62,926 nt of DNA, taken from Solobacterium sp. (lineage in GTDB: Bacteria > Bacillota_I > Bacilli_A > Erysipelotrichales > Erysipelotrichaceae). Each line of letters opens with the position of its first letter. Positions within the stretch are counted from its first letter, which is position 1. The DNA lies in contig JAFUFO010000033.1 in assembly GCA_017469885.1 (NCBI GenBank), forward strand, positions 1 through 62,926, read 5' to 3'. The notes under the pieces are model-generated. The model saw only the letters and a program-made list of their open reading frames with translations. It had not been told where the DNA came from and did not search any database. A program made the position numbers and the translations under genes. Positions 1 through 62,926 of the stretch are shown here, one piece after another.

Positions 1-119
1 GATCACAGACTATCGATTCCTTCAAAAAGTAAAAACAGTACCATTCCGGGCATTATACCCAGCTGGTACTGTATCGGTATAAACATGTATTCCCGAGTCA
101 TAACACATACTGACAAGGG

Positions 120-260
120 ATAGCGGGCGTGTGTCCGTCCTTGAGTATCACGGAAAGCCTGGATACCCGTATTCAGGTCTGAAAGGGGTAACTTTCACGG
201 ATCTCAGAAGCCATCATCCGCAGGATGCCCTTTGGGCACCGCATGGGTGTGGTTGTTCAC
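120..260 (+). mobile_element. Probable right end of an IS605-type element (TnpB guide-RNA scaffold)
   Basis: This stretch has no convincing gene. Its last 80 bases hold three tight hairpins in a row: CATCC/GGATG, GCCC/GGGC and CACC/GGGTG. It contains GAAGCC and ends with GTGGTTGTTCAC at 249-260. Many IS605/IS1341 elements end in a GAAGCC-hairpin-GGG-AGTTCAC pattern, which forms the 3' scaffold of the TnpB guide RNA, so I read this as an element whose tnpB lies off the window to the left. Bases after 260 would then be the guide and the target flank. Bases 1-119 contain only an isolated inverted repeat (CAGTACC/GGTACTG) and no readable frame. The family pattern is from memory; no search was done. 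Confidence 0.4.
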
Positions 261-286
261 TATGAATCGCGGTCTGTCGGAACCGA

Positions 287-1273
287 TTACTTCTTCTGAA
301 CGTACTTCTGGATATCCAGTGTGATTGCGATGAAGATAACGATACCGATAGCGATGTACTGTGCGTTTGCGTCGACGCCGAGGTACTGGAGGGCAACCTT
401 CAGGAGCTCGAGGACAGCGACACCGATGAGCGCGGAACTTACCTTACCGCGGCCGCCGGTAACGGAGACACCGCCGAGTGCGCAGGCAGCGATTGCTTCC
501 ATCTCATAACCAAGACCGGTATTGACGGAGGCACCGCCGGCTTTCGCGCCAATCATGAAGCCTGCAAGTGCATAGAATGCGGCAGCCTTTGCATAGATGA
601 TGACCATGGTCTTGTTTACCGGAACACCGGCAACTTCCGCAGCCTGTTTGTTTCCGCCGATTGCATACATGTACTTGCCGTGACGGGACATGTTGAAGAT
701 GAACCAGGTAATGCCGGACATGATCAGGGCGATCCAGACAAGGCCGGATACCCCGAGTATCTTGGTGGAGATACCGGTGTAAGCCTGTGTGTATCCGCCG
801 AGCGGTGTTGCGCCGGTATAGATGAGGCCGAGACCATAGATGATTTCCATCATCGCAAGGGTTGCGATAAACGGAGGAACATTCAGGTAAGCGATGAAGG
901 AACCGGTGATCGATCCGAACGCTGCCGCAACGACCATGACAATGAGAAGAACCAGCCACGGGTTCAGCGGAGCCATGCCCGGGAAGAACTTGCCGGCGTA
1001 GTCAATCTTCTGAAGCAGGGTTCCCGCAAGACATGCGGAGAAACCGATCATACGACCTGCGGAGAGGTCGCAGCCGCCGGTGATAACGCAGCCTGCGATA
1101 CCAAGTGCGATAACGACACGGTAGCTCATGTTCGCAAGAATGTTTGCGAAGTTGTTAAGCGTGAAGAAGTTTTTGGATGTTAATCCGGTGTAGATAACAA
1201 GGATGAACATGACCATGATGACACCGTAGTTGATCATGAACTCCCTGAGGTTAAATTTCTTTGACTTTTCCAT
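287..1273 (-). CDS. mglC: MglC-type sugar ABC transporter permease
   Basis: Membrane permease of a galactose/methyl-galactoside-type ABC importer. It is 328 residues long, the usual size for MglC/RbsC proteins, and is dominated by hydrophobic helices. Family hallmarks are visible: a Gly-rich LSAGRMIGFSA segment near residue 70, and the cytoplasmic ABC-interaction loop GGNKQAAEVAGV near residue 205. It is last in the order mglB-mglA-mglC, 18 bases after mglA. The substrate could be galactose, glucose or another hexose; sequence alone does not decide this. No strong terminator is visible between this gene and the putative IS605 end at 260. Confidence 0.93.
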   Translation of the reverse strand: MEKSKKFNLREFMINYGVIMVMFILVIYTGLTSKNFFTLNNFANILANMSYRVVIALGIAGCVITGGCDLSAGRMIGFSACLAGTLLQKIDYAGKFFPGMAPLNPWLVLLIVMVVAAAFGSITGSFIAYLNVPPFIATLAMMEIIYGLGLIYTGATPLGGYTQAYTGISTKILGVSGLVWIALIMSGITWFIFNMSRHGKYMYAIGGNKQAAEVAGVPVNKTMVIIYAKAAAFYALAGFMIGAKAGGASVNTGLGYEMEAIAACALGGVSVTGGRGKVSSALIGVAVLELLKVALQYLGVDANAQYIAIGIVIFIAITLDIQKYVQKK

Positions 1274-1291
1274 TATTCTATCCTCTCATCA

Positions 1292-2800
1292 TCAGAACTG
1301 TGTTGCGTAACTCATGACCTTTTCCTGCGTCATATCGGCCGGATCGGTAATCTCACCGCGGAGGTGACCGTCACACATGACATAGACCCGGTCGGACATG
1401 CCGAGCAGTTCCGGCATTTCCGAGGAAATCATGATGATTGCCTTGCCCTGCTGGGCGAGGTCTTCCATGATTTCATAGATTTCATGTTTCGCACCGACGT
1501 CGATACCGCGGGTCGGCTCATCCATGATCAGGATGTCCGGATCGTTCGCAAGCCATCTTGCGACGATAACCTTCTGCTGGTTACCACCGGAAAGATTTGC
1601 GATCAGCTGTTCCTTGGACGGTGTCTTGATCCGCAGCTTTTCAATACTGTCGTCAACGACTTTATTGATTGCCGGATGGTCAAGCACGAATCCCGCCTTG
1701 AGGAACTTGTTGTATACGCTGACGCCGACGTTATCCTTGATGGAAAGACATCCGAGAATACCGCTGCCGCGGCGGTCTTCGGTGATCATGCCGAGACCGG
1801 CGTCCATGGCATCTTTCGGCTTTTTGATCTTGACCTCTTTGCCATGGACCTTGATGGTTCCCTGGGAGAGGTTGCGGATACCGAAGATTCCTTCCATCAG
1901 CTCGGTACGCTGCGCACCGACGAGGCCGCCGAATCCGAGGATCTCACCCTTGCGGAGATTGAAGGAGACATCCTGGAAGGAGCGTGCGTGAATCGAGGAG
2001 ATGTGATCACATTCAAGAACGACCTCACCGATGTTGTGATGGTGTTCCGGATAAACGTTTGTGAGCTCACGGCCGACCATCTTGGTGATGATTTCATCAG
2101 TCGTAAGTTCATCTGCCCGCCAGGTTCCGATATAGGTGCCGTCACGCATGACTGTGATGTCATCTGCGATCTGCTTGATTTCATCCATCTTGTGGGAGAT
2201 GTAGATCATCGCGACACCCTTGTCGCGAAGATCATTCATGATCCGGAAGAGGAAGTCGACTTCCTTGTCAGACAGCGAGGAGGTCGGTTCGTCGAAGATG
2301 ATGACCTTTGCGTCGTGGGAAACCGCCTTCGCGATTTCAACGCACTGCATCTGACCGATCGACAGCGTGCCGAGCAGTGCCTTGGGATCGAAATCGAGTC
2401 CAAGTTCCGCAAGCCACTTCTTCGTGTCCTCGTTCATCTTGTCATGATCGATGACCTGGAGCGGTCCGTATTTCTTTACAGGGAAGCGTCCGAGGTACAT
2501 GTTTTCAGCGATGCTTCTGGCCGGAACCGGCTGAAGCTCCTGATGCACCATGGCGACTCCCTTTTTCATTGCGTCATCAGGGTCCTTGATCTCGGTTTTG
2601 ACACCGTCAAGGAAGATTTCCCCTTCGTCCATCGAGTAGATGCCGAAGAGGCACTTCATAAGTGTGGATTTGCCCGCACCGTTTTCCCCCATCAGGGCAT
2701 GTACTGAGCCCGGACGAACCGAGAGCTGTACATGATCCAGGGCTTTAACACCGGGGAAGGACTTGCTGACATTTTTCAGTTCAAGTTTGTATTCCGCCAT
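1292..2800 (-). CDS. mglA: MglA-type sugar ABC transporter ATP-binding protein (tandem NBDs)
   Basis: ATPase that powers the sugar importer on the cytoplasmic face. Its 502 residues carry two nucleotide-binding domains, as in MglA/RbsA. The N-terminal domain has an intact Walker A (GENGAGKST, about 38-46), a LSIGQMQ signature and Walker B IIFDEPTSS. The C-terminal domain has the degenerate Walker A usual in this family (GGLVGAQRTE), a good signature (NLSGGNQQKV) and Walker B ILIMDEPTRGID. It lies between mglB and mglC, and a stable stem-loop separates it from mglB, which probably lowers its expression relative to the binding protein. Confidence 0.95.
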   Translation of the reverse strand: MAEYKLELKNVSKSFPGVKALDHVQLSVRPGSVHALMGENGAGKSTLMKCLFGIYSMDEGEIFLDGVKTEIKDPDDAMKKGVAMVHQELQPVPARSIAENMYLGRFPVKKYGPLQVIDHDKMNEDTKKWLAELGLDFDPKALLGTLSIGQMQCVEIAKAVSHDAKVIIFDEPTSSLSDKEVDFLFRIMNDLRDKGVAMIYISHKMDEIKQIADDITVMRDGTYIGTWRADELTTDEIITKMVGRELTNVYPEHHHNIGEVVLECDHISSIHARSFQDVSFNLRKGEILGFGGLVGAQRTELMEGIFGIRNLSQGTIKVHGKEVKIKKPKDAMDAGLGMITEDRRGSGILGCLSIKDNVGVSVYNKFLKAGFVLDHPAINKVVDDSIEKLRIKTPSKEQLIANLSGGNQQKVIVARWLANDPDILIMDEPTRGIDVGAKHEIYEIMEDLAQQGKAIIMISSEMPELLGMSDRVYVMCDGHLRGEITDPADMTQEKVMSYATQF

Positions 2801-2846
2801 TTGTGTCCTCCGTAAATGATTTATTCAACGTACTTCATAAAGAAGA

Positions 2847-2879
2847 ATGCGGGTGCATCCCAATTCTGTGCACCCGCAT
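2847..2879 (-). promoter_or_regulatory. mglB-mglA intercistronic stem-loop
   Basis: An 11-bp perfect inverted repeat (ATGCGGGTGCA / TGCACCCGCAT) with an 11-base loop sits between mglB and mglA. On the transcribed minus strand it is followed by TTCTTCTTT, a weak U-tract. Such a structure after the binding-protein gene usually acts as an attenuator or as a 3' mRNA stabiliser. It explains how the binding protein could be made in excess over the membrane subunits. Confidence 0.75.
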
Positions 2880-2902
2880 CCGTTAATGCCTGATATCTGC
2901 GA

Positions 2903-3994
2903 TTATCCCAGAGAATCGAGGATGGACTGAGCGTTGTCCTTTGTAACCTTGACGTAGTCGCAGCCGATGTAGTATTCGTTGCCTGCGCCTGTCAGGAAGT
3001 TAACAGCTGCGTCAGCTGCACTGTGGGACTGAGCGATATGATCGTTGAATACGGTACCTGTGATTGCACCGGAGAGAACGTCTTCGCAAACCTCTGTCAG
3101 AGCGTCAACACCTACGAGGTAGATGTCTGTGCCGACGGTACGTCCAGCATCAGCGATAGCCTGCTTAGCACCGAGAGCCATAGCGTCGTTGTTGCAGAAT
3201 ACTACTTCAACATCGTTGCCGAACTGGCCGAGAGCGTTAGCGCAGAGCTGCTGGCCCTGTGTCTGGTCCCAGTTACCAACCTGGTCGGAGAGGCAGTTAA
3301 CTTCGAGGCCTGCATCTTCGAGAGCCTTGACGGAGAATTCTGTACGATACTGAGCATCAACGTTCTCAGGGTCGCCTTCGATCATGATGTAGTCAACTTT
3401 GCCGTTGCCGTTGAAGTCGATAGCATCGAGGCCGAGATCAGCAATGATTTCACCCTGCATTGTTCCGGACTGACGAGCGTCGCATCCAACATATGTAACA
3501 TTCCACTTGTTGTCTTCCCAACGCTTTTCTTCATCTGCATCCGGTTCACGGTTGATGTAAACCAGAGGAATTCCAGCTTCAACAACCTTATCGGTGATGG
3601 TAGCTGCGGAAGAAGAGTTAACCGGGTTAACGATCAGTACATCAACGCCGTCAGCGATGAATGTGTCGATCTGACCTGTCTGTGTAGCCTGGTCATTCGC
3701 ACCATCCTGGATGGTGATGTTTTCCTTGGCAAAGCCCAGGGAAATCAGGTAGTTCTCGAGTTCTGTACGGAACAGAGTCATGAAGTTATCGGAGAACTGG
3801 TAGATGCAGACGCCAACCTTCTTTGTGGAAAGATCGGAATCGCCGGAAGCCTCAGCTGCAGGAGCAGCTGCTTCCTGTGTTGCAGGTTCTGCTGCGGGTT
3901 CAGCAGCCGGTTCGCCTGCAGAAGTGTCAGAGCCACAGCCGATGAGCGAAACTGCCATCAGAGTGGAAGCCAGAATGGCTAAAAACTTTTTCAT
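2903..3994 (-). CDS. mglB: MglB-type sugar-binding lipoprotein
   Basis: Periplasmic-binding-protein-like lipoprotein, expected on the outer face of the membrane, delivering sugar to MglAC. Residues 1-20 form a lipoprotein signal with lipobox LIGC (Cys 20), followed by an Ala/Pro/Glu linker to about residue 52. The rest is a PBP-I sugar-binding fold with the typical IVNPVNSS and VGVDALTEV segments. An acidic DFNGNGKVDY stretch resembles the calcium-binding loop of galactose-binding proteins. The protein is 363 residues long and first in the operon. Its start lies 12 bases after GGAGGG. Galactose or glucose is the likely ligand, by family only. Confidence 0.93.
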   Translation of the reverse strand: MKKFLAILASTLMAVSLIGCGSDTSAGEPAAEPAAEPATQEAAAPAAEASGDSDLSTKKVGVCIYQFSDNFMTLFRTELENYLISLGFAKENITIQDGANDQATQTGQIDTFIADGVDVLIVNPVNSSSAATITDKVVEAGIPLVYINREPDADEEKRWEDNKWNVTYVGCDARQSGTMQGEIIADLGLDAIDFNGNGKVDYIMIEGDPENVDAQYRTEFSVKALEDAGLEVNCLSDQVGNWDQTQGQQLCANALGQFGNDVEVVFCNNDAMALGAKQAIADAGRTVGTDIYLVGVDALTEVCEDVLSGAITGTVFNDHIAQSHSAADAAVNFLTGAGNEYYIGCDYVKVTKDNAQSILDSLG

Positions 3995-4164
3995 GGAATT
4001 TCTTCCCTCCTAATATTATTCGGTCGGGATTTCTCCCCGCCGACAATCGCATTATTCCATGTTCAAACAGGCAAAAACATAGAAAATTCTTGGTTTCATC
4101 TTGGAATTTCTTTGACCCTTCTGTGTCCAAAAATCAAAGACTTTCCGGTAAATCCGCATAAGAT

Positions 4165-4186
4165 TGGAAACGTTTACATTTTTATA
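4165..4186 (-). promoter_or_regulatory. cre/LacI-type operator next to a -10 box, upstream of mglB
   Basis: TGGAAACGTTTACA at 4165-4178 fits the TGnAAnCGnTTnCA pattern bound by CcpA and other LacI-family repressors. A TATAAA (-10-like, minus strand) lies at 4181-4186, so the operator would sit at the start of the transcript and block initiation or elongation. The inferred leader to mglB is about 170 bases. The rest of the 3995-4322 gap holds only this site and the terminator at 4261-4295. Confidence 0.6.
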
Positions 4187-4260
4187 CAGGGTACGTCGCA
4201 AATCTTTGAGAATCTGTTCGTTTTCAGCACCGTGCGTATATTCTTTTTCTGTCTTTGGAA

Positions 4261-4295
4261 AATGAAAACAGCCGCATGCATGCAGATGCGGCTGT
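4261..4295 (-). terminator. Terminator after the GH5 gene
   Basis: A 10-bp perfect stem (ACAGCCGCAT / ATGCGGCTGT, 4268-4277 and 4286-4295) is followed on the minus strand by TTTTCATTTTCC. It closes the zinc/GH5 operon. Confidence 0.8.
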
Positions 4296-4322
4296 CGGTA
4301 AGTTATAGCTTTGTAATTCTGA

Positions 4323-5357
4323 TTACAGGCAGCGGATCAGTTCTTCCCGCACCGCATCGTAATGCGGATCGATAAGACCGAAATCCTTCTGCTTGTAGTT
4401 CCATAATGCCCGGCCGATATGATGATCTTCAAATACTTCGCGAATGTCCTTCATCCATCTGAGGGCTGCTTCCGCAGGTGCCTGATCAATCACGCCGTAT
4501 TCTCCGCAATACAGCGGCGCATCATTGGTCACCGCAGCTTCCACTGCCGGCACAAACAGCGTTTCAAAAATATCCGTGCCCTTCAGTTCCTCATCCACAT
4601 GCTTGATCGCCTGTGCCAGCTCGTCGGGCAGTCCTTCCGACAGTGTGCACAGTTCTCCCGCAGTAAGCGGATAATCCACTGTCCGGTCCTTCGGCATCGC
4701 CTCGACCCAGTATGCCTTCTGATGCGTGAAGACGATCGGTTCATAACAATGGAAGTTATAGACGATCCGGTCATCCTTCGGCGCCCGCAGGAGCGGTACG
4801 CTGGTTACGTTATTGTATCGGACACCGCCGACAACGATCCAGCTGTGCGGCGCATTGGCACGGATCACATCGATCGCCTGATCGATGATGTCATTCCAGT
4901 TTTCCGCAATGTCCGGTGAAATCACTTCATTGAGCAGCTCGAACGCCGTGTTCTTATGACTTCCATACACACAGGAAAGCCGGTCCCACATCTTGTAGAA
5001 CCGCTTCTGCAGTGCTTCATCCCGGAAGAAGATCTCCCGGTCTGCGCCGACTGCCAGCGGGTCAAACGTATAGCCGTAGGTGTTATGCATGTCAATCAGA
5101 ATATTGAGGCCGTGCGCTTCACACCAGGCGACAGCCCGGTCGATGTATTTATATCCTTCTTCGATCGGCTCGCCGTCCTCGGTTTCAATCAGGGTGTAGT
5201 CTACCGGCAGACGCACATGGTCCAGTCCCATCTTCGCAATTGCCTTAATATCCTCTTCGGTGATGAATGTTTTGTAATGTTCTGTCGTTGTCTCGTCGGC
5301 CTGGGAGAGCCAGCCGCCGAGATTGACGCCATGCATGAAGCCTTCAAATGTCCGCAT
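4323..5357 (-). CDS. GH5-family glycoside hydrolase, cytoplasmic
   Basis: Cellulase-superfamily (GH5) retaining beta-glycosidase of 344 residues, a single TIM-barrel domain. The catalytic acid/base is Glu 144 in FELLNEV and the nucleophile is Glu 286 in YCGEYGV. Conserved GVNLGGW (10-16) and RLPVDY (49-54) also fit. There is no signal peptide, so it probably acts inside the cell on imported beta-linked oligosaccharides (cellobiose-, laminaribiose- or glucoside-like; the substrate is not decided). A CAGGAG site precedes the ATG. It lies 21 bases after a lipoprotein gene of the zinc operon with no terminator between, so the two are probably co-transcribed, which is an odd pairing. Confidence 0.85.
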   Translation of the reverse strand: MRTFEGFMHGVNLGGWLSQADETTTEHYKTFITEEDIKAIAKMGLDHVRLPVDYTLIETEDGEPIEEGYKYIDRAVAWCEAHGLNILIDMHNTYGYTFDPLAVGADREIFFRDEALQKRFYKMWDRLSCVYGSHKNTAFELLNEVISPDIAENWNDIIDQAIDVIRANAPHSWIVVGGVRYNNVTSVPLLRAPKDDRIVYNFHCYEPIVFTHQKAYWVEAMPKDRTVDYPLTAGELCTLSEGLPDELAQAIKHVDEELKGTDIFETLFVPAVEAAVTNDAPLYCGEYGVIDQAPAEAALRWMKDIREVFEDHHIGRALWNYKQKDFGLIDPHYDAVREELIRCL

Positions 5358-5378
5358 ATGATTTTCTCCTGTTTTTTC

Positions 5379-5957
5379 TCAGCCTTCCATAAAGACCGCA
5401 TCTTTCAGTGTATAGTACGGGAAGCCGTCTTCTTCATACCGGTCATAGACACCTGCCACGCAGATCATATCCCCTTCCTTCGGCTTTTCACCGGGGAACC
5501 CGTTGGCCAGCGCGAATTCCATGCCCTGCGCACAGCAGGCCGTCGCATCGAGGATTATGCATGCATAGTAGGTCTTGTCGGTCATCTCATTGTAGTGCTC
5601 GGTGTACTGTCCTTCCATCTTGACCGTTTTGCCAAGATAGTTATCCGGTTGGGTAAGCATGTTGTATACCTCGGAGTACACCATGGTGGCCGACATCACC
5701 GTAAGATCCACTTCCACATTATCATATGAAAGTTCATTCGTATTTTCTGTGGGTGCTTCCGCCGCAGCCGCCGTTTCTTCGGCAGGAGTCTGTGTCAGTT
5801 CGGGCATTCCTTCCGCCTCTTTCGTGCCTTCTTCGAGCACTTCATTGACACCGACATTTGTACTTTCCGTATGAATGTTGGCACCGTAGCGGTTTCCGCA
5901 TCCGGTCACACAGAGAATCATTCCTGCACACAGAAGCGGTTTGATCAGATGTTCCAT
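5379..5957 (-). CDS. Small lipoprotein with OB-fold-like, CC-containing domain in the zinc operon
   Basis: I chose the ATG at 5957 because GGAAGG lies 9 bases upstream and translation then opens with a clean lipoprotein signal (lipobox VTGC). The longer frame would add an arginine-rich stretch. The mature protein has a low-complexity Ala/Glu/Thr linker and then a domain of about 90 residues (YLGKTVKMEGQY ... GDMICVAGVYDRY). That resembles the OB-fold-like C-terminal domain of DUF1980/TIGR03943 proteins, including a Cys-Cys motif (TACCAQGMEF). It starts 7 bases after znuB, so a surface role in zinc handling is likely. That role is inferred from context, not shown by any motif. Confidence 0.7.
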   Translation of the reverse strand: MEHLIKPLLCAGMILCVTGCGNRYGANIHTESTNVGVNEVLEEGTKEAEGMPELTQTPAEETAAAAEAPTENTNELSYDNVEVDLTVMSATMVYSEVYNMLTQPDNYLGKTVKMEGQYTEHYNEMTDKTYYACIILDATACCAQGMEFALANGFPGEKPKEGDMICVAGVYDRYEEDGFPYYTLKDAVFMEG

Positions 5958-5964
5958 AAGTTTA

Positions 5965-6795
5965 TTACCTTCCGTTTCGTGCGCCGATGATCCAGCACAC
6001 CGCAAAGACAAGCACGTCTGCCGCAACGATCGTAGATCCGACCGGTGTTCCGGCAAGAATGGAGACGATCATGCCCGCAAACGCTGCCGCAACCGACAGC
6101 ACAGCCGCCGCGATTGTCACCTGCTTATAGTTATGATATAGCCGCATCGCCGAGATTGCGGGAAAAATAATCAGCGCCGAGATCAGGAGTGATCCGACGA
6201 GATTCATCGCCAGTACGATGATCACTGCGGTAATGACCGAGATGAGCAGGTTGTACTTTTCGGTATCCGTGCCTACCGCACGTGCGAAGTTTTCGTCAAA
6301 GGTCACCGCAAAGATGCGGTTGTAATTCAGGACAAAGAGCACGAGCACGAGCAGCGAGAGAATGATGCACATCCATACCTCGCCAAGCGTCAGGGTCAGG
6401 ATCGATGTTGATCCAAACAGCGTTGTGCACACATCACCGCTCACATTCGGCGTATTGGACAGATTCATGATGAGATAACCGAAGGCAAGTGCTGCGACGG
6501 AAATCATCGCAATCACCGCATCTCCCTTGATCTTCGTATTTGTGCCGGTACGCAGGATCAGCACGGCGCTGAGAACCGTGATCGGAAGCACAAGGATCAT
6601 GTTATTGGTCATCCGCAGCACCGTCGCAATGCACATGGCGCCGAAGGCCACATGACTGAGTCCGTCACCGATGAAGGAGAAACGCTTCAGCACCAGCGGT
6701 ACGCCAAGCAGTGCCGCGCAGAGCGCGATCAGCACGCCGACGATCAGCGCATACCGCACAAAGGGATACTGCAGGTAGTTAAAGAGAATATCCAT
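5965..6795 (-). CDS. znuB: ZnuB-type zinc ABC transporter permease
   Basis: Membrane permease of the ABC-3 family (276 residues, about 8-9 hydrophobic segments). The family signature is visible as FSFIGDGLSHVAFGA near residue 39 and GSLLISALIIFPAISA near residue 200. It overlaps znuC by one base and precedes the lipoprotein gene. With ZnuA's histidine-rich loop and the linked Zur gene, zinc is a better guess than manganese. Confidence 0.92.
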   Translation of the reverse strand: MDILFNYLQYPFVRYALIVGVLIALCAALLGVPLVLKRFSFIGDGLSHVAFGAMCIATVLRMTNNMILVLPITVLSAVLILRTGTNTKIKGDAVIAMISVAALAFGYLIMNLSNTPNVSGDVCTTLFGSTSILTLTLGEVWMCIILSLLVLVLFVLNYNRIFAVTFDENFARAVGTDTEKYNLLISVITAVIIVLAMNLVGSLLISALIIFPAISAMRLYHNYKQVTIAAAVLSVAAAFAGMIVSILAGTPVGSTIVAADVLVFAVCWIIGARNGR

Positions 6796-7502
6796 CAGTG
6801 CTCACCGCCTTCCTGTTCCAGAAACATCCGGCCGATTTTACTGCTGAGATATTCCTGGCGGGTGCCGAAGAATACGGAAGATCCGATATGCAGAATATGT
6901 GTCGCATTGCGGAGTGCCGTGGAAATATCATGCGATACCATCATGATGGTCACGCCTTCCCGGTTGAGATCTTCGATCAGTTTATACAGTTCTGCAGTCA
7001 CCTTGGGATCCAGTCCGGATACCGGTTCATCCAGCAGGATGATCTTGCGTGCAGCGCAGAGCGCCCGCGCAAGCAGGACACGCTGCTGCTGGCCGCCGGA
7101 AAGATCACGGTAACAGCGGTCCTTCAGATCTTCAATTGCCATACGGCGCATCGCATCCGCCGCAAGTGCCTTTTCTTCCTTTCCGTAGAATGCCCGCCGG
7201 CCAAGCCGGGACTGGCATCCGGAAATTACGATCTCATAGACCGATGCCGGAAAATCGCGCTGTACTTCCGTCTGCTGGGGAAGATAGCCGATCTCATCCG
7301 GTTTCAGTCCGTCGCCGTAATTGATCGTTCCGGAAAGCGGCTTCTGAAGATGCAGTAATGTCTTCATCAGGGTCGTCTTTCCCGATCCGTTTTCACCGAC
7401 AATGCAAAGGTAACTGCCGGCATTCACCTTAAAATTCAGATGTTCCACGATCGCCTTGCCGTCATAGCCAAGCGAAAGGTCATTTACTTCAAGCAGTGCC
7501 AT
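6795..7502 (-). CDS. znuC: ZnuC-type zinc ABC transporter ATP-binding protein
   Basis: ATPase of the zinc importer, 235 residues. Walker A is GENGSGKTT (about 36-44), the signature is LSGGQQQRV, Walker B is IILLDEPVSGLD and the H-loop is VSHD. It lies 18 bases after znuA and shares one base with znuB, which indicates coupled translation. Confidence 0.94.
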   Translation of the reverse strand: MALLEVNDLSLGYDGKAIVEHLNFKVNAGSYLCIVGENGSGKTTLMKTLLHLQKPLSGTINYGDGLKPDEIGYLPQQTEVQRDFPASVYEIVISGCQSRLGRRAFYGKEEKALAADAMRRMAIEDLKDRCYRDLSGGQQQRVLLARALCAARKIILLDEPVSGLDPKVTAELYKLIEDLNREGVTIMMVSHDISTALRNATHILHIGSSVFFGTRQEYLSSKIGRMFLEQEGGEH

Positions 7503-7520
7503 TGTTTCCTCCTGCCCTGT

Positions 7521-8468
7521 TCAGTTCAGTGCTTCCTTCAGCACATTGAGATTGTCGTTCATCACATCCAGATAGGATGTGTGTTTATTCATACTGCCCT
7601 GCATGGAATTCAGGGTCAGAATATTGCGGTTTTTATCCTTTGAGTTTTCGATGATCGTCTTTGCGATCCGTCCGTCGCTTCCTTCAATCGTCATGACATG
7701 GTTCAGTCCGAGTTCGTCGAGCTTTCCGGCAAGAAACAGCACGGTCTCAAAGCTTGCCTCGGTCTCTGCCGAGCATCCGGAGAATGCCGCATAGCAGGTC
7801 AGACCGTAATCATCCGCCATGTAACGGAACGGATAGCGGTCCCCAAAGAGCAGGCTGCTGAATTTCGCATTCGCTGCGGTTTCCTGATACTGCTGATCAA
7901 GCGCCGCAAGCTGTTCCAGATATGCCTGTGTATTGGCGTTATAGACATCCGCATGATCCGGATCCTTTTCCGCGATCACATCCGAGATCTTCTGTACCAG
8001 CACCTGTGCGCTGCGTAAGGACAGCCAGATGTGCTCGTCATATTCTTCCTCATGTTCATGTTCGTGATCATGTTCTTCTTCTGCGCCCTCCGGTGTTTCC
8101 TCTTCTTTCACACCGGCGCCGTCGGTTTCCAGCAGGCGGATCACCGTAAGATCCGGATTGCGGGATTCCTTCAGGGCATCTTCCGTCCATTTATCGGACT
8201 CGCCGCCGACACAGATAAACACATCACAGTCTGCGATCTTCATGATATCCGCCGCACTGGGCTGATAGCTGTGCAGGTCCGCTCCGCTTTCCAGCAGAAG
8301 CGTAACTTCCGCATTGCCCGGATTCTCTCCGAGCACATTCATGACCCAGTCATATTCCGGCATGATCGTTGCGACAATACGCAGCTTGTCCTGCGAGGCA
8401 CTTCCGGTTCCGCAGCCGGACAGAATCAGACAGAGTGCCGCAAGTGCCGTTGCCAGCCGCCGCTTCAT
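7521..8468 (-). CDS. znuA: ZnuA-type zinc-binding lipoprotein
   Basis: Cluster A-I metal-binding lipoprotein of 315 residues; lipobox LSGC places the lipidated Cys at 19. His 66 in SGADLHSY matches the first metal ligand of the family. A mobile acidic, His-rich loop (HDHEHEHE, 133-140, then EYDEHIW) is the mark of zinc rather than manganese binders. It overlaps zur by four bases (ATGA), so the repressor and its target are translated from one message. Confidence 0.94.
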   Translation of the reverse strand: MKRRLATALAALCLILSGCGTGSASQDKLRIVATIMPEYDWVMNVLGENPGNAEVTLLLESGADLHSYQPSAADIMKIADCDVFICVGGESDKWTEDALKESRNPDLTVIRLLETDGAGVKEEETPEGAEEEHDHEHEHEEEYDEHIWLSLRSAQVLVQKISDVIAEKDPDHADVYNANTQAYLEQLAALDQQYQETAANAKFSSLLFGDRYPFRYMADDYGLTCYAAFSGCSAETEASFETVLFLAGKLDELGLNHVMTIEGSDGRIAKTIIENSKDKNRNILTLNSMQGSMNKHTSYLDVMNDNLNVLKEALN

Positions 8469-8899
8469 CGTGAGCCTCCGTTTCCGGAAGCCGTACAGTT
8501 ACCACAGACGCCGTAGAATACCGTGCGCCTTGGATCGACCGCAAAGTGATACCGGCTGTTCAGTTCTTTCTGCATCTTCTCAAGTTCTTCGCTGTGCATG
8601 TGAAACAGCTGTCCGCACACTTCGCACTTGCAGTGAAAACAGGTGCCGTGATGATCATGTTCTTCTTCCGGCACATATTCATAACAGGCAGAGTTGCCCG
8701 CATCAATAATGTATTTATAGACAATTCCCTCTTCCACAAACTGTTCGAGCGTCCGGTAGACGGTCGCCTTTCCGATCGGGTTTTCGCAGGTACGGAAGTG
8801 CTCGCTCAGCTCTCCTGCGGTGACATGCGTGCCACGCAGCGTCTTGAGATAATCAAGCAGTTCTTCCCGCTGTTTTGTTTTGTATCTGGTTCCGTTCAT
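8465..8899 (-). CDS. zur: Fur-family zinc-uptake repressor (Zur)
   Basis: Ferric-uptake-regulator family protein, 144 residues. An N-terminal winged helix (GKATVYRTLEQF, about 53-64) is followed by a metal-sensing domain with HDHHGTCFHCKCEVCG and VCGNC. The two Cys pairs form the structural zinc site seen in Zur/Fur/PerR. Position ahead of znuACB and the palindrome directly upstream point to Zur. GAGAGG lies 6 bases before the ATG. It probably represses its own operon when zinc is plentiful. Confidence 0.88.
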   Translation of the reverse strand: MNGTRYKTKQREELLDYLKTLRGTHVTAGELSEHFRTCENPIGKATVYRTLEQFVEEGIVYKYIIDAGNSACYEYVPEEEHDHHGTCFHCKCEVCGQLFHMHSEELEKMQKELNSRYHFAVDPRRTVFYGVCGNCTASGNGGSR

Positions 8900-8910
8900 A
8901 AATGCCTCTC

Positions 8911-8933
8911 AATTTGATAACCGTTCTCAATTT
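8911..8933 (-). promoter_or_regulatory. Zur/Fur-type 7-1-7 operator ahead of zur
   Basis: TGATAAC-C-GTTCTCA (8915-8929) is a 7-1-7 inverted repeat with one mismatch, flanked symmetrically by AATT. It resembles Fur-family boxes (TGATAATnATTATCA) and lies 16 bases upstream of the zur start codon. Confidence 0.65.
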
Positions 8934-9000
8934 TAGCATCCCATCACCTCCTGTCAACGAAAACACCCCGGCTTGAAGGAAACCTCCGGATAATGTTAAA

Positions 9001-9020
9001 TGGTTATAGTTAGCTAACCA
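9001..9020 (+). promoter_or_regulatory. Palindromic operator candidate upstream of the MBL gene
   Basis: TGGTTA-8 bases-TAACCA, containing the perfect palindrome GTTAGCTAAC, lies just 13 bases before the start codon of the MBL-fold gene. It shares GCTAACCA with a palindrome ahead of degV (10883-10897). Confidence 0.45.
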
Positions 9021-9033
9021 AAAGAGGCCAGAA

Positions 9034-9960
9034 ATGAAAGTCGTTATACTGTCAGAAAATACGGAAGGATTCGCGCACTGTGCGACGGAGCACGGATTGT
9101 GTTTCTACATTGAGACCGGCACGCATAAGCTGCTGTTTGACACCGGCGCATCCGACCTGTTTATCAGAAATGCCGAAACGCTCGGCGTCGATCTGAATCA
9201 GGTCGATACGGTTGTCCTTTCCCACGGTCACTATGATCACGGCGGCGGGATTCCGTCCTTCCTTGCATTGAACGGGCATGCGAAGATCTATGTCCCCGCG
9301 GCTGCCTTCGGTCCGTATTACTCCATGCATACCTCCGGTCCGAAGTATATCGGTCTGTCAGAGGAACTGAACGGAAACCCAAGACTCATCCCCTGCGAAC
9401 ATACCGTGGATATCGATCATTCCCTCCGCGTGTTCTCGGACATTGACATCCTTTATCCGATTCCTTCCGCCAATGATTCTCTGAAGGTAAAAGACGGTGA
9501 GAAATATATCGCCGATGACTTTGCGCATGAACAGTGCCTGGTAATAACGGAAAACGGACACCGTTATCTCTTCTCCGGATGCGCACACCACGGGATCCGC
9601 AACATTCTGAACCGCTTCCGTGAACTGTACCGTACGGATCCGGATGCGGTGTTCGGAGGCTTCCACATGATGAAGAAACACGGTTATACCGCAGAGGATA
9701 TCGATCAGATTATCGAGACTGCACTTGCATTGAAAAAGACATCGTCGCAGTACTATACCTGTCACTGCACCGGCATCGAAGCCTATGAAGGGATGAAGAA
9801 GATTATGGAAAAACAGCTGAACTATCTGCACAGCGGGGACAGTGTGATCCTCGCCCCGAAAAAAATGCACGGGCACGGCATGCCCATGCATCGATTCTTT
9901 GCCTGGGGAACCGTCGTCTGCTTTGCGCTGACGATGATCACCGGCTATAAACGCAGATAA
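9034..9960 (+). CDS. MBL-fold metallohydrolase with C-terminal membrane helix
   Basis: Metallo-beta-lactamase-fold protein of 308 residues, closest by eye to the group annotated as dihydropterin ribofuranosylaminobenzene 5'-phosphate synthase-like hydrolases. It has the metal motif SHGHYDHGGG (about 63-72), a SGCAHHG segment near 178 and a third His in GGFHMM. The Cys-rich YYTCHCTG near 245 is also typical of that group. Unusually, residues 286-303 form one hydrophobic helix ending in KRR, which would tether the enzyme to the inner face of the membrane. The substrate is unknown. AGAGG precedes the ATG. It converges with degV. Confidence 0.8.
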   Translation: MKVVILSENTEGFAHCATEHGLCFYIETGTHKLLFDTGASDLFIRNAETLGVDLNQVDTVVLSHGHYDHGGGIPSFLALNGHAKIYVPAAAFGPYYSMHTSGPKYIGLSEELNGNPRLIPCEHTVDIDHSLRVFSDIDILYPIPSANDSLKVKDGEKYIADDFAHEQCLVITENGHRYLFSGCAHHGIRNILNRFRELYRTDPDAVFGGFHMMKKHGYTAEDIDQIIETALALKKTSSQYYTCHCTGIEAYEGMKKIMEKQLNYLHSGDSVILAPKKMHGHGMPMHRFFAWGTVVCFALTMITGYKRR

Positions 9961-9965
9961 TCTTA

Positions 9966-9994
9966 AAAACGGTCCGGGAATTTCCCGGGCCGTT
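9966..9994 (-). terminator. Terminator of degV
   Basis: A 12-bp GC-rich stem (9968-9979 with 9983-9994) is followed on the minus strand by TTTTT. It lies 12 bases beyond the degV stop and may also slow transcripts from the MBL gene on the plus strand. Confidence 0.85.
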
Positions 9995-10005
9995 ACTGTC
10001 TGTAT

Positions 10006-10866
10006 TCAGGGTTTGCGGAAGATGCCGAGTCCGCAGGCATTGGGGCCGGTATGGCAGGCAATGCTTAACGAGAGCGGAAGATAGAAGGTTTCATATTCCG
10101 GGAATGTCTTTGCGACAAGTTCCTGCCACTTCTGTGCATCCGCTTCATCCAGGAAGGTGGATGCGCAGCCGATCATGATCTGATCATCCGGCAGATTCCG
10201 CAGAAGACTTCCGCGGTCATTGGCAATCTGATTCAGCATCGTCTTCTTTGCCTTCAGCATTCCATGCACGTTGCTCTGAACGTCAAACTTTCCGCCTTTT
10301 GTGCAGAGCACCGGCTTGATGTTCAGAAGATCACCGAGCGCCGCAGCCGCCGGAGTAACCCGGCCGCTCTTGCGGAAATACTTCAGCGTCTCAACGGTCA
10401 GATAGATTGTGGATTCCGGTCCTTCTTTTTCGAGCTGACGTCGGATCTCCCGTGCCGGCATGCCGGTCTTGGCCAGCGAAGCAGCGCGGTAGACCGACTG
10501 GTACAGGTTGACCGAAATACGGCCGTTGTCTGCGATCTGCACTTTTTTATCAAAGTCCTGCGCCAGCATGATCGCTGACTGACAGGAACCGGAAAGCCCG
10601 GAAGACATCGGAATATAAACCACTTCATCCGCTTCCTTCAGCGCATCCTTCCATACTTCAAGGACCGCACCGGGGGTCGGCTGGGAGGTGGAAATATCCC
10701 TGTCCTGTCCCATCGCCGCAAAGAATTCCTCTGCGGTGATGTTTTCATTTTCATAATAGGTGCTGCCGTCAATAATGATCGGCATCGGTAAAACGCGAAT
10801 TCCAAGAGTTTCCGCTTCTGCTGGGGTGATTCCGCTGTTGGAATCCGTTACAATCGCCGTTGTCAT
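10006..10866 (-). CDS. DegV-family fatty-acid-binding protein
   Basis: DegV/EDD-fold protein, 286 residues, of the family that binds a single fatty acid (FakB in organisms with the FakA kinase). Motifs seen are VTDSNSGI at the N-terminus (usually DSTSDL), STSQPTPG (about 59-66), SSGLSGSCQSA and ETLKYFRKSGR. No FakA-like kinase lies in the window. It is followed by a strong terminator and preceded by a palindrome shared with the MBL gene. Confidence 0.9.
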   Translation of the reverse strand: MTTAIVTDSNSGITPAEAETLGIRVLPMPIIIDGSTYYENENITAEEFFAAMGQDRDISTSQPTPGAVLEVWKDALKEADEVVYIPMSSGLSGSCQSAIMLAQDFDKKVQIADNGRISVNLYQSVYRAASLAKTGMPAREIRRQLEKEGPESTIYLTVETLKYFRKSGRVTPAAAALGDLLNIKPVLCTKGGKFDVQSNVHGMLKAKKTMLNQIANDRGSLLRNLPDDQIMIGCASTFLDEADAQKWQELVAKTFPEYETFYLPLSLSIACHTGPNACGLGIFRKP

Positions 10867-10882
10867 CTGTTATTTCCCTTCG

Positions 10883-10897
10883 TGGTTGCGCTAACCA
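10883..10897 (-). promoter_or_regulatory. Palindrome ahead of degV
   Basis: TGGTT-GCGCT-AACCA lies 16 bases upstream of the degV start codon. Its half-site TAACCA and the preceding GC match the palindrome upstream of the MBL gene at 9001-9020, suggesting one regulator for the two convergent genes. Confidence 0.4.
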
Positions 10898-10950
10898 GGT
10901 ACTTCCGTTCGGGAAGATACCGTTTTTTATCTGTAATTCTCTGCCGGTTT

Positions 10951-11655
10951 TCAGAAGCCCTTCCAGCGGATCACAAGGATCACTTTGCCGAGAAGAGCAT
11001 CCTTTTTGATTTCACCGAACTGCCGGCTGTCGATATCAACTGCCCGGTGATCGTTGAGCAGGAAGTATCCCCCTTCCGTCATGGTATAGGGATAGGTCAC
11101 CGTTCCGGCATGTGCCTTCTGTGTCGTTTCATAGACCGTAAGCTCGGACGGCGTTCCGCTGACAAGAACGCTGCCGTCAGTGCTCAGACCAATCGTATTT
11201 GTGCCGGCTGCCGCGATGCGTGAGACCGCGGTATTTCCCGTATCGGGGTTTTCATACAGCACCGCATCTCCGACATTGTATGACGCAAGCCGGTTGGTGA
11301 TAACGATATCTCCTTCCATGAGGAACGGATACATCCGGTCATCATAGCTGATGAAGAAACCCAGCACATAGGTGAACAGGCCGTACAGGATCACCGCGAG
11401 AACCGCAAGACGGATGATGAAGCGGAAAAAGCGCGGAATACGCACTTCCGTTTCCGGTTCTTTGTCTTCCTCTGCTTCGTCCGGAAGTACCTCCGGATCT
11501 GCTTCTTTTTGCGGCACAGCAGAAATCTCCGGCTCCGGTTCTCCCGGTTCCGGTTCAGCAGGCTGTTCAGCTTTGGTTTCAGATTTCGGATCTTCCTCGC
11601 CGGGATAATGGAATACATACTTTCCGGTCTCAAGATCCATCAGATCTCTGCTCAT
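10951..11655 (-). CDS. Signal peptidase I-like protein lacking catalytic Ser and Lys
   Basis: A 234-residue membrane protein with a cytoplasmic acidic Pro/Glu-rich tail (residues 20-70), one membrane helix (about 76-100) and an S24/S26 signal-peptidase-like outer domain. The usual nucleophile motif SMxP appears as DDRMYPFL, with Arg 107 where Ser is expected. The usual Lys-Arg pair appears as AVSRI, with Ser 145 in place of Lys. The later box is kept in form (LLNDHRAVDIDSRQFG, about 199-214). It therefore looks like a non-catalytic relative, comparable in concept to the SipA pilus chaperones of streptococci, although no pilus genes are near. A TATAAT box lies upstream (11732-11737). Confidence 0.75.
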   Translation of the reverse strand: MSRDLMDLETGKYVFHYPGEEDPKSETKAEQPAEPEPGEPEPEISAVPQKEADPEVLPDEAEEDKEPETEVRIPRFFRFIIRLAVLAVILYGLFTYVLGFFISYDDRMYPFLMEGDIVITNRLASYNVGDAVLYENPDTGNTAVSRIAAAGTNTIGLSTDGSVLVSGTPSELTVYETTQKAHAGTVTYPYTMTEGGYFLLNDHRAVDIDSRQFGEIKKDALLGKVILVIRWKGF

Positions 11656-11731
11656 AAATGCGGCAACTCTCCAGTTCGACGCCGGATTCCGGCCTCGTTT
11701 AAATCATCCGCGGTTTGCACGGGTAAACAAT

Positions 11732-11737
11732 ATTATA
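11732..11737 (-). promoter_or_regulatory. -10 box for the signal-peptidase-like gene
   Basis: A perfect TATAAT on the minus strand lies 77 bases before the start codon. The -35 is not clear (TGTGAA with a 16-base spacer is the best candidate). Confidence 0.5.
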
Positions 11738-11779
11738 ACAAACGCCCTGCCGTTTCACAGGCAAATGATTGTTTCGGCA

Positions 11780-11813
11780 GAAAAAGAAAATACCGTCTGT
11801 TTCCAGACGGTAT
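11780..11813 (-). terminator. Terminator of the GltD-like gene
   Basis: A 10-bp perfect stem (ATACCGTCTG / CAGACGGTAT, 11790-11813) has a 4-base loop and a TTTTCTTTTTC tail on the minus strand. Confidence 0.9.
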
Positions 11814-11826
11814 GGTTTAAGCACTG

Positions 11827-13140
11827 TTACTTGGCCGGCGCAATGATCTGTTCTGCCTGGGCAGCCGCATCGATCGTCTCAACGACCGGCGCATCCGGAT
11901 AGTCCGTGGTTACCGGCATCGGCAGACTCTGCATATACTCATGCATTGCCTCCGCAACGCGTTTTCCGTTATTGACCGCTTCGACAACGGTGCGCGCGCC
12001 GTTTACGGCATCACCTGCCGCAAAGACACCCGGACGGCTGGTGCGGCCGTCTTCATCAACGGTAAGCAGACCGGTGCGTTCGGTATCGATACCCTTGGTG
12101 GAGGTTACGAGGTTGCTTTCGGCACCCTGGCTGACCGCAATGATCACGCCGGTGCACGGATACAGCTTCTCGGTTCCTTCGATCGGAGATACCTTGCCGT
12201 TTTCATCCACCTTACTGTCCGCAAGGATGACGCCGTCTTCACGGATCTCCATCGTGCATTTGTTCATCAGGAATTCAACGCCCTCGAGTTTTGCATAGCT
12301 GGACTCATACTGGCTTGCGGTGATCACATCGGTGCGGTTGACGCAGGTGACATGACGCGCGCCGTTGCGCACTGCCGTGCGGGCACAGTCCATGGCCGAG
12401 TTTCCGGTTCCGATGATCAGAATGCGGTCCCCGAGACGGAATGCTTTCGGGCTTGCCAGATAGTTGATCGCATAGGTGACATGGCCGAGGCTTTCGCCGC
12501 GGATATTGAGCTTGCGGGGACGCCAGAGACCCGAGCCGACGAATACGCTCTGGTAGCCGTCACGGAACAGGTCGTCAATGGTAATGGCACTTCCGATATA
12601 GGTGTTCGGACGGAACTCAATGCCCTTGAGTTCAAGATGACGGTAGGCAATATCATCCAGCACGGTATCCGGCAGACGGAAATCCGGGATGCCGTAGCGC
12701 AGAACGCCGCCGACCTTGTCGCGGCTGTCATAGATCGTCACCTTGTAGCCATAGCGGGCAAGAATGATCGCAATCGTGATACCGGCCGGACCGGCACCGA
12801 TGACTGCCGCCTTGCGGCCGTTCGACTTCGCAGGACCCTGAACCATCTGGTTTGCGTAGGTCGTGGAAATATAGTTTTCAATGACGGAGAAATGAACCGG
12901 TACATCCTTGATGCCGCGGACACAGTGGCCTTCGCACTGTGCTTCGTGGTTGCAGACGAGTGAGCAGACGGTGGTCAGCGGGTTGTTTTCAAACAGCATC
13001 CAGCCGGCGTCATTTAACTTGCCTGCCTTAAGCAGCCGGATCACTTCCGGAATGTTTGTATGGATCGGGCATCCCTGCTGGCAGCGGGGTACCTTACAGC
13101 CGAGGCAGCGGTTTGCCTCCTCCATTACATGTAACGCCAT
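11827..13140 (-). CDS. GltD-type NAD(P)H:acceptor oxidoreductase (glutamate synthase small-subunit-like)
   Basis: Flavoprotein of the glutamate-synthase beta-subunit family. The ATG at 13140 has AAGGAG 9 bases upstream, so I take it as the start; the frame stays open to 13245, which would add 35 residues. Counting from 13140, an N-terminal Fe-S region (CLGCKVPRCQQGCPIH, then CSLVCNHEAQCEGHC) is followed by the FAD motif GAGPAGITIA and the second dinucleotide motif GTGNSAMDCA. The GDAVNGARTVVEAVNNGK near the end is the FAD-closing box. No large glutamate synthase subunit lies nearby, so the partner is unknown; NfnB-like transhydrogenase or stand-alone use are options. Confidence 0.85.
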   Translation of the reverse strand: MALHVMEEANRCLGCKVPRCQQGCPIHTNIPEVIRLLKAGKLNDAGWMLFENNPLTTVCSLVCNHEAQCEGHCVRGIKDVPVHFSVIENYISTTYANQMVQGPAKSNGRKAAVIGAGPAGITIAIILARYGYKVTIYDSRDKVGGVLRYGIPDFRLPDTVLDDIAYRHLELKGIEFRPNTYIGSAITIDDLFRDGYQSVFVGSGLWRPRKLNIRGESLGHVTYAINYLASPKAFRLGDRILIIGTGNSAMDCARTAVRNGARHVTCVNRTDVITASQYESSYAKLEGVEFLMNKCTMEIREDGVILADSKVDENGKVSPIEGTEKLYPCTGVIIAVSQGAESNLVTSTKGIDTERTGLLTVDEDGRTSRPGVFAAGDAVNGARTVVEAVNNGKRVAEAMHEYMQSLPMPVTTDYPDAPVVETIDAAAQAEQIIAPAK

Positions 13141-13274
13141 GGCTTTTCTCTCCTTCCGCGGCAGATGCCGCTCCTTCAATGACTCATTATTCTTCCAGCC
13201 TTCCGGTCTCTGACAGAAAACCGCAGCCGGTGTTGTATCACCCATATCTTACAGGATGTTTGGCAATAAAAATA

Positions 13275-13286
13275 GTAAACGTTTCC
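13275..13286. promoter_or_regulatory. cre/LacI-type operator between the GltD-like and GH94 genes
   Basis: GTAAACGTTTCC is the reverse complement of GGAAACGTTTAC, the same 12-mer found upstream of mglB at 4166-4177. It lies about 40 bases upstream of a TAGAAT -10-like box (13322-13327) for the GH94 gene. Confidence 0.5.
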
Positions 13287-13357
13287 GGTAAACCTGCTGA
13301 ACCCGAACAATCGAAACAAAGTAGAATGACATCAGAGACACAGAAAAGAGGAAAATC

Positions 13358-15763
13358 ATGCAATACGGTTATTTTGACGATGCAGCGCGGGAATATGTCA
13401 TCACGCGTCCGGATACACCGGCTCCCTGGGCAAACTATCTCGGTTCTCCGGAATACGGTGCACTGATCTCCGCCAATGCGGGCGGTTACAGCTTTGTGCG
13501 CTCCGGTGCTAAGGGCCGCATCCTGCGGTATCTGTTTACGGATGCCGATCAGCCGGGCCGTTATATCTACCTGCGGGATAACGACTCCAAAGACTACTGG
13601 TCCGCTTCCTGGCAGCCGGTCGGAAAGGACCTGAAGGACTATCATACCGAAGTCCGTCATGGTCAGGGGTATACAAAAATGTGCACGGAGTATGCCGGCA
13701 TCACTTCGGAAGCCGTCTATTACGTGCCGGATCAGGCAAGTCATGAAGTCTGGTATATAAAGGTCACAAACACATCTGACAAACCGCGCTCTCTTACCGT
13801 AAGCGCCTATGCGGAATTCACCAACAACAGCAACTATGAACAGGACCTGGTCAATCTGCAGTACAGCCGCTTTGTGACAAAGACGGAATTCTGTGAAAAC
13901 CGCGTCATGCATTATGTGCATCCCAACCTGCTCGGCGTAAACCGGGCCGGAAACGGTGACTCCATTGAGCAGCGCTTCCTCGGACTTGCCGGTGCGGAAG
14001 TATCTTCCTGGTGCGGCGACAAGAAAGCGTTCCTTGGAAACTACCGTTCCTACGGCAATCCGATCGGCGTGGAAACCGGTGACCTCGGCAATACCGCAAA
14101 CTATAACGAATACGGCTGCGGTGCCCTGTCCTATGTAATCACGCTGAACCCGGGTGAATCAAAAGCTGCCGCGTTTGTGCTGGGCATGAAGACCAGTGAA
14201 GAAGCGGCCGCCATTCTTGCGCAGTATGCATCACCGGAAGAAACCGTCACGAAGGAACTTGCAGATCTTAAGAAGCTCTGGGACCGCCGGTTTGCGGCGC
14301 TTCAGGTAAATACCCCTTCCGATGCATTCAATACGATGGTCAATATCTGGAATGCCTACAACTGCTATATGACCGTGATCTGGTCACGTGCGGCATCCTT
14401 TGTCTACTGCGGTCTGCGCAACGGCTACGGTTACCGCGATACCGTGCAGGATATTCAGGGCATCATTCATCTTGACCCGGCAACCGCAAAGGAAAAGCTG
14501 CGCTTCATGTTATCCGCGCAGGTTCATCACGGCGGCGGACTCCCGCTTGTCAAATTCACGCACAACCCCGGACATGAAGATACGCCGGAGGATGAAAGCT
14601 ATGTACAGGAGACCGGCCATCCCGCCTATCGTGCGGATGATGCGCTCTGGCTCTTCCCGACCGTATACAAATACATCAGTGAAACCGGCGACCTCGCCTT
14701 CCTGGATGAAGTGATTCCGTTTGCGGACAAAGAGGAAGCCACCGTCTATGAACACCTCCGCCGGGCGATTCAGTTCTCGCTTGACCGTCTGGGTCCCCAT
14801 GGCATGCCGGCAGGTCTTTACGCCGACTGGAATGACTGCCTGCGGCTTGGCAAAAACGGAGAATCCGCCTTTGTCGCAATGCAGTTCTACTATGCCTTCA
14901 CAATTCAGAAGAAATTCGCCGCATACAAAAAGGATGCGGAAGCTGTTTCCTTCCTGGAGAAAACCCAGAAGGACTTCGGCGAGCTGCTTCAGAAGCTCTG
15001 CTGGAATGAAGACCGCTTCATCCGCGGCTATACCGAAGACGGTGATGTCATCGGAAAGCGAGACGCTGCCGAAGCCAGCATGTGGCTCAATCCGCAGAGC
15101 TGGGCCGTCATCAGCGGTCTTGCATCACCGGAACAGGCAGACACTGCCCTGGATTCCGTCAACCGGGTCCTGAATACCGATTACGGTGTTCTCCTGATGG
15201 ATCCGCCGTATCAGAACCATGCCTTCGACGGTGCACTTGCGGTTATCTACAACCAGGGCGTCAAGGAAAACAGCGGTATCTTCTCCCAGACACAGGGATG
15301 GATCATTCTTGCGGAAGCGCTGCGCGGACACGGAAACCGGGCGTTCCAGTATTTCATGGAGAATGCACCGGCGGCACAGAATGACCGTGCGGAGATCCGG
15401 CATCTTGAACCGTACTGTTACGGACAGTTCACCGAAGGCAAGGCAAGCCCGCACTTCGGACGTTCCCATGTGCACTGGCTGACTGGAACCGCCTCCACCG
15501 TCATGACCGGCTGTGTGGAAGGTATCCTCGGTCTGCGTCCGGATTTCGACGGTCTGAAGCTTGCGCCTTCCATTCCTTCCGAATGGGACGGCTTTGAAAT
15601 GACCAAGGAATTCCGCGGACATACGCTTCACATCACCGTGAAGAATCCGGATCATAAGGAAAGCGGCTGCGCTTCCCTTACGGTCAACGGAACCGCCATG
15701 GAGGGAGCTTTCATTCCGGCGGATATCCTGCAGGACAAAAACGAGATCGAACTCGTTCTCTGA
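13358..15763 (+). CDS. GH94 disaccharide phosphorylase (cellobiose phosphorylase-like)
   Basis: Glycoside phosphorylase of 801 residues, the full length for GH94. It splits a beta-linked disaccharide with phosphate to give a sugar 1-phosphate, saving ATP. Residues to about 290 form the beta-sandwich domain. The (alpha/alpha)6 barrel follows, with GYRDTVQDIQG (about 353-363), the catalytic Asp in LYADWNDCLRL (about 490) and HWLTGTAS near the end. Cellobiose, laminaribiose and N,N'-diacetylchitobiose are all possible substrates; I cannot tell from motifs. No signal peptide, so cytoplasmic. The nearby cytoplasmic GH5 enzyme and cre-type operator fit a beta-glucan oligosaccharide route. Confidence 0.88.
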   Translation: MQYGYFDDAAREYVITRPDTPAPWANYLGSPEYGALISANAGGYSFVRSGAKGRILRYLFTDADQPGRYIYLRDNDSKDYWSASWQPVGKDLKDYHTEVRHGQGYTKMCTEYAGITSEAVYYVPDQASHEVWYIKVTNTSDKPRSLTVSAYAEFTNNSNYEQDLVNLQYSRFVTKTEFCENRVMHYVHPNLLGVNRAGNGDSIEQRFLGLAGAEVSSWCGDKKAFLGNYRSYGNPIGVETGDLGNTANYNEYGCGALSYVITLNPGESKAAAFVLGMKTSEEAAAILAQYASPEETVTKELADLKKLWDRRFAALQVNTPSDAFNTMVNIWNAYNCYMTVIWSRAASFVYCGLRNGYGYRDTVQDIQGIIHLDPATAKEKLRFMLSAQVHHGGGLPLVKFTHNPGHEDTPEDESYVQETGHPAYRADDALWLFPTVYKYISETGDLAFLDEVIPFADKEEATVYEHLRRAIQFSLDRLGPHGMPAGLYADWNDCLRLGKNGESAFVAMQFYYAFTIQKKFAAYKKDAEAVSFLEKTQKDFGELLQKLCWNEDRFIRGYTEDGDVIGKRDAAEASMWLNPQSWAVISGLASPEQADTALDSVNRVLNTDYGVLLMDPPYQNHAFDGALAVIYNQGVKENSGIFSQTQGWIILAEALRGHGNRAFQYFMENAPAAQNDRAEIRHLEPYCYGQFTEGKASPHFGRSHVHWLTGTASTVMTGCVEGILGLRPDFDGLKLAPSIPSEWDGFEMTKEFRGHTLHITVKNPDHKESGCASLTVNGTAMEGAFIPADILQDKNEIELVL

Positions 15764-15794
15764 TCCAGCATCATTCAGTTCACGAAAATACATT

Positions 15795-15818
15795 ACGGGC
15801 AGGAGAGATCCTGCCCGT
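15795..15818 (+). terminator. Terminator-like hairpin between GH94 and nanE (convergent)
   Basis: A 10-bp perfect stem (ACGGGCAGGA / TCCTGCCCGT) with a GAGA loop lies between two convergent genes. The T-tracts are weak on both sides, so it may act in either direction. Confidence 0.65.
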
Positions 15819-15853
15819 TGTCTGTTATTCCTGCATGTGAAACTTGTTTCTGC

Positions 15854-16621
15854 TTATTTCAGCTCGTTCGTATGCTTTGCCTTTTCAACCTTGCGCCAGT
15901 CATCCTGGTATCCGCTGAGGCAGTCCACAAACCGCTTTGCGACATAATGCGGACGTGTGATCGCACTGCCGACGACAACCGCATGACAGCCGACGAAGAT
16001 GCACTTCATCGCATCTTCCGGCGTATAGAGGTGGCCTTCCATGATCACGACCGCCTTGCCTTCCATCTCCCGGCACATGTTTGCGACCATACGGTAATTC
16101 GCACCTTCAATATGCGCAGTCTCTTTGGTGTATCCGTACAGTGTCGGCGCAACGATTTCCGCACCGTTATCCGATGCACGCTTTGCCTCTTCGAGATTTG
16201 AGACATCCGCAAAGATCAGATGATCCGGATATTTGACGCGGACTTCCTTGATGAGATCCCACGCCTGTGTCCCTTCATGGGTGATCTGCGCCGTGCAGTC
16301 CAGCGCAATGATATCTGCGCCGGCTTCAACGATCGCATCGACTTCCTTCATCGTCGGGGTGATGAAGACATCCGTGTCATCATGCCAGACCTTGTAGAGA
16401 CCGATGATCGGAAGATCAGGAATCGCCTTCTTTACCTGACGGATCTGTTCAGGGGAATTGATGCGCAGTCCGACGGCACCCGCCCACTTGGCGCATTCCG
16501 CCATCTTTACCACCATGTCTTCCGTGTAGATCGGTTCATCCTTCTGGGTCTGACAGGATACGATCAGGCCGCCTTTCAGGCTGTCGAGCAATGCTTTCTT
16601 TTTCGGATCATTCGTAATCAT
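15854..16621 (-). CDS. nanE: NanE-type N-acylglucosamine-6-phosphate 2-epimerase
   Basis: Converts N-acetylmannosamine 6-phosphate to N-acetylglucosamine 6-phosphate in sialic acid and ManNAc use. TIM-barrel protein of 255 residues. It shows GLIVSCQTQKDEPIY at the start, the catalytic Lys in PIIGLYKVW (about 75), ALDCTAQ near 107 and the catalytic Glu in IMEGHLYTPEDA (about 195). Its start overlaps the DeoR gene by four bases, so it ends the glycyl-radical operon. No NanA, NanK or sialidase gene lies in the window, which leaves open what substrate feeds it. Confidence 0.88.
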   Translation of the reverse strand: MITNDPKKKALLDSLKGGLIVSCQTQKDEPIYTEDMVVKMAECAKWAGAVGLRINSPEQIRQVKKAIPDLPIIGLYKVWHDDTDVFITPTMKEVDAIVEAGADIIALDCTAQITHEGTQAWDLIKEVRVKYPDHLIFADVSNLEEAKRASDNGAEIVAPTLYGYTKETAHIEGANYRMVANMCREMEGKAVVIMEGHLYTPEDAMKCIFVGCHAVVVGSAITRPHYVAKRFVDCLSGYQDDWRKVEKAKHTNELK

Positions 16622-17388
16622 CGTTTCTTCTCCTCCACTGTGATGAAATTCTTCGGAAACTTCTGTTTTCCGCTGCCGTTGATATACACTGCATCAAATG
16701 CAGTTATGGACGCATAGGTACAGGGCGCAGCCTGCGAGAGCTTGGTGCTGTCCGCAAGCAGGACCGTTTTTGCGCTTCGCTTCATGGCCTGTTTCTTCAT
16801 GGACGCAAGACCGAAGTCGGCGACCATCACCTCTCCCTGTTTCAGATCGATCGCACTGGCACTCATGAAGGCAAGATCGAACCGGTAGTTCTCCAGCATC
16901 GAGCAGGCGTATTCCCCTGTCATCATGTCGTACTTGGCGTCATACTGCCCGCCGGTCAGATACACCCGGCATGCCATGTCATCACTGATCTGCCGCAAAA
17001 GATATACCGAGGCTGTAACGATCGTGATATCGAGATCCCGCAGATACGGAATCAAAGATGCGGTCGTGGAACCGGAATCCACGAAGATGCACATGCCCGG
17101 CTTGACCAGCTGTGCCGCCGCTTCGGCGATCAACGCTTTCTGGTCGGCGTTGACATGTTCTCTGAGCAGCACCGCCGGTTCCTTCTTCCGGCTCAGCATC
17201 TCCCGCACTTCCGGAAGCGCCGCACCGCCGTGTTCCCGGACAAGCAGACCCGCTTCCTCGAGCGCAATCAGATCGCGCATGATGCTGGAGCGGGAGGCGT
17301 TCAGTCTGCCCATGAGATCTTTTACTGAGACAAATCCGTCGCTGCGGAGCTGTTCCATGATCAGCACATGCCGTTCCTTTTCAATCAT
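16618..17388 (-). CDS. DeoR-family sugar-phosphate-responsive regulator
   Basis: Transcription regulator of 256 residues. The N-terminal helix-turn-helix (FVSVKDLMGRLNASRSSIMRDL, about 19-40) is followed by a sugar-isomerase-like sensor domain with the phosphate-binding FVDSGSTTASLI (about 104-115) and LLADSTKL. DeoR sensors usually bind phosphorylated sugars that are intermediates of the pathway they control. It lies 3 bases after the activase gene and overlaps nanE. The natural target is the 10-bp repeat array ahead of this operon (20578-20617). Confidence 0.88.
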   Translation of the reverse strand: MIEKERHVLIMEQLRSDGFVSVKDLMGRLNASRSSIMRDLIALEEAGLLVREHGGAALPEVREMLSRKKEPAVLLREHVNADQKALIAEAAAQLVKPGMCIFVDSGSTTASLIPYLRDLDITIVTASVYLLRQISDDMACRVYLTGGQYDAKYDMMTGEYACSMLENYRFDLAFMSASAIDLKQGEVMVADFGLASMKKQAMKRSAKTVLLADSTKLSQAAPCTYASITAFDAVYINGSGKQKFPKNFITVEEKKR

Positions 17389-17391
17389 CGC

Positions 17392-18267
17392 TCATCCTCC
17401 GATCGACACAAAGTCATCTTCATACGGTTTCAGAACCTCCGGCTTCATTCCCTGTTCCGCTTCGTATCGGTAGTCCTTCTGAAGCTGGTGCCACTTCGTT
17501 TTTCCAAGGTTGTGATACGGCAGAAGGTTCACTGCCTTTACATGATGCGCTTTTGCGAAGGCAATGATCTCATTCAGGGCATTGTCGTTGAACCCCGGAA
17601 TTACCGGGACCCGCACAATCACATCCTGGGGACGCCGGTCACTCAGATACGTGAAGTTCTGTTTGATCAGCTCCCAGGAAGCACCTGTGGTTTCCTGCAG
17701 GATCTTCGGATCGGTATGCTTGATGTCAAACAGAAACAGATCGATATACGGCTCGCATGCCTTCAGATGTTCCGTCTCATACATGCCGGTCGTTTCCACT
17801 GCGGTATGCAGACCGGCTGCCTTTGCCTGTTTCAGAAGTGGTATGATCGCTTCTTTCTGAAACAGCGGTTCCCCGCCGGAGAAGGTCACGCCTCCCCCGC
17901 TTTCTTCGTAATAATCCCTGTCACGCAGAACCGTTTTGATGATCTCTTCTTCCTTCATCGCCGTTCCGTTGATCGACAGCGCTCCGGGAATGCAGTTTTC
18001 GACGCAGCGTCCGCATACCGTGCAGCGGCTGCGGTCCAGCTGATAGGTTCCGTTTTCAAACGATACCGCCTGATTCGGGCATACATGCATACAGGTCTCA
18101 CAGTGTTCGCACAGCCTCTCCTGATGCATGACGACCGGATTTACCGTCCAGGTCTCCGGATTGGCGCACCACGGACAGTGGAGCGGACATCCTTTGAGAA
18201 AGACCGTTGTGCGGATCCCGGGCCCGTCATGAATCGCAAAGCGCTCAATATTCGATACGTTAATCAT
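17392..18267 (-). CDS. Glycyl radical enzyme activase (radical SAM)
   Basis: Radical-SAM activating enzyme of 291 residues that installs the glycyl radical on its partner. Cys 27, 31 and 34 (CPLHCPWC) hold the radical-SAM cluster. Two ferredoxin motifs follow (CEHCETCMHVCP and CTVCGRCVENC), the insert seen in activases of dehydratase/lyase-type glycyl radical enzymes and absent from the classical PflA. The next conserved segment is VTFSGGEPLFQ. It overlaps the enzyme gene by 8 bases. Confidence 0.9.
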   Translation of the reverse strand: MINVSNIERFAIHDGPGIRTTVFLKGCPLHCPWCANPETWTVNPVVMHQERLCEHCETCMHVCPNQAVSFENGTYQLDRSRCTVCGRCVENCIPGALSINGTAMKEEEIIKTVLRDRDYYEESGGGVTFSGGEPLFQKEAIIPLLKQAKAAGLHTAVETTGMYETEHLKACEPYIDLFLFDIKHTDPKILQETTGASWELIKQNFTYLSDRRPQDVIVRVPVIPGFNDNALNEIIAFAKAHHVKAVNLLPYHNLGKTKWHQLQKDYRYEAEQGMKPEVLKPYEDDFVSIGG

Positions 18268-20533
18268 AGAGTTCCCTGCTTAACAGTTCTTCCTGTACAT
18301 GTTTGTCCAGGTCGACGAATACCGCGCTGTAGCCCGCAACCCGGACGATCAGATCCCGGTGGTTTTCCGGATGGATCATCGCATCCTCGAGTTCGCCCGG
18401 ATCCACGCAGGTCACCATCAGCTGGCATCCGCCCTTTTTGAAGTAGGTCTTCCACATGGCCCGGACCTTGGCTTCATCTTCCTTCATCATCCGCGGCGTG
18501 AACTTCATGTTCTGCACGCTGCCGGCATGATATTTCGCATCAAATTTCGCGAGGGAATTCATGCAGGCGGTGGGGCCGTTCTTTGCGGCGCCGCCGACCG
18601 GGTTGTTTGCCGGGTTCATATAGACGCCCTTCTTGCGGCCGTCGAGACTTGCGTCGGTCTGCAGGCCCCAGTCCGTATTGGTCTGGTTATTGGAAATGAC
18701 GATCAGGTAATATCCAAGTCCTGCGGCAATGCCGCGGTCCCGGATTCCCTTTGCGACATATTCATACAGATCATTGGCAAGGTCATCGACGTCTTCGATG
18801 TCATTGCCGTATTTCCCCTGCGCAAGCAGGTCTTTCTGAATCAGCGCATTTTCGCGGCCTTCAAAGTTGGCAAGCGCCGCATCATTGAGCTGTTTCAATG
18901 TATACTTCTTTTCTTCGAACACCAGTTTCCGGATCGCATACAGCGCATCGGAGGTATTGATGTTTCCGTAGGTTTCATTCGTTCCGCCGAGGATCTCCAC
19001 ACCGCCGTCCAACAGTGCCTTTCCCCGTCCGAGACAGTCATCCATCAGGATCGACGTGAACAGGAAGCTCACCTCCTGATTCATGATTTCATAGCTGTGC
19101 TTCTGCGCATCGATACTGAGGTCAAAGTAATAGTCGAGCAGTGCCTTGTACTGATCGTAGAACTCGTCAAAGGTTTTAAAGCTGTCCAGCGGCTTCACTT
19201 CCACCGGTCCGGCTTTATACACGCCGTCCATCGGATCTTTGCCTTCGTTCAATGCCAGCTGCAGGATCTTCAGCAGGTTGAGCAGTGTATTCGGCGTACC
19301 GACGCTCTTTCCCTGAATGACAAATTCCGTACATCCAAACGGGACATACTGTTCGGCGATTTCTCTCGGCAGACGCATTCCCCAGGCAACCGCATCCACA
19401 TTGACATCATCGTTGTATAACGTCGGATAGGTTGCGCCGGATGCCAGGCATTCATATGCCATGTCGAGAATATCCTTCGGGGTCGTATGGTCAAAGCGCA
19501 GGGTGAACTGCGGCTCCACATAACGTGTATTGCGGCAGACTTCCAGGCACAGTCGGGCAAACAGATCGCATGCCTCGGGGTCCGGTCTTCCCTGCCCGCC
19601 GACGATGATCCGGCCGTTGACGGTCGTCCGCCGGTTTTCAATCAGTGTCCATAAAGAATGCACGATCCGATACGCTTCCTCCCATGTCAGAGTTCCGTTA
19701 TCGAGATCCTGTTTCAGATACGGTCCAAGGACGATATCCAGCCGTCCGTAGTTGATACAGCCGGCACACAGCGCATACAACCACATCAGCTGCAGAGCCT
19801 GCCGGAAGGTCGCGGGTTTATGATCGAGCAGATAATCAAGATCTGCCTTCATCTGAAGCAGTTCTTTCATCCGTGCCACATCGGCATCTGCCATCGCCTG
19901 TTCGATCAGCTGAATCTGTTTTGTGATCACTTCCCGGAACAGTTCCACCGTGCCGATGCACGCATCCGTAAAGTCATTCCGGGGAGCTTTTTTTACTTCG
20001 TCCATCAGACCGCTGATACCGAGCTTCCCCAGTTTCTGATAATCCAGCATCATCCCGCTGAGACGGGCCGTTGCCATGAACGGATATTTGCAGTCGATGA
20101 ACCGTCCCGTTGTCGTATCGTTCAGCACATCCTGGCAGTAGATGGATTTGACATCATGGTCCTGCCAGAAGTCATAGAGTGCCATCACTCTTGCCTTATG
20201 TTCTTCGTCATCAAACTGTCCGGCAAATTTGCGGAGTTCATGAAATACACAGTAGTGGCCGACACCGCCGATGGAGGTGACAGAGCCAAAACCGATCGGC
20301 AGAAAATCCAGCCGGCCGGCAATCAGATCCTGATGTTCAATACTGCGGAACAGTGTCGGAAACAGCACCCGCAGGCAGTTGAGCTCGCGGTGTGCCTTGT
20401 CCAGGGATGCACTGTCCTGATAGGCCTTTGTATACGCCTCCATGAGACAGAGCTGTTCTTCCGGTGTTTTTTCCGGCGCAAGCCGTTTGGATACATTGAC
20501 GTTCTGCGCGCCTTCAATATTGATATGAGCCAT
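18260..20533 (-). CDS. Glycyl radical enzyme of the eliminase type (not classical PFL)
   Basis: Glycyl radical enzyme of 757 residues. The radical Gly is Gly 734 in VRVAGYSAVF and the thiyl-radical Cys is Cys 401 in PFGCTEF, with the partner Glu 403. Pyruvate formate-lyase carries two adjacent Cys here; this protein has one Cys and a GCxE motif, like glycerol/diol dehydratases, choline TMA-lyase, hydroxyproline dehydratase and isethionate lyase. The substrate is therefore probably a polyol, amino or sulfonated compound broken by elimination. The operon (with DeoR and NanE) points to a sugar-derived substrate. I cannot name it. First gene of the operon, with its own promoter and repeat array. 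Confidence 0.85.
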   Translation of the reverse strand: MAHINIEGAQNVNVSKRLAPEKTPEEQLCLMEAYTKAYQDSASLDKAHRELNCLRVLFPTLFRSIEHQDLIAGRLDFLPIGFGSVTSIGGVGHYCVFHELRKFAGQFDDEEHKARVMALYDFWQDHDVKSIYCQDVLNDTTTGRFIDCKYPFMATARLSGMMLDYQKLGKLGISGLMDEVKKAPRNDFTDACIGTVELFREVITKQIQLIEQAMADADVARMKELLQMKADLDYLLDHKPATFRQALQLMWLYALCAGCINYGRLDIVLGPYLKQDLDNGTLTWEEAYRIVHSLWTLIENRRTTVNGRIIVGGQGRPDPEACDLFARLCLEVCRNTRYVEPQFTLRFDHTTPKDILDMAYECLASGATYPTLYNDDVNVDAVAWGMRLPREIAEQYVPFGCTEFVIQGKSVGTPNTLLNLLKILQLALNEGKDPMDGVYKAGPVEVKPLDSFKTFDEFYDQYKALLDYYFDLSIDAQKHSYEIMNQEVSFLFTSILMDDCLGRGKALLDGGVEILGGTNETYGNINTSDALYAIRKLVFEEKKYTLKQLNDAALANFEGRENALIQKDLLAQGKYGNDIEDVDDLANDLYEYVAKGIRDRGIAAGLGYYLIVISNNQTNTDWGLQTDASLDGRKKGVYMNPANNPVGGAAKNGPTACMNSLAKFDAKYHAGSVQNMKFTPRMMKEDEAKVRAMWKTYFKKGGCQLMVTCVDPGELEDAMIHPENHRDLIVRVAGYSAVFVDLDKHVQEELLSRELYD

Positions 20534-20556
20534 ACCCGTTCCTCACTTACAGTTTC

Positions 20557-20617
20557 AGCATATCCCTCTTGCACAGAAAGTCAATCATTTTTATTCATAT
20601 TTGTTCATTTTTGTTCA
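20557..20617 (-). promoter_or_regulatory. Promoter and 10-bp-periodic DeoR-type operator array of the glycyl-radical operon
   Basis: On the minus strand a -35 TTGACT (20579-20584) and a -10 TATGCT (20557-20562) are separated by 16 bases. Directly upstream and running into the -35 are tandem 10-base units TGAACAAAAA, TGAACAAATA, TGAATAAAAA and a decayed TGATTGACTT, covering 20578-20617. DeoR-family repressors often bind such helically phased direct repeats, so this is probably the site of the regulator encoded at 16618-17388. Confidence 0.7.
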
Positions 20618-20626
20618 CATTTGAAT

Positions 20627-20660
20627 TAAAAAAAACTCCGGTCCCAACACGGAACCGAAG
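20627..20660 (-). terminator. Terminator of the tlpA-like gene
   Basis: A 10-bp stem with two G-U pairs (CTTCGGTTCC / GGGACCGGAG on the minus strand) is followed by eight T. Confidence 0.9.
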
Positions 20661-20684
20661 CCATTACATGTTCAACAATCCGGC

Positions 20685-21197
20685 TTACTGCACTGCCGCA
20701 AGCGCCTTTTCAATTGCGGCTTTATAATTCTCCTTCGGCTGTGCACCGACGATCGCATCGCCGATCGTCTTTCCGTCGGAGCCCACAAAGTAGGTGATCG
20801 GTGTCGCCGGGCTGCTCAGAATCTTGGAGTCGCCCCAGTGAATCAGGTTCTTGTACGTAACGCCGGTGGTATTCACAATGTCCATCGCATCCTTCATCAG
20901 ATCTTTCTGGTCCAGTGAGGTGATGTCATTTACAACACCGACGATTTCCACGCCCTGTGTGGACATCTCCTTGTTCAGCTCTTCAAGATCCGGCATTTCA
21001 TCCACGCAGCCGCTGCAGGTGGTTGCCCAGACGTTGACCATGGTCACCTTGTTTGCGCCGAACAGTTCACTGCTCGAATAGGTGTTTCCGTTGAGATCCT
21101 GGGCGGCGTCAAACTTCACCTCCGTACCGGCCTCAGTTCCGCATCCTCCAAGCATCAGCATCATCGCCGCGATCATTACAGTTAAGATTTTTTTCAT
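20685..21197 (-). CDS. TlpA/ResA-like thioredoxin-fold lipoprotein
   Basis: Extracytoplasmic thiol-disulfide protein of 170 residues. Lipobox MLGGC sits near residue 19. The thioredoxin fold follows with the redox motif CSGC in WATTCSGCVDEMP (about 59-62) and the cis-Pro in SPATPITYFV. It starts within the stop of the membrane 4Fe-4S gene (4-base overlap), so the two work together, probably passing electrons from the membrane Fe-S protein to extracellular thiols or reductases. Confidence 0.85.
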   Translation of the reverse strand: MKKILTVMIAAMMLMLGGCGTEAGTEVKFDAAQDLNGNTYSSSELFGANKVTMVNVWATTCSGCVDEMPDLEELNKEMSTQGVEIVGVVNDITSLDQKDLMKDAMDIVNTTGVTYKNLIHWGDSKILSSPATPITYFVGSDGKTIGDAIVGAQPKENYKAAIEKALAAVQ

Positions 21198-22084
21198 GAC
21201 ATTTCTCCTTTCAGTTCCCCCTTTTCAGGCTTTATTTCCTTAATGCCAAATGAAAGCGCATGTTTCGGACATGCATTGATGCACTCGCCGCAGCGGATGC
21301 ATTCCATACTGTTGGGACGAAGGCTTGGATTGACATTCATCCCGCACTTTGAAGCACAGATCCCGCAGTGCACACAGGCCTCCTCATCCAGCCGCATCCT
21401 TACAAGACTCGCATTCTGGAACAGCGAGTAGAATGCGCCGAGCGGACAGATGTATTTGCAGAAGGGACGGTAGGTCGTCATTGATGCAATGATGCACACA
21501 ATCAGAATGAAGAATTTCCAGCGGAACAGCCAGCCGAGCGACTGCCGCATGAGCGGATTGAGCAGTACGAGCGGAATCCCGCCTTCCAGTGTGCCGACCG
21601 GACAGACGTACTTGCAGAAGAACGGATATCCGGTATTCAGTTCACTCCGGAAGAAGAACGGAAGCAAGAATACGAATACCGATAACATCACGTACTTCAG
21701 ATACCGCAGGGCATGATCAATCTTCTCCGGCACCTTGATCTTCGGAACCGGAATCTTATAAAGAAGTTCCTGGATCAGTCCGAAGAGGCACAGCCAGCCG
21801 CACACAAACCGTCCGGCCAGGAAGCCGATGGCGGAAAGATAGCCGACAACGTAGAACGAAAACTTCCGCTGCCGCCCGTCAAATACCGCCTGCATGGCAC
21901 CGATCGGACAGGCACCGAGGGCACCCGGACAGGAATAGCAGTTCATGCCCGGAACACAGAAGCGCTTCAGCGGTCCTGTGTAGATCGCCGGTCCGCCCGG
22001 CAGAAATCCCCTTACATATGCGTTTGAAAGAATCCCCCATCCGGCCTGGATGAAGGTGCGTCTGCGATTATGCTTCTCAGCCAA
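21194..22084 (-). CDS. NapH-like polytopic membrane 4Fe-4S protein
   Basis: Membrane electron-transfer protein of 296 residues. The start is TTG at 22084 (GGAGTG 11 bases upstream, inside the preceding small gene). Several membrane helices carry CysxxxCys motifs of the NapH/RdxA type: CGWLC, CKYVCPVG and CKYICPLG. The C-terminus has two ferredoxin-type clusters (CVHCGICASKC, CIRCGECINACP). An N-terminal CxxCPGALGACPIGA also fits a cluster. It probably moves electrons between an internal donor and outer proteins such as TlpA or the secreted FMN reductase encoded just upstream. Confidence 0.85.
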   Translation of the reverse strand: MAEKHNRRRTFIQAGWGILSNAYVRGFLPGGPAIYTGPLKRFCVPGMNCYSCPGALGACPIGAMQAVFDGRQRKFSFYVVGYLSAIGFLAGRFVCGWLCLFGLIQELLYKIPVPKIKVPEKIDHALRYLKYVMLSVFVFLLPFFFRSELNTGYPFFCKYVCPVGTLEGGIPLVLLNPLMRQSLGWLFRWKFFILIVCIIASMTTYRPFCKYICPLGAFYSLFQNASLVRMRLDEEACVHCGICASKCGMNVNPSLRPNSMECIRCGECINACPKHALSFGIKEIKPEKGELKGEMS

Positions 22085-22226
22085 GGCCGATACACTCCAT
22101 ACAGATATTGACTGCTTTCTTCAGGACGATATCCGTCTCGCCGCGCACCGCACCGAACGCACAAAATGCGATAGCCGCCGCAAGCAGGATATACGTCACC
22201 GCAGTCGGAACGCGCCGTCTGTTCAT
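22077..22226 (-). CDS. CD1871A-family CXXC small membrane protein
   Basis: A 49-residue gene. ATG at 22226 follows GGGAGG by 7 bases. The product has a basic start (MNRRR), one membrane helix (about 9-26) and the ending KKAVNICMECIGLG, which I recognise as the hallmark of the CD1871A family of CXXC peptides in Bacillota. It overlaps the TTG start of the membrane 4Fe-4S gene by 8 bases, so the two are translationally coupled. The family commonly sits beside such Fe-S/TlpA modules; its function is unknown to me. Confidence 0.8.
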   Translation of the reverse strand: MNRRRVPTAVTYILLAAAIAFCAFGAVRGETDIVLKKAVNICMECIGLG

Positions 22227-22340
22227 GTTTCATTCCTCCCCCGACAGATCGATTGACGTACCCGCTGTAAAACCCTTTATTTAATCTTAATTATAGTCTT
22301 TTTCCCATGTGACAGCACAAAAAGCACTATACAAAGCATT

Positions 22341-22377
22341 AAAAAACAGGCCCTGCACATAATGCACAGCACCTGTC
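22341..22377 (-). terminator. Terminator of the first FMN/FAD reductase gene
   Basis: ACAGG and CCTGT arms enclose an inner CTGTGCA/TGTGCAG stem. On the minus strand TTTTTT follows. It separates the reductase from the CD1871A/4Fe-4S/TlpA operon, which must have its own promoter. Confidence 0.75.
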
Positions 22378-22407
22378 AGCGTATTTTAACTGTGAATCCG
22401 GGATCTG

Positions 22408-24201
22408 TTATTTCGATGCATTCTCACCGGCAATACGTCCGAAGACCACGAAGTCTGCGACCGCATTTCCGCCGAGACGATTGCCGCCGTGCACGCCGCC
22501 GGTAACTTCACCTGCCGCATAGAGGTCCGGGATGACATTTCCGTCGGTACCGATGACTTCCGCTTCCGGATTGATCTTTACGCCGCCCATGCAGTGATGG
22601 ATACCCGGCGCGATCTTGACCGCATAGTACGGTGCGTGAGACATATCCGTCAGAAGCGCATCGAAGCCTTCTCTGCCGAATTCCTCATCCTTCTCCGCTT
22701 CGCAGGATGCGGTCCAGGTATCGAGGGTTTCCTGAAGCGTTGCTTCATCAACTTCCATCAGCTTGGCAAGATCCGCAACGGTGTCGCACTGGATCATGAA
22801 GCCCTTGGAAATGTACTTTTCAATAACGGTGGATTCTACCTTCATCGCTTCATCCGCAAGCAGCCATGCATAACTGTCCGGCTGTTCAATGATATGACCG
22901 GAGACAACATCACGGGTCAAAATCTCATTGCAGAAACGCTTGCCTTCCTTGTTGATGAGGATTGCACCGTCACCGCGCAGGGATTCGGAAATGAGGGAGC
23001 CGTCTGCCTGAACAACGGTCGGATGGATCTGGATCTGTTCGAGATCGACGAAGTCCGCGCCGATTGCCTCGAGGAAGGCAATCGCATCACCGGTGATCGT
23101 CGGCGCATTGGTGGATACGTAGCCCTTGAGGTCCGGACGATACTTGACGATGAGATCCGGATTGGAGCCGAAGCCGCCGGTCGCGATAACAACATTGTCT
23201 GCCTTTACGGTAATGCTGTTGCCGTCAGCGCCGACCGCATGGAGACCGACTGCCTTGCCGTCTTCGACAAGCACTTCGTCAACCTTTGCGTTATAGATGA
23301 TCTCCACGCCGAGATCATTGCATGTGGAGGTGAGATGTTCTACAAGGTAAGCACCGACGGAGAGAATCTTTCCTTCGTCGTTGACCGGACGATGCTGACG
23401 CATTGCGGATGCGCCGCCCGCAAGACCGATGTTGCTGAGCGGAGCGCCGATGGAATCGAGCCAGTCGATTGCCGCGGAGGAATTCTCTGCCAGAGTATGG
23501 ACAAGATCCGGATCGTTGAGATCATGGCCGCCCTTCATCGTATCTTCGTAGTACAGTTCGGCAGAGTCTTCAATGCCCTGTTCTGCCTGATAATGGGTAT
23601 CTGCCGCATTCATACCGCCGGTCGCATAGCTGGAGTTGCCGCCGGAAACAGCTGCCTTTTCGAGAATGATGACTTTCTTTCCGTTCTGCGCTGCTGTAAT
23701 AGCGGCAGTCATGCCTGCACCGCCGGCACCGGCGATAACGACATCCGCTTCGGTATCAATATCTTCCGCGACAGTCTCGACCGCCTTGGATTCCAGGGAT
23801 GCAGGATCTGCGCCGGCCTGGGTAATGCAGTCATTGAGTGCTGTGAAGAATGCGGTGGAAGTAACGGTCGCACCGCTGATCATGTCAATGTTCGGAGACT
23901 GTGCCGCAAGCACCTTCTCTACAAGCTGCGGGAGTGCTGCGCCGCCTACCGTCGGTGTTTCACCGTCAGCGGTGTATTCGATGGATTCAATCGCGTTGTC
24001 CGACATTGTGACGGACAGTTTTACAGGATTGCCTGCGCCGCCGAAACCTTCTGCCTGCGCTTCATACGTACCGGCATTGAACAATGCCCCTTCCGGTGCA
24101 GGTTCTGCCGCACCGCCTTTGCCGGACGGAATCAGGTTTGCGCATCCCAGCAGGACCGCAAGGACAAAGATTCCGATCAGCGCCAGATTTTTCTTTTTCA
24201 T
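22408..24201 (-). CDS. Secreted FMN-binding, FAD-dependent reductase (fumarate reductase-like)
   Basis: Lipoprotein reductase of 597 residues. Lipobox VLLGC puts the lipid on Cys 20. Residues 40-125 are an FMN-binding domain with the flavinylation motif DMISGAT, Thr 112 being the expected covalent FMN site (attached by ApbE, not in the window). From about 155 comes a flavocytochrome-c/fumarate-reductase FAD domain (GAGGAGMTAA), ending with AAGEVTGGVHGGNRLGGNA. There is no CxxCH haem motif, so it belongs to the haem-free family that uses enoates such as fumarate, urocanate or caffeate-like acids as respiratory electron acceptors. The acceptor is not predictable here. Confidence 0.87.
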   Translation of the reverse strand: MKKKNLALIGIFVLAVLLGCANLIPSGKGGAAEPAPEGALFNAGTYEAQAEGFGGAGNPVKLSVTMSDNAIESIEYTADGETPTVGGAALPQLVEKVLAAQSPNIDMISGATVTSTAFFTALNDCITQAGADPASLESKAVETVAEDIDTEADVVIAGAGGAGMTAAITAAQNGKKVIILEKAAVSGGNSSYATGGMNAADTHYQAEQGIEDSAELYYEDTMKGGHDLNDPDLVHTLAENSSAAIDWLDSIGAPLSNIGLAGGASAMRQHRPVNDEGKILSVGAYLVEHLTSTCNDLGVEIIYNAKVDEVLVEDGKAVGLHAVGADGNSITVKADNVVIATGGFGSNPDLIVKYRPDLKGYVSTNAPTITGDAIAFLEAIGADFVDLEQIQIHPTVVQADGSLISESLRGDGAILINKEGKRFCNEILTRDVVSGHIIEQPDSYAWLLADEAMKVESTVIEKYISKGFMIQCDTVADLAKLMEVDEATLQETLDTWTASCEAEKDEEFGREGFDALLTDMSHAPYYAVKIAPGIHHCMGGVKINPEAEVIGTDGNVIPDLYAAGEVTGGVHGGNRLGGNAVADFVVFGRIAGENASK

Positions 24202-24327
24202 TTGTTTTCCCTTTCTGAGTCAGTGATTTAATGCATGCTTATGATATCAGAAGAAACTGTATATCTCTTCTGTTTTGTAACTATTGTACATTCTCATATG
24301 CCTCTGCAAACAGGAAATCACATGAAA

Positions 24328-24348
24328 GGCTGTCCTGCACGGACAACC
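24328..24348 (-). terminator. Hairpin after the sugar-acid kinase gene
   Basis: GGTTGTCC / GGACAGCC arms (one G-U pair) with a 5-base loop; the tail on the minus strand is weak (TTTC). Confidence 0.5.
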
Positions 24349-24364
24349 CTTCGTTTGGTACGTC

Positions 24365-25789
24365 TTATTTTGCCGTAAGAATCTCCACAGCGATCCGCAG
24401 TGTCTGTTCATCACCGGTGTTTCCCGGGAAGATGACATACGGTGTCTTCGGGAATTTGGATTCTTCTCCGGTCTGCCATACCGGAATACCCGGCTGGATC
24501 TGACCGAGGACATTGGCACGTTTTACCGCAAGTGCCTTGGTTCCGACATCGGAAGAAGTAATTCCGCCCTTTGCGATGACAAATGCCGGGGTGATGGACA
24601 GTCGTCCGACCAGACTCTGTACACCGTCGGAAATCTTTACACTGCGTACCAGTGCGGATTCCTTGGTATCATTTTCCACTTCCAGCAGTTTCCGGCAGGT
24701 ATAGCACACCGCTGTCTTACCGCTGCGGATGATTTCTTCTTCCGCTTTGACACAGCGGTCAACTTCCGCATAGAACGCTTCATCGCCTTCGAGCACCAGA
24801 TTGGAGTTGAATTCCACCGGCACCACATTGTCGAGCTTCAGAAGCTCATTGAGCTGTGCAGTAGTCTTTCCGGTATGGGAGCCGACCACGACAACTCCGC
24901 CGAAGTCGGTAGTCAGTGTGACCATATCCTTACGTGTAAGCAGCGGCTTGTCGGAGATGCCTCCCATGACTTTGACCAGTCCTGCGGCAGTCCGGAACAT
25001 ATACCGTTTCCCCTGCTTCATTGCCCGGTACAGCGCGGTCGCAAATACCTTGATGTCGCAGTAATCCACCGCATTGACACAGATCTTGTTGAAATCAGAG
25101 ACCGCGAGAAGCTGTTCGGTGATTCTGTCATAATTGCATGCGCGCAGGTCATCGAGCGAGATGCACGTGACATCCGCCGCTTTATACGCGCCGCCGGTCT
25201 TCTCCTCCACATACTCGGGAATCGAGGAATGGGAGTAACCGAAGGTGCGGTCCTTTGCGAATTCGGTTTCGGCAGCCGGGACGAGTTCATCGCCCTGCTT
25301 TACGTAGTGAACATTGCCAATCGTGAAGCGGCCGCCCTCCTTGAAGAACGGACACATGACTTCACCGTCGAGATGCTTGCCGTCGGCTTCCATGCCTTCC
25401 TTCAGCAGCTGCGGCTCGAGCGGATAATGCCCGCGCAGTGTGGAGTCGGAACGGCTCATGATCATATAGTCTCTGCCGGTTGCCTTTGCGGCTGCGGCGA
25501 TATTCGCGGCCATTTCCTTATGTGCCTTTGTGGTCTCCTCCACGGTCAGTCCGCGGCTGTTGGTCAGAATATAGAAGACCTTGTTTTCTTCTTTGAATCC
25601 GGCGGTAATGCTCTCAACACTCCAGTCGGTATAGACGGAGATATCATGGACGGTCTGTACGCCGGTCGGGTCATCATCAAGGACGACAATCTTCTGATCG
25701 TTATCCGCAATCTCCTTCATCAGGAGTTCATCGATCTTTGCTTCATCCACTGCCGGGAAGCGGTTCACTTCATCTGCCGGAAGTCTCAT
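24365..25789 (-). CDS. Four-carbon acid sugar kinase family protein (OtnK/DenK/DUF1537-like)
   Basis: ATP-dependent kinase of 474 residues for four-carbon sugar acids such as 3-oxo-tetronate, D-threonate or D-erythronate. Family motifs are clear: LDDDPTGVQT (about 38-47), SRSDSTLRGHYPLE, GSHTGKTT near 305, AKGGITSSDVG near 410 and FPGNTGD near 455. It overlaps the dehydrogenase gene by four bases. Kinase plus beta-hydroxyacid dehydrogenase is the known pairing for tetronate breakdown. No aldolase or isomerase of that pathway is in the window, so the route is incomplete here. Confidence 0.88.
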   Translation of the reverse strand: MRLPADEVNRFPAVDEAKIDELLMKEIADNDQKIVVLDDDPTGVQTVHDISVYTDWSVESITAGFKEENKVFYILTNSRGLTVEETTKAHKEMAANIAAAAKATGRDYMIMSRSDSTLRGHYPLEPQLLKEGMEADGKHLDGEVMCPFFKEGGRFTIGNVHYVKQGDELVPAAETEFAKDRTFGYSHSSIPEYVEEKTGGAYKAADVTCISLDDLRACNYDRITEQLLAVSDFNKICVNAVDYCDIKVFATALYRAMKQGKRYMFRTAAGLVKVMGGISDKPLLTRKDMVTLTTDFGGVVVVGSHTGKTTAQLNELLKLDNVVPVEFNSNLVLEGDEAFYAEVDRCVKAEEEIIRSGKTAVCYTCRKLLEVENDTKESALVRSVKISDGVQSLVGRLSITPAFVIAKGGITSSDVGTKALAVKRANVLGQIQPGIPVWQTGEESKFPKTPYVIFPGNTGDEQTLRIAVEILTAK

Positions 25790-26688
25790 GCGTCCTCCTC
25801 AACATTGCCGCGTACTTCGATACCGGCAAGTTTTTCAAAGTACTGCACGTATCCGCCGTGGTCATCATCCATATGACCGTGTGCTTTCAGGGTCTGCTGG
25901 ACTTCAAACAGCTGTGCGGTGAACGGAACCGGCACATCAATCGCATGTGCGGTCGCAAGCACGTTCTTGATGTCTTTATGGTTGATGGAGATCTTTCCGC
26001 CCGGTTTGAAGTTGCGTGCGCACATCATCGGGGCCTTTGCGTCAAGCACTGCCGAGCCGGCAAGACCGCCGCGGATTGCCTTATAGACTTTGTAAGGATC
26101 TGCGCCTGCTTTTGTCGCAAGCACGAGTGCCTCGGATACGGCGCAGATGTTCAGGTTGACGATGATCTGGTTGGCAAGTTTTGTGATGGAACCCGCACCG
26201 CTTGGTCCGATGAGCAGGGAGCTGTTTCCGAGAATCTCAAAATACGGGATCAGACGGTCATAGTCCTTCTGTTCGCCGCCGCACATGATGGCAAGGGTCG
26301 CATTGATCGCGCCCGGTTCGCCGCCGGATACCGGCGCATCCACAAAGCCGACACCCATCTTCTTCAGACGGTCATAACAGGTGGTGCTTTCGGTCTGAGT
26401 GACAGAGGACATGTCGCATACCAGTTTGCCTTCGGAAAGACCTTCCGCAACGCCGCCCTCGCCGAACAGTACGGACTGAACGATCGCGCCGTTGGGCAGG
26501 ATCGTCAGAATGATATCGCAGGATTCTCCGATTTCCTTATAGCTTCCGGATTTTGCGCCGGCAGCCACGAGTTCATTGACCGCATCCTGATTGAGATCAC
26601 ATACGGTCAGATCAACGCCTGCCTTGAGAAGATTGTGAGCCATGGGCTTTCCCATAATGCCGAGTCCGATAAATCCTACTTTTTCCAT
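25786..26688 (-). CDS. Beta-hydroxyacid dehydrogenase (GarR/LtnD-like)
   Basis: NAD(P)-dependent 3-hydroxyacid dehydrogenase of 300 residues. It has the N-terminal dinucleotide motif GFIGLGIMGKPMA, the substrate motif DAPVSGGEPGA (about 118-128), the catalytic Lys in GAGSITKLANQ (about 170) and KDIKNVLA (about 240). Paired with the four-carbon acid sugar kinase, L- or D-threonate/erythronate dehydrogenase is more likely than tartronate semialdehyde reductase, though the fold cannot separate them. Translationally coupled to the kinase. Confidence 0.88.
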   Translation of the reverse strand: MEKVGFIGLGIMGKPMAHNLLKAGVDLTVCDLNQDAVNELVAAGAKSGSYKEIGESCDIILTILPNGAIVQSVLFGEGGVAEGLSEGKLVCDMSSVTQTESTTCYDRLKKMGVGFVDAPVSGGEPGAINATLAIMCGGEQKDYDRLIPYFEILGNSSLLIGPSGAGSITKLANQIIVNLNICAVSEALVLATKAGADPYKVYKAIRGGLAGSAVLDAKAPMMCARNFKPGGKISINHKDIKNVLATAHAIDVPVPFTAQLFEVQQTLKAHGHMDDDHGGYVQYFEKLAGIEVRGNVEEDA

Positions 26689-26746
26689 TTTCGTTTCTCT
26701 CCTTTTCTGTATTCCGCTTCGTAAGCGGTTTCATTTCTACACCGTC

Positions 26747-26775
26747 AGTATACCGGTATACCGGTTATGTGTCAA
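26747..26775 (-). promoter_or_regulatory. Consensus promoter with a GntR-type palindrome in the spacer
   Basis: On the minus strand TTGACA (26770-26775), 17 bases and TATACT (26747-26752) form a near-perfect promoter for the dehydrogenase-kinase operon. The spacer contains the perfect 14-bp palindrome ACCGGTATACCGGT (26752-26765), whose GTATAC core fits FadR/VanR-type GntR operators. The GntR gene just upstream (26825-27493) is the obvious repressor. Confidence 0.8.
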
Positions 26776-26796
26776 TTACTCGCAGATGAATTTCAG

Positions 26797-26822
26797 AAAA
26801 AAACAGATGCGACTGCATCTGT
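26797..26822 (-). terminator. Terminator of gntR
   Basis: An 8-bp stem (ACAGATGC / GCATCTGT, 26803-26822) is followed on the minus strand by seven T. It lies between the GntR stop and the next promoter. Confidence 0.9.
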
Positions 26823-26824
26823 TG

Positions 26825-27493
26825 TCATAATCCGTAAAACTTCAGTGCGATATCTCTGGAAGCTTCCATATGGTGCATGACCGCCCGGTAGATGGCGATC
26901 CGTGCGCCTTCTTCTTCACTGATCAGATTCCGATAGATCTCCATATGTTCTTCATAGGCTTCCATCGGACGTCCCTTCTGTTCAAAGCTCTTGAAGGCGA
27001 TTGCCTGCTGCATATGGCTGTAGGATTCAACCAGGCGGATCATATCTGCATTTCTGGAATACTCCACGATCTGCCGGTGGAAATCAAAGTCATGACCGAG
27101 GATTACATCATACGGCTCATTCTTCTCGATCGACTGTTTCATGAGATCCAGCGTCTCTTCCAGATCTTCGATCGTCCGTCTTCCCTGCTTGGTCTTACGC
27201 TCATCATGGAGCGCCATACTGCAGAAGCCTTCGATCGCGGCACGGACCTGAAACGTGTTCTGGATATCTTCCCGGCTCATCTCATGAAGCCGGAAGCCCT
27301 TGTTCGGAATGATATCGATATAACGATCCTGGCTCAGACGCATCAGGGCATCCCGCATCGGGGTGCGTGAAATGCCGAGATCCTGGGCAAGCCGGGTTTC
27401 GGAATAATATTCATTTGCGCTGAATTCACCGTGCTTGATCTTCTCCAGCATGAATTCATATGCTTTTTCCGCAAGCGGATTGTATACTGCCAT
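26825..27493 (-). CDS. GntR-family regulator with FCD sensor domain
   Basis: Regulator of 222 residues. The N-terminal winged helix carries YYSETRLAQDLGISRTPMRDALMRL (two runs, about 28-52). The C-terminal all-helical FCD domain has metal-site residues spread over DFDFHRQIVEYSRN, YEEHMEIY and RAVMHHM. FCD proteins typically sense organic or sugar acids, matching the tetronate-type genes downstream. It has its own terminator. Confidence 0.88.
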   Translation of the reverse strand: MAVYNPLAEKAYEFMLEKIKHGEFSANEYYSETRLAQDLGISRTPMRDALMRLSQDRYIDIIPNKGFRLHEMSREDIQNTFQVRAAIEGFCSMALHDERKTKQGRRTIEDLEETLDLMKQSIEKNEPYDVILGHDFDFHRQIVEYSRNADMIRLVESYSHMQQAIAFKSFEQKGRPMEAYEEHMEIYRNLISEEEGARIAIYRAVMHHMEASRDIALKFYGL

Positions 27494-27595
27494 AAATTAC
27501 CTCTGACTCTTAAAAATTGTATCGGTATTCTTACGTTTCCGCAATTTCTCGAACGACAGTAAAATAGAAACGGGACACAGGAAAGGAATCACACC

Positions 27596-28177
27596 ATGGA
27601 ACTGATCATCGCCAGCAACAACAAAGGAAAAATCCGGGAATATAAAGACATCTTTGAACCGTTCGGCTTTCAGGTATTCTCACAGTCGGAAAAGAACATC
27701 GACCTTGAGGTCGAGGAAACCGGAACCACGTTTGAAGAAAATGCGGTACTGAAAGCGCAGGCGGTTTATGACCGCACACACTGCTATGTGCTTTCGGATG
27801 ACAGCGGTCTTGAAGTGGAAGCACTGAACAATGAGCCCGGCATCTACTCTGCCCGCTATAAAGGCCTTGAGACCGAACATGAACGCCGAATGGCAATCCT
27901 GCAGGAACTGGAAGGAAGCGATAACCGTAATGCGCACTTTGTCTGCTGTATCTGTCTCATTGAAGATAACGGAACAAAGCATCTGTTCAAAGGCATCTGG
28001 AACGGCACCATTTCCTTTGCGGAGGAAGGCGAAAACGGATTCGGCTATGACCGGATCTTCATTCCTGAAAACGGGGAAGGCCATACCACCGCGAGTCATC
28101 CGATCTCCTTCAAGGAAACATATTCCCATCGGGCAAAGGCTGTCGCACAGCTGATGGAGTATCTTAAAGCGAGATAA
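27596..28177 (+). CDS. rdgB: XTP/dITP diphosphatase (RdgB/HAM1)
   Basis: House-cleaning nucleotide pyrophosphatase that removes ITP, dITP and XTP. It is 193 residues long, the usual size. Motifs are IIASNNKGKIREY (4-16), the catalytic TTFEENAVLKA (about 43-53), LSDDSGLEVEAL (about 67-78), PGIYSARYKG and FGYDRIFIPE (about 147-156). AAAGGA precedes the ATG. Single gene between gntR and its own terminator. Confidence 0.95.
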   Translation: MELIIASNNKGKIREYKDIFEPFGFQVFSQSEKNIDLEVEETGTTFEENAVLKAQAVYDRTHCYVLSDDSGLEVEALNNEPGIYSARYKGLETEHERRMAILQELEGSDNRNAHFVCCICLIEDNGTKHLFKGIWNGTISFAEEGENGFGYDRIFIPENGEGHTTASHPISFKETYSHRAKAVAQLMEYLKAR

Positions 28178-28208
28178 TACCTGGCATTTAAGAATAACGG
28201 ATCAACTG

Positions 28209-28237
28209 AAAACTTCGGAGCATCACTCCGAAGTTTT
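28209..28237. terminator. Bidirectional terminator between rdgB and the M20 peptidase gene
   Basis: AAAACTTCGGAG / CTCCGAAGTTTT, a 12-bp perfect stem with a 5-base loop and T-tracts on both strands, serves both convergent genes. Confidence 0.92.
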
Positions 28238-28241
28238 TCGT

Positions 28242-29684
28242 TTATGCCTTTGCGCGGATCAGATTCTTGTAGAAATCCACACAGCCCGGCAGACAGTTAT
28301 ATTCGATTGTTTCATTCAGACCATGCATGCCTGCCATCTGTTCGGGACCGTAGACCACCGGCGCAAACCGGACGATATTCGCACAGATGTCCTGATAACA
28401 GCGGGCATCGGTGGCGCCGGTCATGACATAAGGACTGACCGGAAGCTTCGGGAAGCTTTCTTCAATGATCCTGACGAAGTGACGGAAGCCCTCTCCGTTG
28501 ATATCCGTCGATTTCGAATAATCCGAGGCATGGAATACTTCTACCGTAAGATCATGCTTTTCTGCTTTCTGTTTTACGATTGCAAGGCTTTCCTCCATGC
28601 CCTGGTGCGGGATAAAGCGCATGTTTGCGCCGAGAGTCGCCTCCTGCGGCATCACATTGTATGCGTCCGATCCCTTCTGCATGGTGAAGGCAATTGTTGT
28701 CTTCAGCATCGCTCCGCCCTGGGCGGAGAACATCGGCATCACTTTGAGCAGAACCGGTTTGAACAGCCACATGTTTCCAAAGACAAGCTTTAACGGGAAG
28801 CTGGCATACGGCGCAAGCGTCTCAAACATCGACTGCACTTCCGGCAGCATCTTCCGTTTAAACGGATCCTTCGTCTCCATTTCATTTACAAATGCGGCGA
28901 TTCTCGCAATCGGAGAGCCGGCTTTGGGCGCCGAGGCATGACCGCCGTTACTGCGGGCGGTAAAGCGAAGATCCGCCTTGCCTTTTTCAAAGACGCCGAC
29001 CATCGCAAAGTTGCCGTGGATCCCGCCGACCGGATCGGTAATGATTCCGCCGCCCTCATCACAGACAAGATACGGTTTCACGCCGCGCCGTTTTAATTCT
29101 GCGACCAGTTTCGGACAGCCATCTCCTGCCCACTCTTCCGTGCAGGAGGAGGAAAGATAAATATCCTGCGGCGGCGTTAGCCCTTCCGCAAGCAGTTCCT
29201 CCACAGCCTGGAAGAAGCCGAATACGGAGCACTTGGTATCCGATGTGCCGCGGCCCCAGACCTTGCCGTCTGCGATATCGCCGGAAAACGGTTCGTGGAT
29301 CCACTCACCTTCTGCCGGCACCACATCCTGGTGGCTCATCAGGACGATCGGCTTTTCACTGCTTTCTCCCTTCCAGTAATACAGGAGGTTGCCATCGATA
29401 TCCGTCCGCTCCAGTTTTTCATGTACAAGCGGAAACAGTTCTTCGAGCACCCGGTGAAGTTTTGCGAAACATTCATAGTCCACGACACTGTCATGGGATG
29501 TGGTATCGCACTGTACCATGGCGGAAAGCTTCTTCGCATAGTCCATCGCACGCTCATCTGCCTCGGGCGCTTTGTATTCGGAAACTTTGCCCGGCGTTAA
29601 CAGGGTGCGGACCAGGGCAATACAGAGACAGATCAGAAGAATTCCCAGCAGGATGCCGATGATGCTTAATATGGTTTTCATCAT
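28242..29684 (-). CDS. M20-family metallopeptidase, membrane-anchored
   Basis: Zinc peptidase of 480 residues from the ATG at 29684. That start overlaps the stop of the gene before it (ATGA) and gives a proper N-terminal anchor helix; a longer frame without such support was discounted. Metal-site motifs are SHQDVVP (about 127), GRGTSDTK, the catalytic SCTEEW, and GATDAR with HGLNE near the end. It resembles the carboxypeptidase-S/PM20D1-like group. The three co-transcribed genes are two membrane proteins and a hydrolase, suggesting uptake and cleavage of an amide-linked compound such as an N-acyl amino acid or peptide. Confidence 0.85.
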   Translation of the reverse strand: MMKTILSIIGILLGILLICLCIALVRTLLTPGKVSEYKAPEADERAMDYAKKLSAMVQCDTTSHDSVVDYECFAKLHRVLEELFPLVHEKLERTDIDGNLLYYWKGESSEKPIVLMSHQDVVPAEGEWIHEPFSGDIADGKVWGRGTSDTKCSVFGFFQAVEELLAEGLTPPQDIYLSSSCTEEWAGDGCPKLVAELKRRGVKPYLVCDEGGGIITDPVGGIHGNFAMVGVFEKGKADLRFTARSNGGHASAPKAGSPIARIAAFVNEMETKDPFKRKMLPEVQSMFETLAPYASFPLKLVFGNMWLFKPVLLKVMPMFSAQGGAMLKTTIAFTMQKGSDAYNVMPQEATLGANMRFIPHQGMEESLAIVKQKAEKHDLTVEVFHASDYSKSTDINGEGFRHFVRIIEESFPKLPVSPYVMTGATDARCYQDICANIVRFAPVVYGPEQMAGMHGLNETIEYNCLPGCVDFYKNLIRAKA

Positions 29685-30355
29685 AACGATCCCTTCTTTC
29701 GGAAGATCAGATAAGCAAGTCCGATGGTGATCGCACCGCTTGGAATGATCATCATGCTGGTTGACGAAATCAGCGACGGCACAAAGACAAACAGCAGGGT
29801 CATCATCACTAACGGCACGCATGCAAGTTTGATGTTCTTGCGGAAATACTGATACGCCATCGCACCGAACAGTGCGGGCACGACATTGGCAAACGCCGGC
29901 TGCAGTGTCTCACTCTGCAGGATCGGCTGAAGCGGCACCAGCAGTAATACGCCAAGTGCCAGCACGATGATGGTTGTCAGAGAGGATGCGGCAATCGATA
30001 ACGTGGAGATGATCTCGTTCTCTGTGGTACCGGATTGTGTGCCGGCGATCTCACGTGCATTCATCGCACACGGGATCTTCATATTGATGAGATTGCCGGT
30101 GATAAAGGCAAGGTATCCGCCACCTGCCCCAAGCATTGGCGTATAGACCAGAAACTCCACGACACTGGAGATCGTCCAGATGAGACCGACCGAAAGAAAG
30201 CCTTTTGCGGCTGCGCCAAGATCCGGCATGGCACCGAGAATCGAACCGATCAGAAACGGTGCACCGACCAGCATGATCAGCGTGATGGCACTGGCAATGC
30301 GTCCGATGACATGGGTTTTCTGATTATAGGTATCCAGAACTGTCTTATCCTGCAT
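29681..30355 (-). CDS. Six-helix membrane protein partnered with DUF5058
   Basis: A 224-residue polytopic membrane protein with about six hydrophobic segments (roughly 17-40, 48-70, 76-92, 118-145, 155-175, 180-215). I do not recognise an enzyme or transporter motif. It lies 16 bases after the DUF5058 gene and is translationally coupled to the M20 gene, so together they may be a two-component transporter. That is inference from arrangement. Confidence 0.7.
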   Translation of the reverse strand: MQDKTVLDTYNQKTHVIGRIASAITLIMLVGAPFLIGSILGAMPDLGAAAKGFLSVGLIWTISSVVEFLVYTPMLGAGGGYLAFITGNLINMKIPCAMNAREIAGTQSGTTENEIISTLSIAASSLTTIIVLALGVLLLVPLQPILQSETLQPAFANVVPALFGAMAYQYFRKNIKLACVPLVMMTLLFVFVPSLISSTSMMIIPSGAITIGLAYLIFRKKGSL

Positions 30356-30371
30356 AATGGTTTCTCCCTTC

Positions 30372-31112
30372 TCAGATCAGGATCGCCGCCAGCATGCCCA
30401 CCAGCATACTTCCGGCAATCGAGAAGCTTTCCAGCCACACGAGATGTTTCTTTTCGGAAAGGTAAATAAAGCATGCCATCACAAGCGCCGACACCGCCGC
30501 CACAATGATCGGTGTCAGGTCCCCGCGGAAGGTCAGCACACCCTGTCCGGAGACAAAACCGCCGATATAGCTTCCGATATATGTACTGACCAGACCGATG
30601 AACATCGCCACCATTGCGGAATCCCCGAAGCCGGGTTTTCCGGAGGATTCCTTAGTTTTCTGTCCGCCGAGTTTTTTGAGATATGCCTTATTGAAGAGAA
30701 TGGAAAGGATCATGCCCCACATGATGCATACACTCATCAGAAAGGCAATCGTCGCAAAAGCCCGCGGTGTCATCGCGGATGCGCTGAGTGATGAAAGTCC
30801 GACCTGTTCTGCGGCAGCCTGGGCAACCTGCGTTTCATAATGTAATGCTCCAATGACCGAAAGCCGCAGCCAGGGCCATGGGGTTCCAAGACTTCCTGAT
30901 AATGCAATGACGCCAAGCAGAATGCCGATGCTGGGCAGAATGGAGAAGGTCACACTGGATGTCAGTGCGCGCTTCAGTTTTGCGGGATCCATTCCGATCG
31001 CAATACCGGCACGGTATGCCCGCACCATAAAAACCACGCATACCGCTGCCACAAAGGCAATGATGATGCCGCAGATCAGATAGATCGACGGGCTGTTCAG
31101 CTGTGAAATCAT
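30372..31112 (-). CDS. DUF5058-family membrane protein
   Basis: Polytopic membrane protein of 246 residues. The N-terminal pattern (SPSIYLICG, VRAYRAGIAIGMDPAKLKRA, then FSILPSIGILLGV and PWPWLRLSVIGALHYE) fits what I know as DUF5058. The family is often found next to M20 peptidases, as here, and is presumed to be part of a transporter. Function not established. Confidence 0.78.
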   Translation of the reverse strand: MISQLNSPSIYLICGIIIAFVAAVCVVFMVRAYRAGIAIGMDPAKLKRALTSSVTFSILPSIGILLGVIALSGSLGTPWPWLRLSVIGALHYETQVAQAAAEQVGLSSLSASAMTPRAFATIAFLMSVCIMWGMILSILFNKAYLKKLGGQKTKESSGKPGFGDSAMVAMFIGLVSTYIGSYIGGFVSGQGVLTFRGDLTPIIVAAVSALVMACFIYLSEKKHLVWLESFSIAGSMLVGMLAAILI

Positions 31113-31136
31113 AATCGGTCCCCTTTTCTGATATGG

Positions 31137-31949
31137 TTACAGGCTGATCACAAAGTTCTCAATCAGCTGATTGACGCGCTCGGGCGCATCGGTGTTGGAA
31201 TTGTGTCCGGCGTTTTCAATCCAGACCAGCGGGATGCCGGTCTTCTTATGCCAGGCTTTGTTGTATCGGATGCACGAGCCGGCATGATCTTTTTCACCGC
31301 AGATCAGAAGTGCAGGACATCTGATCTCATACGGAAGATCCGCCTCCATCGCCTCTCCCAGCATCCGGTACCCGTGTCCGGAAACCTGCGCATAGCGCTC
31401 CTGGTCTCCGTCATAGGTCATCATGATGTTATGCATGAGATCTCTGCCGTACTGTGTCGTGGCAACGCCTTCCGAGCCAATTTTCAGTAAGGACTTCCAT
31501 GGCCAGTACCGGTAGACCGGACCCATACGTTTCAGAAGATAGATTTCAAGTCCCGTGACATAACTTCTCTGAAGCGGCGCCGAGTCAATCGAAATAAACC
31601 CGAACAGTTTCTTTGGATACAGCTGGGCATACATCTGTCCGACATAGCCGCCCATCGACTGTCCGATGATGACCGGTTTTTCGATTTTCTCTTTCTGAAG
31701 AATCCCGTCCAGCCAGCGGGCTTTGTCGGAAAGATCAAAATTCCCCCTGAACGGCCAGGAAGCGCCCTGTTCAGGCGCATCCCAGACCAGGATGCGGTAC
31801 TCTGATTCAAAATGTTCGATCTGTTTTTCAAACAGGCGGTGATCGGCAGTCAGACCGGGAAGAAAGATCAGTGAATACTCTGAGTTCACTTCTTCATTGG
31901 TCCAGTAGTGAATGATGCCGCAGGCAGTTTCATAACAGCGTTCGTTCAT
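31137..31949 (-). CDS. Alpha/beta hydrolase
   Basis: Serine hydrolase of 270 residues. The ATG at 31949 is preceded by GAGGGTGAT; a further-upstream frame lacks such a site. The nucleophile is in GQSMGG (about 96-101), the acid in CGEKDHAG (about 217) and the His in ENAGHNSN (about 242). No signal peptide. It is first in the operon with the DUF5058, membrane and M20 genes, 24 bases before the next start. Its substrate is probably an ester or amide handled by that operon. Confidence 0.83.
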   Translation of the reverse strand: MNERCYETACGIIHYWTNEEVNSEYSLIFLPGLTADHRLFEKQIEHFESEYRILVWDAPEQGASWPFRGNFDLSDKARWLDGILQKEKIEKPVIIGQSMGGYVGQMYAQLYPKKLFGFISIDSAPLQRSYVTGLEIYLLKRMGPVYRYWPWKSLLKIGSEGVATTQYGRDLMHNIMMTYDGDQERYAQVSGHGYRMLGEAMEADLPYEIRCPALLICGEKDHAGSCIRYNKAWHKKTGIPLVWIENAGHNSNTDAPERVNQLIENFVISL

Positions 31950-32043
31950 ATCACCCTCACATGATTCCTGTACAGAATATACTGACTCCATTATATCGTG
32001 CCGGACAGCGGATGCATGCATCAGAGAAGGTCACTGCCATACG

Positions 32044-32065
32044 GAAAAGACACCCGGAGGTGTCT
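32044..32065 (-). terminator. Terminator of the MFS gene
   Basis: A 7-bp stem (AGACACC / GGTGTCT) has a 4-base loop and TTTT on the minus strand. Confidence 0.75.
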
Positions 32066-32095
32066 CTGAAATGGAATGATGCAGTGCCGTTCCCG

Positions 32096-33286
32096 TTACC
32101 GGCTGCGGCCGTTGCCTGTACTTCTTCGAAGCAGGACCATCGCAATGATCAGAATCAGCGGGAAAATGATTCCAAGCCGCATACCTGCCTGCAGGTTGCT
32201 GCCGGCATTCTGAGCCGCAAGACCGACTGCGCTTGGTCCGATTGAACCGCCAAGATCACCGGCCATTGCCAGAAAGGCAAAGAGTGCCGTGCCTCCCTGC
32301 GGCAGACGTGAGGACGTAATACTGATCGTTCCCGGCCACATGATGCCGACGGAGAACCCGCAGAAGATACAGCCGATCAGCCCGAAGACCGGATTTGGAG
32401 ATAATGACGCAAGCAGATAACAGCAGAGACAAAGGATTCCGGAACCGATCATATATCTGTTCAGATCCAGTTTTGCGCCGAATTTTCCATATATGACGCG
32501 GCTGATACCCATAGTGACCGCAAACATGAACGGACCGGCAAGATCGCCCACCGATTTGGAAAAGCCAAGTGCAGCCTCCGTATAGGCGGAAGCCCATTGC
32601 GACATCGACAGTTCTGAAGCTCCGGCACACACCATCAGGATGATTGCCAGCCAGAACATGGGCGTTTTCAGAAGTTTCCGGATTCCCATGCCCTCTCCTT
32701 CTTCCGTCAGTCTTTCGATCGGACATGTCATGAAGTTATAGATGTTATACAGCGGGATCAGCGCCCAGATTACTGACAGTATTTTCCAGTGATCCATTCC
32801 GAACACCGAGAAGAACAGGGTTGAAAGCAGGATGACACCTGCCGCTCCCCAGCAGTAAAACGAATGCAGCAGACTCATGACCGCATCCTTGTTTTCAAAG
32901 GGACATGCCTCAACAATCGGACTCACAAGCACTTCGATCAGACCGCTTCCAACGGCGTACATCACAACGCAGATCAGAATTCCGATTAACGGCGAACCGG
33001 TGAGATCCGGTATTACCGCCAGTCCGGCAAGTCCAAGCCCGCTCATGACTGCGGACATCACGATACTTTTCCGATAGCCGATGCGATCCACAAACTTCGC
33101 ACAGAAGACATCGATCAGCAGCTGTGTGATGAAAAACAGCGTTGGAATCAGCGCAAGCGTTCCAAGTGAAATATTGTAGTCATGATGAAATTTCAAAAAC
33201 AGAAGCGGTGTATAATTCGCCGTTATTGCCTGGGTAATAAATCCCAGATAACATGCAATCAGTGTTTTCCGGTAATCTGGCTTCAT
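32096..33286 (-). CDS. MFS transporter (FHS/fucose-permease-like)
   Basis: Twelve-helix major facilitator of 396 residues. A basic A-motif-like loop KFVDRIGYRKSIVM (about 63-76) follows helix 2, and a second half with GKFGAKLDLNRY repeats the pattern. The arrangement resembles the fucose/glucose-galactose permease group. No linked pathway gene indicates its cargo. A TATAAT box lies upstream near 33330. Confidence 0.82.
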   Translation of the reverse strand: MKPDYRKTLIACYLGFITQAITANYTPLLFLKFHHDYNISLGTLALIPTLFFITQLLIDVFCAKFVDRIGYRKSIVMSAVMSGLGLAGLAVIPDLTGSPLIGILICVVMYAVGSGLIEVLVSPIVEACPFENKDAVMSLLHSFYCWGAAGVILLSTLFFSVFGMDHWKILSVIWALIPLYNIYNFMTCPIERLTEEGEGMGIRKLLKTPMFWLAIILMVCAGASELSMSQWASAYTEAALGFSKSVGDLAGPFMFAVTMGISRVIYGKFGAKLDLNRYMIGSGILCLCCYLLASLSPNPVFGLIGCIFCGFSVGIMWPGTISITSSRLPQGGTALFAFLAMAGDLGGSIGPSAVGLAAQNAGSNLQAGMRLGIIFPLILIIAMVLLRRSTGNGRSR

Positions 33287-33465
33287 ATGGGTTAAACCTT
33301 TCTTCCTGAGGACACAGAATGCATTATACCCGTTTCTTTAAATCTTCGTTCCACGAATCTTTGCCGAAAAACACATTCTGCACAGGGCATCATGCCTGTC
33401 CTTCAACGATGCTGACGTTATAATAAATCGCTGTAAGACATGCAGATTATTTACGGAGAACAGCG

Positions 33466-33867
33466 ATGAAAAACATCTGGAACAGCTGGCTGAAGGAAGC
33501 CGTCATATTGTTTTGTGCGATCTATACGGTCACAACCATTCTCAACAGTATCCTCTACCTTGCGCAGGGCATTGTGCACGACCCAAACGGAAACTGGCAT
33601 GAACTGACCCGGGCAGCCATCGTACTGATCGGTGTACTTGCGTATGAACTCGCCATGCATTTACCCATCAGTAACACACTGCTCAAAGCAGTTGTGGTGT
33701 ACGTCATTACGATGCCTCTGGTACTGCTTACGGTATGGCTGAGCGGATTTGCGGATCCGCTTTCTCCCGGTGCCTATACTGATATCACCATCAACTATAC
33801 CGGACTGTTTCTGCTGATCTCTCTGATTGCGGTAATCACAAAGAAAATGAATCAGAAGAAACACTGA
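33466..33867 (+). CDS. Small four-helix membrane protein (DUF3021/DUF6608-like)
   Basis: A 133-residue protein with four hydrophobic segments (about 10-32, 44-62, 71-92, 107-126) and no catalytic motif. GGAG lies 8 bases before the ATG and a TATAAT box about 40 bases upstream. The size and pattern resemble DUF3021/DUF6608 proteins of Bacillota. Function unknown. Confidence 0.7.
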   Translation: MKNIWNSWLKEAVILFCAIYTVTTILNSILYLAQGIVHDPNGNWHELTRAAIVLIGVLAYELAMHLPISNTLLKAVVVYVITMPLVLLTVWLSGFADPLSPGAYTDITINYTGLFLLISLIAVITKKMNQKKH

Positions 33868-33897
33868 TTCACTGTTATATTTTCCTGTATTTTTTTC

Positions 33898-33921
33898 AGA
33901 GGGTGTATTGCCCTCTTTTTT
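33898..33921 (+). terminator. Terminator of the small membrane-protein gene
   Basis: AGAGGG / CCCTCT stem with a 7-base loop followed by six T on the plus strand. Confidence 0.85.
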
Positions 33922-33967
33922 GATTCCGTGTGAGATTGCCGTTACCGCCGCAGACGGACATTTGCGC

Positions 33968-34711
33968 CTAATGAATCAGAATTTCCAGCAGTTTGAACAC
34001 GCCGTAGAAAACGTGGACGGCAACAATCGCAAAGCAGATTAATCCCAGCGTATATCTGAAGCCACTACCGCAGGTATCGGAAATCTTCTTTAACAGCGGA
34101 TTGTTTTCGTTATAGACCAGAAACATGAAGTTGCGGTTGAAGATCCTGTCGACCGCATACATGACACTGACAAGACACAGGATTGCGAATATCGATTTCC
34201 AGAGCCCCGGATACGTCATGGACGTTTCCCCGGCGAAAAAGCGCCCCAGAATATAAGCGATGATCAGAGAGTGAAAAAAATACTGATGGAATGTAAAAAA
34301 GTTTAACACCGGAAGCCTTGTGGTCGTCGGAAATATAAGAGCCATGATGGCAGCCGGTAAAAACATGACAACCATTAATTCCAGCAGAAAATCATTCCCC
34401 GGTATAAACGCATCCGCCGCAATGGAATACGCGGCAAAACTGCAGATTTCACAGGGCAGATACTCGCTGAAACCCTGATGGGTAAAATAGATAACACCCA
34501 TTTTGACCACTTCACTCACAAGCAGCATTACCGCCACTGCGATTCTCATGTCATTTCTGGCCTTAGTACCGGAGCGGAAATAGACGATACAGTAAGCAAC
34601 TATAAAAACAATCCATATTCCCAGCAACAGCAGGTGGGTCCCGGAAAACTGGCCGTAGCCTTTATCATTACTGTCTGGTTTAAGCTTCAGGTAGTTCTTC
34701 ATCGTTTTCAC
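33968..34711 (-). CDS. TIGR02206/YwaF-family membrane protein
   Basis: Polytopic membrane protein of 247 residues with about seven hydrophobic segments. A conserved-looking EYLPCEICSFAAY (about 83-95) and PTTTRLPVLNFFTFHQYFFHS (two short runs near 128-148) match the pattern I associate with TIGR02206/YwaF. Function unknown. It is the last backbone gene before the AT-rich island. Confidence 0.7.
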   Translation of the reverse strand: MKTMKNYLKLKPDSNDKGYGQFSGTHLLLLGIWIVFIVAYCIVYFRSGTKARNDMRIAVAVMLLVSEVVKMGVIYFTHQGFSEYLPCEICSFAAYSIAADAFIPGNDFLLELMVVMFLPAAIMALIFPTTTRLPVLNFFTFHQYFFHSLIIAYILGRFFAGETSMTYPGLWKSIFAILCLVSVMYAVDRIFNRNFMFLVYNENNPLLKKISDTCGSGFRYTLGLICFAIVAVHVFYGVFKLLEILIH

Positions 34712-34891
34712 ATAATTTCTTTACAGAATATTATACCTTCTTACCACGAATCAGATTTTTCATTCCGATTCCTTTTTTCCGGGACTGTCCGTTTCAGTTG
34801 TTTGCATTTTGCAGACAACTGCGCATTCCACCGCCTAAAAAAATGTAACAGTAAGCTGTAACATTATCCCTCTTTGTAACATCAAGGCATC

Positions 34892-34918
34892 AAAAAAGGC
34901 TTTAGTTAAGCCTTTTTT
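34892..34918. terminator. Bidirectional terminator at the left edge of the island
   Basis: AAAAAAGGCTT / AAGCCTTTTTT, an 11-bp stem with a 5-base loop and T-tracts both ways. It follows two copies of TGTAACA (near 34847 and 34859) and marks roughly where base composition changes. Confidence 0.85.
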
Positions 34919-34919
34919 C

Positions 34920-35152
34920 ATGTCAGTGGCACCCTACCTGCGAAATCCACACACCCAGGTAATAAGTGCTCCAACTATAACTTTGCTGTTATTTGAATAT
35001 CATTCCCTCGATAGCTACACATTCATTCTACAAAATTACTACATGTTTTCAATATCTTCCATCAGTCCAATCTCTTTAATATTGTGTAAAATATTACACA
35101 TCCGATTCGTTCTTCCGGATCTTAACAATCCTCTTTTGATCTTATCCCATCA
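34920..35152. other. Island left-end non-coding region
   Basis: No gene. A 7-bp inverted repeat TGTGTAA / TTACACA (35083-35100) lies about 50 bases beyond the recombinase stop. Attachment sites of large serine recombinases often lie beside the recombinase gene, so this region is a candidate for attL or attR. No motif proves it. Confidence 0.35.
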
Positions 35153-36469
35153 CTACACAATGGTTGTTGCTAAGTAGTTCATTTTCAATTCTTTTGAGGA
35201 TGGATCATACACTATTTCCTTCACCACCCCAAGCAGAAAGTCTCTCTTTTCATAGTATGTTAAATCACTGAAATGTTTTTTATTCATTCCCGCTTTGAGT
35301 CTTCTCAAGAAAAGGTCCATAGTTTTCTTATCAGTTTCGCACCTGGAATATATATTGGTAAGATGTTTAATATCCATATCATATGTCAAAGCTGTCTTGG
35401 GAATAGCGTCTATGATTTCCGACAATCCTTCGTATCTCTTTTTAAGTGTTTCTATATCCTCATTTAACGCCTTTTCTTGTAGCGTGATATTCAGCTCATC
35501 CATAAATCGTTCATTTATAAGCTTTTCTGGCACCTGAATTCCACAATGTCTGCACCGATAGTAATAATGCAGTTTTCCATTGCTACTGGATGAAGTATGG
35601 TTTGACATAATACCTGAACACTTATTGCAGATTACAAGCCCATCAAATACTCTTTGTTTTTTTGTCGGATTTGATTTTTTTGACAACCTTTCATGCGCCG
35701 TAATGAATAATTCCTCATCAATTATCGGGATCGTATGATTTGGATATTCAACTCCAAACCGTGTAAAGGTTCCATAGTATATCTTGTTATTAATGATCCG
35801 CGTAAGATACTCCTCCGTCCACTTCTTACCTAAAACCCCTTCAGAGTTCAAAGTATTCTTAAGTTCTCTTACCGTATTGTCTTTTATTGCAATGCTTTCA
35901 AATATTTTTTTGACAACATCTGCCTCCTCATCCTTAATAATCAACTTATGGTTATTCAAAGGATCTCTCTCATAACCAAATGGCGCTCCTGCCTTCGCAT
36001 AATTCCCTTGACGTGCAGATTCTTCTATTCCTCTCTTTGATCGACTTTTTATTGTCTCCCATTCCCATTGGGCCACAAGTACTATCAGGTATATAAAGAA
36101 TCTACCCATGGGGGATTTGGTGTCAATTTTTTCTGTAATACTGATTAAACTAACATCATACTCATCAAACAATTCCAGCAAAGTCGCTAAGTCTCTCACT
36201 TGTCTTGTCAGTCGATCAAGATTATGAATCACAATCACATCCACTTTTTTCTGTTTTACCAAGGCTATAATTTCGTTCATCACAGGACGAGATAGAGATT
36301 TCGCAGATGCACCTTCCTCCCTCATCATCGAAAAACTATACTTCGCATCATCGAAATAAATATTCACATAATTGCGGATCTTCTTTTCCTGATCATCTAA
36401 ATTAAATCCATTAATTGCTTGATCTCTTGTTGATTCGCGCCCATAACCGATTATTCTAACCTTAGACAT
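35153..36469 (-). CDS. Large serine recombinase (second of a tandem pair)
   Basis: Site-specific recombinase of 438 residues. The catalytic Ser is Ser 13 in YGRESTRDQ. The resolvase domain continues to about 150 (VIHNLDRLTRQ, GRFFIYLIVLVAQWEWE). A recombinase domain (FGYERDPLNNHKL ... IYYGTF) follows, then a zinc ribbon (CNKCSGIM ... CRHCG, about 285-312) and a coiled C-terminal region. It starts 8 bases inside the end of the previous recombinase gene. Such proteins join attP and attB without duplicating target bases. Confidence 0.9.
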   Translation of the reverse strand: MSKVRIIGYGRESTRDQAINGFNLDDQEKKIRNYVNIYFDDAKYSFSMMREEGASAKSLSRPVMNEIIALVKQKKVDVIVIHNLDRLTRQVRDLATLLELFDEYDVSLISITEKIDTKSPMGRFFIYLIVLVAQWEWETIKSRSKRGIEESARQGNYAKAGAPFGYERDPLNNHKLIIKDEEADVVKKIFESIAIKDNTVRELKNTLNSEGVLGKKWTEEYLTRIINNKIYYGTFTRFGVEYPNHTIPIIDEELFITAHERLSKKSNPTKKQRVFDGLVICNKCSGIMSNHTSSSSNGKLHYYYRCRHCGIQVPEKLINERFMDELNITLQEKALNEDIETLKKRYEGLSEIIDAIPKTALTYDMDIKHLTNIYSRCETDKKTMDLFLRRLKAGMNKKHFSDLTYYEKRDFLLGVVKEIVYDPSSKELKMNYLATTIV

Positions 36470-37835
36470 ATTTTATGATCCTCTCATATGTTTCTGATCC
36501 CTTCAACAACGCAGTCTTTTCTTCAAAATCAATGGAGATCTTATCAATGTATTTTTCTTTTAATCTTTCTCTTTCTTCATCATCTATTGTCATAAAAGTC
36601 ATTTTTCTAATATGGGACTCAGCATTCTTAATTCTAGCCAACAAGGCTTTTCGCTCACATGCATTAATGTTCATCATCTCCAAATAATAATCTTTACTGA
36701 TTCTCTGTCTGACATACCCGTTAATTAGCGTATTCATTTCCCCTCTTATTCTTTGCTCTTTAATCTTTAAAGATCGAACTTCCAAATACAGATGATGGTT
36801 TTTAACAAGATTATTAAGATCAATGACTATTGAAGAAAGAATTTTTTTCTCATTTATATATGCACCGCAATTGGGGCAAACATAATATTGATATTCACTC
36901 CCGCTTGGTTTTGTTGTGGATTTCTGTTCACAAATTTGACTACATTTTTCACAATATACCAGACCCTTAAACAAATAATTATGCCGGTGAAATTCCTTGG
37001 AATAAGCATTTTTGTTCGCAGCCTCCCACAGCTCTTTTGAAACAATTGCAGGCTGATGGTTGTCAAACTCCTCACCATACCATGCGAATGTTCCATAATA
37101 GATTCTATTTTTTATAATGTGCTCTATTCCAGAATCTTTCCATTGCCGTTCATACACATTTTCCTTTCTTAATTCTTTGGCAATCGTGTAGGGGGTATGT
37201 GTCCGATCAGCAAGCGATTGAAATATTCTTCGCACAATCTTTGCCTTTTCTTCGTCGATCAATAAATGCCTTTTATCATTAGGGTCTCTATAGTATCCAA
37301 ATGGAACTCGTGATTTTGCATAATTCCCCTGACGTGCAGATTCTTTTTTTCCTCGGACAGTGCGATCTCCAATAGTTTCCTCTTCCCACTGAGCAATCAA
37401 AACGATTGTTGACACAAAGAATCTTCCTTGCGCAGTATTTGTATCTATACTTTCTTTCAATGAAACAAGTTCTACATTATAGTCCGAAAACAACTGAAGC
37501 AGTGTTTGCATGTCATTGAGATTCCTGGTTAGCCGATCCAGATTATGAATGATTATTATATCTATTTCACCTTTTTGTATTTGTATAATAATCTCTTTCA
37601 TACGCGGGCGCTGTAACGATTTTGCTGATGCACCTTCTTCTCTAATCATTGAAAAATTAATATTCGCATCATCATAGTATAAGTTCACATATTCTTTAAT
37701 CCTTCTTTCCTGTTCATCAAGATTGAAACCGTCTTCCGCTTGCTCACGAGTAGATTCCCTTGCATAGCCCACAATACGCAGCATAGACTGGCCAGCGTTC
37801 TTATTATCAGGGGATACTATTTCATCACTATTCAT
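36462..37835 (-). CDS. Large serine recombinase (first of a tandem pair)
   Basis: Site-specific recombinase. The ATG at 37835 has AAGGAGG 6 bases upstream, which I prefer over a GTG seven codons earlier. The catalytic Ser is in YARESTREQ near residue 28. The resolvase domain is followed by a recombinase domain (FGYYRDPNDKRHLL ... IYYGTFAWYG), a zinc ribbon (CEKCSQIC ... CPNCG) and a C-terminal coiled coil. It is clearly related to the next gene and overlaps it by 8 bases, so the two are made together and probably act as a pair. Confidence 0.9.
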   Translation of the reverse strand: MNSDEIVSPDNKNAGQSMLRIVGYARESTREQAEDGFNLDEQERRIKEYVNLYYDDANINFSMIREEGASAKSLQRPRMKEIIIQIQKGEIDIIIIHNLDRLTRNLNDMQTLLQLFSDYNVELVSLKESIDTNTAQGRFFVSTIVLIAQWEEETIGDRTVRGKKESARQGNYAKSRVPFGYYRDPNDKRHLLIDEEKAKIVRRIFQSLADRTHTPYTIAKELRKENVYERQWKDSGIEHIIKNRIYYGTFAWYGEEFDNHQPAIVSKELWEAANKNAYSKEFHRHNYLFKGLVYCEKCSQICEQKSTTKPSGSEYQYYVCPNCGAYINEKKILSSIVIDLNNLVKNHHLYLEVRSLKIKEQRIRGEMNTLINGYVRQRISKDYYLEMMNINACERKALLARIKNAESHIRKMTFMTIDDEERERLKEKYIDKISIDFEEKTALLKGSETYERIIKYV

Positions 37836-38114
37836 CTCTGCCTCCTTTTCCTTCACTGTTTAGCGATAGTCATAGCTATCCAAATAGTAAGAACGGCACA
37901 GTTGTTGGTCATTTTCGAAGGTGCTGTGTTTCTAATCGCCTCTCCAAAACACAATTCAACGAATGCCTATGCACAGAGATTATTCAATATTCCGGTGGGT
38001 AAAAACCTTCCCACCGACTCAGAATTATCAAAAAAAATCAAATAAGGGTGCAGATTTCTGCCTCCTGCACAATTTTGCACCTGCCATCTACACTTTTTTT
38101 GGAAGATTGGCAGC
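37836..38114. other. Divergent control region between recombinases and HTH gene
   Basis: No gene. A 7-bp perfect inverted repeat CGGTGGG / CCCACCG (37992-38015) with a 10-base loop lies about midway between the two divergent start codons. It may be an operator or a recombination site. Confidence 0.4.
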
Positions 38115-38327
38115 ATGTTTACATATAAGAAGTTCTGGGAAAAATGCGCTCAAAAAGGCATTTCGAAGACAAAACTGATAAAACATTATAAACTCGGGCA
38201 CGAAACCGTAACCCGGCTAAAAAAAGATGAATCCATCTCCATGAAAACCATTCAAAGATTATGTAACATTCTTGAGTGCGATATAACCGAAATCGTTGAA
38301 TGCTATCCAGATAAGGAATCATCTTAA
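38115..38327 (+). CDS. Cro/C1-type HTH protein
   Basis: A 70-residue DNA-binding protein that is one helix-turn-helix domain (ISKTKLIKHYKLGHETVTRL, about 16-35), then KTIQRLCNILECDITEIVE, the usual ending of small Cro/XRE proteins in mobile elements. It is divergent from the recombinases and probably controls excision or its own promoter. A terminator follows at 38351. Confidence 0.85.
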   Translation: MFTYKKFWEKCAQKGISKTKLIKHYKLGHETVTRLKKDESISMKTIQRLCNILECDITEIVECYPDKESS

Positions 38328-38350
38328 CGGACGTAGGTTTATCAACACAT

Positions 38351-38371
38351 TGCCCATCTATGGGCATTTTT
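38351..38371 (+). terminator. Terminator of the Cro-type gene
   Basis: TGCCCA / TGGGCA stem with a 4-base loop followed by six T. Confidence 0.8.
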
Positions 38372-38389
38372 TATACAACAGGTCTTTTC

Positions 38390-38406
38390 TGGGGCAAATT
38401 GCCCCA
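38390..38406. promoter_or_regulatory. Palindrome upstream of the WYL gene (copy 1)
   Basis: TGGGGCAA-A-TTGCCCCA, a 17-base perfect palindrome 16 bases before the WYL start codon. The same core recurs after the gene at 39480-39494. Position and symmetry fit an autoregulatory operator. Confidence 0.65.
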
Positions 38407-38422
38407 AGCAAAGGAGTACAAA

Positions 38423-39406
38423 ATGTCTTCTAAACTAATGCATCCGTTTTGCGTTCTTGGTATTCTCTCAAAATACTCTGACGCAGATAACATTCTTACC
38501 CAACCGGAAATACTAGAAAAACTCAAAAACGAATATAACTGTCCTATTACTCGCAAAACCTTTTACCACTCTATCAGCATCTTATTATCTAATGGCTATG
38601 ACATCGACACATATGCAGACAATAGAAAAGGTTACTACCTAAAAACTAGACCCTTCTCCGAAGAACAAGCCCTTTTCTTTTGCACCATGATGGAAGGAAC
38701 AAGTGAAATATCCAAAGAAGACAAAGAAAAAACAAGAGATGCTTTTTTATCATTTCTTTCTCGACCAATGAGTAAAGATGTTCTTGCGATGCTTAGCAAA
38801 AACCAAACTGGTCGTAATAGTTCCCACACTGTAAAGAATCTTTATGCCTTGTCGAGTGCAATTAAAACCGCTTCTAAAATAAAATTTGACTATATTCATC
38901 ATGACATCCATAAATCAGAAGTATTAAACGATAAGCCTTTTGATGATATGGAGCCTCGCTTCATCGTCACCAAAGACTCCCATTATTATTTGATCACCTC
39001 TGGAGGAAGACACAATTCTATTTCGCATTACAGAATCGATCGCATTCGGAACATAGAAATCTATAACAATTCCGAAGTGCCTGAGTTCCGCTATCAGGAT
39101 GCATATGACTATGCATTAAAAAGTATATTCATGTTCTCTGGTAAACCAGAATTTATACATTTGCGCGTAAAGAAAGAAAAGCGAAATGCTTTTGATCTTC
39201 TGCTTGACGAGTTTGGATTTAGTGTAAGATTCAGTGATTACAATGATGAATGGTTTGATGCTTTCGCAGAATGCTCTCCACAAGGAGTGCTAATTCTTGC
39301 ACAGAAATACCTTGATCTTTTTTTCATCATCTCACCAAAAAATCTTCAAGACGAATTGATCAGCAGAATGGAGACAAATTTATCATGGATCAAAAACTCT
39401 CCCTAA
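38423..39406 (+). CDS. WYL-domain transcriptional regulator
   Basis: Regulator of 327 residues from the ATG at 38423 (AAAGGAG 8 bases upstream; an earlier in-frame ATG would read through the palindrome and has no such site). An N-terminal winged helix (ILTQPEILEKLKNEY ... TRKTFYHSISILLSNGYDI, to about 60) precedes a WYL-type sensor (KIKFDYIHHDIH ... PRFIVTKDSHYYLITSG ... HYRIDRIRNIEI) and a WCX-like C-terminus. WYL regulators such as BrxR and CapW control phage-defence loci and bind palindromes. Here it may govern the island's defence genes; that is inference. Confidence 0.82.
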   Translation: MSSKLMHPFCVLGILSKYSDADNILTQPEILEKLKNEYNCPITRKTFYHSISILLSNGYDIDTYADNRKGYYLKTRPFSEEQALFFCTMMEGTSEISKEDKEKTRDAFLSFLSRPMSKDVLAMLSKNQTGRNSSHTVKNLYALSSAIKTASKIKFDYIHHDIHKSEVLNDKPFDDMEPRFIVTKDSHYYLITSGGRHNSISHYRIDRIRNIEIYNNSEVPEFRYQDAYDYALKSIFMFSGKPEFIHLRVKKEKRNAFDLLLDEFGFSVRFSDYNDEWFDAFAECSPQGVLILAQKYLDLFFIISPKNLQDELISRMETNLSWIKNSP

Positions 39407-39479
39407 CCTTCGAATTCCCTGGAGGAACTAACTATTATTATCAATTCTTTGTTTCCTTTTCCGGAGTTTCACTTTCTTC

Positions 39480-39494
39480 GGGGCAAATTGCCCA
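39480..39494. promoter_or_regulatory. Palindrome downstream of the WYL gene (copy 2)
   Basis: GGGGCAAATTGCCCA repeats 14 of the 15 core bases of the palindrome at 38390-38406. Two exact GGGGCAAATTGCCC copies about 1.1 kb apart, one on each side of the WYL gene, are unlikely by chance. Confidence 0.6.
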
Positions 39495-39589
39495 GTGCTT
39501 TGTCCATATCTTTTTAAAAGGTATTTCTTTTATCTACTGTCAGCTTTATGATTAGTCACAATCACGGCTCTTATATCTATTTCCCCGCT

Positions 39590-39620
39590 TATAAAAAGGA
39601 CGTCTTTTACGAAACGCCCT
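39590..39620 (-). terminator. Terminator of the EcsC-like cassette
   Basis: AGGGCGT / ACGTCCT stem (one mismatch) with a 10-base loop and TTTTT on the minus strand, about 60 bases past the stop of the EcsC-like gene. Confidence 0.6.
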
Positions 39621-39676
39621 ATCATTTTTCCATCATGGTGATTAAAAACATATTCAAAAATCAAAACCTCTCATGA

Positions 39677-40633
39677 TTATCCTTGAGCAATCATTTGATT
39701 AATAGCATTTACTTCTTCTGCACTCTCAATGTAGTTGGGATTTGAGAGCCGTGTGTCACGCAACGATTTTTTCAATTTGTCACAACAAGGCTTAAATGTA
39801 AGATATGTAATTCCACCTCCAAGGACCCCTCCAACCACAGGAATTGATTTACCAAAAAAGCCAGCAAAAACATCCTTGGTCATTTTTTGGCCAAACCATT
39901 TCGCAACATTTTTTACTATTGGATAGATAGTCCCTTTAGTCAATGCAGCGTTTAACAGCTTTTTTTCAACGCCTTTTCCAAGAGCGTTCGCCATTATTTT
40001 CATGGCATTGTTTGCACCAGCTGTACCATACATAATTCCCATGCAAATTATAAGAATATTCATAGTTTCAGAGTCTAAGTGACTTCCTTTTTCTTCCACA
40101 TCAATCTGCGGAAAGCCGTATAAATACAACAGTTTCTGCATGGCTCGCAAAAGATAGCCATAATACTGAATAACATCTGCGGGTATTGTAGCTACCATTG
40201 CCAGTCCACCAGGAGCTCCTAATGCAGCAGAAATGCCCGAAACAAAATTGCGCTCATACTTAATGACTTCGTCGGCAATTTTATCAATCTCATCCCTCGA
40301 TATACCTGCATGCATCGGATTATATTGCACTGCGTCCTCGATCGTTTCGGGACTAAAATTTTTATAAAACTCTTTCCTAAGAAATGATTCCCGATTCACT
40401 TTTACTCCAGGTGTCTTTAGTCCTTTAATGATTACATCTTCAATGTCAATCTCTCCATTGCCATTTTCATCAATAACTTGAACAATCTTTTTTTGTGCAC
40501 TGTTAACAGTCTTGGATGCTCCTTGCGTAACAGTCTGGACTGCTTTTCCGGCCTCAGACGCGGATTTTTTTACTACCGATGCAGTATTTGAAGCGAATTT
40601 TTTTAAATCTATTTTGCTATCTTTATTTCCCAT
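39677..40633 (-). CDS. EcsC-like membrane-associated protein with an EF-hand-like loop
   Basis: A 318-residue protein. Residues 1-50 are Ser/Ala/Lys-rich and amphipathic. Residues 55-66 read DENGNGEIDIED, spacing like an EF-hand or dockerin calcium loop. From about 90 a helical region with GISAALGAPGGLAMVATIPADVIQYYGYLLRAMQKLLYLYG (three short runs) resembles the EcsC family, followed by glycine-rich hydrophobic stretches (GFFGKSIPVVGGVLGGGI). No signal peptide, so it probably sits at the inner membrane face. Last gene of a three-gene operon, 16 bases after the secreted nuclease/lipase-like gene. Function unknown. Confidence 0.65.
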   Translation of the reverse strand: MGNKDSKIDLKKFASNTASVVKKSASEAGKAVQTVTQGASKTVNSAQKKIVQVIDENGNGEIDIEDVIIKGLKTPGVKVNRESFLRKEFYKNFSPETIEDAVQYNPMHAGISRDEIDKIADEVIKYERNFVSGISAALGAPGGLAMVATIPADVIQYYGYLLRAMQKLLYLYGFPQIDVEEKGSHLDSETMNILIICMGIMYGTAGANNAMKIMANALGKGVEKKLLNAALTKGTIYPIVKNVAKWFGQKMTKDVFAGFFGKSIPVVGGVLGGGITYLTFKPCCDKLKKSLRDTRLSNPNYIESAEEVNAINQMIAQG

Positions 40634-40649
40634 TGCTACGACACCTTTC

Positions 40650-41504
40650 TTATTTAAAACATTTCTTGAAGAATTTTTCCTTATAAATAAGAAGACTCAC
40701 ATTATCCTCAAGTATTTCCATTAATCTCGTTGCGTACTCATTATATTTAGTATAGTTTTCCACATCGTATAAATCACTTTTCGATTTGTATACTTCTTTA
40801 ATGTCACGTTGGAGCGATTTCAGACTGTCGATAAAATTCCTATATGTTATTGTCTCGGTTTCAATGTCTGATGAACTTTGAAATAGTATCGGACTTAAGA
40901 GAATCAACTCCTCTATAATACCCGTTTCGTTCCCCCTACCTTTTACAAGAGGAATCTCCTCATAGCTTGGATGAAATGTTGTGTTGGATATGTGATCACC
41001 AATAATATGGACGTAATATATCAGTTTAGAAAAGGCAACGCATTGTGGGTCGTAGTATCCCAATTTCCCCGAGAGAAAGCCAAAATCAAATACCTTGTTA
41101 ACTGTATTGAGAATTATTCTTTTTCTTATATCCACCCAGTGGGCCTCATCTCCCGTCTCAAGTTTGGAATAATCATAATCCCAGCCGCGATGTGTGTAAT
41201 TGCGGTGCAACGCACCATGGCCAACATTGAATTCTTCCGTTTTTTCAGGGAGACCAGGTACACCAAATCCAATCAATTCATTCAAAGTATTTTGCCCGTC
41301 GTTATTATGTTGATCAATAGCAATTTCGCATGCATCATTCAAAGCGTCGAATGCATCTGTGTTTGAGACAGCAGATCCACCAAAAAGTACTTTTCTTAAT
41401 AATTGAGCATGCTTGTCCCCATCAAATGCATGCACTTTCATCGGTTGTAATGTGCAACAGACAACGGACAACAACAGGATGAATATTGATATCAGTCTTC
41501 TCAT
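40650..41504 (-). CDS. Secreted P1-nuclease/phospholipase-C-like protein
   Basis: A 284-residue exported protein with a signal peptide (hydrophobic 5-20, then VHAFDGD). The mature part is helical and His-rich: HGALHRNYTHRGWDYDY (about 96-112, His 100 and 105) and YYVHIIGDHISNTTFHP (about 163-179, His 166, Asp 170, His 171, His 178). That resembles the zinc-ligand helix (LVHFxGDxHQPLH) of S1/P1 nucleases and zinc phospholipases C. The match is by pattern only, so the activity is a guess. It overlaps the preceding gene by four bases. Confidence 0.6.
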   Translation of the reverse strand: MRRLISIFILLLSVVCCTLQPMKVHAFDGDKHAQLLRKVLFGGSAVSNTDAFDALNDACEIAIDQHNNDGQNTLNELIGFGVPGLPEKTEEFNVGHGALHRNYTHRGWDYDYSKLETGDEAHWVDIRKRIILNTVNKVFDFGFLSGKLGYYDPQCVAFSKLIYYVHIIGDHISNTTFHPSYEEIPLVKGRGNETGIIEELILLSPILFQSSSDIETETITYRNFIDSLKSLQRDIKEVYKSKSDLYDVENYTKYNEYATRLMEILEDNVSLLIYKEKFFKKCFK

Positions 41505-43303
41505 TTTGTCCTTTCAAATGTGATATCTTTAAATACCTTCAGTTTAGGTTTCACATGAGTAATAAATATTGCCTCTAATGGTTCACACTGCCCGCCTATG
41601 ACAGGGATTATCTCGATATTTATTAAAGTCCCATCTTCGTACTTGTAATTCTTAATGGATTCGCTCAAAAGTCGCACCCTAAACGATTCAACATTAGATG
41701 TCTCTTTTCCTCTGTCAACTTTTTCAACAGTCCAGTCGGTCACCTCTTTTTTCTCATTATCATTTTCAATTAGAACATTTATTTGAAAATTATTAGATAA
41801 AAGATTCGCTGGAAGAGTAATGCTATCTTCTGAGTATTCGACGTCATAATCAGAAACTGTTTCAATTTCATCAAAATAATATAATTCATCTAATGGAGTG
41901 GTCAGAAACAGCGGATCCTCCTTTTTTCTGCCATGAAGAATTCGTTCTATCTTATCTTTTTCCTGTTCAGAAATGTTCACTCTATCAGCCAGAGCAAATA
42001 ATAAGTCACAGTTTAAATACAGTGCTTCATTCACGGGAGGCAATTCTTTTTTTCGTTCTGCCTCTAACATCTTATTGTATTTTTCTATGTCCTTTTTTTC
42101 TGTCTTTGTTGCATCCTTTGGTACAGGCTTTTTCTGAATCTTTGAAACATACGTTGTATTCAACGTTGTCTGCTGATCAATTAAGTAGTTAACATTGTCT
42201 TTCGTCAATTTATACGCTGCTTCTAAAAACGATTTATCTTTTGTTGTTGAATATAAATCCAAATATGTTTGAGCCGCGAAATATCTTAGTGACCAGTCTT
42301 TTGTTTCTAAATTCGAAATCAGAGCTGAAAGATAATGCAATATCTGCTCATTTGCCTCTTCTTTATCTTTTTCAACTTCCTGAATTGAAACTATTGCCAA
42401 TGGTATTATTCTACTAAACTCATGATCCTTACGGAAAATCCGATAATTTAAGCTTTCATACTCTTTTACAGCCGTTAAGCATTTTGCGTATTCCTCTATC
42501 TGAAAATAGCATTCTGCAAGCGAGAGCCAATAAGGCCCAAACTTCTCAAACGTCCTTTTATTTGACTCAAAATATTGGATTTTACGGTCAACATTGGTTT
42601 TATTTCTATAATCTACAAACTCATCAATTTTTGTATTACTTAATGCATACTCATCAGGCATATTGCTTTTGTGAACCATGTCAATCATGTAGTTAAACAA
42701 TGCTTCCTGACTATGATTTAATGCTTTCGTAGCCTCATCATCCAATGCCCAATTATCTTGTAAATACTCAAGCTCAGCACTAGCCATAGCGGAATCATAG
42801 CTAGTTTTGGCGTCAACAGCCATGTACACAACAGATCCTATTAGTGAGGCAAGTGAGAATGATCTTGTTGCCGACAAGAGGCCGAGCGGATTCGGAACGG
42901 CATTTCTCAACGCCTGTGCTTTATTTTGATCGTAAATATACTGGAGGCGCTCCCGCTTAACATCAATCATCCTATAGTTGTCAATCGTTTCCAACATATC
43001 AGTCAACTGAACTTGGGTTCGAGAATCTATCGCGCTTGGAGCAGTATTATTCATAAGAGATGAGTAAATTTCTTCTAGTACAAGTTTACTGTTGCTCGAT
43101 TTGTTGATTTCACTATTGATAAGTGAAACATAGTTCAGCATCGCAACATAGTTATTATTCTCAATCGCTTCTTTTGCTTCATAAGTAGAACTAATATGAT
43201 CATTTCTATTGCCATCCGCATGAATGCAAAAAGAGTTCGAACCAATAGCTATCGTTGAAGACAGTAAAACTGTAATACCTGTCCTAATAATCTTTTTGAA
43301 CAT
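41501..43303 (-). CDS. Secreted 600-residue protein of unknown function
   Basis: From the ATG at 43303 (AAGG 6 bases upstream) it begins with a clean signal peptide (MFKKIIRTGITVLLSSTIAIG, first 20 shown are enough to see the hydrophobic core). That start removes 15 charged residues that would otherwise precede the signal. A hydrophobic Gly/Ser stretch near 150 may be membrane-inserted. The middle (200-400) has helical pairs such as YWLSLAECYFQIEEYAKCLTA that look like TPR repeats; the last 130 residues look beta-rich. I do not recognise the family. It is coupled to the nuclease/lipase-like gene. Confidence 0.65.
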   Translation of the reverse strand: MFKKIIRTGITVLLSSTIAIGSNSFCIHADGNRNDHISSTYEAKEAIENNNYVAMLNYVSLINSEINKSSNSKLVLEEIYSSLMNNTAPSAIDSRTQVQLTDMLETIDNYRMIDVKRERLQYIYDQNKAQALRNAVPNPLGLLSATRSFSLASLIGSVVYMAVDAKTSYDSAMASAELEYLQDNWALDDEATKALNHSQEALFNYMIDMVHKSNMPDEYALSNTKIDEFVDYRNKTNVDRKIQYFESNKRTFEKFGPYWLSLAECYFQIEEYAKCLTAVKEYESLNYRIFRKDHEFSRIIPLAIVSIQEVEKDKEEANEQILHYLSALISNLETKDWSLRYFAAQTYLDLYSTTKDKSFLEAAYKLTKDNVNYLIDQQTTLNTTYVSKIQKKPVPKDATKTEKKDIEKYNKMLEAERKKELPPVNEALYLNCDLLFALADRVNISEQEKDKIERILHGRKKEDPLFLTTPLDELYYFDEIETVSDYDVEYSEDSITLPANLLSNNFQINVLIENDNEKKEVTDWTVEKVDRGKETSNVESFRVRLLSESIKNYKYEDGTLINIEIIPVIGGQCEPLEAIFITHVKPKLKVFKDITFERTK

Positions 43304-43359
43304 CACCTTATCCTCATCTTTCCATCCATATTTAATATCAACGAGCATCCGCCAATTAT

Positions 43360-43593
43360 TCAGTCAGATTGTCTTTTCCATTCTGTTAGGCTCATTCCAG
43401 TCTGTTTGTCGATCCATCTGGAAAGATCTTCATTCGCGATCAAGTTATACTTGCCCACCTTTTTATAAGGCAATCCATCCACATGCAAATACGTGTGAAC
43501 AGTTCGGGTGGTGACACGCAAAATTTCAGCTACTTCCGCAACTGTGTAATAGCCTGGCGGTGTTTTCTGCCGGCGCACTGTCATCTTTCTCAT
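43360..43593 (-). CDS. Excisionase/MerR-type HTH protein
   Basis: A 77-residue DNA-binding protein with YYTVAEVAEILRVTTRTVHTYLHVDGLPYKKVG (two runs, about 15-47), the standard excisionase/MerR-like winged HTH, then NEDLSRWIDKQ. It could be the recombination directionality factor for the serine recombinases or a local regulator. It lies 56 bases upstream of the secreted-protein gene, in the same orientation, with a 22-bp palindrome ahead of it. Confidence 0.82.
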   Translation of the reverse strand: MRKMTVRRQKTPPGYYTVAEVAEILRVTTRTVHTYLHVDGLPYKKVGKYNLIANEDLSRWIDKQTGMSLTEWKRQSD

Positions 43594-43643
43594 ACTTTGG
43601 AATTCCCTATCGTTATAAAAAATGTTCTTTATATAAAAGATAA

Positions 43644-43665
43644 CACCGTTCCCCAGGGAACGGTG
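43644..43665. promoter_or_regulatory. 22-bp palindrome upstream of the excisionase-like gene
   Basis: CACCGTTCCC-CA-GGGAACGGTG has 10-bp perfect arms and lies 51 bases before the start codon. The two-base loop makes it a poor terminator, so an operator is more likely. The rest of the 43594-43863 gap has no gene. Confidence 0.55.
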
Positions 43666-43761
43666 AATATCCTTGCAAATTAGATTTCAATGATTATTTC
43701 AATAATGATTTCAAGTATCCTCCAATAACCGTTTCACTTGTGAATTCAACTATGAATCCGA

Positions 43762-43790
43762 AGAAAACCGCTTCCTCTCAAAGGAAACGG
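43762..43790 (-). terminator. Terminator of the ssp operon
   Basis: CCGTTTCCT / AGGAAGCGG stem (43768-43790, one G-U/mismatch) followed by TTTTCTT on the minus strand, about 75 bases past the last ssp-operon gene. A second small hairpin (CCGG/CCGG) precedes it. Confidence 0.8.
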
Positions 43791-43863
43791 CATTTTGTTC
43801 CGGAAAACCGGCAATATGAGTCTTATGCGAAGTAGTAGCACTTCACATGAACAAACCATGAAA

Positions 43864-44403
43864 TTAAAACGCAGGGCCAAAATCAATTATGTCTTTCACA
43901 TCATCTTCTTCATGATAATCATTAATATCTATCAGCAACTCGTCTAATGCATTCAGATAATCCTCAAAATGCATATTTGCTTGATAAAGTCTATCATGTA
44001 ATAGTTCCAATCCGCCCAACATATATGTTTCAAAAACTTCGATATTGTTTTGAAATTGAGGATCATCTTCAGTATATCTAAATGCGTTATTGATCCTTTC
44101 AATAGGAGATAGCACTTCTTTGTCAGCATTAAGCATTACAAGCTTATAAGCAAATACCAAGTCTTGATAATGATTTGTAAATTGGTTTGCCATTATTCTT
44201 TTTGTAGGATCTCCTGTATCTGGTTTTCCTTTGACTTGATAGTGTGCACCAATTATTGCTGCGGCAAGATATAATTCCACTGCAGAATCAAATATTTTAG
44301 CCCCGCTTGCCGGATCAACTGTCTCAGTTAAATCCACTACCATTTGGGTGTAACGGCCCTTAAAAAGATAATCTTCAAGAAATAGTTTTTTTATTTTAGC
44401 CAT
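43864..44403 (-). CDS. 179-aa protein ending the ssp operon (SspF/G/H-type component)
   Basis: Soluble, acidic, mostly helical protein (e.g. DSAVELYLAAAIIGAHYQVKG and FETYMLGGLELLHDRLY), 179 residues. I do not recognise a catalytic motif. GAGGAGGTG at the end of the ATPase gene lies 11 bases before its ATG, so it is made together with the ATPase. Published SspABCD-SspFGH systems have three restriction genes after sspBCD; this would be the smallest of the three. Which letter applies I cannot say. Confidence 0.6.
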   Translation of the reverse strand: MAKIKKLFLEDYLFKGRYTQMVVDLTETVDPASGAKIFDSAVELYLAAAIIGAHYQVKGKPDTGDPTKRIMANQFTNHYQDLVFAYKLVMLNADKEVLSPIERINNAFRYTEDDPQFQNNIEVFETYMLGGLELLHDRLYQANMHFEDYLNALDELLIDINDYHEEDDVKDIIDFGPAF

Positions 44404-44409
44404 TTCTTT

Positions 44410-46434
44410 TTACACCTCCTCAATAATTGTGGAATACGCACCAGTTTTTCTCATTGTGTATTCTTTTCCAAGAATATTTGCAATATCCTTCTTAACATAT
44501 AAACCATCTGTATCCTTAATAAAGAATATTACCTGTTCAGCAATGTTCGGCATTATTTTGCAAAAGTTTTCAATGCGTTTTGTATCAAACGATGACGATG
44601 GTGCATCCATAACTAGCGGATAAGGTTCGACCTCAAGATTGTCTATTAGCTCATCATCATCGGTTTTGTCTTGAGCCTTAGAAACAGCTTTCTCGCGGGC
44701 GAGTTTAATGATTCCACCAATAAATGAAAATGCAAGAATGGCATCTTGAGATGTTGAATTTTGAAAATCATCAAGATCTAAACTATTATTACTCTTAATT
44801 TCCATACTATAATCGTCATTCAGTACCAAGTAAATATTGACATCAAACACATTGGAAAAAATCTCATTAATAGCGTCTTGAAGTTCCTTTCTCTTCTCTC
44901 TCTCACCCTTTTCGCAATATTTTTCTACTTTTTCTAGAAGCCAGCTTGCATACGCTTCACATTGTTCAAGTTTTCTGACTTTTTCGTCTGTAGATTTATA
45001 ATTGAGCTTTTCCTTTTTGGCTATATCTCGGAGGCTAATTTGTGTTTCAATCTTATTCTGCAACTCCCCTATGGTTTCGTGGATTTTCTCGATTGTCTGC
45101 TCCAAATCTTGCTCTCTTTGTTTTTTCTTTGTCATGTCAGGAAACGATTTGATTTCTCTATCTATTTCCTCAAGTTGCTTTTCTTTGTTCACAATAGATT
45201 CTCGAAGTTCACGAAGCCTTCTCTCGTCATTTTGATGATTTTCCCAATACTCATTCGCTGTTTCACAACGTATTCTTCCGGTTTCATCAAAGGTATTGAT
45301 TTCAGCCCCAAGGCTATGAGGAGGTAAATATTGAATTAATGATTGAAGAATCTTTCGTTCTTCACAGTTTTCCGAAATCTTTTTCCCGCAAAAACATTCT
45401 CCTTCATTCAAATTTCCATTTAAAACATACTCAATTGCAGAGGCATTCATCCCGGGTATTCCTTTGCTGGCATCTCCTCCATGTTCTTTCAAAAATTCAA
45501 GCGATTCTTCAATTAGCGACTTAGCAAGCAAGCGGTAACCCTGTTTACTGAAATCACTAAATATTTTCTTTTTATTATCTTTTTCAGAATCAATCAGCCG
45601 CTTGATCTCTGTACTTAATAGTAATGATTGTTTTTGTTTCTCGGCGACATTCCCTGATTTTAAGATCTCGTCACTAACAGATTTCTTTTCTTCCTTAAAC
45701 TTTTCCAAACTACTCTTATATGATGTAAGCTGCTGGTCAAATCCTTCGATTTTATTATCTGCATCATTTATCCTTCGTTGAATCTCTTGGATTGTTAAGT
45801 CAGCCTTATTATTTTCAATTTCTTCAGAGTATTGCTTTACAACCTTTTTAAGATCACGTATTTCTTGATATAGCCAATTAAAGCCAAGCATCCCACGAAT
45901 TGCATTGGTGAATTCACCACTTGATGTGGTTTTCCCGTTAGATATTTCCTGGCCAATCGCTTCAATGTTTTCCCCTTGGAAAAAGAAATAAGGAAACAGA
46001 TCTTTCGGAACAATTTCGTCAATTAACGATCGTGCTGCACTGTCACGTAATTCTTTTGAGTTACCATCATCGTCAACATAACTAATCAAAACATATGAAT
46101 TCGACACTTTTACTTTTGTATTCGCCTTTGTAGCATACGCCCAACGATTAATACGATATTCTCTTCCTAAGTGTTCCAAACATATTGTTCCTTCTATTTT
46201 TAGTTCTTCCTCTCGAGCAACAAGTTTATTTGCCTGTTCTACGTTCACAATACTTTTTAGTCCAGAAGCCTCTCCATAAAGGATCCAAGAGAAAGATTCA
46301 AGCAATGTTGTTTTACCTGTAGCATTTTCCGCAATTATCAAAGTCGCCTTTTTATCAGGATCTACCGAGAACTGAATGTCCTGTTCTCCAATAAATTGCC
46401 TAAAATTCTTTAGTGTTAATGATTTGATAATCAT
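44410..46434 (-). CDS. SMC/Rad50-like ATPase of the ssp operon
   Basis: ATPase of 674 residues. It opens with the recF/SbcC pattern KSLTLKNFRQF, then Walker A AENATGKTT (Lys 41; the usual first Gly is Ala). Two long coiled-coil arms (about 190-300 and 390-500) flank a Cys-containing hinge (GECFCGKKI ... NCEERK). Walker B is YPLVMDAPSSSFD near 600. It resembles DndD as well as general SMC-like defence ATPases. It probably partners the helicase in the restriction module. Its ATG overlaps the stop of the 55-aa gene (ATGA). Confidence 0.8.
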   Translation of the reverse strand: MIIKSLTLKNFRQFIGEQDIQFSVDPDKKATLIIAENATGKTTLLESFSWILYGEASGLKSIVNVEQANKLVAREEELKIEGTICLEHLGREYRINRWAYATKANTKVKVSNSYVLISYVDDDGNSKELRDSAARSLIDEIVPKDLFPYFFFQGENIEAIGQEISNGKTTSSGEFTNAIRGMLGFNWLYQEIRDLKKVVKQYSEEIENNKADLTIQEIQRRINDADNKIEGFDQQLTSYKSSLEKFKEEKKSVSDEILKSGNVAEKQKQSLLLSTEIKRLIDSEKDNKKKIFSDFSKQGYRLLAKSLIEESLEFLKEHGGDASKGIPGMNASAIEYVLNGNLNEGECFCGKKISENCEERKILQSLIQYLPPHSLGAEINTFDETGRIRCETANEYWENHQNDERRLRELRESIVNKEKQLEEIDREIKSFPDMTKKKQREQDLEQTIEKIHETIGELQNKIETQISLRDIAKKEKLNYKSTDEKVRKLEQCEAYASWLLEKVEKYCEKGEREKRKELQDAINEIFSNVFDVNIYLVLNDDYSMEIKSNNSLDLDDFQNSTSQDAILAFSFIGGIIKLAREKAVSKAQDKTDDDELIDNLEVEPYPLVMDAPSSSFDTKRIENFCKIMPNIAEQVIFFIKDTDGLYVKKDIANILGKEYTMRKTGAYSTIIEEV

Positions 46435-46598
46435 AAGACTTCATCCTCGATTATTTTCATGATGCTTTTAACCATGTATCCCTGTGTATGCTCTTTTTTC
46501 TTGTAATTAGTTTTTTCTAGCTTATGAATTCTTTTCTCTATTTTTCTTTTGGTTTCTGGATCCAATTTTTTCTTAGCGTCTGCTGTCTGCTCCATCAT
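46431..46598 (-). CDS. 55-aa basic coupled peptide between helicase and SMC-like ATPase
   Basis: A short gene with full translation signals: GAGGAGG lies 4-5 bases before ATG at 46598, inside the helicase coding end. The start shares one base with the helicase stop (TAATG) and the stop overlaps the ATPase start (ATGA). The product is highly charged and probably helical (MMEQTADAKKKLDPETKRKI as its first 20 residues, ending KIIEDEVL), Lys-rich with no Cys. Being locked between two machine subunits by overlaps at both ends suggests a real subunit or adaptor. I know of no family. Confidence 0.7.
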   Translation of the reverse strand: MMEQTADAKKKLDPETKRKIEKRIHKLEKTNYKKKEHTQGYMVKSIMKIIEDEVL

Positions 46599-48778
46599 TA
46601 TTCCTCCTCATTCCATTGTATTTCAGCTAACTCATCAATATCGAAGTCATATAATCCATAATCTTCTTTAATCTGATCAGCTAATAAATCACTTTCATCA
46701 GGATTCATGGAATACTTTCCAAATTCCGCCATTCGAGCTGTTTCGTTTTTAATTAATGCTTTATATGATTTAGAAGATTCCGTGCTATCTATTAGTTCAG
46801 TTGGAGGAAGTGGTAAAGTAATAAAATCATAGATTACAGCTTTTTTCTTACCCTTTGCCGTTCTCAGTACTCGACCTCTCCTTTGAATATACTCTCTTGG
46901 ATTAGTACTACTTGCGAGAATGAAAGCCGTGCGAATACCAGGTATATTAACGCCTTCATCAAGGCATTTAATTGCGACAAGTGCTTGTAAATCATTTCCA
47001 TCTTTGAAACGATTCTTTAAGACTCTTCTTTCCTCAGTTGATTCTCTAGATGTGTATCTACTAACCTTCATACCATATTGTGAATACAGTAGAGAGGTCA
47101 CTTCATCTATCTGCTTCGTTTCACCCTCTGTTCCTTTATTAATTTTTGAAGTCCCACAATAGATGAGCATGTAATGATCTTTTCGATCCGCATAGGGCCG
47201 AATTACTTCTAGGAGTTCTGTCACTTTTCCCCTTGCTCCGGCAATCAATCTAGCCCTTTGAAGAGCATATCGCTCTCCCGTTTCATTCATTTTTCCTTCT
47301 TTGTTAATACACTTTGATATCAATTTTGTTAAACGCAGATATTCTTCGCGCTCGTCTTCATCAAGATAGACAATTATAGGATGATACTCATAAGGAGTTA
47401 GTTTGTCTTCTCGAATTGCCCTTTCTAACGGATACTCAATGCACTTTTTCCCAAAATAACCAAATATACGTCGCGTTCCTTCCTCATCTCGATATCTCTC
47501 AACAGTGGCTGAAAGAGCAAGTCGAAAGTTAAAGTTGTATAACATGTAATCAACCATTGCTTCGGTGCCGAAATTATGTGCCTCGTCTGCCACTAATAAT
47601 GCTGGGCCTTTAATTTCTTTTAGAACCTCTTGTACCTTTGGAAGTTTATAAGAAGCATACGTAGTGATAAAGTAGAAAAACGGCAATGTCCCCGCATTGA
47701 ATTGAAGAACGCTGCTTTTCAGTTCGGATAAATATCCTGCGTACTGCTTGCTTGAATAACCAACAATCATATGATTGATATGAAATAACGCAGCATCATC
47801 AAGCCATTGCTCAACTAGATGTGTATATGGAGCAATAATAACGGTCGCTAGATGATACTTTGTTCGCTGTAATAAAGTGACCATCGCACCAAATCCGGTA
47901 AATGTCTTTCCAGTTCCAGTTGCCATATCAAATATGCCAACACACCTTTCAGACAACCATTTATTGATTGCGTCACCTTGATATTTATAAGGAAAAGTCG
48001 GGGTTCGCTCTTTATCGATTCGAGGAAGATCTATTTCATTTTTTCTGCGAAATTCTTCTTCATCCTTTTCAATATTTCTGTTGTATGTTTCCTTTTTATA
48101 TTTAAATAATTTTTTCTTAACTACTTCAGGGAATTGAAACACTTCAATTTTGTTGGTTTGGTTTGCCCACATCTCATCAAAATCGCTTTCAACATCATAA
48201 ACAAAAGATGTTGATTTATCCCACGACTTAAAAACACGAATTTGTTCAAAATTATTATTAAACGCATTAGCGGATTCATTTAATGAACCTTCGAAAGCAA
48301 CTTTGTTTCCTAGAGAGTCTTCAAAAATGCCAATTTTCTCGTGATACATTCCAATATCATCTTCAGAGAAGCAAGTAATTGCAACCTTGATATCCATAGC
48401 ACCAGAAGATATTAGATGACAAAGAATATTTAACCTTTCCTTACCAAATTTATCGTCTGGATCATCTAAAGCAGACAATAAAGACTTTTCGATTATTTCC
48501 TGTCTCGTAGCATAACCTTTTTTTATAGCGGTCACATCTTCTATTGTTAGTCTTGGCGAAACAATTAATTTGATTACTGGGTCCATTCCGGCACTATACT
48601 TTTCCGCAACATTTAATAACCCCTTTGAGGTATAAATCAATGATGAAGATGAGAAAAATCCAACTGCTCTCTTATATGAAACGCTCTCTAGCAGCATTTT
48701 CTCGATAAAAGATTTTCCAATGTTAGGAGTATCAGACGATCTGTATTTTCCTTTAATGTCTATATCAAGAAAACTCAT
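46598..48778 (-). CDS. PLD-nuclease/SF2 helicase of the ssp operon
   Basis: A 726-residue fusion. Residues 30-180 are a phospholipase-D-type nuclease domain with one HxK motif (YHEKIGIF, His 146/Lys 148) and GSLNESANAF after it. Residues 260-700 are a superfamily-2 helicase: TFPYKYQGDAI, Walker A MATGTGKT (Lys 291), DEAH at 398-401, SATVERY, and the motif VI region YIQRRGRVLR. This is the natural DNA-cutting part of the restriction module, acting on unmodified DNA. It lies 18 bases after sspA. Confidence 0.85.
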   Translation of the reverse strand: MSFLDIDIKGKYRSSDTPNIGKSFIEKMLLESVSYKRAVGFFSSSSLIYTSKGLLNVAEKYSAGMDPVIKLIVSPRLTIEDVTAIKKGYATRQEIIEKSLLSALDDPDDKFGKERLNILCHLISSGAMDIKVAITCFSEDDIGMYHEKIGIFEDSLGNKVAFEGSLNESANAFNNNFEQIRVFKSWDKSTSFVYDVESDFDEMWANQTNKIEVFQFPEVVKKKLFKYKKETYNRNIEKDEEEFRRKNEIDLPRIDKERTPTFPYKYQGDAINKWLSERCVGIFDMATGTGKTFTGFGAMVTLLQRTKYHLATVIIAPYTHLVEQWLDDAALFHINHMIVGYSSKQYAGYLSELKSSVLQFNAGTLPFFYFITTYASYKLPKVQEVLKEIKGPALLVADEAHNFGTEAMVDYMLYNFNFRLALSATVERYRDEEGTRRIFGYFGKKCIEYPLERAIREDKLTPYEYHPIIVYLDEDEREEYLRLTKLISKCINKEGKMNETGERYALQRARLIAGARGKVTELLEVIRPYADRKDHYMLIYCGTSKINKGTEGETKQIDEVTSLLYSQYGMKVSRYTSRESTEERRVLKNRFKDGNDLQALVAIKCLDEGVNIPGIRTAFILASSTNPREYIQRRGRVLRTAKGKKKAVIYDFITLPLPPTELIDSTESSKSYKALIKNETARMAEFGKYSMNPDESDLLADQIKEDYGLYDFDIDELAEIQWNEEE

Positions 48779-48796
48779 AGTATCCTCTTCTTATAT

Positions 48797-49927
48797 TTAC
48801 AATGTACCTAATGCTCTCACTGCTTTTGCCAATTCAGATTTTGTATTGAATGCTCCAACACTCAATCTCACAGTCCCATTAAATTCTTTGCTACCAATAA
48901 GCTCATGAATAAATGGGCTACAATGAAAGCCTGTCCTTACACATATATCAAATTCCTCAGAGAGTATGGAGCCTACATCTGCCGAGGAATATCCGTTTAC
49001 CGCCAATGAAACGATCCCAACGATTTTTGAAACATCTTCTGGTAGAAATAGATGCACATTTGGCAGATTAGAAAGCTTATCTATCAAATAGTCTGTCAAC
49101 TCTTTTTCGTGAGAATAAAGAGTATTGTTATTTTCAAGCCATTTCAAGCTCGCATTCATACCAGCTACTGCAACACTGTTCAAGCTTCCTGACTCATATC
49201 GTCCCGGTCCATCTTCGGGCATCTTGTGATTCAGTGAATCTGATCCAGTTCCTCCGCTTTTTGTGACGTTTAATTTAATTCCCGTGAGATTGTAGAAGCC
49301 GGCGATACCGAATGATGCATAAAGAGATTTATGCCCAGCGAAGACAACGAAATCAGTATTTCCAACTGATGGATTTAGGATCCCTAGACTCTGCGAACAG
49401 TCGAGTACTGTAATTGAATTATATCGCTTTGCAGACGCAAAAATTGTTCCAAACGGAAGAATATAGCCTGTTACATTGCTGATATGGGATATAAATACAG
49501 CCTTAGGATTTTTTAAAGCAAATAAATCAGCTGCTCTTTCCTCATCAAACTTCCAAGTCTTTTTATCAAATGGAAGAAGTTCGATGTTAATTCCTATTTT
49601 TTCTTTCAGATTATAAAGTGGTCTAACTACAGCATTATGCTCAAAGGGAGATATATAAACCGTATCTCCACTTTGAAATGGAATTCCGTTAATGATAATG
49701 TTTAGTGCCTCTGTTGCTGATGATTCAAAAGAGACGGTATTTCCAGGAACTTTCAACAGATCACCAAGAAGCTGCCTCGTTTCTTGAATGAGTTCCGTAA
49801 CGGAACGGGCAGAAGGATAGCTCCCCCTCCCCGCGTTAAAAGCAAGGTTTCGATTTCCATAATCTAACGCCTTATACACTTCCTCAGGTTTAGGATAGGT
49901 TGTTGCTGCATTATCAAGATAAATCAT
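48797..49927 (-). CDS. sspA: SspA-like cysteine desulfurase
   Basis: PLP enzyme of 376 residues that takes sulfur from cysteine as a persulfide. It begins with the aminotransferase-V pattern IYLDNAATTYPKP. The PLP Lys is in VFAGHKSLYASFG (about 205) and the persulfide Cys in RTGFHCSPF (about 338), a SufS/Csd-like arrangement. Its position in the ssp operon, 14 bases after sspC, indicates it supplies sulfur to SspD. Many sspBCD-type loci lack their own desulfurase and use IscS, so its presence is informative. Confidence 0.88.
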   Translation of the reverse strand: MIYLDNAATTYPKPEEVYKALDYGNRNLAFNAGRGSYPSARSVTELIQETRQLLGDLLKVPGNTVSFESSATEALNIIINGIPFQSGDTVYISPFEHNAVVRPLYNLKEKIGINIELLPFDKKTWKFDEERAADLFALKNPKAVFISHISNVTGYILPFGTIFASAKRYNSITVLDCSQSLGILNPSVGNTDFVVFAGHKSLYASFGIAGFYNLTGIKLNVTKSGGTGSDSLNHKMPEDGPGRYESGSLNSVAVAGMNASLKWLENNNTLYSHEKELTDYLIDKLSNLPNVHLFLPEDVSKIVGIVSLAVNGYSSADVGSILSEEFDICVRTGFHCSPFIHELIGSKEFNGTVRLSVGAFNTKSELAKAVRALGTL

Positions 49928-49941
49928 ATTATTTCTCCGAA

Positions 49942-52900
49942 TTAAAGAAGACTTTTCATCAGTTCACCCAGAATAGCTATTTTTTCCTCGGTACTGACGC
50001 CTTCAGCAAATTCATCCATTGCATTTTCTATACTGTTGCGCATTAACTGCCCTAATGGAGTGGATTGAACAGAACTGATATTACTAAGGACTTGATCTAG
50101 CGAAGAGTTAGAGGTGTCGATTTTATTTGATTGAATCAGGGCATTTTTGAATGCATGAAGTTTTTCTTTCATGGCTTCTGATTCATCGTTATTCCAGTCT
50201 TCGATATATACCCCAATCGTTGCATATGCAAGATCGTCGCATGTATTGTTATCGTCAAAACCGGAATTATTGATAGCATTATTGATTCTGCTTGCTTCTT
50301 CATTGAGAACCGGAGTAGTATCTTCCGTCACTTTTCGGACGTAGTCTGTCAGGCCCATTTTTAGACTGGTTGTCTTCCTTATTGAAAACTCCTTCCGTAT
50401 CATTCCGATTAGCTCTTGCTTATATCCATTCAAGTATTCTTTCCAGTTCAGAATATAGTCGGAAAGTTTGTTTGTAATCTTCTCGTAGTCTGAGGTCTCA
50501 AAGGTTTCCTGTGGTCTATCAAAAACCAATTCATAAGGATTGATATTATATGAATAGAACAAGTTCTGATACGCAATGATATTTTGATCAATTTTTAAAT
50601 AATCAGAAAGATTATCTCTTGCTCGCATAATTGCAGGAAGGCCAACAAAGAATTTCCGATATTCTTCGCAGAGTGTTCTTGTATCCACTCTAAAATTGCC
50701 GGCCGTTTTTGCTTTAAGCAATGCAAGCATATTGTAAAGATAATTGGACTGTTCTTTTGAGCCTCTAGAAAAACTAACAGAATATTTACCGGGATTATTA
50801 ATAGCCTTAACTATATTGGTTGGAACAAGATCAAGCTCCTGATTCTGAATATAAAGAATCACATTATCGGAAAGCTCGCTGATTGCTTTGGAAAATAGAA
50901 TTGGTAGTATTCCCTTTCTTACCCCGTATGGAGCGGCAGTATACTTATCTACAATCGTCTGCATTTCAGTCTTTTTTCTTTCGGCTTCAAAAATGAAATC
51001 TTTTATTCCATCTACAATTTCCCTAGCGTTTTCATCAATGGTCGTCGAATCTTTTAAAATTCGATTTACAACAGAAGCACGTACGGTTGATTCAGGGCTT
51101 GTCTCGGTGTAGGCGTAATCAGTTTCGTTCATCCCTTCTAGAATCCATTGCATAACGTTATTCACAGGCTTCTGATATTGTGTGGTGAGTTCATTTTTAT
51201 TGATTAGCTCGTTATTGAACACTGGAGTTTTCGGATAGTATCTTTCCATGATCAATGATAAGGCTTCTATAAAATCCTTATTTGTATCCTCATTCTTTAA
51301 TGCAGCACTGAAGAATTTGCACTTTTTACCGTAATGTCTATCAATCAAAGATTGGATATCATCACGGATTTCTTCAAACAGGATATTCAATTCACTAGTT
51401 ACAACCTGATCATTGCCACCGCGGCGAATGATTTCCTGTATCGCCGCATATCTAATCAGTTCATCAGTAAAATACTTATCCATTTTTTCCGCCGGATATC
51501 TGACAATTGCTCGCTGATCATTAATTTGGAGCATTTTGGTTTTGATATCTTTTTCTTTCAGATCGTTTCTGATCAGATTGATAACAATACCATCGCAAAA
51601 CATATGCTCATAGAAAACGTCAAAAGAAGACATTTCCATAAACTGTTTTTCTGTAAGATATACCGTACGCAGAAATCTGGTAATCTTCTTTTGCTCATTA
51701 TGTCTTCTAGGCAAAAAATATTTGGTCTCATCTATTTCTCCAGCAATCGAATCAATCGGTATATTCTTACCACGCGCTTTTGTTATTGTTTTTATCTGAT
51801 CGTCTATTTCTTTTGAGTTCGCTGACGCAAAGGAGAGAAGGTGATTAATAACATTTCGGCGCAGATAGTGATCGTCAATCATTGCATCGATAAGATTTTG
51901 GGTTTCTTCCGCAGGCATCTCAACAGCGAGGGAAAGGTTTTCCACAGATGGTGCAAACCGATCGTTATCATTGATCATCAGGATAATTGCAAGTGCCTTA
52001 ATCAGCTTTCTTTTCTTCTGATCATCAGTTCTTGCAAGTGTTCCTTCTGTTCGAAACCAGATATTGCGAATAGCATTTTCTTCTTCTCGCCTTAACAGTG
52101 GGCTGAAATAATCATAGATTTCATCTACATCAAAGAGCTTGCTTGTGGTATTCGAATTACGGATAAAAGAATTCAAAGAGTGCTCGTCAGTATCAGATAT
52201 GAACGTAAACAACGTCCGTTCATTTTGTGCAACGATTTCAGAGAGATGAATCAAAGCATACACTGTCATAGGATTCAGGGGGAAACATCCATTAATCAAG
52301 GAATCCACATTTCCTTCCTTTTCAAATGGTTGTGATTTCTGAATTCGCTCTATGAAACCCGCATTCTTTTTCTTAAATCCACCCAGAACCTTCTCATATC
52401 CGTCTTTCTTTCGGATGGCTGCTGAAATAATCTGATAGTTTTCTTCCAATGATCTGTTAAATTTAATCTCTGTAAATCTTCCTTCCACAGTTTTAAATGA
52501 ATCCTTCTTATTTGAGGAATCAATATAAAGATTCAGACTCTTGTGGGTAACACACGTAATATGGAGTTGACAGTCTTTACTACTTCTAGACGCGAGCTCC
52601 GCAAAGTCCTGAATAATTTTCAGGTTCTTCATCAGTGAGGATCCGGAACTTTCTATAAACTTTGAGAACTCGTCAAAGATAATGAACATCCCGGAATACC
52701 CAAGCTTTGAAAGCTCATAATCTACATCTGAATAAAGCTTTGTAACATCGTCGCTGATTAAAGGGTTGAATTTTACCCCAATAGTCATACAGTTGTAGAT
52801 GCTTTCAAACGTTCTATATTTCTCGGGAGAATAATCCTCAAGACCAAGTTTTAACTCTTTATAAGTTATTCTTTCTTTATCAAGGCAAACTTTGAGGGTG

Positions 52901-53445
52901 TCCCAGGTTCCCTTGTTCTTACGCCAGTTTTCAAGAAGTTCAAGGCAGACGGAATAAATAGTATTTGGAACAATGCTTTCTTTGCCTACTCTTTTTAGTG
53001 CATCATTTAATGCCAGCATAAAAGACTGCTGAACATTGTCATAGTTTGAGTTGACGATAACCGGCAGAAGTTTCATTTTGCCAGCATCAAATTTCATTAT
53101 TAATTCATATAATTCTTTATCTATCGCTTTGATCCGCTTCAGAAGATTCTTATAAACTATGGTTTTCTTGTCTTTCCCAATCAAATAGGCAAGAACTAAA
53201 AGGAGAAAAGATTTTCCTTTTCCATACGGACCGACCAATGTAGTTGCTTTCTCAGTAGTCATGCCTAAAAAGCAACGGAAGTATCTCTTTAGCACATCAC
53301 AGATGTCTGAAGTCGGAATGTACTCTTCTATCTTTTTTTCGTTATTCAGATCAAATTCCAGGTTAATGGAAGCCTGGAAGTTCTTATTAATACTAACGAT
53401 ATCTCTGTACAGCATCGCCTTACTCTCCTCCAAGCTCTTTCTCAA
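49942..53445 (-). CDS. sspC: SspC-like large ATPase
   Basis: A 1167-residue P-loop protein. Walker A is GPYGKGKSF (Lys 78) and Walker B is FIIFDEF (Asp 258, Glu 259). The N-terminal pattern resembles BrxC/SspC-type large defence ATPases. The remainder is helical with no recognisable catalytic motif. It overlaps sspB by 26 bases. In the Ssp scheme SspC is the ATPase that works with the DUF4007 nickase and SspD to insert sulfur into one DNA strand. The letter is assigned by context rather than a specific motif. Confidence 0.75.
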   Translation of the reverse strand: MRKSLEESKAMLYRDIVSINKNFQASINLEFDLNNEKKIEEYIPTSDICDVLKRYFRCFLGMTTEKATTLVGPYGKGKSFLLLVLAYLIGKDKKTIVYKNLLKRIKAIDKELYELIMKFDAGKMKLLPVIVNSNYDNVQQSFMLALNDALKRVGKESIVPNTIYSVCLELLENWRKNKGTWDTLKVCLDKERITYKELKLGLEDYSPEKYRTFESIYNCMTIGVKFNPLISDDVTKLYSDVDYELSKLGYSGMFIIFDEFSKFIESSGSSLMKNLKIIQDFAELASRSSKDCQLHITCVTHKSLNLYIDSSNKKDSFKTVEGRFTEIKFNRSLEENYQIISAAIRKKDGYEKVLGGFKKKNAGFIERIQKSQPFEKEGNVDSLINGCFPLNPMTVYALIHLSEIVAQNERTLFTFISDTDEHSLNSFIRNSNTTSKLFDVDEIYDYFSPLLRREEENAIRNIWFRTEGTLARTDDQKKRKLIKALAIILMINDNDRFAPSVENLSLAVEMPAEETQNLIDAMIDDHYLRRNVINHLLSFASANSKEIDDQIKTITKARGKNIPIDSIAGEIDETKYFLPRRHNEQKKITRFLRTVYLTEKQFMEMSSFDVFYEHMFCDGIVINLIRNDLKEKDIKTKMLQINDQRAIVRYPAEKMDKYFTDELIRYAAIQEIIRRGGNDQVVTSELNILFEEIRDDIQSLIDRHYGKKCKFFSAALKNEDTNKDFIEALSLIMERYYPKTPVFNNELINKNELTTQYQKPVNNVMQWILEGMNETDYAYTETSPESTVRASVVNRILKDSTTIDENAREIVDGIKDFIFEAERKKTEMQTIVDKYTAAPYGVRKGILPILFSKAISELSDNVILYIQNQELDLVPTNIVKAINNPGKYSVSFSRGSKEQSNYLYNMLALLKAKTAGNFRVDTRTLCEEYRKFFVGLPAIMRARDNLSDYLKIDQNIIAYQNLFYSYNINPYELVFDRPQETFETSDYEKITNKLSDYILNWKEYLNGYKQELIGMIRKEFSIRKTTSLKMGLTDYVRKVTEDTTPVLNEEASRINNAINNSGFDDNNTCDDLAYATIGVYIEDWNNDESEAMKEKLHAFKNALIQSNKIDTSNSSLDQVLSNISSVQSTPLGQLMRNSIENAMDEFAEGVSTEEKIAILGELMKSLL

Positions 53446-54259
53446 AAATTTCTTTAAGTGTCAGCCGTTGTTCAAAATATACGGTATTTAATCCTGCGGT
53501 TTTATTTATTGTCACAAGGCCGGATTTTCTCATCTCATCAAGATACTGAAGATACATATACTTATCGAGATTGAATATTTTCACTGGAGAATTTTCTTTT
53601 TCCATGGATTCATCTATCTCAAAAGAATCCTTGTTCGGATAAAGATTCAAAAGCGCATAATAAATCAGAAGATAGCTCAAGGTTAGATACTTTGGCTTCT
53701 CCATTTTGTACCCGCCTTTTTCTTTTGCAATCAGTTTGAGACTTGAAAGTGGGCAGCGATAATTATCTTCCGGATTTTCACTGATACCTTCCCTGACATA
53801 GCTTTGAATCAACACATTAAAGTCTGCTTCTATAGATTTCAGGCTCACTTTATTATCAATTTGTCTCAGCTCGCCATCAAGGTATTCAAGCATATCCGCT
53901 TTCGAGAAGGTTCCAATTCCAGAATTGAACACTGAATTAAAAACCGGGCATTCTTCTTTGTTTGAAACTAAACAATAATGAATAAAAAACCAGGTGAAGT
54001 CTTCTCCAAGATAACGATCATTTTCCAAGATGATATTGGCGCTGTCAGTAAGTTTGTTTGACTTGTCATCGATAAGACCTGCAGCTTTAAGCCAGTACTT
54101 AAGGCCTTTTACCATATTCGCTCCAATGCCAAGGTATTTCACGCCATCATTCTTAAAAAAGATATTTATCCCTTCATTTTCTTCGATTGTATTGAGTGCT
54201 TTTTCAAACCAACCGTCACGAATATAAAACGTTTCGTGTTTTTTTAGCTTGAGAGTCAT
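53420..54259 (-). CDS. sspB: SspB-like DUF4007 protein
   Basis: A 279-residue protein with the DUF4007 opening (HETFYIRDGWFEKALNTI, 8-25), an FFKNDGVKYLGIGANMVKGLKYWL segment (two runs) that looks like a DNA-binding helical domain, and a C-terminal winged-helix-like part. As I recall the Ssp literature, the DUF4007 protein SspB is the DNA-nicking component. It shares one base with the sspD stop and overlaps sspC, so all three are tightly coupled. Confidence 0.82.
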   Translation of the reverse strand: MTLKLKKHETFYIRDGWFEKALNTIEENEGINIFFKNDGVKYLGIGANMVKGLKYWLKAAGLIDDKSNKLTDSANIILENDRYLGEDFTWFFIHYCLVSNKEECPVFNSVFNSGIGTFSKADMLEYLDGELRQIDNKVSLKSIEADFNVLIQSYVREGISENPEDNYRCPLSSLKLIAKEKGGYKMEKPKYLTLSYLLIYYALLNLYPNKDSFEIDESMEKENSPVKIFNLDKYMYLQYLDEMRKSGLVTINKTAGLNTVYFEQRLTLKEIFEKELGGE

Positions 54260-56007
54260 TAGTCATTCCCCCTCTTTACGCGAATTACTTTCTTCATATA
54301 ACAGCCCCCATCAAAATGTGTTACACATTCAAGACATCCAGCACACATATCAGAATTTATGGTGTACCGTATCGACTCATTGCTAACATGCCCAGGCTGT
54401 GTGTTGATTACCTTTAATGCATTGAATTTACATACAGACTGACAGTAACCGCACCCAATGCAAGTTTGGTATTTTGTCACCTGACTATTCAATGCTTGCT
54501 CCGTTGTTTTGGAATACTTAAACATTCCCACTTTATTCAGTACCGATATACGGAGAATATTTGTTCCCTTTCTCCCACTAAGCTTTAAAATCGGTGTATC
54601 TGTTTTTTTATCCAGCACATACACTTCATTTAGCCGTTTATTCCCCATCTCAAAGTTCAGTTTTCCGAACGGCTTGAATAATGTATAAAGATCATCAGAA
54701 ATAGGTCGTGGTAGATCGTAGTTATACGCATCTTCCTCAAAGGCACACGGTTTGAAATTCACAAAGGTATTCTTGCTGTAATCAAGACCGTTACCACCCT
54801 GCCGAGCTTTCCAGTTACCACTATCGACATAAACCTGCCAATCGTCTTTTCCGACCTTTTTTGCAAAGTCATATAGCATCCCTTTGAATTCTTTGTATTC
54901 TTCCGGCATATAAATAGAAGAAAGGAATTCCGACCAGGAACTGTTATTCGGGCAACACCAGCAACCAACCCGAGAGAAACCCTGCCTATAAGCATTATTG
55001 AAAGGGATGCGATTCGCTAAGATATATAGCCAGACATCAAAGTCCAACCAGTCAATGATTGGAGATGCCGCAACTTGTTTAGAAATCTTCGATCCGGTAG
55101 AAGTACGCTCGTATTTACTACGCGAAACCGATTCCGCTCTACGAATTCCCTGAAAGGAAAGCAGGCGCTTCTTATCTCTGAATATCTGTTCAATTTTTTT
55201 GGTAATAGCACCAGTCTTAAATACGGTGCAACACCATCTCAAAACACGGCTCGGCGGGCCGACAACTGTACAAAGATCTGTAAACTGCTGTTCGTTATTT
55301 CTTGCCACAAGCATCGGAGTTTGAGGGAATTCTTTTCTAAAGGTTTTTATGTATTTCTCAGACTCCGGGTATTCGAGAGTTGTATCACCATAGATATGTA
55401 TCACCTTATCTGTATTGAGCGCTCTAAGAACCAAAGAACTAGTAACAGTTGAGTCTTTGCCTCCTGAAAAAGAGACAAACATTGAAGACTGATCGAACCC
55501 TTTAGAAATATCCCTAATATAGGAAAACGCTTCTTCCGTAATCGTGTTTAACCGATATTTGTTCGCTTCTACAAAAGTATTAATAAAAGGATTATCAAGA
55601 TCGTTTTCTACATACGGGCGGTTAACTTCTTCGTATTTCTTTAGTTGCGCAATTACATACTCCGGGTCCGTTTTTCTGAGGGCTTTTTGATCAATCTTCA
55701 GTTTTTCGCCATCCACCCAATACATATTCGAAACCGTAGTCCATACAGATTTACCTGCATATTCCATCGGTTTTCCTAATAGAACCTCCAATAAAAGCCG
55801 TTCTTGAGCAAATACAGGACGAGCATCAGCGCCAATCTTTTTCCCCTTTGATCCACAGATTGAACATGTTTCCTCGAATAACGGTGTATTACACTGAGTA
55901 CAGTAAAAAATATCAGCACTTGCAATGTCTGCACGATTACCGCAGACAGGGCACGTACTAGATTCACAGGAAAGCCCATCACATTTTTTGCATATATACT
56001 TAATCAA
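54259..56007 (-). CDS. sspD: SspD-like PAPS-reductase-family ATP pyrophosphatase with Fe-S domains
   Basis: A 582-residue protein with a TTG start at 56007 (GAGGTG 7 bases upstream). The N-terminus has four Cys-pair zinc ribbons (CKKC, CPVC, CTQC, CSIC; residues 6-51). The PP-loop is SFSGGKDS (about 179-186), as in DndC/PAPS reductase, with RWCCTVFK and GCWCCPN supplying cluster ligands. A C-terminal ferredoxin domain follows (CIGCGYCQSVC and CAGCLECVTHFDGGC). It should activate the DNA phosphate for sulfur insertion. It is first in the operon. Confidence 0.87.
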   Translation of the reverse strand: MIKYICKKCDGLSCESSTCPVCGNRADIASADIFYCTQCNTPLFEETCSICGSKGKKIGADARPVFAQERLLLEVLLGKPMEYAGKSVWTTVSNMYWVDGEKLKIDQKALRKTDPEYVIAQLKKYEEVNRPYVENDLDNPFINTFVEANKYRLNTITEEAFSYIRDISKGFDQSSMFVSFSGGKDSTVTSSLVLRALNTDKVIHIYGDTTLEYPESEKYIKTFRKEFPQTPMLVARNNEQQFTDLCTVVGPPSRVLRWCCTVFKTGAITKKIEQIFRDKKRLLSFQGIRRAESVSRSKYERTSTGSKISKQVAASPIIDWLDFDVWLYILANRIPFNNAYRQGFSRVGCWCCPNNSSWSEFLSSIYMPEEYKEFKGMLYDFAKKVGKDDWQVYVDSGNWKARQGGNGLDYSKNTFVNFKPCAFEEDAYNYDLPRPISDDLYTLFKPFGKLNFEMGNKRLNEVYVLDKKTDTPILKLSGRKGTNILRISVLNKVGMFKYSKTTEQALNSQVTKYQTCIGCGYCQSVCKFNALKVINTQPGHVSNESIRYTINSDMCAGCLECVTHFDGGCYMKKVIRVKRGND

Positions 56008-56031
56008 TCACTTCACCTCTAAAAATTGGAT

Positions 56032-56081
56032 ATGATTTTCAAAATCATTTTAGCATATCCAGTTCTATGATCTGATGTAAA
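56032..56081 (-). promoter_or_regulatory. ssp operon promoter with a palindromic operator
   Basis: On the minus strand, TTTACA (56076-56081), an 18-base spacer and TATGCT (56052-56057) form a promoter 45-75 bases ahead of sspD. The 17-base perfect palindrome ATGATTTTCAAAATCAT (56032-56048) lies where transcription should start, fitting a repressor site. The rest of 56082-56328 has no gene; it contains only AT-rich sequence and one copy of AAATGGGGTA (56233-56242) that recurs at 56893-56902. Confidence 0.65.
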
Positions 56082-56328
56082 GAGCCTACCATATCACCAT
56101 GTAAGGCAATATTACGTTAGCGATTCCTTCCACCACATGGTTTGAATTTGCACATAAGTTTAAATGAGGAATAACTCGATATGATGATATTTCTATGTGT
56201 TATCATTTTATTCTTACATATCCCAAGCCATTAAATGGGGTACAGCATTTAAGGCTTCAATTGCCATTTGCTTTTATCGAGCACCCTTCACCAAACACAG
56301 TGCTGGAGGAGATATTTAGCGAGAAACA

Positions 56329-56667
56329 TTAATAATAAGCTATTTTTTTGTATTTAATATCGAGATCATTCAATGTATTTTCAAACGCAAATACGCCTTC
56401 AGTTGTATTTAATCCGTGCTTCTCTAAAAATAAAGAAAACGCTCTTGTCTCTGGTAACGATTTATTGAGAACTTTTTCTACAAAGAGATGCCAGTTTTCA
56501 GCTGTTAATTCATAGTGAAAATCATCATCGAGTTCATAATCGACAATGACACCAGTCAAATTACCCTCTTTAGTTTTTACATGGCGGTAATAAACATTTT
56601 CAAATACATTAGTCTGTTTTTCGAAGATAAAACCTTCTGAATACCAAATATCACTTAACATCCACAT
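56329..56667 (-). CDS. Hypothetical 112-aa protein
   Basis: Small acidic soluble protein without recognisable motifs. I prefer the ATG at 56667 because GGAGG lies 12 bases upstream; an in-frame ATG at 56679 overlaps that site. Codon use and AT content match the island. It is upstream of the ssp operon in the same orientation but separated by about 320 bases with a promoter, so it is probably transcribed alone. It could be a cargo gene of the element. Confidence 0.5.
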   Translation of the reverse strand: MWMLSDIWYSEGFIFEKQTNVFENVYYRHVKTKEGNLTGVIVDYELDDDFHYELTAENWHLFVEKVLNKSLPETRAFSLFLEKHGLNTTEGVFAFENTLNDLDIKYKKIAYY

Positions 56668-56828
56668 AGAACTATACATCCTCCGGTAAATTTACCGATT
56701 TCACTAATATATTACAGTTTCAATACGCAATAAAATGCTCAGATAAAGCCTCAGTAACTCCTTAGCACAACCAATTATTCCCACGAAAAGATTTCATGAC
56801 GATTTACAATTGTAAAGTGTTCTTCTTG

Positions 56829-56855
56829 AGTTACTATGCAAAGTGCATAATAACT
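56829..56855. other. 27-bp inverted repeat near the island right end
   Basis: AGTTA-C-TATGCA-AAG-TGCATA-A-TAACT has 11 of 12 paired positions and lies where composition returns to backbone type. Attachment sites of large serine recombinases contain imperfect inverted repeats of this sort. It is not followed by a clear T-tract, so a terminator is less likely. Confidence 0.4.
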
Positions 56856-56949
56856 GAATAATCAATTTTATTTTTACATGCATCTCCCCGAAAAATGGGG
56901 TATGCATGATCTGTAATTACAATCACGGATCAATATATGTTCAGAACGC

Positions 56950-57049
56950 CCGCAGGACATCCTGCGGAGCACCCGCAAAATCTGATATTCTGCATCAGAT
57001 CTGTCCAGGCGCTGAACCGGTATCTGAAAGGAACAGGCAATGCCTGTTC
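56950..57049 (+). promoter_or_regulatory. Three-hairpin leader upstream of the MATE gene
   Basis: Three perfect hairpins follow one another: CCGCAGGA/TCCTGCGG (56950-56967), ATCTGAT/ATCAGAT (56980-57000) and GAACAGGCA/TGCCTGTTC (57031-57049), the last followed by a short TTT. This could be a structured leader or remains of a terminator. MATE genes can be preceded by guanidine riboswitches, but I could not match any riboswitch consensus. The sequence from 57050 to 57147 shows nothing else. Confidence 0.4.
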
Positions 57050-57147
57050 TTTGGGTCTTCCTGCATGTACAGATCAGGTTACGCGATTAACGTATTGTAT
57101 ATGCGCGTTCCGGCGATTATTCTGTGAACAGCAGGAAGTAAAAGTCC

Positions 57148-58473
57148 ATGAACGACAGAACATTACTCTCTCAGGTACTCCGTATCGCCGTGCCGGTCGC
57201 GCTCCAGTCCTGTCTGCAGTCCTCCTTTTCGATGATCGATCAGATCATGGTCGGACAGCTGGGCGAACAGGCAGTCGCCGCTGTTGAGATTGCCGGAAAA
57301 CCGGGCTTCATCTATGCGTTTGTGACAGGGGCGATCGCCACGATCGCAGGCATCATGATTTCGCAGTATATCGGAAGGGCAGACCGCGCTGCCGAACTTC
57401 GCAGTATTTCTGTCAATATGGCCGCAGTGACACTCACTGCACTTGCCGTTCTGTTTGCGTGCGGTGCCGGCGCCAGCCCGTTTGTCTCGCTGTTTACCAG
57501 TGATTCTTCCATCATCACGGAAGGTGCGCAGTATCTGCGCATCATCCGCTGGACCTTTCTTCCCCTTGGCCTCAGCACGGTGCTCTCCGCTGCCCTGCGC
57601 TGTCACGATAAATCTTCCTGGCCGTTATATGCCGGCATCTTCTCAGCCGTACTCAATACCCTGCTCAACTACACGCTGATTTTCGGACACTTTGGCGCCC
57701 CTGCACTCGGCGCTGCCGGCGCGGCATATGCCAGTGTTGTTTCCCAGCTTGCCTCCCTGATTGTGATTATCGTTCTCTTCATCCGCTGTTATGGCAGATT
57801 CCGGTTTGATTTCCGCCTTGGGAGCGCCGGGTTTGCGCAGTATATGGGCATGCTGGGACCGGTCGTGATCAATGAATTTCTCTGGTCACTCGGACAAAGC
57901 GTGAATACGTATGTATACGGACGTATGGGTACGACGGAACTCGCAGGCGTCTCTTTGACCGGGTCGGTGCAGGGGCTTACGATCGGCGCCCTGAGCGGAC
58001 TTGCCCAGGCAGCCGGCATCATGATCGGCCGGCGTCTTGGCGAGCAGAACTATGAAGCCGCCTATCAGGATGCCGTACGCTTATGCGTCTATGGCCTGCT
58101 CGGCACACTTCCAATCTCGCTGCTTCTGATCGTGTTCCGGACTGCGTATGTAACGCTCTTTGCCGTATCTGATTCTGTCCGTATCGTTGGAGCAGAAATC
58201 CTTGCCGCCTTTGCGGTTCTGATGCCGGTCAAAGTGCAGAATATGATTCTCGGGGGCGGTGTCATCCGAAGCGGGGGAAGAACAAAATACATCATGATGA
58301 TCGATATTCTCGGCACCTGGGTGATCGGTGTTCCCCTGGCACTGCTCACCGGTCTTATACTGAAACTTCCGGTCGTATGGGTATACTTCATCCTGTCACA
58401 GGAAGAAGTCGTCCGGTTTATCATAACGGTATGGATGTTTCGAAGCAGAAAGTGGATGGTTACCATCGCATGA
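57148..58473 (+). CDS. MATE-family efflux transporter
   Basis: Twelve-helix MatE exporter of 441 residues, of the DinF/NorM type. It shows the typical N-terminal PVALQSCLQSSFSMIDQIMVGQLG (two short runs), an internal repeat, and FLPLGLSTVLSAALRCHDKSSWPLY near 135-160. It probably exports a cationic drug or metabolite using an ion gradient. It is followed after 9 bases by a LacI-type regulator, with which it forms an operon. Confidence 0.9.
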   Translation: MNDRTLLSQVLRIAVPVALQSCLQSSFSMIDQIMVGQLGEQAVAAVEIAGKPGFIYAFVTGAIATIAGIMISQYIGRADRAAELRSISVNMAAVTLTALAVLFACGAGASPFVSLFTSDSSIITEGAQYLRIIRWTFLPLGLSTVLSAALRCHDKSSWPLYAGIFSAVLNTLLNYTLIFGHFGAPALGAAGAAYASVVSQLASLIVIIVLFIRCYGRFRFDFRLGSAGFAQYMGMLGPVVINEFLWSLGQSVNTYVYGRMGTTELAGVSLTGSVQGLTIGALSGLAQAAGIMIGRRLGEQNYEAAYQDAVRLCVYGLLGTLPISLLLIVFRTAYVTLFAVSDSVRIVGAEILAAFAVLMPVKVQNMILGGGVIRSGGRTKYIMMIDILGTWVIGVPLALLTGLILKLPVVWVYFILSQEEVVRFIITVWMFRSRKWMVTIA

Positions 58474-58482
58474 GGAAAAACA

Positions 58483-59490
58483 ATGTGGGATGAAAAGAAA
58501 GTGCGGATTGTAGATATCGCGGAAGAGCTCGGGCTCAGCACCGCAACGGTATCCTATGTGCTCCATGGCAAAACAGAGCGTATCTCCGACCAGACCGTAA
58601 AACGCGTTCAGGCTGCGCTCACAGAGCGGGGCTATATTCCGAACATGGCTGCCACCCTGCTTGCGCAGAACAACTCCCGGATCATCGGCGTCGTGGTCAA
58701 TGATCACCCCAAGTATGAAGGCAAAGTGCTTGAGGATCCGTTTGTGAGCGGTGCCCTCAATGCACTCTCTGATGAGATTGAATCGGCGGGTTACTTTCTG
58801 ATGCTGAAAAAGGCAACCGAGATACAGGATCTGATTGCGTTTGCGTCCATGTGGAATCTTGACGGCATGATCCTGCTTGGATTCTGCGCTGATGAATACC
58901 AGCAGCTACGCGATAAGATACGGATTCCCTTTGTCGTCTATGACGGCTTCTTCGATAACGGCGGCAACATCTGCAACCTTACGCTGGATGATAGAGACGG
59001 CGGGCGGCAGGCAGGTGGGTTCTTCCGCGCAGGCGGCAGAACCAATGCGCTGTTCATTGCGGACAATCAGGAGCTTCCGGATCAGGACCGTTACCGCGGC
59101 TTCTGCGATGGTCTTGAGACAGAGGCAGATCAGCTGATCGTGCCGATGCAGAAAGAAGAACGCATCCGGTTCTATCATGTACGGATCGATACGATCAGAC
59201 AGTATAATGCGTGTTTTGCGGCATCTGATTACTATGCGGCAGAATTCATGTATATTGCGATGGAAGCCGGCATCCGTGTGCCGGAAGATATCATGGTGAT
59301 CGGCTTTGACGATTCCTCGCTCTGCCGCATTGTAAAACCGGAGCTGTCCTCCATCCGCCAGGATGTGACCCTGCGGGCGGAGAAAGCCGTGCAGTATCTT
59401 CTTCAGCTGAAGGAGAATCCTCACTTCTCCGCAACCGAGCAGCTGCCTGTAACGCTTGTGTTACGGGAAAGCTGCGGGATCAGTTCATAA
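58483..59490 (+). CDS. LacI/GalR-family regulator
   Basis: Regulator of 335 residues. The N-terminal HTH and hinge are typical (VRIVDIAEELGLSTATVSYVL, then GYIPNMAATLLAQ). The periplasmic-binding-protein-like effector domain follows with SRIIGVVV, a DGMILLGF turn and VIGFDDSSLCRIVKPELSSI near the end. GAGG lies 8 bases before the ATG. Linked to a MATE exporter rather than to a sugar pathway, so its ligand may be the exported compound or a sugar. Confidence 0.9.
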   Translation: MWDEKKVRIVDIAEELGLSTATVSYVLHGKTERISDQTVKRVQAALTERGYIPNMAATLLAQNNSRIIGVVVNDHPKYEGKVLEDPFVSGALNALSDEIESAGYFLMLKKATEIQDLIAFASMWNLDGMILLGFCADEYQQLRDKIRIPFVVYDGFFDNGGNICNLTLDDRDGGRQAGGFFRAGGRTNALFIADNQELPDQDRYRGFCDGLETEADQLIVPMQKEERIRFYHVRIDTIRQYNACFAASDYYAAEFMYIAMEAGIRVPEDIMVIGFDDSSLCRIVKPELSSIRQDVTLRAEKAVQYLLQLKENPHFSATEQLPVTLVLRESCGISS

Positions 59491-59502
59491 CAGAAACAAC
59501 GT

Positions 59503-59529
59503 GACTTAAGGAAGACCTTAAGTCTTTTT
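59503..59529 (+). terminator. Terminator of the MATE-LacI operon
   Basis: A 9-bp perfect stem (GACTTAAGG / CCTTAAGTC) with an AAGA loop and five T. Confidence 0.92.
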
Positions 59530-59539
59530 GCATGCGAAA

Positions 59540-59735
59540 ACACCCGGGCAGTCCGGGGGTTCAGAACAGGTTAACCGATGAGTCTCTCCCATCGGAGCTC
59601 CTGCAATGGAGATACGGTCTGCAGCCGCAAACCAGGACAGGAGAACAGATGGAAACGACGCATATAACATGGAATTGCACGTATCACACAGTGTTTGGGT
59701 CAAAGTATTGGGGAAACGTATCCGGTGCCCTATGA
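59540..59735 (+). pseudogene. IS200/IS605-family left end and truncated tnpA
   Basis: The ATG at 59649 (ACAGGAG upstream) opens 28 codons reading METTHITWNCTYHTVFGSKY, then 8 more residues and a stop. This matches the start of IS200-type Y1 transposases (HTxWNCxYHIVFxPKYRR). The rest of the transposase, including its HUH and Tyr motifs, is missing. Ahead of it a CCCGG-CAGT-CCGGGGG hairpin (about 59541-59562) resembles the subterminal hairpin of such elements, and an imperfect CCGATG/CATCGG stem follows. The remnant ends inside the 3' end of the LysR gene. Confidence 0.75.
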
Positions 59736-60608
59736 TTTTTCACTGTAGATGGATAAGGCAAGGTCGATGAAATTCTGGACTGTCCGGCTCACCGGGGACA
59801 GATAAATGATGCCGTAGTCGCATTTCCATCCGGTATCGAGCGGGATCTTTTTCAGCTCTCTGACCGAGCTGATAAACGGATTGGCAGTAATCAGGATCTG
59901 ATCGGAATGAATACAGCTGAAGGCAATCTCCACCTGGTTGTCGACATCGCTGCGCTCGATCAGATTCTTGCGGTTATGCGCAAACGCACTGCGGATCACC
60001 TTCAGGTATTCGCTGCGGATCATCATCGGCATAACAACGGTCGGATAGGACACAAGGTCCTTCAGTGAAACCTGTTTTTTCCGGGCAAGCGGATGATTTT
60101 TCGAGAGCGCGGCACAGTAGGGGACGGAAGTCAGTTTTGTAAAAGAATATACTTCATCTTTAACCTCCTGGTCCGCAAGAAAGGTTTCCCCGACATCCAT
60201 GATTCCGTTTGCGACACGGTATTCCCCGCTGTGGTTGGGGTGAACGATGCGTTCAATGCGGATATCCGGATACAGTGCGGAAAATGCCTCGATTACGGGA
60301 TTCAGCAGAACCTGATGTTCCACTGAACCGACCCGCAGTACCTTTTCGTTTACGGTGTCCCGGCAGCGCCGGATCAGATCTGTTTCATTCTGCAGTAAGC
60401 GCTTGGAGCCATGGTAGAAGATCTCGCCGGCTTTGGTCATCTGAACCCCTGTGCGGGAGCGGACAAACAGCGGACATCCGATTTCCTTCTCCAGACTGTT
60501 GATCTGTTTCAGAAGTGCCTGTTTGGATATATGGCAGGTTTCTTCGGCTCTGGAAAAACTGCCCTGATCGGAAACTTCTATAAAAATACGAAGCTGTTCA
60601 TCGTTCAT
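59730..60608 (-). CDS. LysR-family regulator divergent from the second FMN/FAD reductase
   Basis: LysR regulator of 292 residues. The N-terminal winged helix reads LRIFIEVSDQGSFSRAEETCHISKQALLKQINSLE (two runs, to about 40), followed by a PBP-like effector domain. The gene is divergent from the reductase at 60704, the usual LysR arrangement, so it probably activates that gene when the electron-acceptor compound is present. Its 3' end overlaps the IS200 remnant, but the length is normal, so the insertion apparently did not disrupt it. Confidence 0.88.
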   Translation of the reverse strand: MNDEQLRIFIEVSDQGSFSRAEETCHISKQALLKQINSLEKEIGCPLFVRSRTGVQMTKAGEIFYHGSKRLLQNETDLIRRCRDTVNEKVLRVGSVEHQVLLNPVIEAFSALYPDIRIERIVHPNHSGEYRVANGIMDVGETFLADQEVKDEVYSFTKLTSVPYCAALSKNHPLARKKQVSLKDLVSYPTVVMPMMIRSEYLKVIRSAFAHNRKNLIERSDVDNQVEIAFSCIHSDQILITANPFISSVRELKKIPLDTGWKCDYGIIYLSPVSRTVQNFIDLALSIYSEKS

Positions 60609-60611
60609 AGC

Positions 60612-60628
60612 GGTAACCTCCGGTTACC
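60612..60628 (-). promoter_or_regulatory. Palindrome holding the lysR ribosome binding site
   Basis: GGTAACC-TCC-GGTTACC is a perfect 7-3-7 inverted repeat directly before the LysR start. On the minus strand the GGAGG Shine-Dalgarno lies in the loop and right arm. It may be an operator for self-repression, or an RNA hairpin limiting translation. Confidence 0.5.
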
Positions 60629-60703
60629 ACTATAGTAACATTCCTGTCATTCTCAATGCATGGGAAACACAATACATTTTTCGTGTAAAGGAGATTATCA
60701 GCT

Positions 60704-62458
60704 ATGAAACGAATACTGGCAGCGGTTCTCTGCAGTGTCATGATCCTTGCGGGCTGCGGCAGTTCCTCCTCCGCTCCTGCGGAAGAAACAGCCGGAATCT
60801 ACACACCGGGAACCTACACTTCAACCGCCTCCGGCAACAACGGGGATGTAACACTGAAGGTCACATTCAGTGCAGACAAGATTGAATCCATTGAGGTGGA
60901 ATCGGCGGAGACACCGACGATCGGTGTTCCGGCAATGGATGAGTTCACCGAGCAGGTGCTTGCGGACCAGACCGTTCCGGCCGATGTAAAGACCGGAGCG
61001 ACCAACAGTTCCAATGCCTACATCACCGCTCTGAAAGACTGCATCACACAGGCCGGCGGAGATCCTGATTCCATGACAGGCGATGCATCCGCATCGGAAG
61101 AGGGAGCTTCCTACAAGACAGAGGCTGACATCATTGTCATCGGCGGCGGTGCGGCAGGCATGAGCGCTGCGATCAGCGCTTCCGATGCCGGAAAGAGTGT
61201 CATTCTGCTTGAGAAGAGTGGTATCCTGGGCGGAAATACCGTCTGTGCCGCAAACGGAATCAACGGTGCGGATTCACAGGTACAGCTGGACAATGAAACG
61301 TATCAGGAAAAAGGCGCGTCCGTGGAAGGTCTGAAAAGTCTTCAGATGAACAACCCGGATGCCCTTGAAAACCTTGTGGACGCATTTGCGGAAAACAGCG
61401 GAGAGACACTGGACTGGCTCTCTTCCATCGGTGCAGCATTTGAGGTGGATATCCAAGAAGATGACCGCAATTCAGAACAGAACTACTATATGGTCAAAGA
61501 CACAACCGACGGCACAACAGCAGTTACGCTGATCAATCTTGTGTCAAAAGAACTTAAGAACAAGGACGTTGAAGTGATTCTGAACATGGATGCGACTGAA
61601 CTGATTACCGACGGGGATGTTGTCACTGGCGTAAAGGCAATTGACGCATCGGGAAACACAGTTGAGTTTACCGGAAAATGTGTGCTGATCGCGACCGGCG
61701 GATTCGGCCAGAACAGTGAGCTGGTCGGAAAGGTGAATCCTTCCCTTGCCAATGCGGTTACGGATGAGATCGCCCCGACAACCGGCGAAGGACTTCTCAT
61801 GGCGGAAGCAGTTGGCGCGGATACCGCAAATCTGGATGCGATTCAGACATTCCCGCACGTTGTGCCGGGATACGGAATGATTCTTCCGTTCAACCTCCCG
61901 GGCGGATTCACACCGGATGCACTGTATGTGAACAACAGTGCGGAGCGCTTTACAGCCGAAGGATTTGAAATCCCGGATGTACTTCTGTCACAGGATAAGG
62001 GCGAAGTATACTGCATCTTCGATGACAGCGGAATGAATGACGGTCTGAAGACCCTGGTTGGTAACGGTGTAATCACAACCGCAGACAGTCCGGAAGAACT
62101 TGGCGAAGCACTTGGCATTGACGGCGCAAAGCTTGCGGAAACAATTGATGCGTTCAATGAGGATATCAAGGACGGCACAGATGATGCCTTCGGAAGAGCA
62201 GAGAATCTGAATGAGATCTCCGGAACGCTGTACGGCTACCGGTTCGGTGTCGGTGCGCATTACTTCATGGGCGGTATTCTGATTGATGAAGATACCCATG
62301 TGGTGAATACGGAAGGTAATCCGATTGAAGGACTGTATGCGGCAGGCGAGGTAACAGGCGGTTTCCATGGAACCTTCCGGGTTGACGGCTCAGGTCTTGG
62401 CGACTCGTTCACCTTCGGGCGTCTTGCCGGAAAGAAGATGGCAGAAGCACTGAACTGA
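60704..62458 (+). CDS. Second secreted FMN-binding, FAD-dependent reductase
   Basis: Lipoprotein reductase of 584 residues with the same layout as the protein at 22408-24201. Lipobox ILAGC (Cys 18) precedes a Ser/Ala linker. The FMN domain (about 30-105) has the flavinylation motif DVKTGAT (Thr 100). The FAD domain (GGGAAGMSAA, about 145) ends with AAGEVTGGFHGTFRVDGSGLGDS. No haem motif. AAAGGAG lies before the ATG. With a divergent LysR gene it is probably induced by its own acceptor. The catalytic half differs from the first paralogue, so a different acceptor is likely. Confidence 0.87.
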   Translation: MKRILAAVLCSVMILAGCGSSSSAPAEETAGIYTPGTYTSTASGNNGDVTLKVTFSADKIESIEVESAETPTIGVPAMDEFTEQVLADQTVPADVKTGATNSSNAYITALKDCITQAGGDPDSMTGDASASEEGASYKTEADIIVIGGGAAGMSAAISASDAGKSVILLEKSGILGGNTVCAANGINGADSQVQLDNETYQEKGASVEGLKSLQMNNPDALENLVDAFAENSGETLDWLSSIGAAFEVDIQEDDRNSEQNYYMVKDTTDGTTAVTLINLVSKELKNKDVEVILNMDATELITDGDVVTGVKAIDASGNTVEFTGKCVLIATGGFGQNSELVGKVNPSLANAVTDEIAPTTGEGLLMAEAVGADTANLDAIQTFPHVVPGYGMILPFNLPGGFTPDALYVNNSAERFTAEGFEIPDVLLSQDKGEVYCIFDDSGMNDGLKTLVGNGVITTADSPEELGEALGIDGAKLAETIDAFNEDIKDGTDDAFGRAENLNEISGTLYGYRFGVGAHYFMGGILIDEDTHVVNTEGNPIEGLYAAGEVTGGFHGTFRVDGSGLGDSFTFGRLAGKKMAEALN

Positions 62459-62495
62459 CAGAGCAGCCATCCATAATAACAAAGTGAAACTGAAG

Positions 62496-62540
62496 AGCGA
62501 TTCGCTTACTCCGGACAGGAGCAGACGGATCGCTTTTTTC
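62496..62540 (+). terminator. Terminator of the second reductase gene
   Basis: A long imperfect stem (AGCGAT ... CTCC / GGAG ... ATCGCT) is followed by six T. Located 38 bases past the stop. Confidence 0.8.
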
Positions 62541-62633
62541 AATGGCAGGCCTGTCATGATAATGTCTGAACAGACCTTACAGCTATCGCGATTGGTCAAA
62601 AGATGAAGATTATTGTTTTGATTCGATGACAAC

Positions 62634-62663
62634 AAAAAAGCAATACGAAACGAATCTATTGCT
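62634..62663 (-). terminator. Terminator of a short minus-strand transcript
   Basis: AGCAATA / TATTGCT stem (62639-62645 and 62657-62663) with TTTTTT on the minus strand. No long gene precedes it in that direction. Confidence 0.6.
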
Positions 62664-62889
62664 TGTATCGTCATATGATTTCGATATTGATGTCACGGTT
62701 TCGTTCGGTTCAAATAATGTGATGGTCAGTCACAAGACTAAATTTTAATAACCAGGAATTCTCTTTGCTGGCGGTATCGAAATCCGAGACTGTGAGAAGT
62801 TTTCTGTAAATACAGGTATCCTGTGATATTGGGTAATGCATGTGCCAGGCCGATCCGCTGCGGATCAGACCTAGGTAATGGTTGGTTAA

Positions 62890-62918
62890 CATATAATTCA
62901 TACCGGCCGGTATGTCAA
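62890..62918 (-). promoter_or_regulatory. Promoter with a 16-bp palindrome in its spacer
   Basis: On the minus strand TTGACA (62913-62918), a 17-base spacer and TATATG (62890-62895). The perfect palindrome CATACCGGCCGGTATG (62899-62914) covers the -35 edge and spacer, a typical repressor position. It would drive RNA leftward into 62634-62880, which carries only a possible 43-codon frame (ATG near 62841, weak ribosome site) and ends at the terminator at 62634. The interval 62541-62633 shows nothing I can name. Confidence 0.6.
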
Positions 62919-62926
62919 TGAAGGAC

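Follow-up and report, generated by a model that had tools for sequence, protein, structure and literature searches.

A conserved gene pair for predicted exported proteins in gut and rumen bacteria, with a possible role in DNA exclusion

Here, we find that two genes, BIG and B, form a conserved unit among relatives of a 62,926-nucleotide stretch of Solobacterium sp. DNA (contig JAFUFO010000033.1; hereafter, the window). A sequence-only reading of this DNA had placed them with a third, EcsC-like gene in an undescribed three-gene cassette. The relatives do not bear out the link to EcsC, which leaves a conserved unit of only two genes. Our preferred reading, to which we assign a probability of roughly 0.4, is that BIG and B make up a mobile cassette of exported proteins, that B either acts as a metal-dependent phosphodiesterase itself or carries one, and that the pair excludes DNA at the envelope. 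To judge from their sequences, BIG and B probably put a DNA-cutting enzyme on the outer side of the cell.

A gene pair on a low-GC island

The features of the region are as follows.

35153-36469 and 36462-37856, minus strand: two large serine recombinases (both PHROG 95, integrase)
38115-38327, plus strand: HTH_26 protein of Cro/C1 type, neighbour of the WYL gene (Pfam HTH_26, 7.5e-15)
38360-39406, plus strand: WYL-domain regulator (Pfam WYL, 1.4e-06)
39597-39620, minus strand: terminator-like stem following the EcsC-like gene (stem search)
39677-40633, minus strand: EcsC-like gene (ORF of 318 aa; Pfam and PADLOC matches)
40650-41504, minus strand: B, core gene 2 (ORF of 284 aa)
41501-43303, minus strand: BIG, core gene 1 (ORF opens at 43348, 615 aa; likely start 43303, 600 aa)
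43360-43593, minus strand: HTH_17/excisionase-like DNA-binding protein (Pfam HTH_17, 1.6e-10; PHROG 66, 1.2e-07)
43644-43665, minus strand: terminator-like stem upstream of the unit (stem search)

All three ORFs of the proposed cassette are present on the minus strand and tightly spaced: BIG and B overlap by 4 nt, and 16 nt, with an AGAAAGG-type site, lie between B and the EcsC-like gene. The start of BIG at 43303, a later ATG of its ORF, is preceded by a AGGATAAGG-like ribosome-binding sequence and is likely better than that at 43348. The WYL regulator and the excisionase-like gene earlier placed beside these genes are both present. The HTH_17 gene precedes the BIG ORF by 11 nt and the likely BIG start by 56 nt, and is probably the first gene of the transcript. 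The stem at 43644-43665 separates the unit from the phosphorothioation genes upstream; six terminator-like stems were found in the region, versus 2.3 expected. With same-strand stems on either side, HTH_17, BIG, B and EcsC can therefore be a single transcript.

The surrounding island has a G+C content of 0.32-0.42 (about 35.0-57.0 kb), versus 0.50-0.56 to its right; the value over positions 1-33000 is 0.526, with a shoulder of 0.41-0.46 at 33-35 kb. The serine recombinases, of which that at 36462-37856 also matches Pfam Resolvase and Recombinase, sit at the left end of the island. Ssp/Pbe-like phosphorothioation genes span 43864-56007 of this low-GC stretch, in line with its earlier description as defence-rich. 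A search for att repeats that compared 33.2-35.4 kb with 55.8-58.0 kb gave 11 nt as the longest, and the ends of the element were not found.

Among 31 BIG loci (L044-L074: 29 from genomes and two from phage contigs), B directly follows BIG in 25, on the same strand and in the same order. The gap is -4 to +4 nt in 22 of these 25. The others are L058, which is decayed, L072, which is fragmented, and L073, where the gap of -37 nt reflects an over-long B start and becomes +2 nt from an alternative start (some ORF starts were set mechanically and are too long). Several contigs occur twice in the wider collection (L025/L046, L027/L059, L009/L066, L026/L069, L028/L070, L029/L071), L075, L076 and L108-L111 repeat L073 and L074, and L072, with its broken BIG, was excluded from A4. 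B is absent in six of the 31 loci, one of which has a metallo-beta-lactamase-type (MBL) protein instead and one of which ends at a contig edge; in a divergent Erysipelotrichaceae subgroup (L069, L071), BIG stands alone. Distances for BIG and B correlate (rho 0.54 over 24 pairs; best of 2000 permutations 0.45), although shared ancestry alone could also yield such a value. Where dS is measurable, dN/dS is 0.04-0.29, which indicates purifying selection. BIG and B are each found in one of 296 genomes of the class, namely their own. Within the family, 9 of 272 genomes match BIG: their own, five with BIG proper and three distant; G005, G035 and G069 match only a distant, cytosolic-looking relative of 760 aa. 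Searched with the window protein alone, B is found in 5 of 149 relatives. Neither BIG nor B of the window is covered by any family in Pfam, NCBIfam, PADLOC or PHROG, and no such pair was found in the literature searched (one open-access library, chosen terms). Thus, the cassette does appear undescribed, as the sequence-only reading had it, but as a pair rather than a trio.

The EcsC-like gene has a different distribution. It is found in none of the 31 BIG loci (within the fetched flanks, some on short contigs), and neither BIG nor B is found in the nine EcsC homologue loci fetched from the 28 matching genomes besides its own. EcsC matches 29 of the 272 family genomes, and EcsC and BIG matches coincide only in G000 and G037, about 22.6 kb apart in the latter. 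The sequence-only reading had named homologues that are never neighbours as grounds for refutation, and on that test EcsC fails. The proposed pairing of an outside hydrolase-like protein with an inside EcsC protein is thus seen only in this island, and we reject the trio as a unit. One could still argue that all three genes form a single defence system, with EcsC sensing or acting from the inner side of the membrane and B acting outside, given the 16-nt spacing, the shared terminators and a match of the EcsC protein to PADLOC PDC-S30; in view of the relatives, we consider this highly improbable. That match is strong (E 1e-96, residues 60-309, model positions 9-257 of 268), though "defence" is only a candidate label for PDC-S30, a family reportedly named in two papers. 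The match to Pfam PF12787 (E 2e-05, residues 31-277) scores 24.8 bits against a cut-off of 30.4, and the protein is therefore a distant relative of EcsC. Residues 55-66 form an EF-hand-type loop, DENGNGEIDIED, which nine of ten aligned family members keep. The EcsC-like gene belongs to a separate, widespread family and is a local passenger, a candidate defence gene in its own right that was added to the operon in this copy.

Several observations, the low-GC island among them, point to mobility of the pair. BIG of the window clusters with homologues from Lachnospiraceae (100/100), though its host genus includes Erysipelotrichaceae NK3D112. Serine recombinases accompany BIG and B in the window and in L059. 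Two viral contigs, and only two, carry the pair: in L073 it lies within replication genes, and in L074 it comes after tail, holin and integrase genes. The phage and plasmid collections gave no match with the queries tried. PADLOC-scored defence neighbours (10 hand-picked proteins) are seen in the window and in L044, L046, L061 and L063. Counting against our reading, many BIG loci have ordinary chromosomal surroundings (for example, L045, L049, L057, L062 and L067). A mobile, sometimes defence-linked setting, as suggested earlier, is supported, and the pair moves among phages and bacteria of the gut and rumen.

The BIG and B proteins

Both proteins have export-type N-termini, from which we judge them to be exported, as had been noted; many BIG homologues are lipoproteins. 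BIG is predicted to comprise a signal peptide, a helical N-terminal region, a TPR-like superhelix (residues ~237-500, numbered on the 615-aa ORF) and a C-terminal beta-sandwich (509-613). Its AF2 model (pLDDT 83, pTM 0.80) matches TPR proteins in VIA (best Z 11.9, with 154 residues aligned at rmsd 3.6), a match that, by the tool's own caution, may reflect an arrangement common in helical repeats. The best Foldseek match has E 0.01, with an FN3 row (6msv) at probability 0.94 and E 0.1; a PDB sequence search with the BIG profile gave no matches.

B is modelled as an all-helical protein (pLDDT 89.3, pTM 0.85). Across 21 stand-alone homologues (fragments L058 and L034 were excluded from alignments A3 and A5), H32, D64, H100, T104, H105, G107, W108, W123, R127, Y163 and H166 are invariant, and D170 is kept in at least 90%. 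Foldseek of the model against PDB and BFVD found nothing at E 0.001 or better, a PDB sequence search gave chance-level matches, and the best VIA matches (Z up to 6.9) are helical bundles; P1 nucleases and phospholipases C are absent from the Foldseek list and from the best 50 VIA rows.

The His/Asp pattern of B had been likened to that of zinc P1 nucleases or phospholipases C. In P1 sequences (L118-L129), the metal-ligand motifs read W-x4-H at the start, then D, H, HxxGDxHQPxH and LHxxWD. B shows the first four parts in the same order, and lacks HQPxH and LHxxWD. hmmscan of 26 B homologues gave no match to PF02265 (S1/P1 nuclease; E 0.5) or PF00882 (Zn-dependent phospholipase C). In hhalign, which also misses the P1-PF00882 relationship (0.4%), the probability for B is 0.14% against PF00882, 4.6-8.8% against P1 nucleases (7.5% with 12 fetched rows, 8.8% with all 25) and 1.6-2.0% against a divergent P1 set, in which, as in the 25 rows, L141 was kept despite a wrong reading frame. 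From A6, 8 of 30 PF00882 loci were excluded (L086, L089, L093, L094, L097, L101, L103, L105), four for a wrong reading frame and the rest as near-duplicates or for over-long starts. Global alignment of B with P1 gave nothing useful; the best local matches are at the mature N-terminus (aromatic-x4-His) and VHxxGD. The metal-ligand-like pattern stands, while membership of B in either family is not borne out by these searches. It is conceivable, as the sequence-only reading implies, that B is phospholipase C-like and acts on membrane lipids or envelope polymers, damaging competitors or infected cells. The order H, D, H, HxxxD is shared with PF00882 and P1 sequences; but, beyond the missing profile and fold matches, the pair has no recurring immunity gene, and the domain swaps described below involve a DNA/RNA endonuclease and a ComEC-like domain, not lipases. 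We regard this possibility as decidedly unlikely.

Domain insertion and replacement in B

In five B homologues, an Endonuclea_NS_2 domain (EndA-like DNA/RNA endonuclease) is inserted just after the HxxxD helix. The best match to PF13930, the EndA-type endonuclease family, is 4.8e-20, and two members scored singly both pass the cut-off. All five inserted domains contain an NRxHL catalytic-type motif, ~106-111 residues past the HxxxD histidine. These five proteins have lost H32, D64 and H100, and keep H105 and H166. In L066, an MBL lipoprotein that overlaps the BIG stop replaces B altogether; its best NCBIfam match is TIGR00361 (ComEC_Rec2; 2e-35, positions 424-663), with a score of 122, under the family cut-off of 190.

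The intact-looking inserted nuclease and the MBL replacement point to catalysis by the cassette. They argue against a role in envelope sensing or stress, with BIG as a TPR adaptor and B as its non-enzymatic metal-binding partner, one of the islands' many stress genes. This idea gains from the retention of H105 and H166 in a clade that loses other ligands, from the genes for TerB and an HtpX-like protease in L056, and from TelA upstream in L053; we find it rather unlikely. An exchangeable nuclease part also recalls the module exchange of effectors, and BIG and B could be an interbacterial toxin pair, in which the exported effector comes with an anchor or chaperone. There is very little chance of this, in our estimation: neighbour clustering of 32 loci revealed no recurring third (immunity) gene, the leader is of Sec type, and no dedicated secretion marker was seen.

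Proposed role and comparison with known systems

The pairing and the mobility of the genes are observed, as are the export-type N-termini, the conserved residues and the insertion or replacement of domains in B; we infer catalysis, a DNA substrate, a BIG-B complex and a role in exclusion. In our preferred reading, BIG would be anchor and scaffold at the cell surface, through its TPR superhelix and beta-sandwich, and B would sit on the membrane's outer face, where it would be, or would carry, the metal-dependent phosphodiesterase, in all likelihood a nuclease. In window-type B, H32, D64, H100, H105, H166 and D170 would form a putative site; in the sister clade, the inserted EndA-like domain beside that site would take over; and in L066, the ComEC-like metallo-hydrolase lipoprotein would fill the B slot. 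The likely job would be to cut DNA that crosses or reaches the envelope, as in superinfection or plasmid exclusion, and would call for no immunity gene, since the DNA of the cell itself lies inside.

It is also possible that the role concerns nutrition or the matrix, with BIG and B degrading DNA in the surroundings (from food, biofilm or host traps) and mobility serving niche adaptation. EndA-type and ComEC-like parts suit DNA outside the cell, secreted nucleases are said to be tools for trap escape, and the spread of the pair in Clostridia is sporadic, with several members from rumen or gut samples by title. On the other hand, the pair is present in phages and adjoins restriction-modification and phosphorothioation genes, and no nucleotide-uptake genes were recognised by eye among the neighbours listed. 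This is the alternative we take most seriously, though we consider it unlikely.

Almost all of the known phage defences that rely on nucleases operate in the cytoplasm. A bolder claim, of which we are doubtful but which merits mention, is that BIG and B represent the first known mobile exclusion system with a nuclease outside the Gram-positive cell. Here, a TPR scaffold at the surface would carry a DNA-cutting part that can be exchanged: a helical metal nuclease of a kind not yet described, an EndA-like domain set into B, or a hydrolase resembling ComEC. This part would destroy the DNA of phages or plasmids during envelope crossing. If exclusion is indeed the role, the pair would add a new layer of it in Firmicutes of the gut and rumen, as well as a new family of helical metal-hydrolases, with a conserved scaffold that accepts three different catalytic parts. 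The domain insertion in B homologues makes the question of substrate directly testable.

As in S1/P1 nucleases and Zn-dependent phospholipases C, the leader of B ends beside aromatic-x4-His, followed in the same order by D, H and VHxxGD, whereas the later motifs and any significant profile or fold match are lacking. Five B homologues resemble EndA-type secreted endonucleases in their PF13930 match and NRxHL motif; their domain, however, sits inside a B scaffold paired with BIG, and the window B lacks it. The L066 protein is most like the C-terminal MBL domain of ComEC/Rec2, but is a free-standing lipoprotein without a channel domain, and its score is below the cut-off. Likeness to PDC-S30/EcsC pertains to the third gene only, which differs in its N-terminal EF-hand-type loop and is not tied to BIG and B. 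In the role proposed, a close parallel is with the Ltp-type lipoproteins of Streptococcus thermophilus phages, temperate-phage "morons" that confer superinfection exclusion (PMC3952083). Ltp is likewise an exported surface lipoprotein, carried on phages; it works on incoming DNA from outside the cytoplasmic membrane, and is described as a single protein without a nuclease partner (PMC3952083). BIG, by contrast, is a predicted TPR/beta-sandwich protein with a conserved hydrolase-like partner, and exclusion is the putative function of the pair.

The BIG–B pair and the EcsC-like gene

The sequence-only reading had proposed a cassette of three genes, encoding two secreted proteins (one of them P1-nuclease/PLC-like) and an EcsC-like protein. 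All three ORFs are present where it placed them, and its start for the largest, 43303, is the likely one, preceded by a good ribosome-binding sequence.

39677-40633 (-): EcsC-like gene, 318 aa
40650-41504 (-): B, 284 aa
41501-43303 (-): BIG, about 600 aa
43360-43593: HTH_17 gene
43864-56007 (-): mixed-type phosphorothioation island, with dnd_assoc_4-like, PbeC/DndD-like, PbeA-like PLD helicase, SspA/DndA-like desulfurase, SspC-like and SspB-like genes, and a BrxP-like PAPS-reductase protein with a ferredoxin-like part, which in this island is separate from SspB

The BIG and B reading frames share 4 nt, 16 nt separate B from the EcsC-like gene, and terminator-like stems lie on both sides of the set. 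This spacing and these stems suggest that the HTH_17 gene, BIG, B and EcsC could form one transcript. The surrounding island (about 35.0–57.0 kb) has a G+C content of 0.32–0.42, against ~0.52 for the chromosome around it. Two large serine recombinases lie at one end, and the Ssp/Pbe-type phosphorothioation system lies on the other side of the gene set.

The conserved unit is the BIG–B pair, not the trio. Scans with a BIG profile yielded 31 loci, 29 in genome contigs and 2 in viral contigs. B is present in 25, every time downstream and on the same strand, and in 22 of these mechanical ORF calls put the two genes -4 to +4 nt apart. In the remaining three, the gap is +2 nt with an alternative B start (L073, a phage contig), B is decayed (L058) or BIG is broken (L072). 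Six loci lack B: L066 has another hydrolase, L070 stops at a contig edge, and tblastn did not find B in L060, L068, L069 or L071. Conversely, one B relative lacks BIG (L031, a 12.8-kb contig). A six-frame profile search detected EcsC in 0 of the 31 loci, although these span 3.6–17.8 kb as fetched and short contigs could hide it. EcsC is matched in 29 of 272 host-family genomes and BIG in 9; only the window's own genome and one other of its genus, G037, appear in both lists. The set in the window combines an undescribed BIG–B pair with a candidate defence gene that is unrelated to it. The earlier reading was sound as observation and half right as interpretation: the pair stands, and EcsC drops out as a member.

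The third gene encodes a distant EcsC relative (E 2e-05, under the family cut-off) and a clear PDC-S30 protein in PADLOC (E 1e-96). At residues 55–66 the protein has a loop of the EF-hand type, DENGNGEIDIED, which 9 of 10 aligned relatives also have, and it is possible that this protein is a calcium-switched EcsC defence candidate. Elsewhere (L042, 423-3215), an EcsC/PDC-S30 homologue adjoins genes that by eye resemble phage endolysin and holin genes.

Mobility and neighbours

BIG and B travel as a mobile pair. In the BIG tree, the window protein clusters with those of Butyrivibrio and Porcincola (Lachnospiraceae), with support of 100/100. One phage contig (L073) carries the pair amid replication genes (helicase, primase, exonuclease-like, ssDNA-binding, polymerase), and in the other (L074) tail, holin and integrase genes precede it. 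An integrase related to the one in L074 lies close to BIG–B in L044, and serine recombinases lie immediately upstream in L059. With the queries used, no match came up in the phage or plasmid collections. Among ten hand-picked neighbour proteins, PADLOC scored type I R-M in L044 and L061, a type I methyltransferase in L063, and PbeC plus a type IV-like enzyme in L046; neighbours are ordinary at many other loci. Where computable in near pairs, dN/dS is 0.04–0.29, with dS high or saturated in most.

Two further neighbourhoods are described here. In L056 (2517-15130), genes for an HtpX-like protease and for TerB and, by eye, VWA-like and ExbB/ExbD-like genes line up with a BIG–B that carries the inserted nuclease; this is maybe an undescribed Ter-like envelope operon. 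In L059, the gene at 13780-15225, 2.7 kb downstream of BIG–B, looks TIR-like at its start when judged by eye.

The proteins and exchange of modules

Leader sequences indicate that BIG and B are very likely exported. A strict lipobox pattern occurs in BIG at 9 of the 31 loci (L051, L054, L059, L061, L062, L063, L064, L066, L068), and others are lipobox-like by eye (e.g. L049, L056, L067). Several have AxA-type leaders, L045 has a hydrophobic anchor, and the N-terminus is missing in L058, L065 and L072. In the AF2 model of BIG (pLDDT 83, pTM 0.80), the N-terminal part is helical and is followed by a TPR-like superhelix and, at the C-terminus, a beta-sandwich.

Searches of Pfam, NCBIfam, PADLOC and PHROGs gave no useful family match for the window's BIG or B; BIG and B of L044 have none in NCBIfam, and 26 B homologues searched against Pfam gave an inserted endonuclease and chance matches only. 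The 21 aligned stand-alone B proteins share invariant H32, D64, H100, T104, H105, G107, W108, W123, R127, Y163 and H166, and D170 is kept in at least 90%. The predicted first post-leader residue is H, Y or F in 18 of 21 (departing in L045, L067 and L072), five or six positions before H32. The AF2 model of B is all helical (pLDDT 89.3, pTM 0.85); neither PDB nor BFVD yielded a Foldseek match for it at E 0.001. Local hhalign matches P1 nucleases just at the N-terminal aromatic-x4-His and the VHxxGD helix (probability 4.6–8.8%), a test that also missed the link between P1 and PF00882 (0.4%) and so leaves room for a remote tie. The proposed P1/PLC likeness therefore has support at the level of motifs but not of statistics, and the later P1 motifs are missing from B. 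B may work like a P1/PLC-type enzyme but is no established member of that family.

Five long B homologues (477–481 aa; L051, L056, L059, L065, L031) contain an inserted Endonuclea_NS_2 domain with a common NRxHL motif. The insertion point follows the HxxxD helix, and beyond the insert B continues with its C-terminal part. These proteins have lost H32, D64 and H100 and kept H105, W108 and H166. On the BIG tree, the four that accompany BIG and the B-less locus L068 make up a single supported five-member group; this implies two changes, for which one gain and one loss suffice. L066 pairs BIG with a lipoprotein of the MBL fold that comes closest to the C-terminal domain of ComEC. In L030, a distant, cytosolic-looking BIG relative begins 11 nt after an endonuclease/exonuclease/phosphatase gene, an arrangement absent in L032 and L033; the row there (7504-12204) runs ADP-ribosylglycohydrolase, endonuclease/exonuclease/phosphatase, 765-aa BIG relative. 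Different phosphodiester-cutting folds in or beside one scaffold are our main reason for reading BIG–B as a nuclease device, and this exchange makes the pair worth bench work.

A possible role outside the cell

We put the probability that B is a metal-dependent phosphodiesterase at about 0.55. That its substrate is DNA is slightly less than an even bet, and a benefit through exclusion of phage or plasmid DNA is a more tentative proposal still. B would act as an enzyme outside the cell, where the cell's own DNA would be safe; this fits the clustering of neighbour genes, in which no third gene recurs beside BIG–B. The Ltp surface lipoproteins of temperate phages can stop DNA entry (PMC3952083); to such a surface protein, BIG–B would add a nuclease.

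What the first reader, a model, noticed from the sequence alone, without database searches (positions are those of the whole stretch)
43864..56007. Complete Ssp-type DNA phosphorothioation and restriction operon on an AT-rich island
Eight coupled genes run sspD-sspB(DUF4007)-sspC-sspA-PLD/helicase-55 aa-SMC-like ATPase-179 aa on one strand, with very short gaps or overlaps. Seen: the PP-loop Fe-S enzyme, desulfurase, DUF4007 protein, large ATPase, nuclease-helicase. Known: SspABCD makes single-strand phosphorothioates, and an SspFGH-type restriction module has been published. Inference: this locus is that system, in a gut Bacillota and with its own sspA. The exact match of the last genes to SspF, G and H is not settled.
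Basis: partly seen in the sequence, partly recalled or inferred. Interest (0 to 1): 0.85.

Follow-up and report, generated by a model that had tools for sequence, protein, structure and literature searches.

The report
Ssp DNA-sulfur operon with Pbe effector
Eight linked genes in a gut bacterium of the Erysipelotrichaceae most likely write sulfur marks into the DNA backbone (Ssp genes) and stop unmarked phage DNA (Pbe genes), a pairing I found repeatedly in related bacteria but in no paper I could search.

Summary
The eight-gene operon is real and at the stated coordinates (43864-56007, minus strand). Its first half is a complete Ssp-type phosphorothioation module, ordered sspD-sspB-sspC-sspA. 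Its second half is not SspFGH. It is PbeABCD: a PLD nuclease-helicase, a 55-aa helical protein, a CxC-type ABC ATPase and a DndE-like protein. PbeABCD was described as a partner of Dnd, not Ssp. SspF/SspG models do not hit the window but do hit other Bacillota in the same slot after the same Ssp genes.

The pairing is recurrent. In 392 genomes of the phylum, 7 of 9 with SspB also carry PbeA, adjacent in each (Fisher p 4e-9). Of 66 relatives with readable downstream genes, 41 carry Pbe genes, 12 SspFGH, 7 a helicase-GHKL-PLD trio, 6 GmrSD proteins. Two Clostridium loci share 82% identical sspDBCA DNA that ends at sspA, then differ. Alphaproteobacterial plasmids hold Ssp+Pbe in other gene orders.

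Pbe proteins co-vary with SspB/SspC, not with SspA/SspD, suggesting the effector is matched to the DNA-recognition subunits. Phosphorothioation and phage defence are inferred, not shown. Verdict: a new variant (new pairing) of a known kind, moderately interesting.

The parts
54259..56007 (-). sspD (582 aa): zinc-ribbon-like Cys pairs, PP-loop PAPS-reductase domain (SGGKDS), CC and CWCC cysteines, C-terminal two-cluster ferredoxin domain; BrxP-like long form
   Evidence: PF01507 5.4e-34; PADLOC BrxP 3.2e-81, SspD 1.8e-10; eight ferredoxin Cys invariant in 10 homologues
53420..54259 (-). sspB (279 aa): DUF4007, predicted DNA-recognition subunit
   Evidence: PF13182 228 bits; PADLOC SspB 1.7e-46; solved SspB 6juf/6lb9 E 6e-6
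49942..53415 (-). sspC (1157 aa): AAA+ ATPase (SspC/BrxC family)
   Evidence: PADLOC SspC 6.1e-95, BrxC 1.1e-28; Walker A/B invariant or nearly so in 83 homologues
48797..49927 (-). sspA (376 aa): SufS-like PLP cysteine desulfurase, K200 and C336
   Evidence: TIGR01977 1.5e-108; SufS-type structures match best; K200 and C336 100% of 78
46598..48778 (-). pbeA (726 aa): HKD/PLD nuclease fused to SF2 helicase
   Evidence: PADLOC PbeA 1.8e-219 over residues 4-695; TIGR04095 448 bits (below its cut-off of 600); H146, K148, D154, S165, N167 100% of 49
46431..46598 (-). pbeB-like small protein (55 aa), predicted two-helix hairpin
   Evidence: Position between pbeA and pbeC; related small proteins in the same slot in about 30 loci; AlphaFold2 model pLDDT 85
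44410..46434 (-). pbeC (674 aa): CxC-type ABC ATPase related to DndD
   Evidence: PADLOC PbeC 4.2e-95, DndD 1.4e-32; CFC motif at 347-349, both Cys 98% of 53
43864..44403 (-). pbeD-like protein (179 aa), DndE-like predicted fold
   Evidence: TIGR04062 dnd_assoc_4 E 2.4e-5, below curated cut-off; best structural matches are three DndE structures, Z 7.5/6.7/6.3, next 4.4
56052..56081 (-). promoter-like site upstream of sspD
   Evidence: TTTACA-18-TATGCT, 9 of 12; pattern only
43767..43791 (-). terminator-like hairpin after pbeD
   Evidence: 11-pair stem, T-rich tail; pattern only

Best explanation
This is one transcription unit for a phosphorothioate-based defence system with a hybrid make-up: an Ssp modification module (SspD, SspB, SspC, SspA) and a PbeABCD effector module. 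Modification (inferred from families): SspA takes sulfur from cysteine onto C336 and passes it to SspD. SspD, with its PP-loop and Fe-S/ferredoxin cysteines, places the sulfur in the DNA backbone at sites chosen by SspB together with the ring ATPase SspC. Effector (inferred): the PbeC-PbeD pair (CxC ABC ATPase plus DndE-like protein) scans DNA. PbeA, a helicase with an intact HKD nuclease site, acts on DNA that lacks the mark and halts phage replication, and the small helical PbeB serves as adaptor or regulator. Shown by sequence: gene content, order, family identity, intact catalytic residues, recurrence of the cassette, and stronger co-variation of Pbe with SspB/SspC than with SspA/SspD. Not shown: phosphorothioate in the DNA, its motif, phage resistance, and whether PbeA cuts.
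For: Profile identity of all large proteins. Same eight-gene order in many Bacillota. Co-occurrence in 392 genomes, 7 of 9, p 4e-9. Catalytic residues conserved. PbeD model resembles DndE. Clean module swap with SspFGH at the sspA/effector border. Ssp+Pbe loci in other gene orders on alphaproteobacterial plasmids. Pbe-SspB/SspC co-variation remains after controlling for SspA or SspD. Known biology: Dnd-Pbe blocks a virus in archaea (PMC6459918); SspBCD modules protect with SspE or SspFGH (PMC8092258).
Against: No experiment. The PbeB and PbeD matches are below curated thresholds or rest on position. The long SspD is closer to type-4 BREX BrxP than to the short SspD model. SspA is SufS-like, not the IscS-like SspA that was tested in Vibrio (PMC7188994). 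PMC10853773 questions whether Pbe is a true restriction partner of phosphorothioation at all.
Confidence: 0.85

Rival explanations
1. SspABCD-SspFGH system: the last genes are divergent SspF, SspG and SspH that damage unmarked DNA.
For: The Ssp module is the same kind, and in other Bacillota SspFGH follows a closely related sspDBCA module.
Against: No SspF or SspG model hits the window at E up to 0.01, nor the two small proteins at E up to 10, while the same models hit the alternative module in L106 at 2e-35 and 5e-28. The window genes match PbeA and PbeC over their full length.
Confidence: 0.02
2. A type-4 BREX (BrxPCZL) variant: BrxP split in two (SspD and DUF4007) plus BrxC.
For: SspD and SspB match BrxP 20-517 and 525-772. 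PMC12839542 notes shared SspB/C/D-like parts and a cysteine desulfurase.
Against: PglZ, retained in all 457 type-4 taxa in that survey, is absent from the whole genome (96% complete). No PglZ or BrxL model is among the hits listed for the eight proteins.
Confidence: 0.05
3. The Ssp module makes phosphorothioate for another purpose (redox or gene regulation), and the Pbe genes are an independent defence module that merely sits next to it.
For: Pbe occurs with methylases or alone elsewhere (PMC6459918). Ssp modules swap effectors often.
Against: Apparent single operon with 18 nt between sspA and pbeA; adjacency in 7 of 7 co-occurring genomes of the sample; co-variation of Pbe with SspB/SspC; pairing in other gene orders in alphaproteobacteria.
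Confidence: 0.1
4. Abortive-infection version: Pbe spares incoming DNA but kills or arrests the cell when marks are lost or a phage removes PbeB. This differs from the best explanation in the effector step only.
For: Proposed for CxC systems by PMC10853773; the HKD site is intact in PbeA.
Against: In the archaeal Dnd-Pbe system, loss of the modification genes caused no apparent growth defect (PMC6459918).
Confidence: 0.25

Closest known systems
DndCDEA-PbeABCD (Haloterrigena jeotgali A29, PMC6459918)
   Same: Same four-gene effector: PLD-helicase, tiny protein, CxC ABC ATPase, DndE-like protein, in the order A-B-C-D.
   Different: Modification is by Ssp genes, not Dnd. In this sample the Bacillota Ssp-linked PbeA form their own clade (97% SH-aLRT).
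SspABCD-SspFGH (Vibrio anguillarum FF-93, PMC8092258)
   Same: SspB, SspC and SspD families; effector genes coupled to the modification genes.
   Different: SspFGH replaced by PbeABCD; own desulfurase gene linked (FF-93 was used with iscS); long ferredoxin-bearing SspD.
Type-4 BREX (BrxP-BrxC-PglZ-BrxL, PMC12839542)
   Same: BrxP-like SspD with ferredoxin domain and DUF4007; BrxC/SspC ATPase; linked desulfurase in 56% of type-4 taxa.
   Different: No PglZ in the genome, no BrxL hit at the locus; DUF4007 is a separate gene; Pbe effector present.
CxC ABC-ATPase/DndE-centred systems (PMC10853773)
   Same: PbeC has the CxC motif; PbeD is DndE-like; HKD-SF2 nuclease.
   Different: That paper describes coupling with Dnd and methylases. 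The passages I read describe no coupling with Ssp; PbeB is predicted here as an ordered helical hairpin rather than mostly disordered.

Membership tests
SspABCD modification module | SspB with DUF4007 | tested here: met
   PF13182 228 bits, cut-off 27
SspABCD modification module | SspC AAA+ ATPase | tested here: met
   PADLOC SspC 6.1e-95; Walker motifs
SspABCD modification module | SspD PP-loop sulfurtransferase | tested here: met
   PF01507 5.4e-34; SGGKDS invariant; but BrxP (3.2e-81) outscores SspD (1.8e-10) among PADLOC models
SspABCD modification module | SspA cysteine desulfurase | tested here: met
   PADLOC SspA 7.4e-31, catalytic Lys and Cys present; SufS-like rather than IscS-like
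SspABCD modification module | Single-strand phosphorothioate in DNA | not testable with these tools
   Needs mass spectrometry or PT-seq
PbeABCD effector | PbeA: PLD/HKD nuclease plus SF2 helicase | tested here: met
   PADLOC PbeA 1.8e-219 over 4-695; motifs invariant
PbeABCD effector | PbeC: CxC-type ABC ATPase | tested here: met
   PADLOC PbeC 4.2e-95; CFC motif
PbeABCD effector | PbeD: DndE-like small protein | tested here: inconclusive
   TIGR04062 E 2.4e-5 below cut-off; DndE structures top the list at Z 6.3-7.5 with a gap to 4.4, but Z is under 8 and the model has pLDDT 73
PbeABCD effector | PbeB: very small protein between pbeA and pbeC | tested here: met
   55 aa, same slot in about 30 loci, shared signature
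PbeABCD effector | Blocks virus replication dependent on phosphorothioate | not testable with these tools
   Known for the Dnd-paired archaeal system only (PMC6459918)
SspFGH effector | SspF and SspG homologues | tested here: not met
   No hit in the window; positive control L106 hits at 2e-35 and 5e-28
Type-4 BREX | PglZ present | tested here: not met
   No PF08665 match in the whole genome, 96% complete
Dnd modification | DndC present | tested here: not met
   Only sub-threshold match in the genome is SspD itself, 43 bits against a cut-off of 290

The most novel reading that the evidence does not exclude
SspDBCA is a common modification chassis with a fixed effector slot after sspA. PbeABCD, SspFGH, GmrSD proteins (with or without PbeBCD) and an unnamed helicase-GHKL-PLD trio replace one another there. 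Effectors are matched to the SspB/SspC recognition pair, so a DndE-type reader (PbeCD) has been retuned from Dnd marks to Ssp marks.
Probability: 0.4. Interest if true: 0.7.

Novelty: new variant of a known kind. Interest (0 to 1): 0.52.

Why it matters
In 2021 only 7.3% and 7.4% of 2,678 sspBCD loci had SspFGH or SspE, with both in 36 further genomes (PMC8092258), so most Ssp modules had no known effector. This work names PbeABCD as the commonest effector of the long-SspD Ssp module in the Bacillota set sampled here, and shows effectors exchanged precisely at the sspA border. Because the same kind of effector works with Dnd marks in archaea, the pairing makes it directly testable whether Pbe reads the sulfur, the motif or the recognition proteins. 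It also gives a concrete candidate for phosphorothioate-based defence in gut Bacillota.

Tried and rejected
SspFGH identity: rejected by profile search with a positive control. Type-4 BREX: rejected, no PglZ. Second Dnd system in the genome: none. Empty-site search for the island: DNA flanks gave no useful close match in 70 same-genus genomes, so island borders and an att site could not be fixed; repeats around the island gave nothing convincing. One alignment call failed on coordinates. Viral contigs: 80 hits, mostly distant PAPS reductases, one closer at 41%. PDB sequence search for SspC: no match. Free exchange of Pbe between Dnd and Ssp within Bacillota: not supported, Ssp-linked PbeA form one clade in this sample. 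Literature: no searched open-access paper couples Ssp with Pbe; subscription papers and the bioRxiv paper on type-4 BREX in gut bacteria were not readable.

Full report
What is there. The operon at 43864-56007 (minus strand) has eight genes, with spacings of -1, +4, +14, +18, -1, -4 and +6 nt. The sspC start is better placed at ATG 53415, behind GGAGG. The sspD start is a TTG at 56007 behind AGAGGTG. A promoter-like site lies upstream and two terminator-like hairpins downstream; these are pattern matches only. The genes sit on a 34-41% GC island in a genome region of about 52% GC. The left end of the island carries two tandem serine recombinases. The nearest sequenced relative with the complete operon is Erysipelotrichaceae bacterium NK3D112, placed in the same genus by the genome tool (identified by matching contig length). 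Inference: gut or rumen Bacillota.

Modification half. SspD matches the PAPS-reductase domain at 5e-34 and carries a two-cluster ferredoxin domain. Among PADLOC models BrxP scores highest (3e-81), and BrxP positions 525-772 match the next gene, so the two genes look like a split BrxP. PMC12839542 notes that a subset of SspD shares this arrangement. Ten homologues keep the PP-loop SGGKDS, the CC and CWCC cysteines, and eight ferredoxin cysteines. SspB is DUF4007 (228 bits) and matches the solved SspB weakly. SspC matches SspC profiles at 6e-95. SspA is a SufS-like desulfurase: its best solved relatives are SufS-type enzymes, whereas the Vibrio SspA resembles IscS (PMC7188994). The genome has no PglZ and no true DndC.

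Effector half. PbeA and PbeC match PADLOC models over nearly full length (1.8e-219 and 4.2e-95). The HKD residues H146, K148, D154, S165 and N167 are present in all 49 PbeA aligned, and the helicase motifs are intact; the two cysteines of the PbeC CxC motif are each in 98% of 53. The 179-aa protein matches TIGR04062 only at 2.4e-5. Its model (pLDDT 73) has DndE structures as its three best matches, Z 7.5, 6.7 and 6.3, with the next, unrelated match at 4.4; Z is under 8, so this supports but does not prove a DndE fold. The 55-aa protein is predicted as an ordered two-helix hairpin (pLDDT 85) with a recurring signature; PMC10853773 calls this family mostly disordered. No SspF or SspG model matches the window.

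Recurrence. In 392 genomes of the phylum, 9 have SspB over the cut-off, 18 have PbeA at E 1e-60 or better, and 7 have both, adjacent in every case (p 4e-9). The two SspB genomes without Pbe carry other modules. A scan of GTDB genomes with the SspD alignment gave 80 loci (the list is the best 80 of 369, so it is biased to close relatives). The Ssp genes present follow the order sspD-sspB-sspC-sspA in every locus, as far as contig ends allow. In 66 of them the downstream genes could be read: 29 have Pbe with PbeA, 8 have a GmrSD protein plus PbeC and other Pbe genes, 3 have GmrSD plus PbeA, 1 has PbeBCD alone, 12 have SspF and SspG, 7 have a helicase-GHKL-PLD trio, and 6 have GmrSD without Pbe in the stretch held. 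The other 14 end at or near a contig edge or carry unclassified genes.

Exchange. On a tree of SspC the effector label needs 22 changes (17 if all Pbe types are joined), against a shuffled mean of 34. The clearest case is Clostridium gallinarum (SspFGH) against Clostridium sp. D43t1 (Pbe): DNA is 82% identical over the whole sspDBCA block and the match stops at the end of sspA. So SspFGH and Pbe replace each other at a fixed slot. Ssp-linked PbeA of Bacillota form one clade apart from Dnd- and methylase-linked PbeA (97% SH-aLRT, small comparison set). Two alphaproteobacterial plasmids hold Ssp+Pbe with a short SspD in other gene orders, and their PbeA fall outside that clade (long branches, so tentative).

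Co-variation. In 28 Ssp-Pbe loci the rank correlation of pairwise identities is 0.82 for PbeA-PbeC and 0.89 for SspB-SspC, 0.52 and 0.49 for SspC-PbeA and SspB-PbeA, but only 0.25 for SspD-PbeA and SspA-PbeA. With SspD or SspA held constant the SspB/SspC link stays (0.44-0.55 with PbeA), while SspD and SspA lose theirs. Since sspA is the neighbour of pbeA, plain linkage does not explain this. Inference: the effector is matched either to the recognition proteins or to the motif they set. Relatedness among loci is only partly controlled.

Function. By published family knowledge, SspABCD makes single-strand phosphorothioates and protects with SspE or SspFGH (PMC8092258), and archaeal Dnd-Pbe blocks virus replication without visible cutting (PMC6459918). 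I infer phosphorothioation plus Pbe-mediated exclusion here.

Novelty. Both halves are known, and the pairing was not described in any open-access text searched. Subscription papers and preprints were not available, including a preprint on type-4 BREX phosphorothioation in gut bacteria cited in PMC11931770, so the pairing may already be known there.

Noticed in passing
L087:17185-21525, L082, L084, L085, L086, L089, L144; plasmid locus L228:21465-25897: A three-gene module (SF2 helicase, GHKL ATPase, PLD protein) sits directly after sspDBCA in the slot used by Pbe or SspFGH, also on a Treponema saccharophilum plasmid; a candidate unnamed phosphorothioate-linked effector.
   Followed up: partly
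L094:7835-12133, L104, L107, L108, L110, L125, L129, L133: GmrSD (DUF262, SspE/Orf5-like) proteins take the place of PbeA in front of pbeB-pbeC(-pbeD) after sspDBCA; L136 has pbeBCD directly after sspA with no nuclease gene in between.
   Followed up: partly
window 39677-43348: Three co-directed genes beside the operon: an EcsC-like protein matching the PADLOC candidate PDC-S30 (1e-96), a secreted-looking protein without family, and a 615-aa repeat-like protein; possibly a second defence module.
   Followed up: no
window 35153-37856: Two tandem large serine recombinases, related to each other, at the left end of the AT-rich island; likely mobility genes of the island.
   Followed up: partly
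window 38115-39406 (+) and 43360-43593 (-): A small HTH-like protein, a WYL-domain regulator and an excisionase-like HTH protein on the same island.
   Followed up: no
L038 (G148): A copy of the Ssp-Pbe operon broken into pieces by frameshifts or stops in sspD, sspC, pbeA and pbeC: a decayed operon.
   Followed up: no
L063:4380-15001 and L039:6839-16860: Loci with a short SspD: one has a GHKL-like and a DUF262-like gene before sspBCD, the other has pbeABCD before sspBCD.
   Followed up: partly
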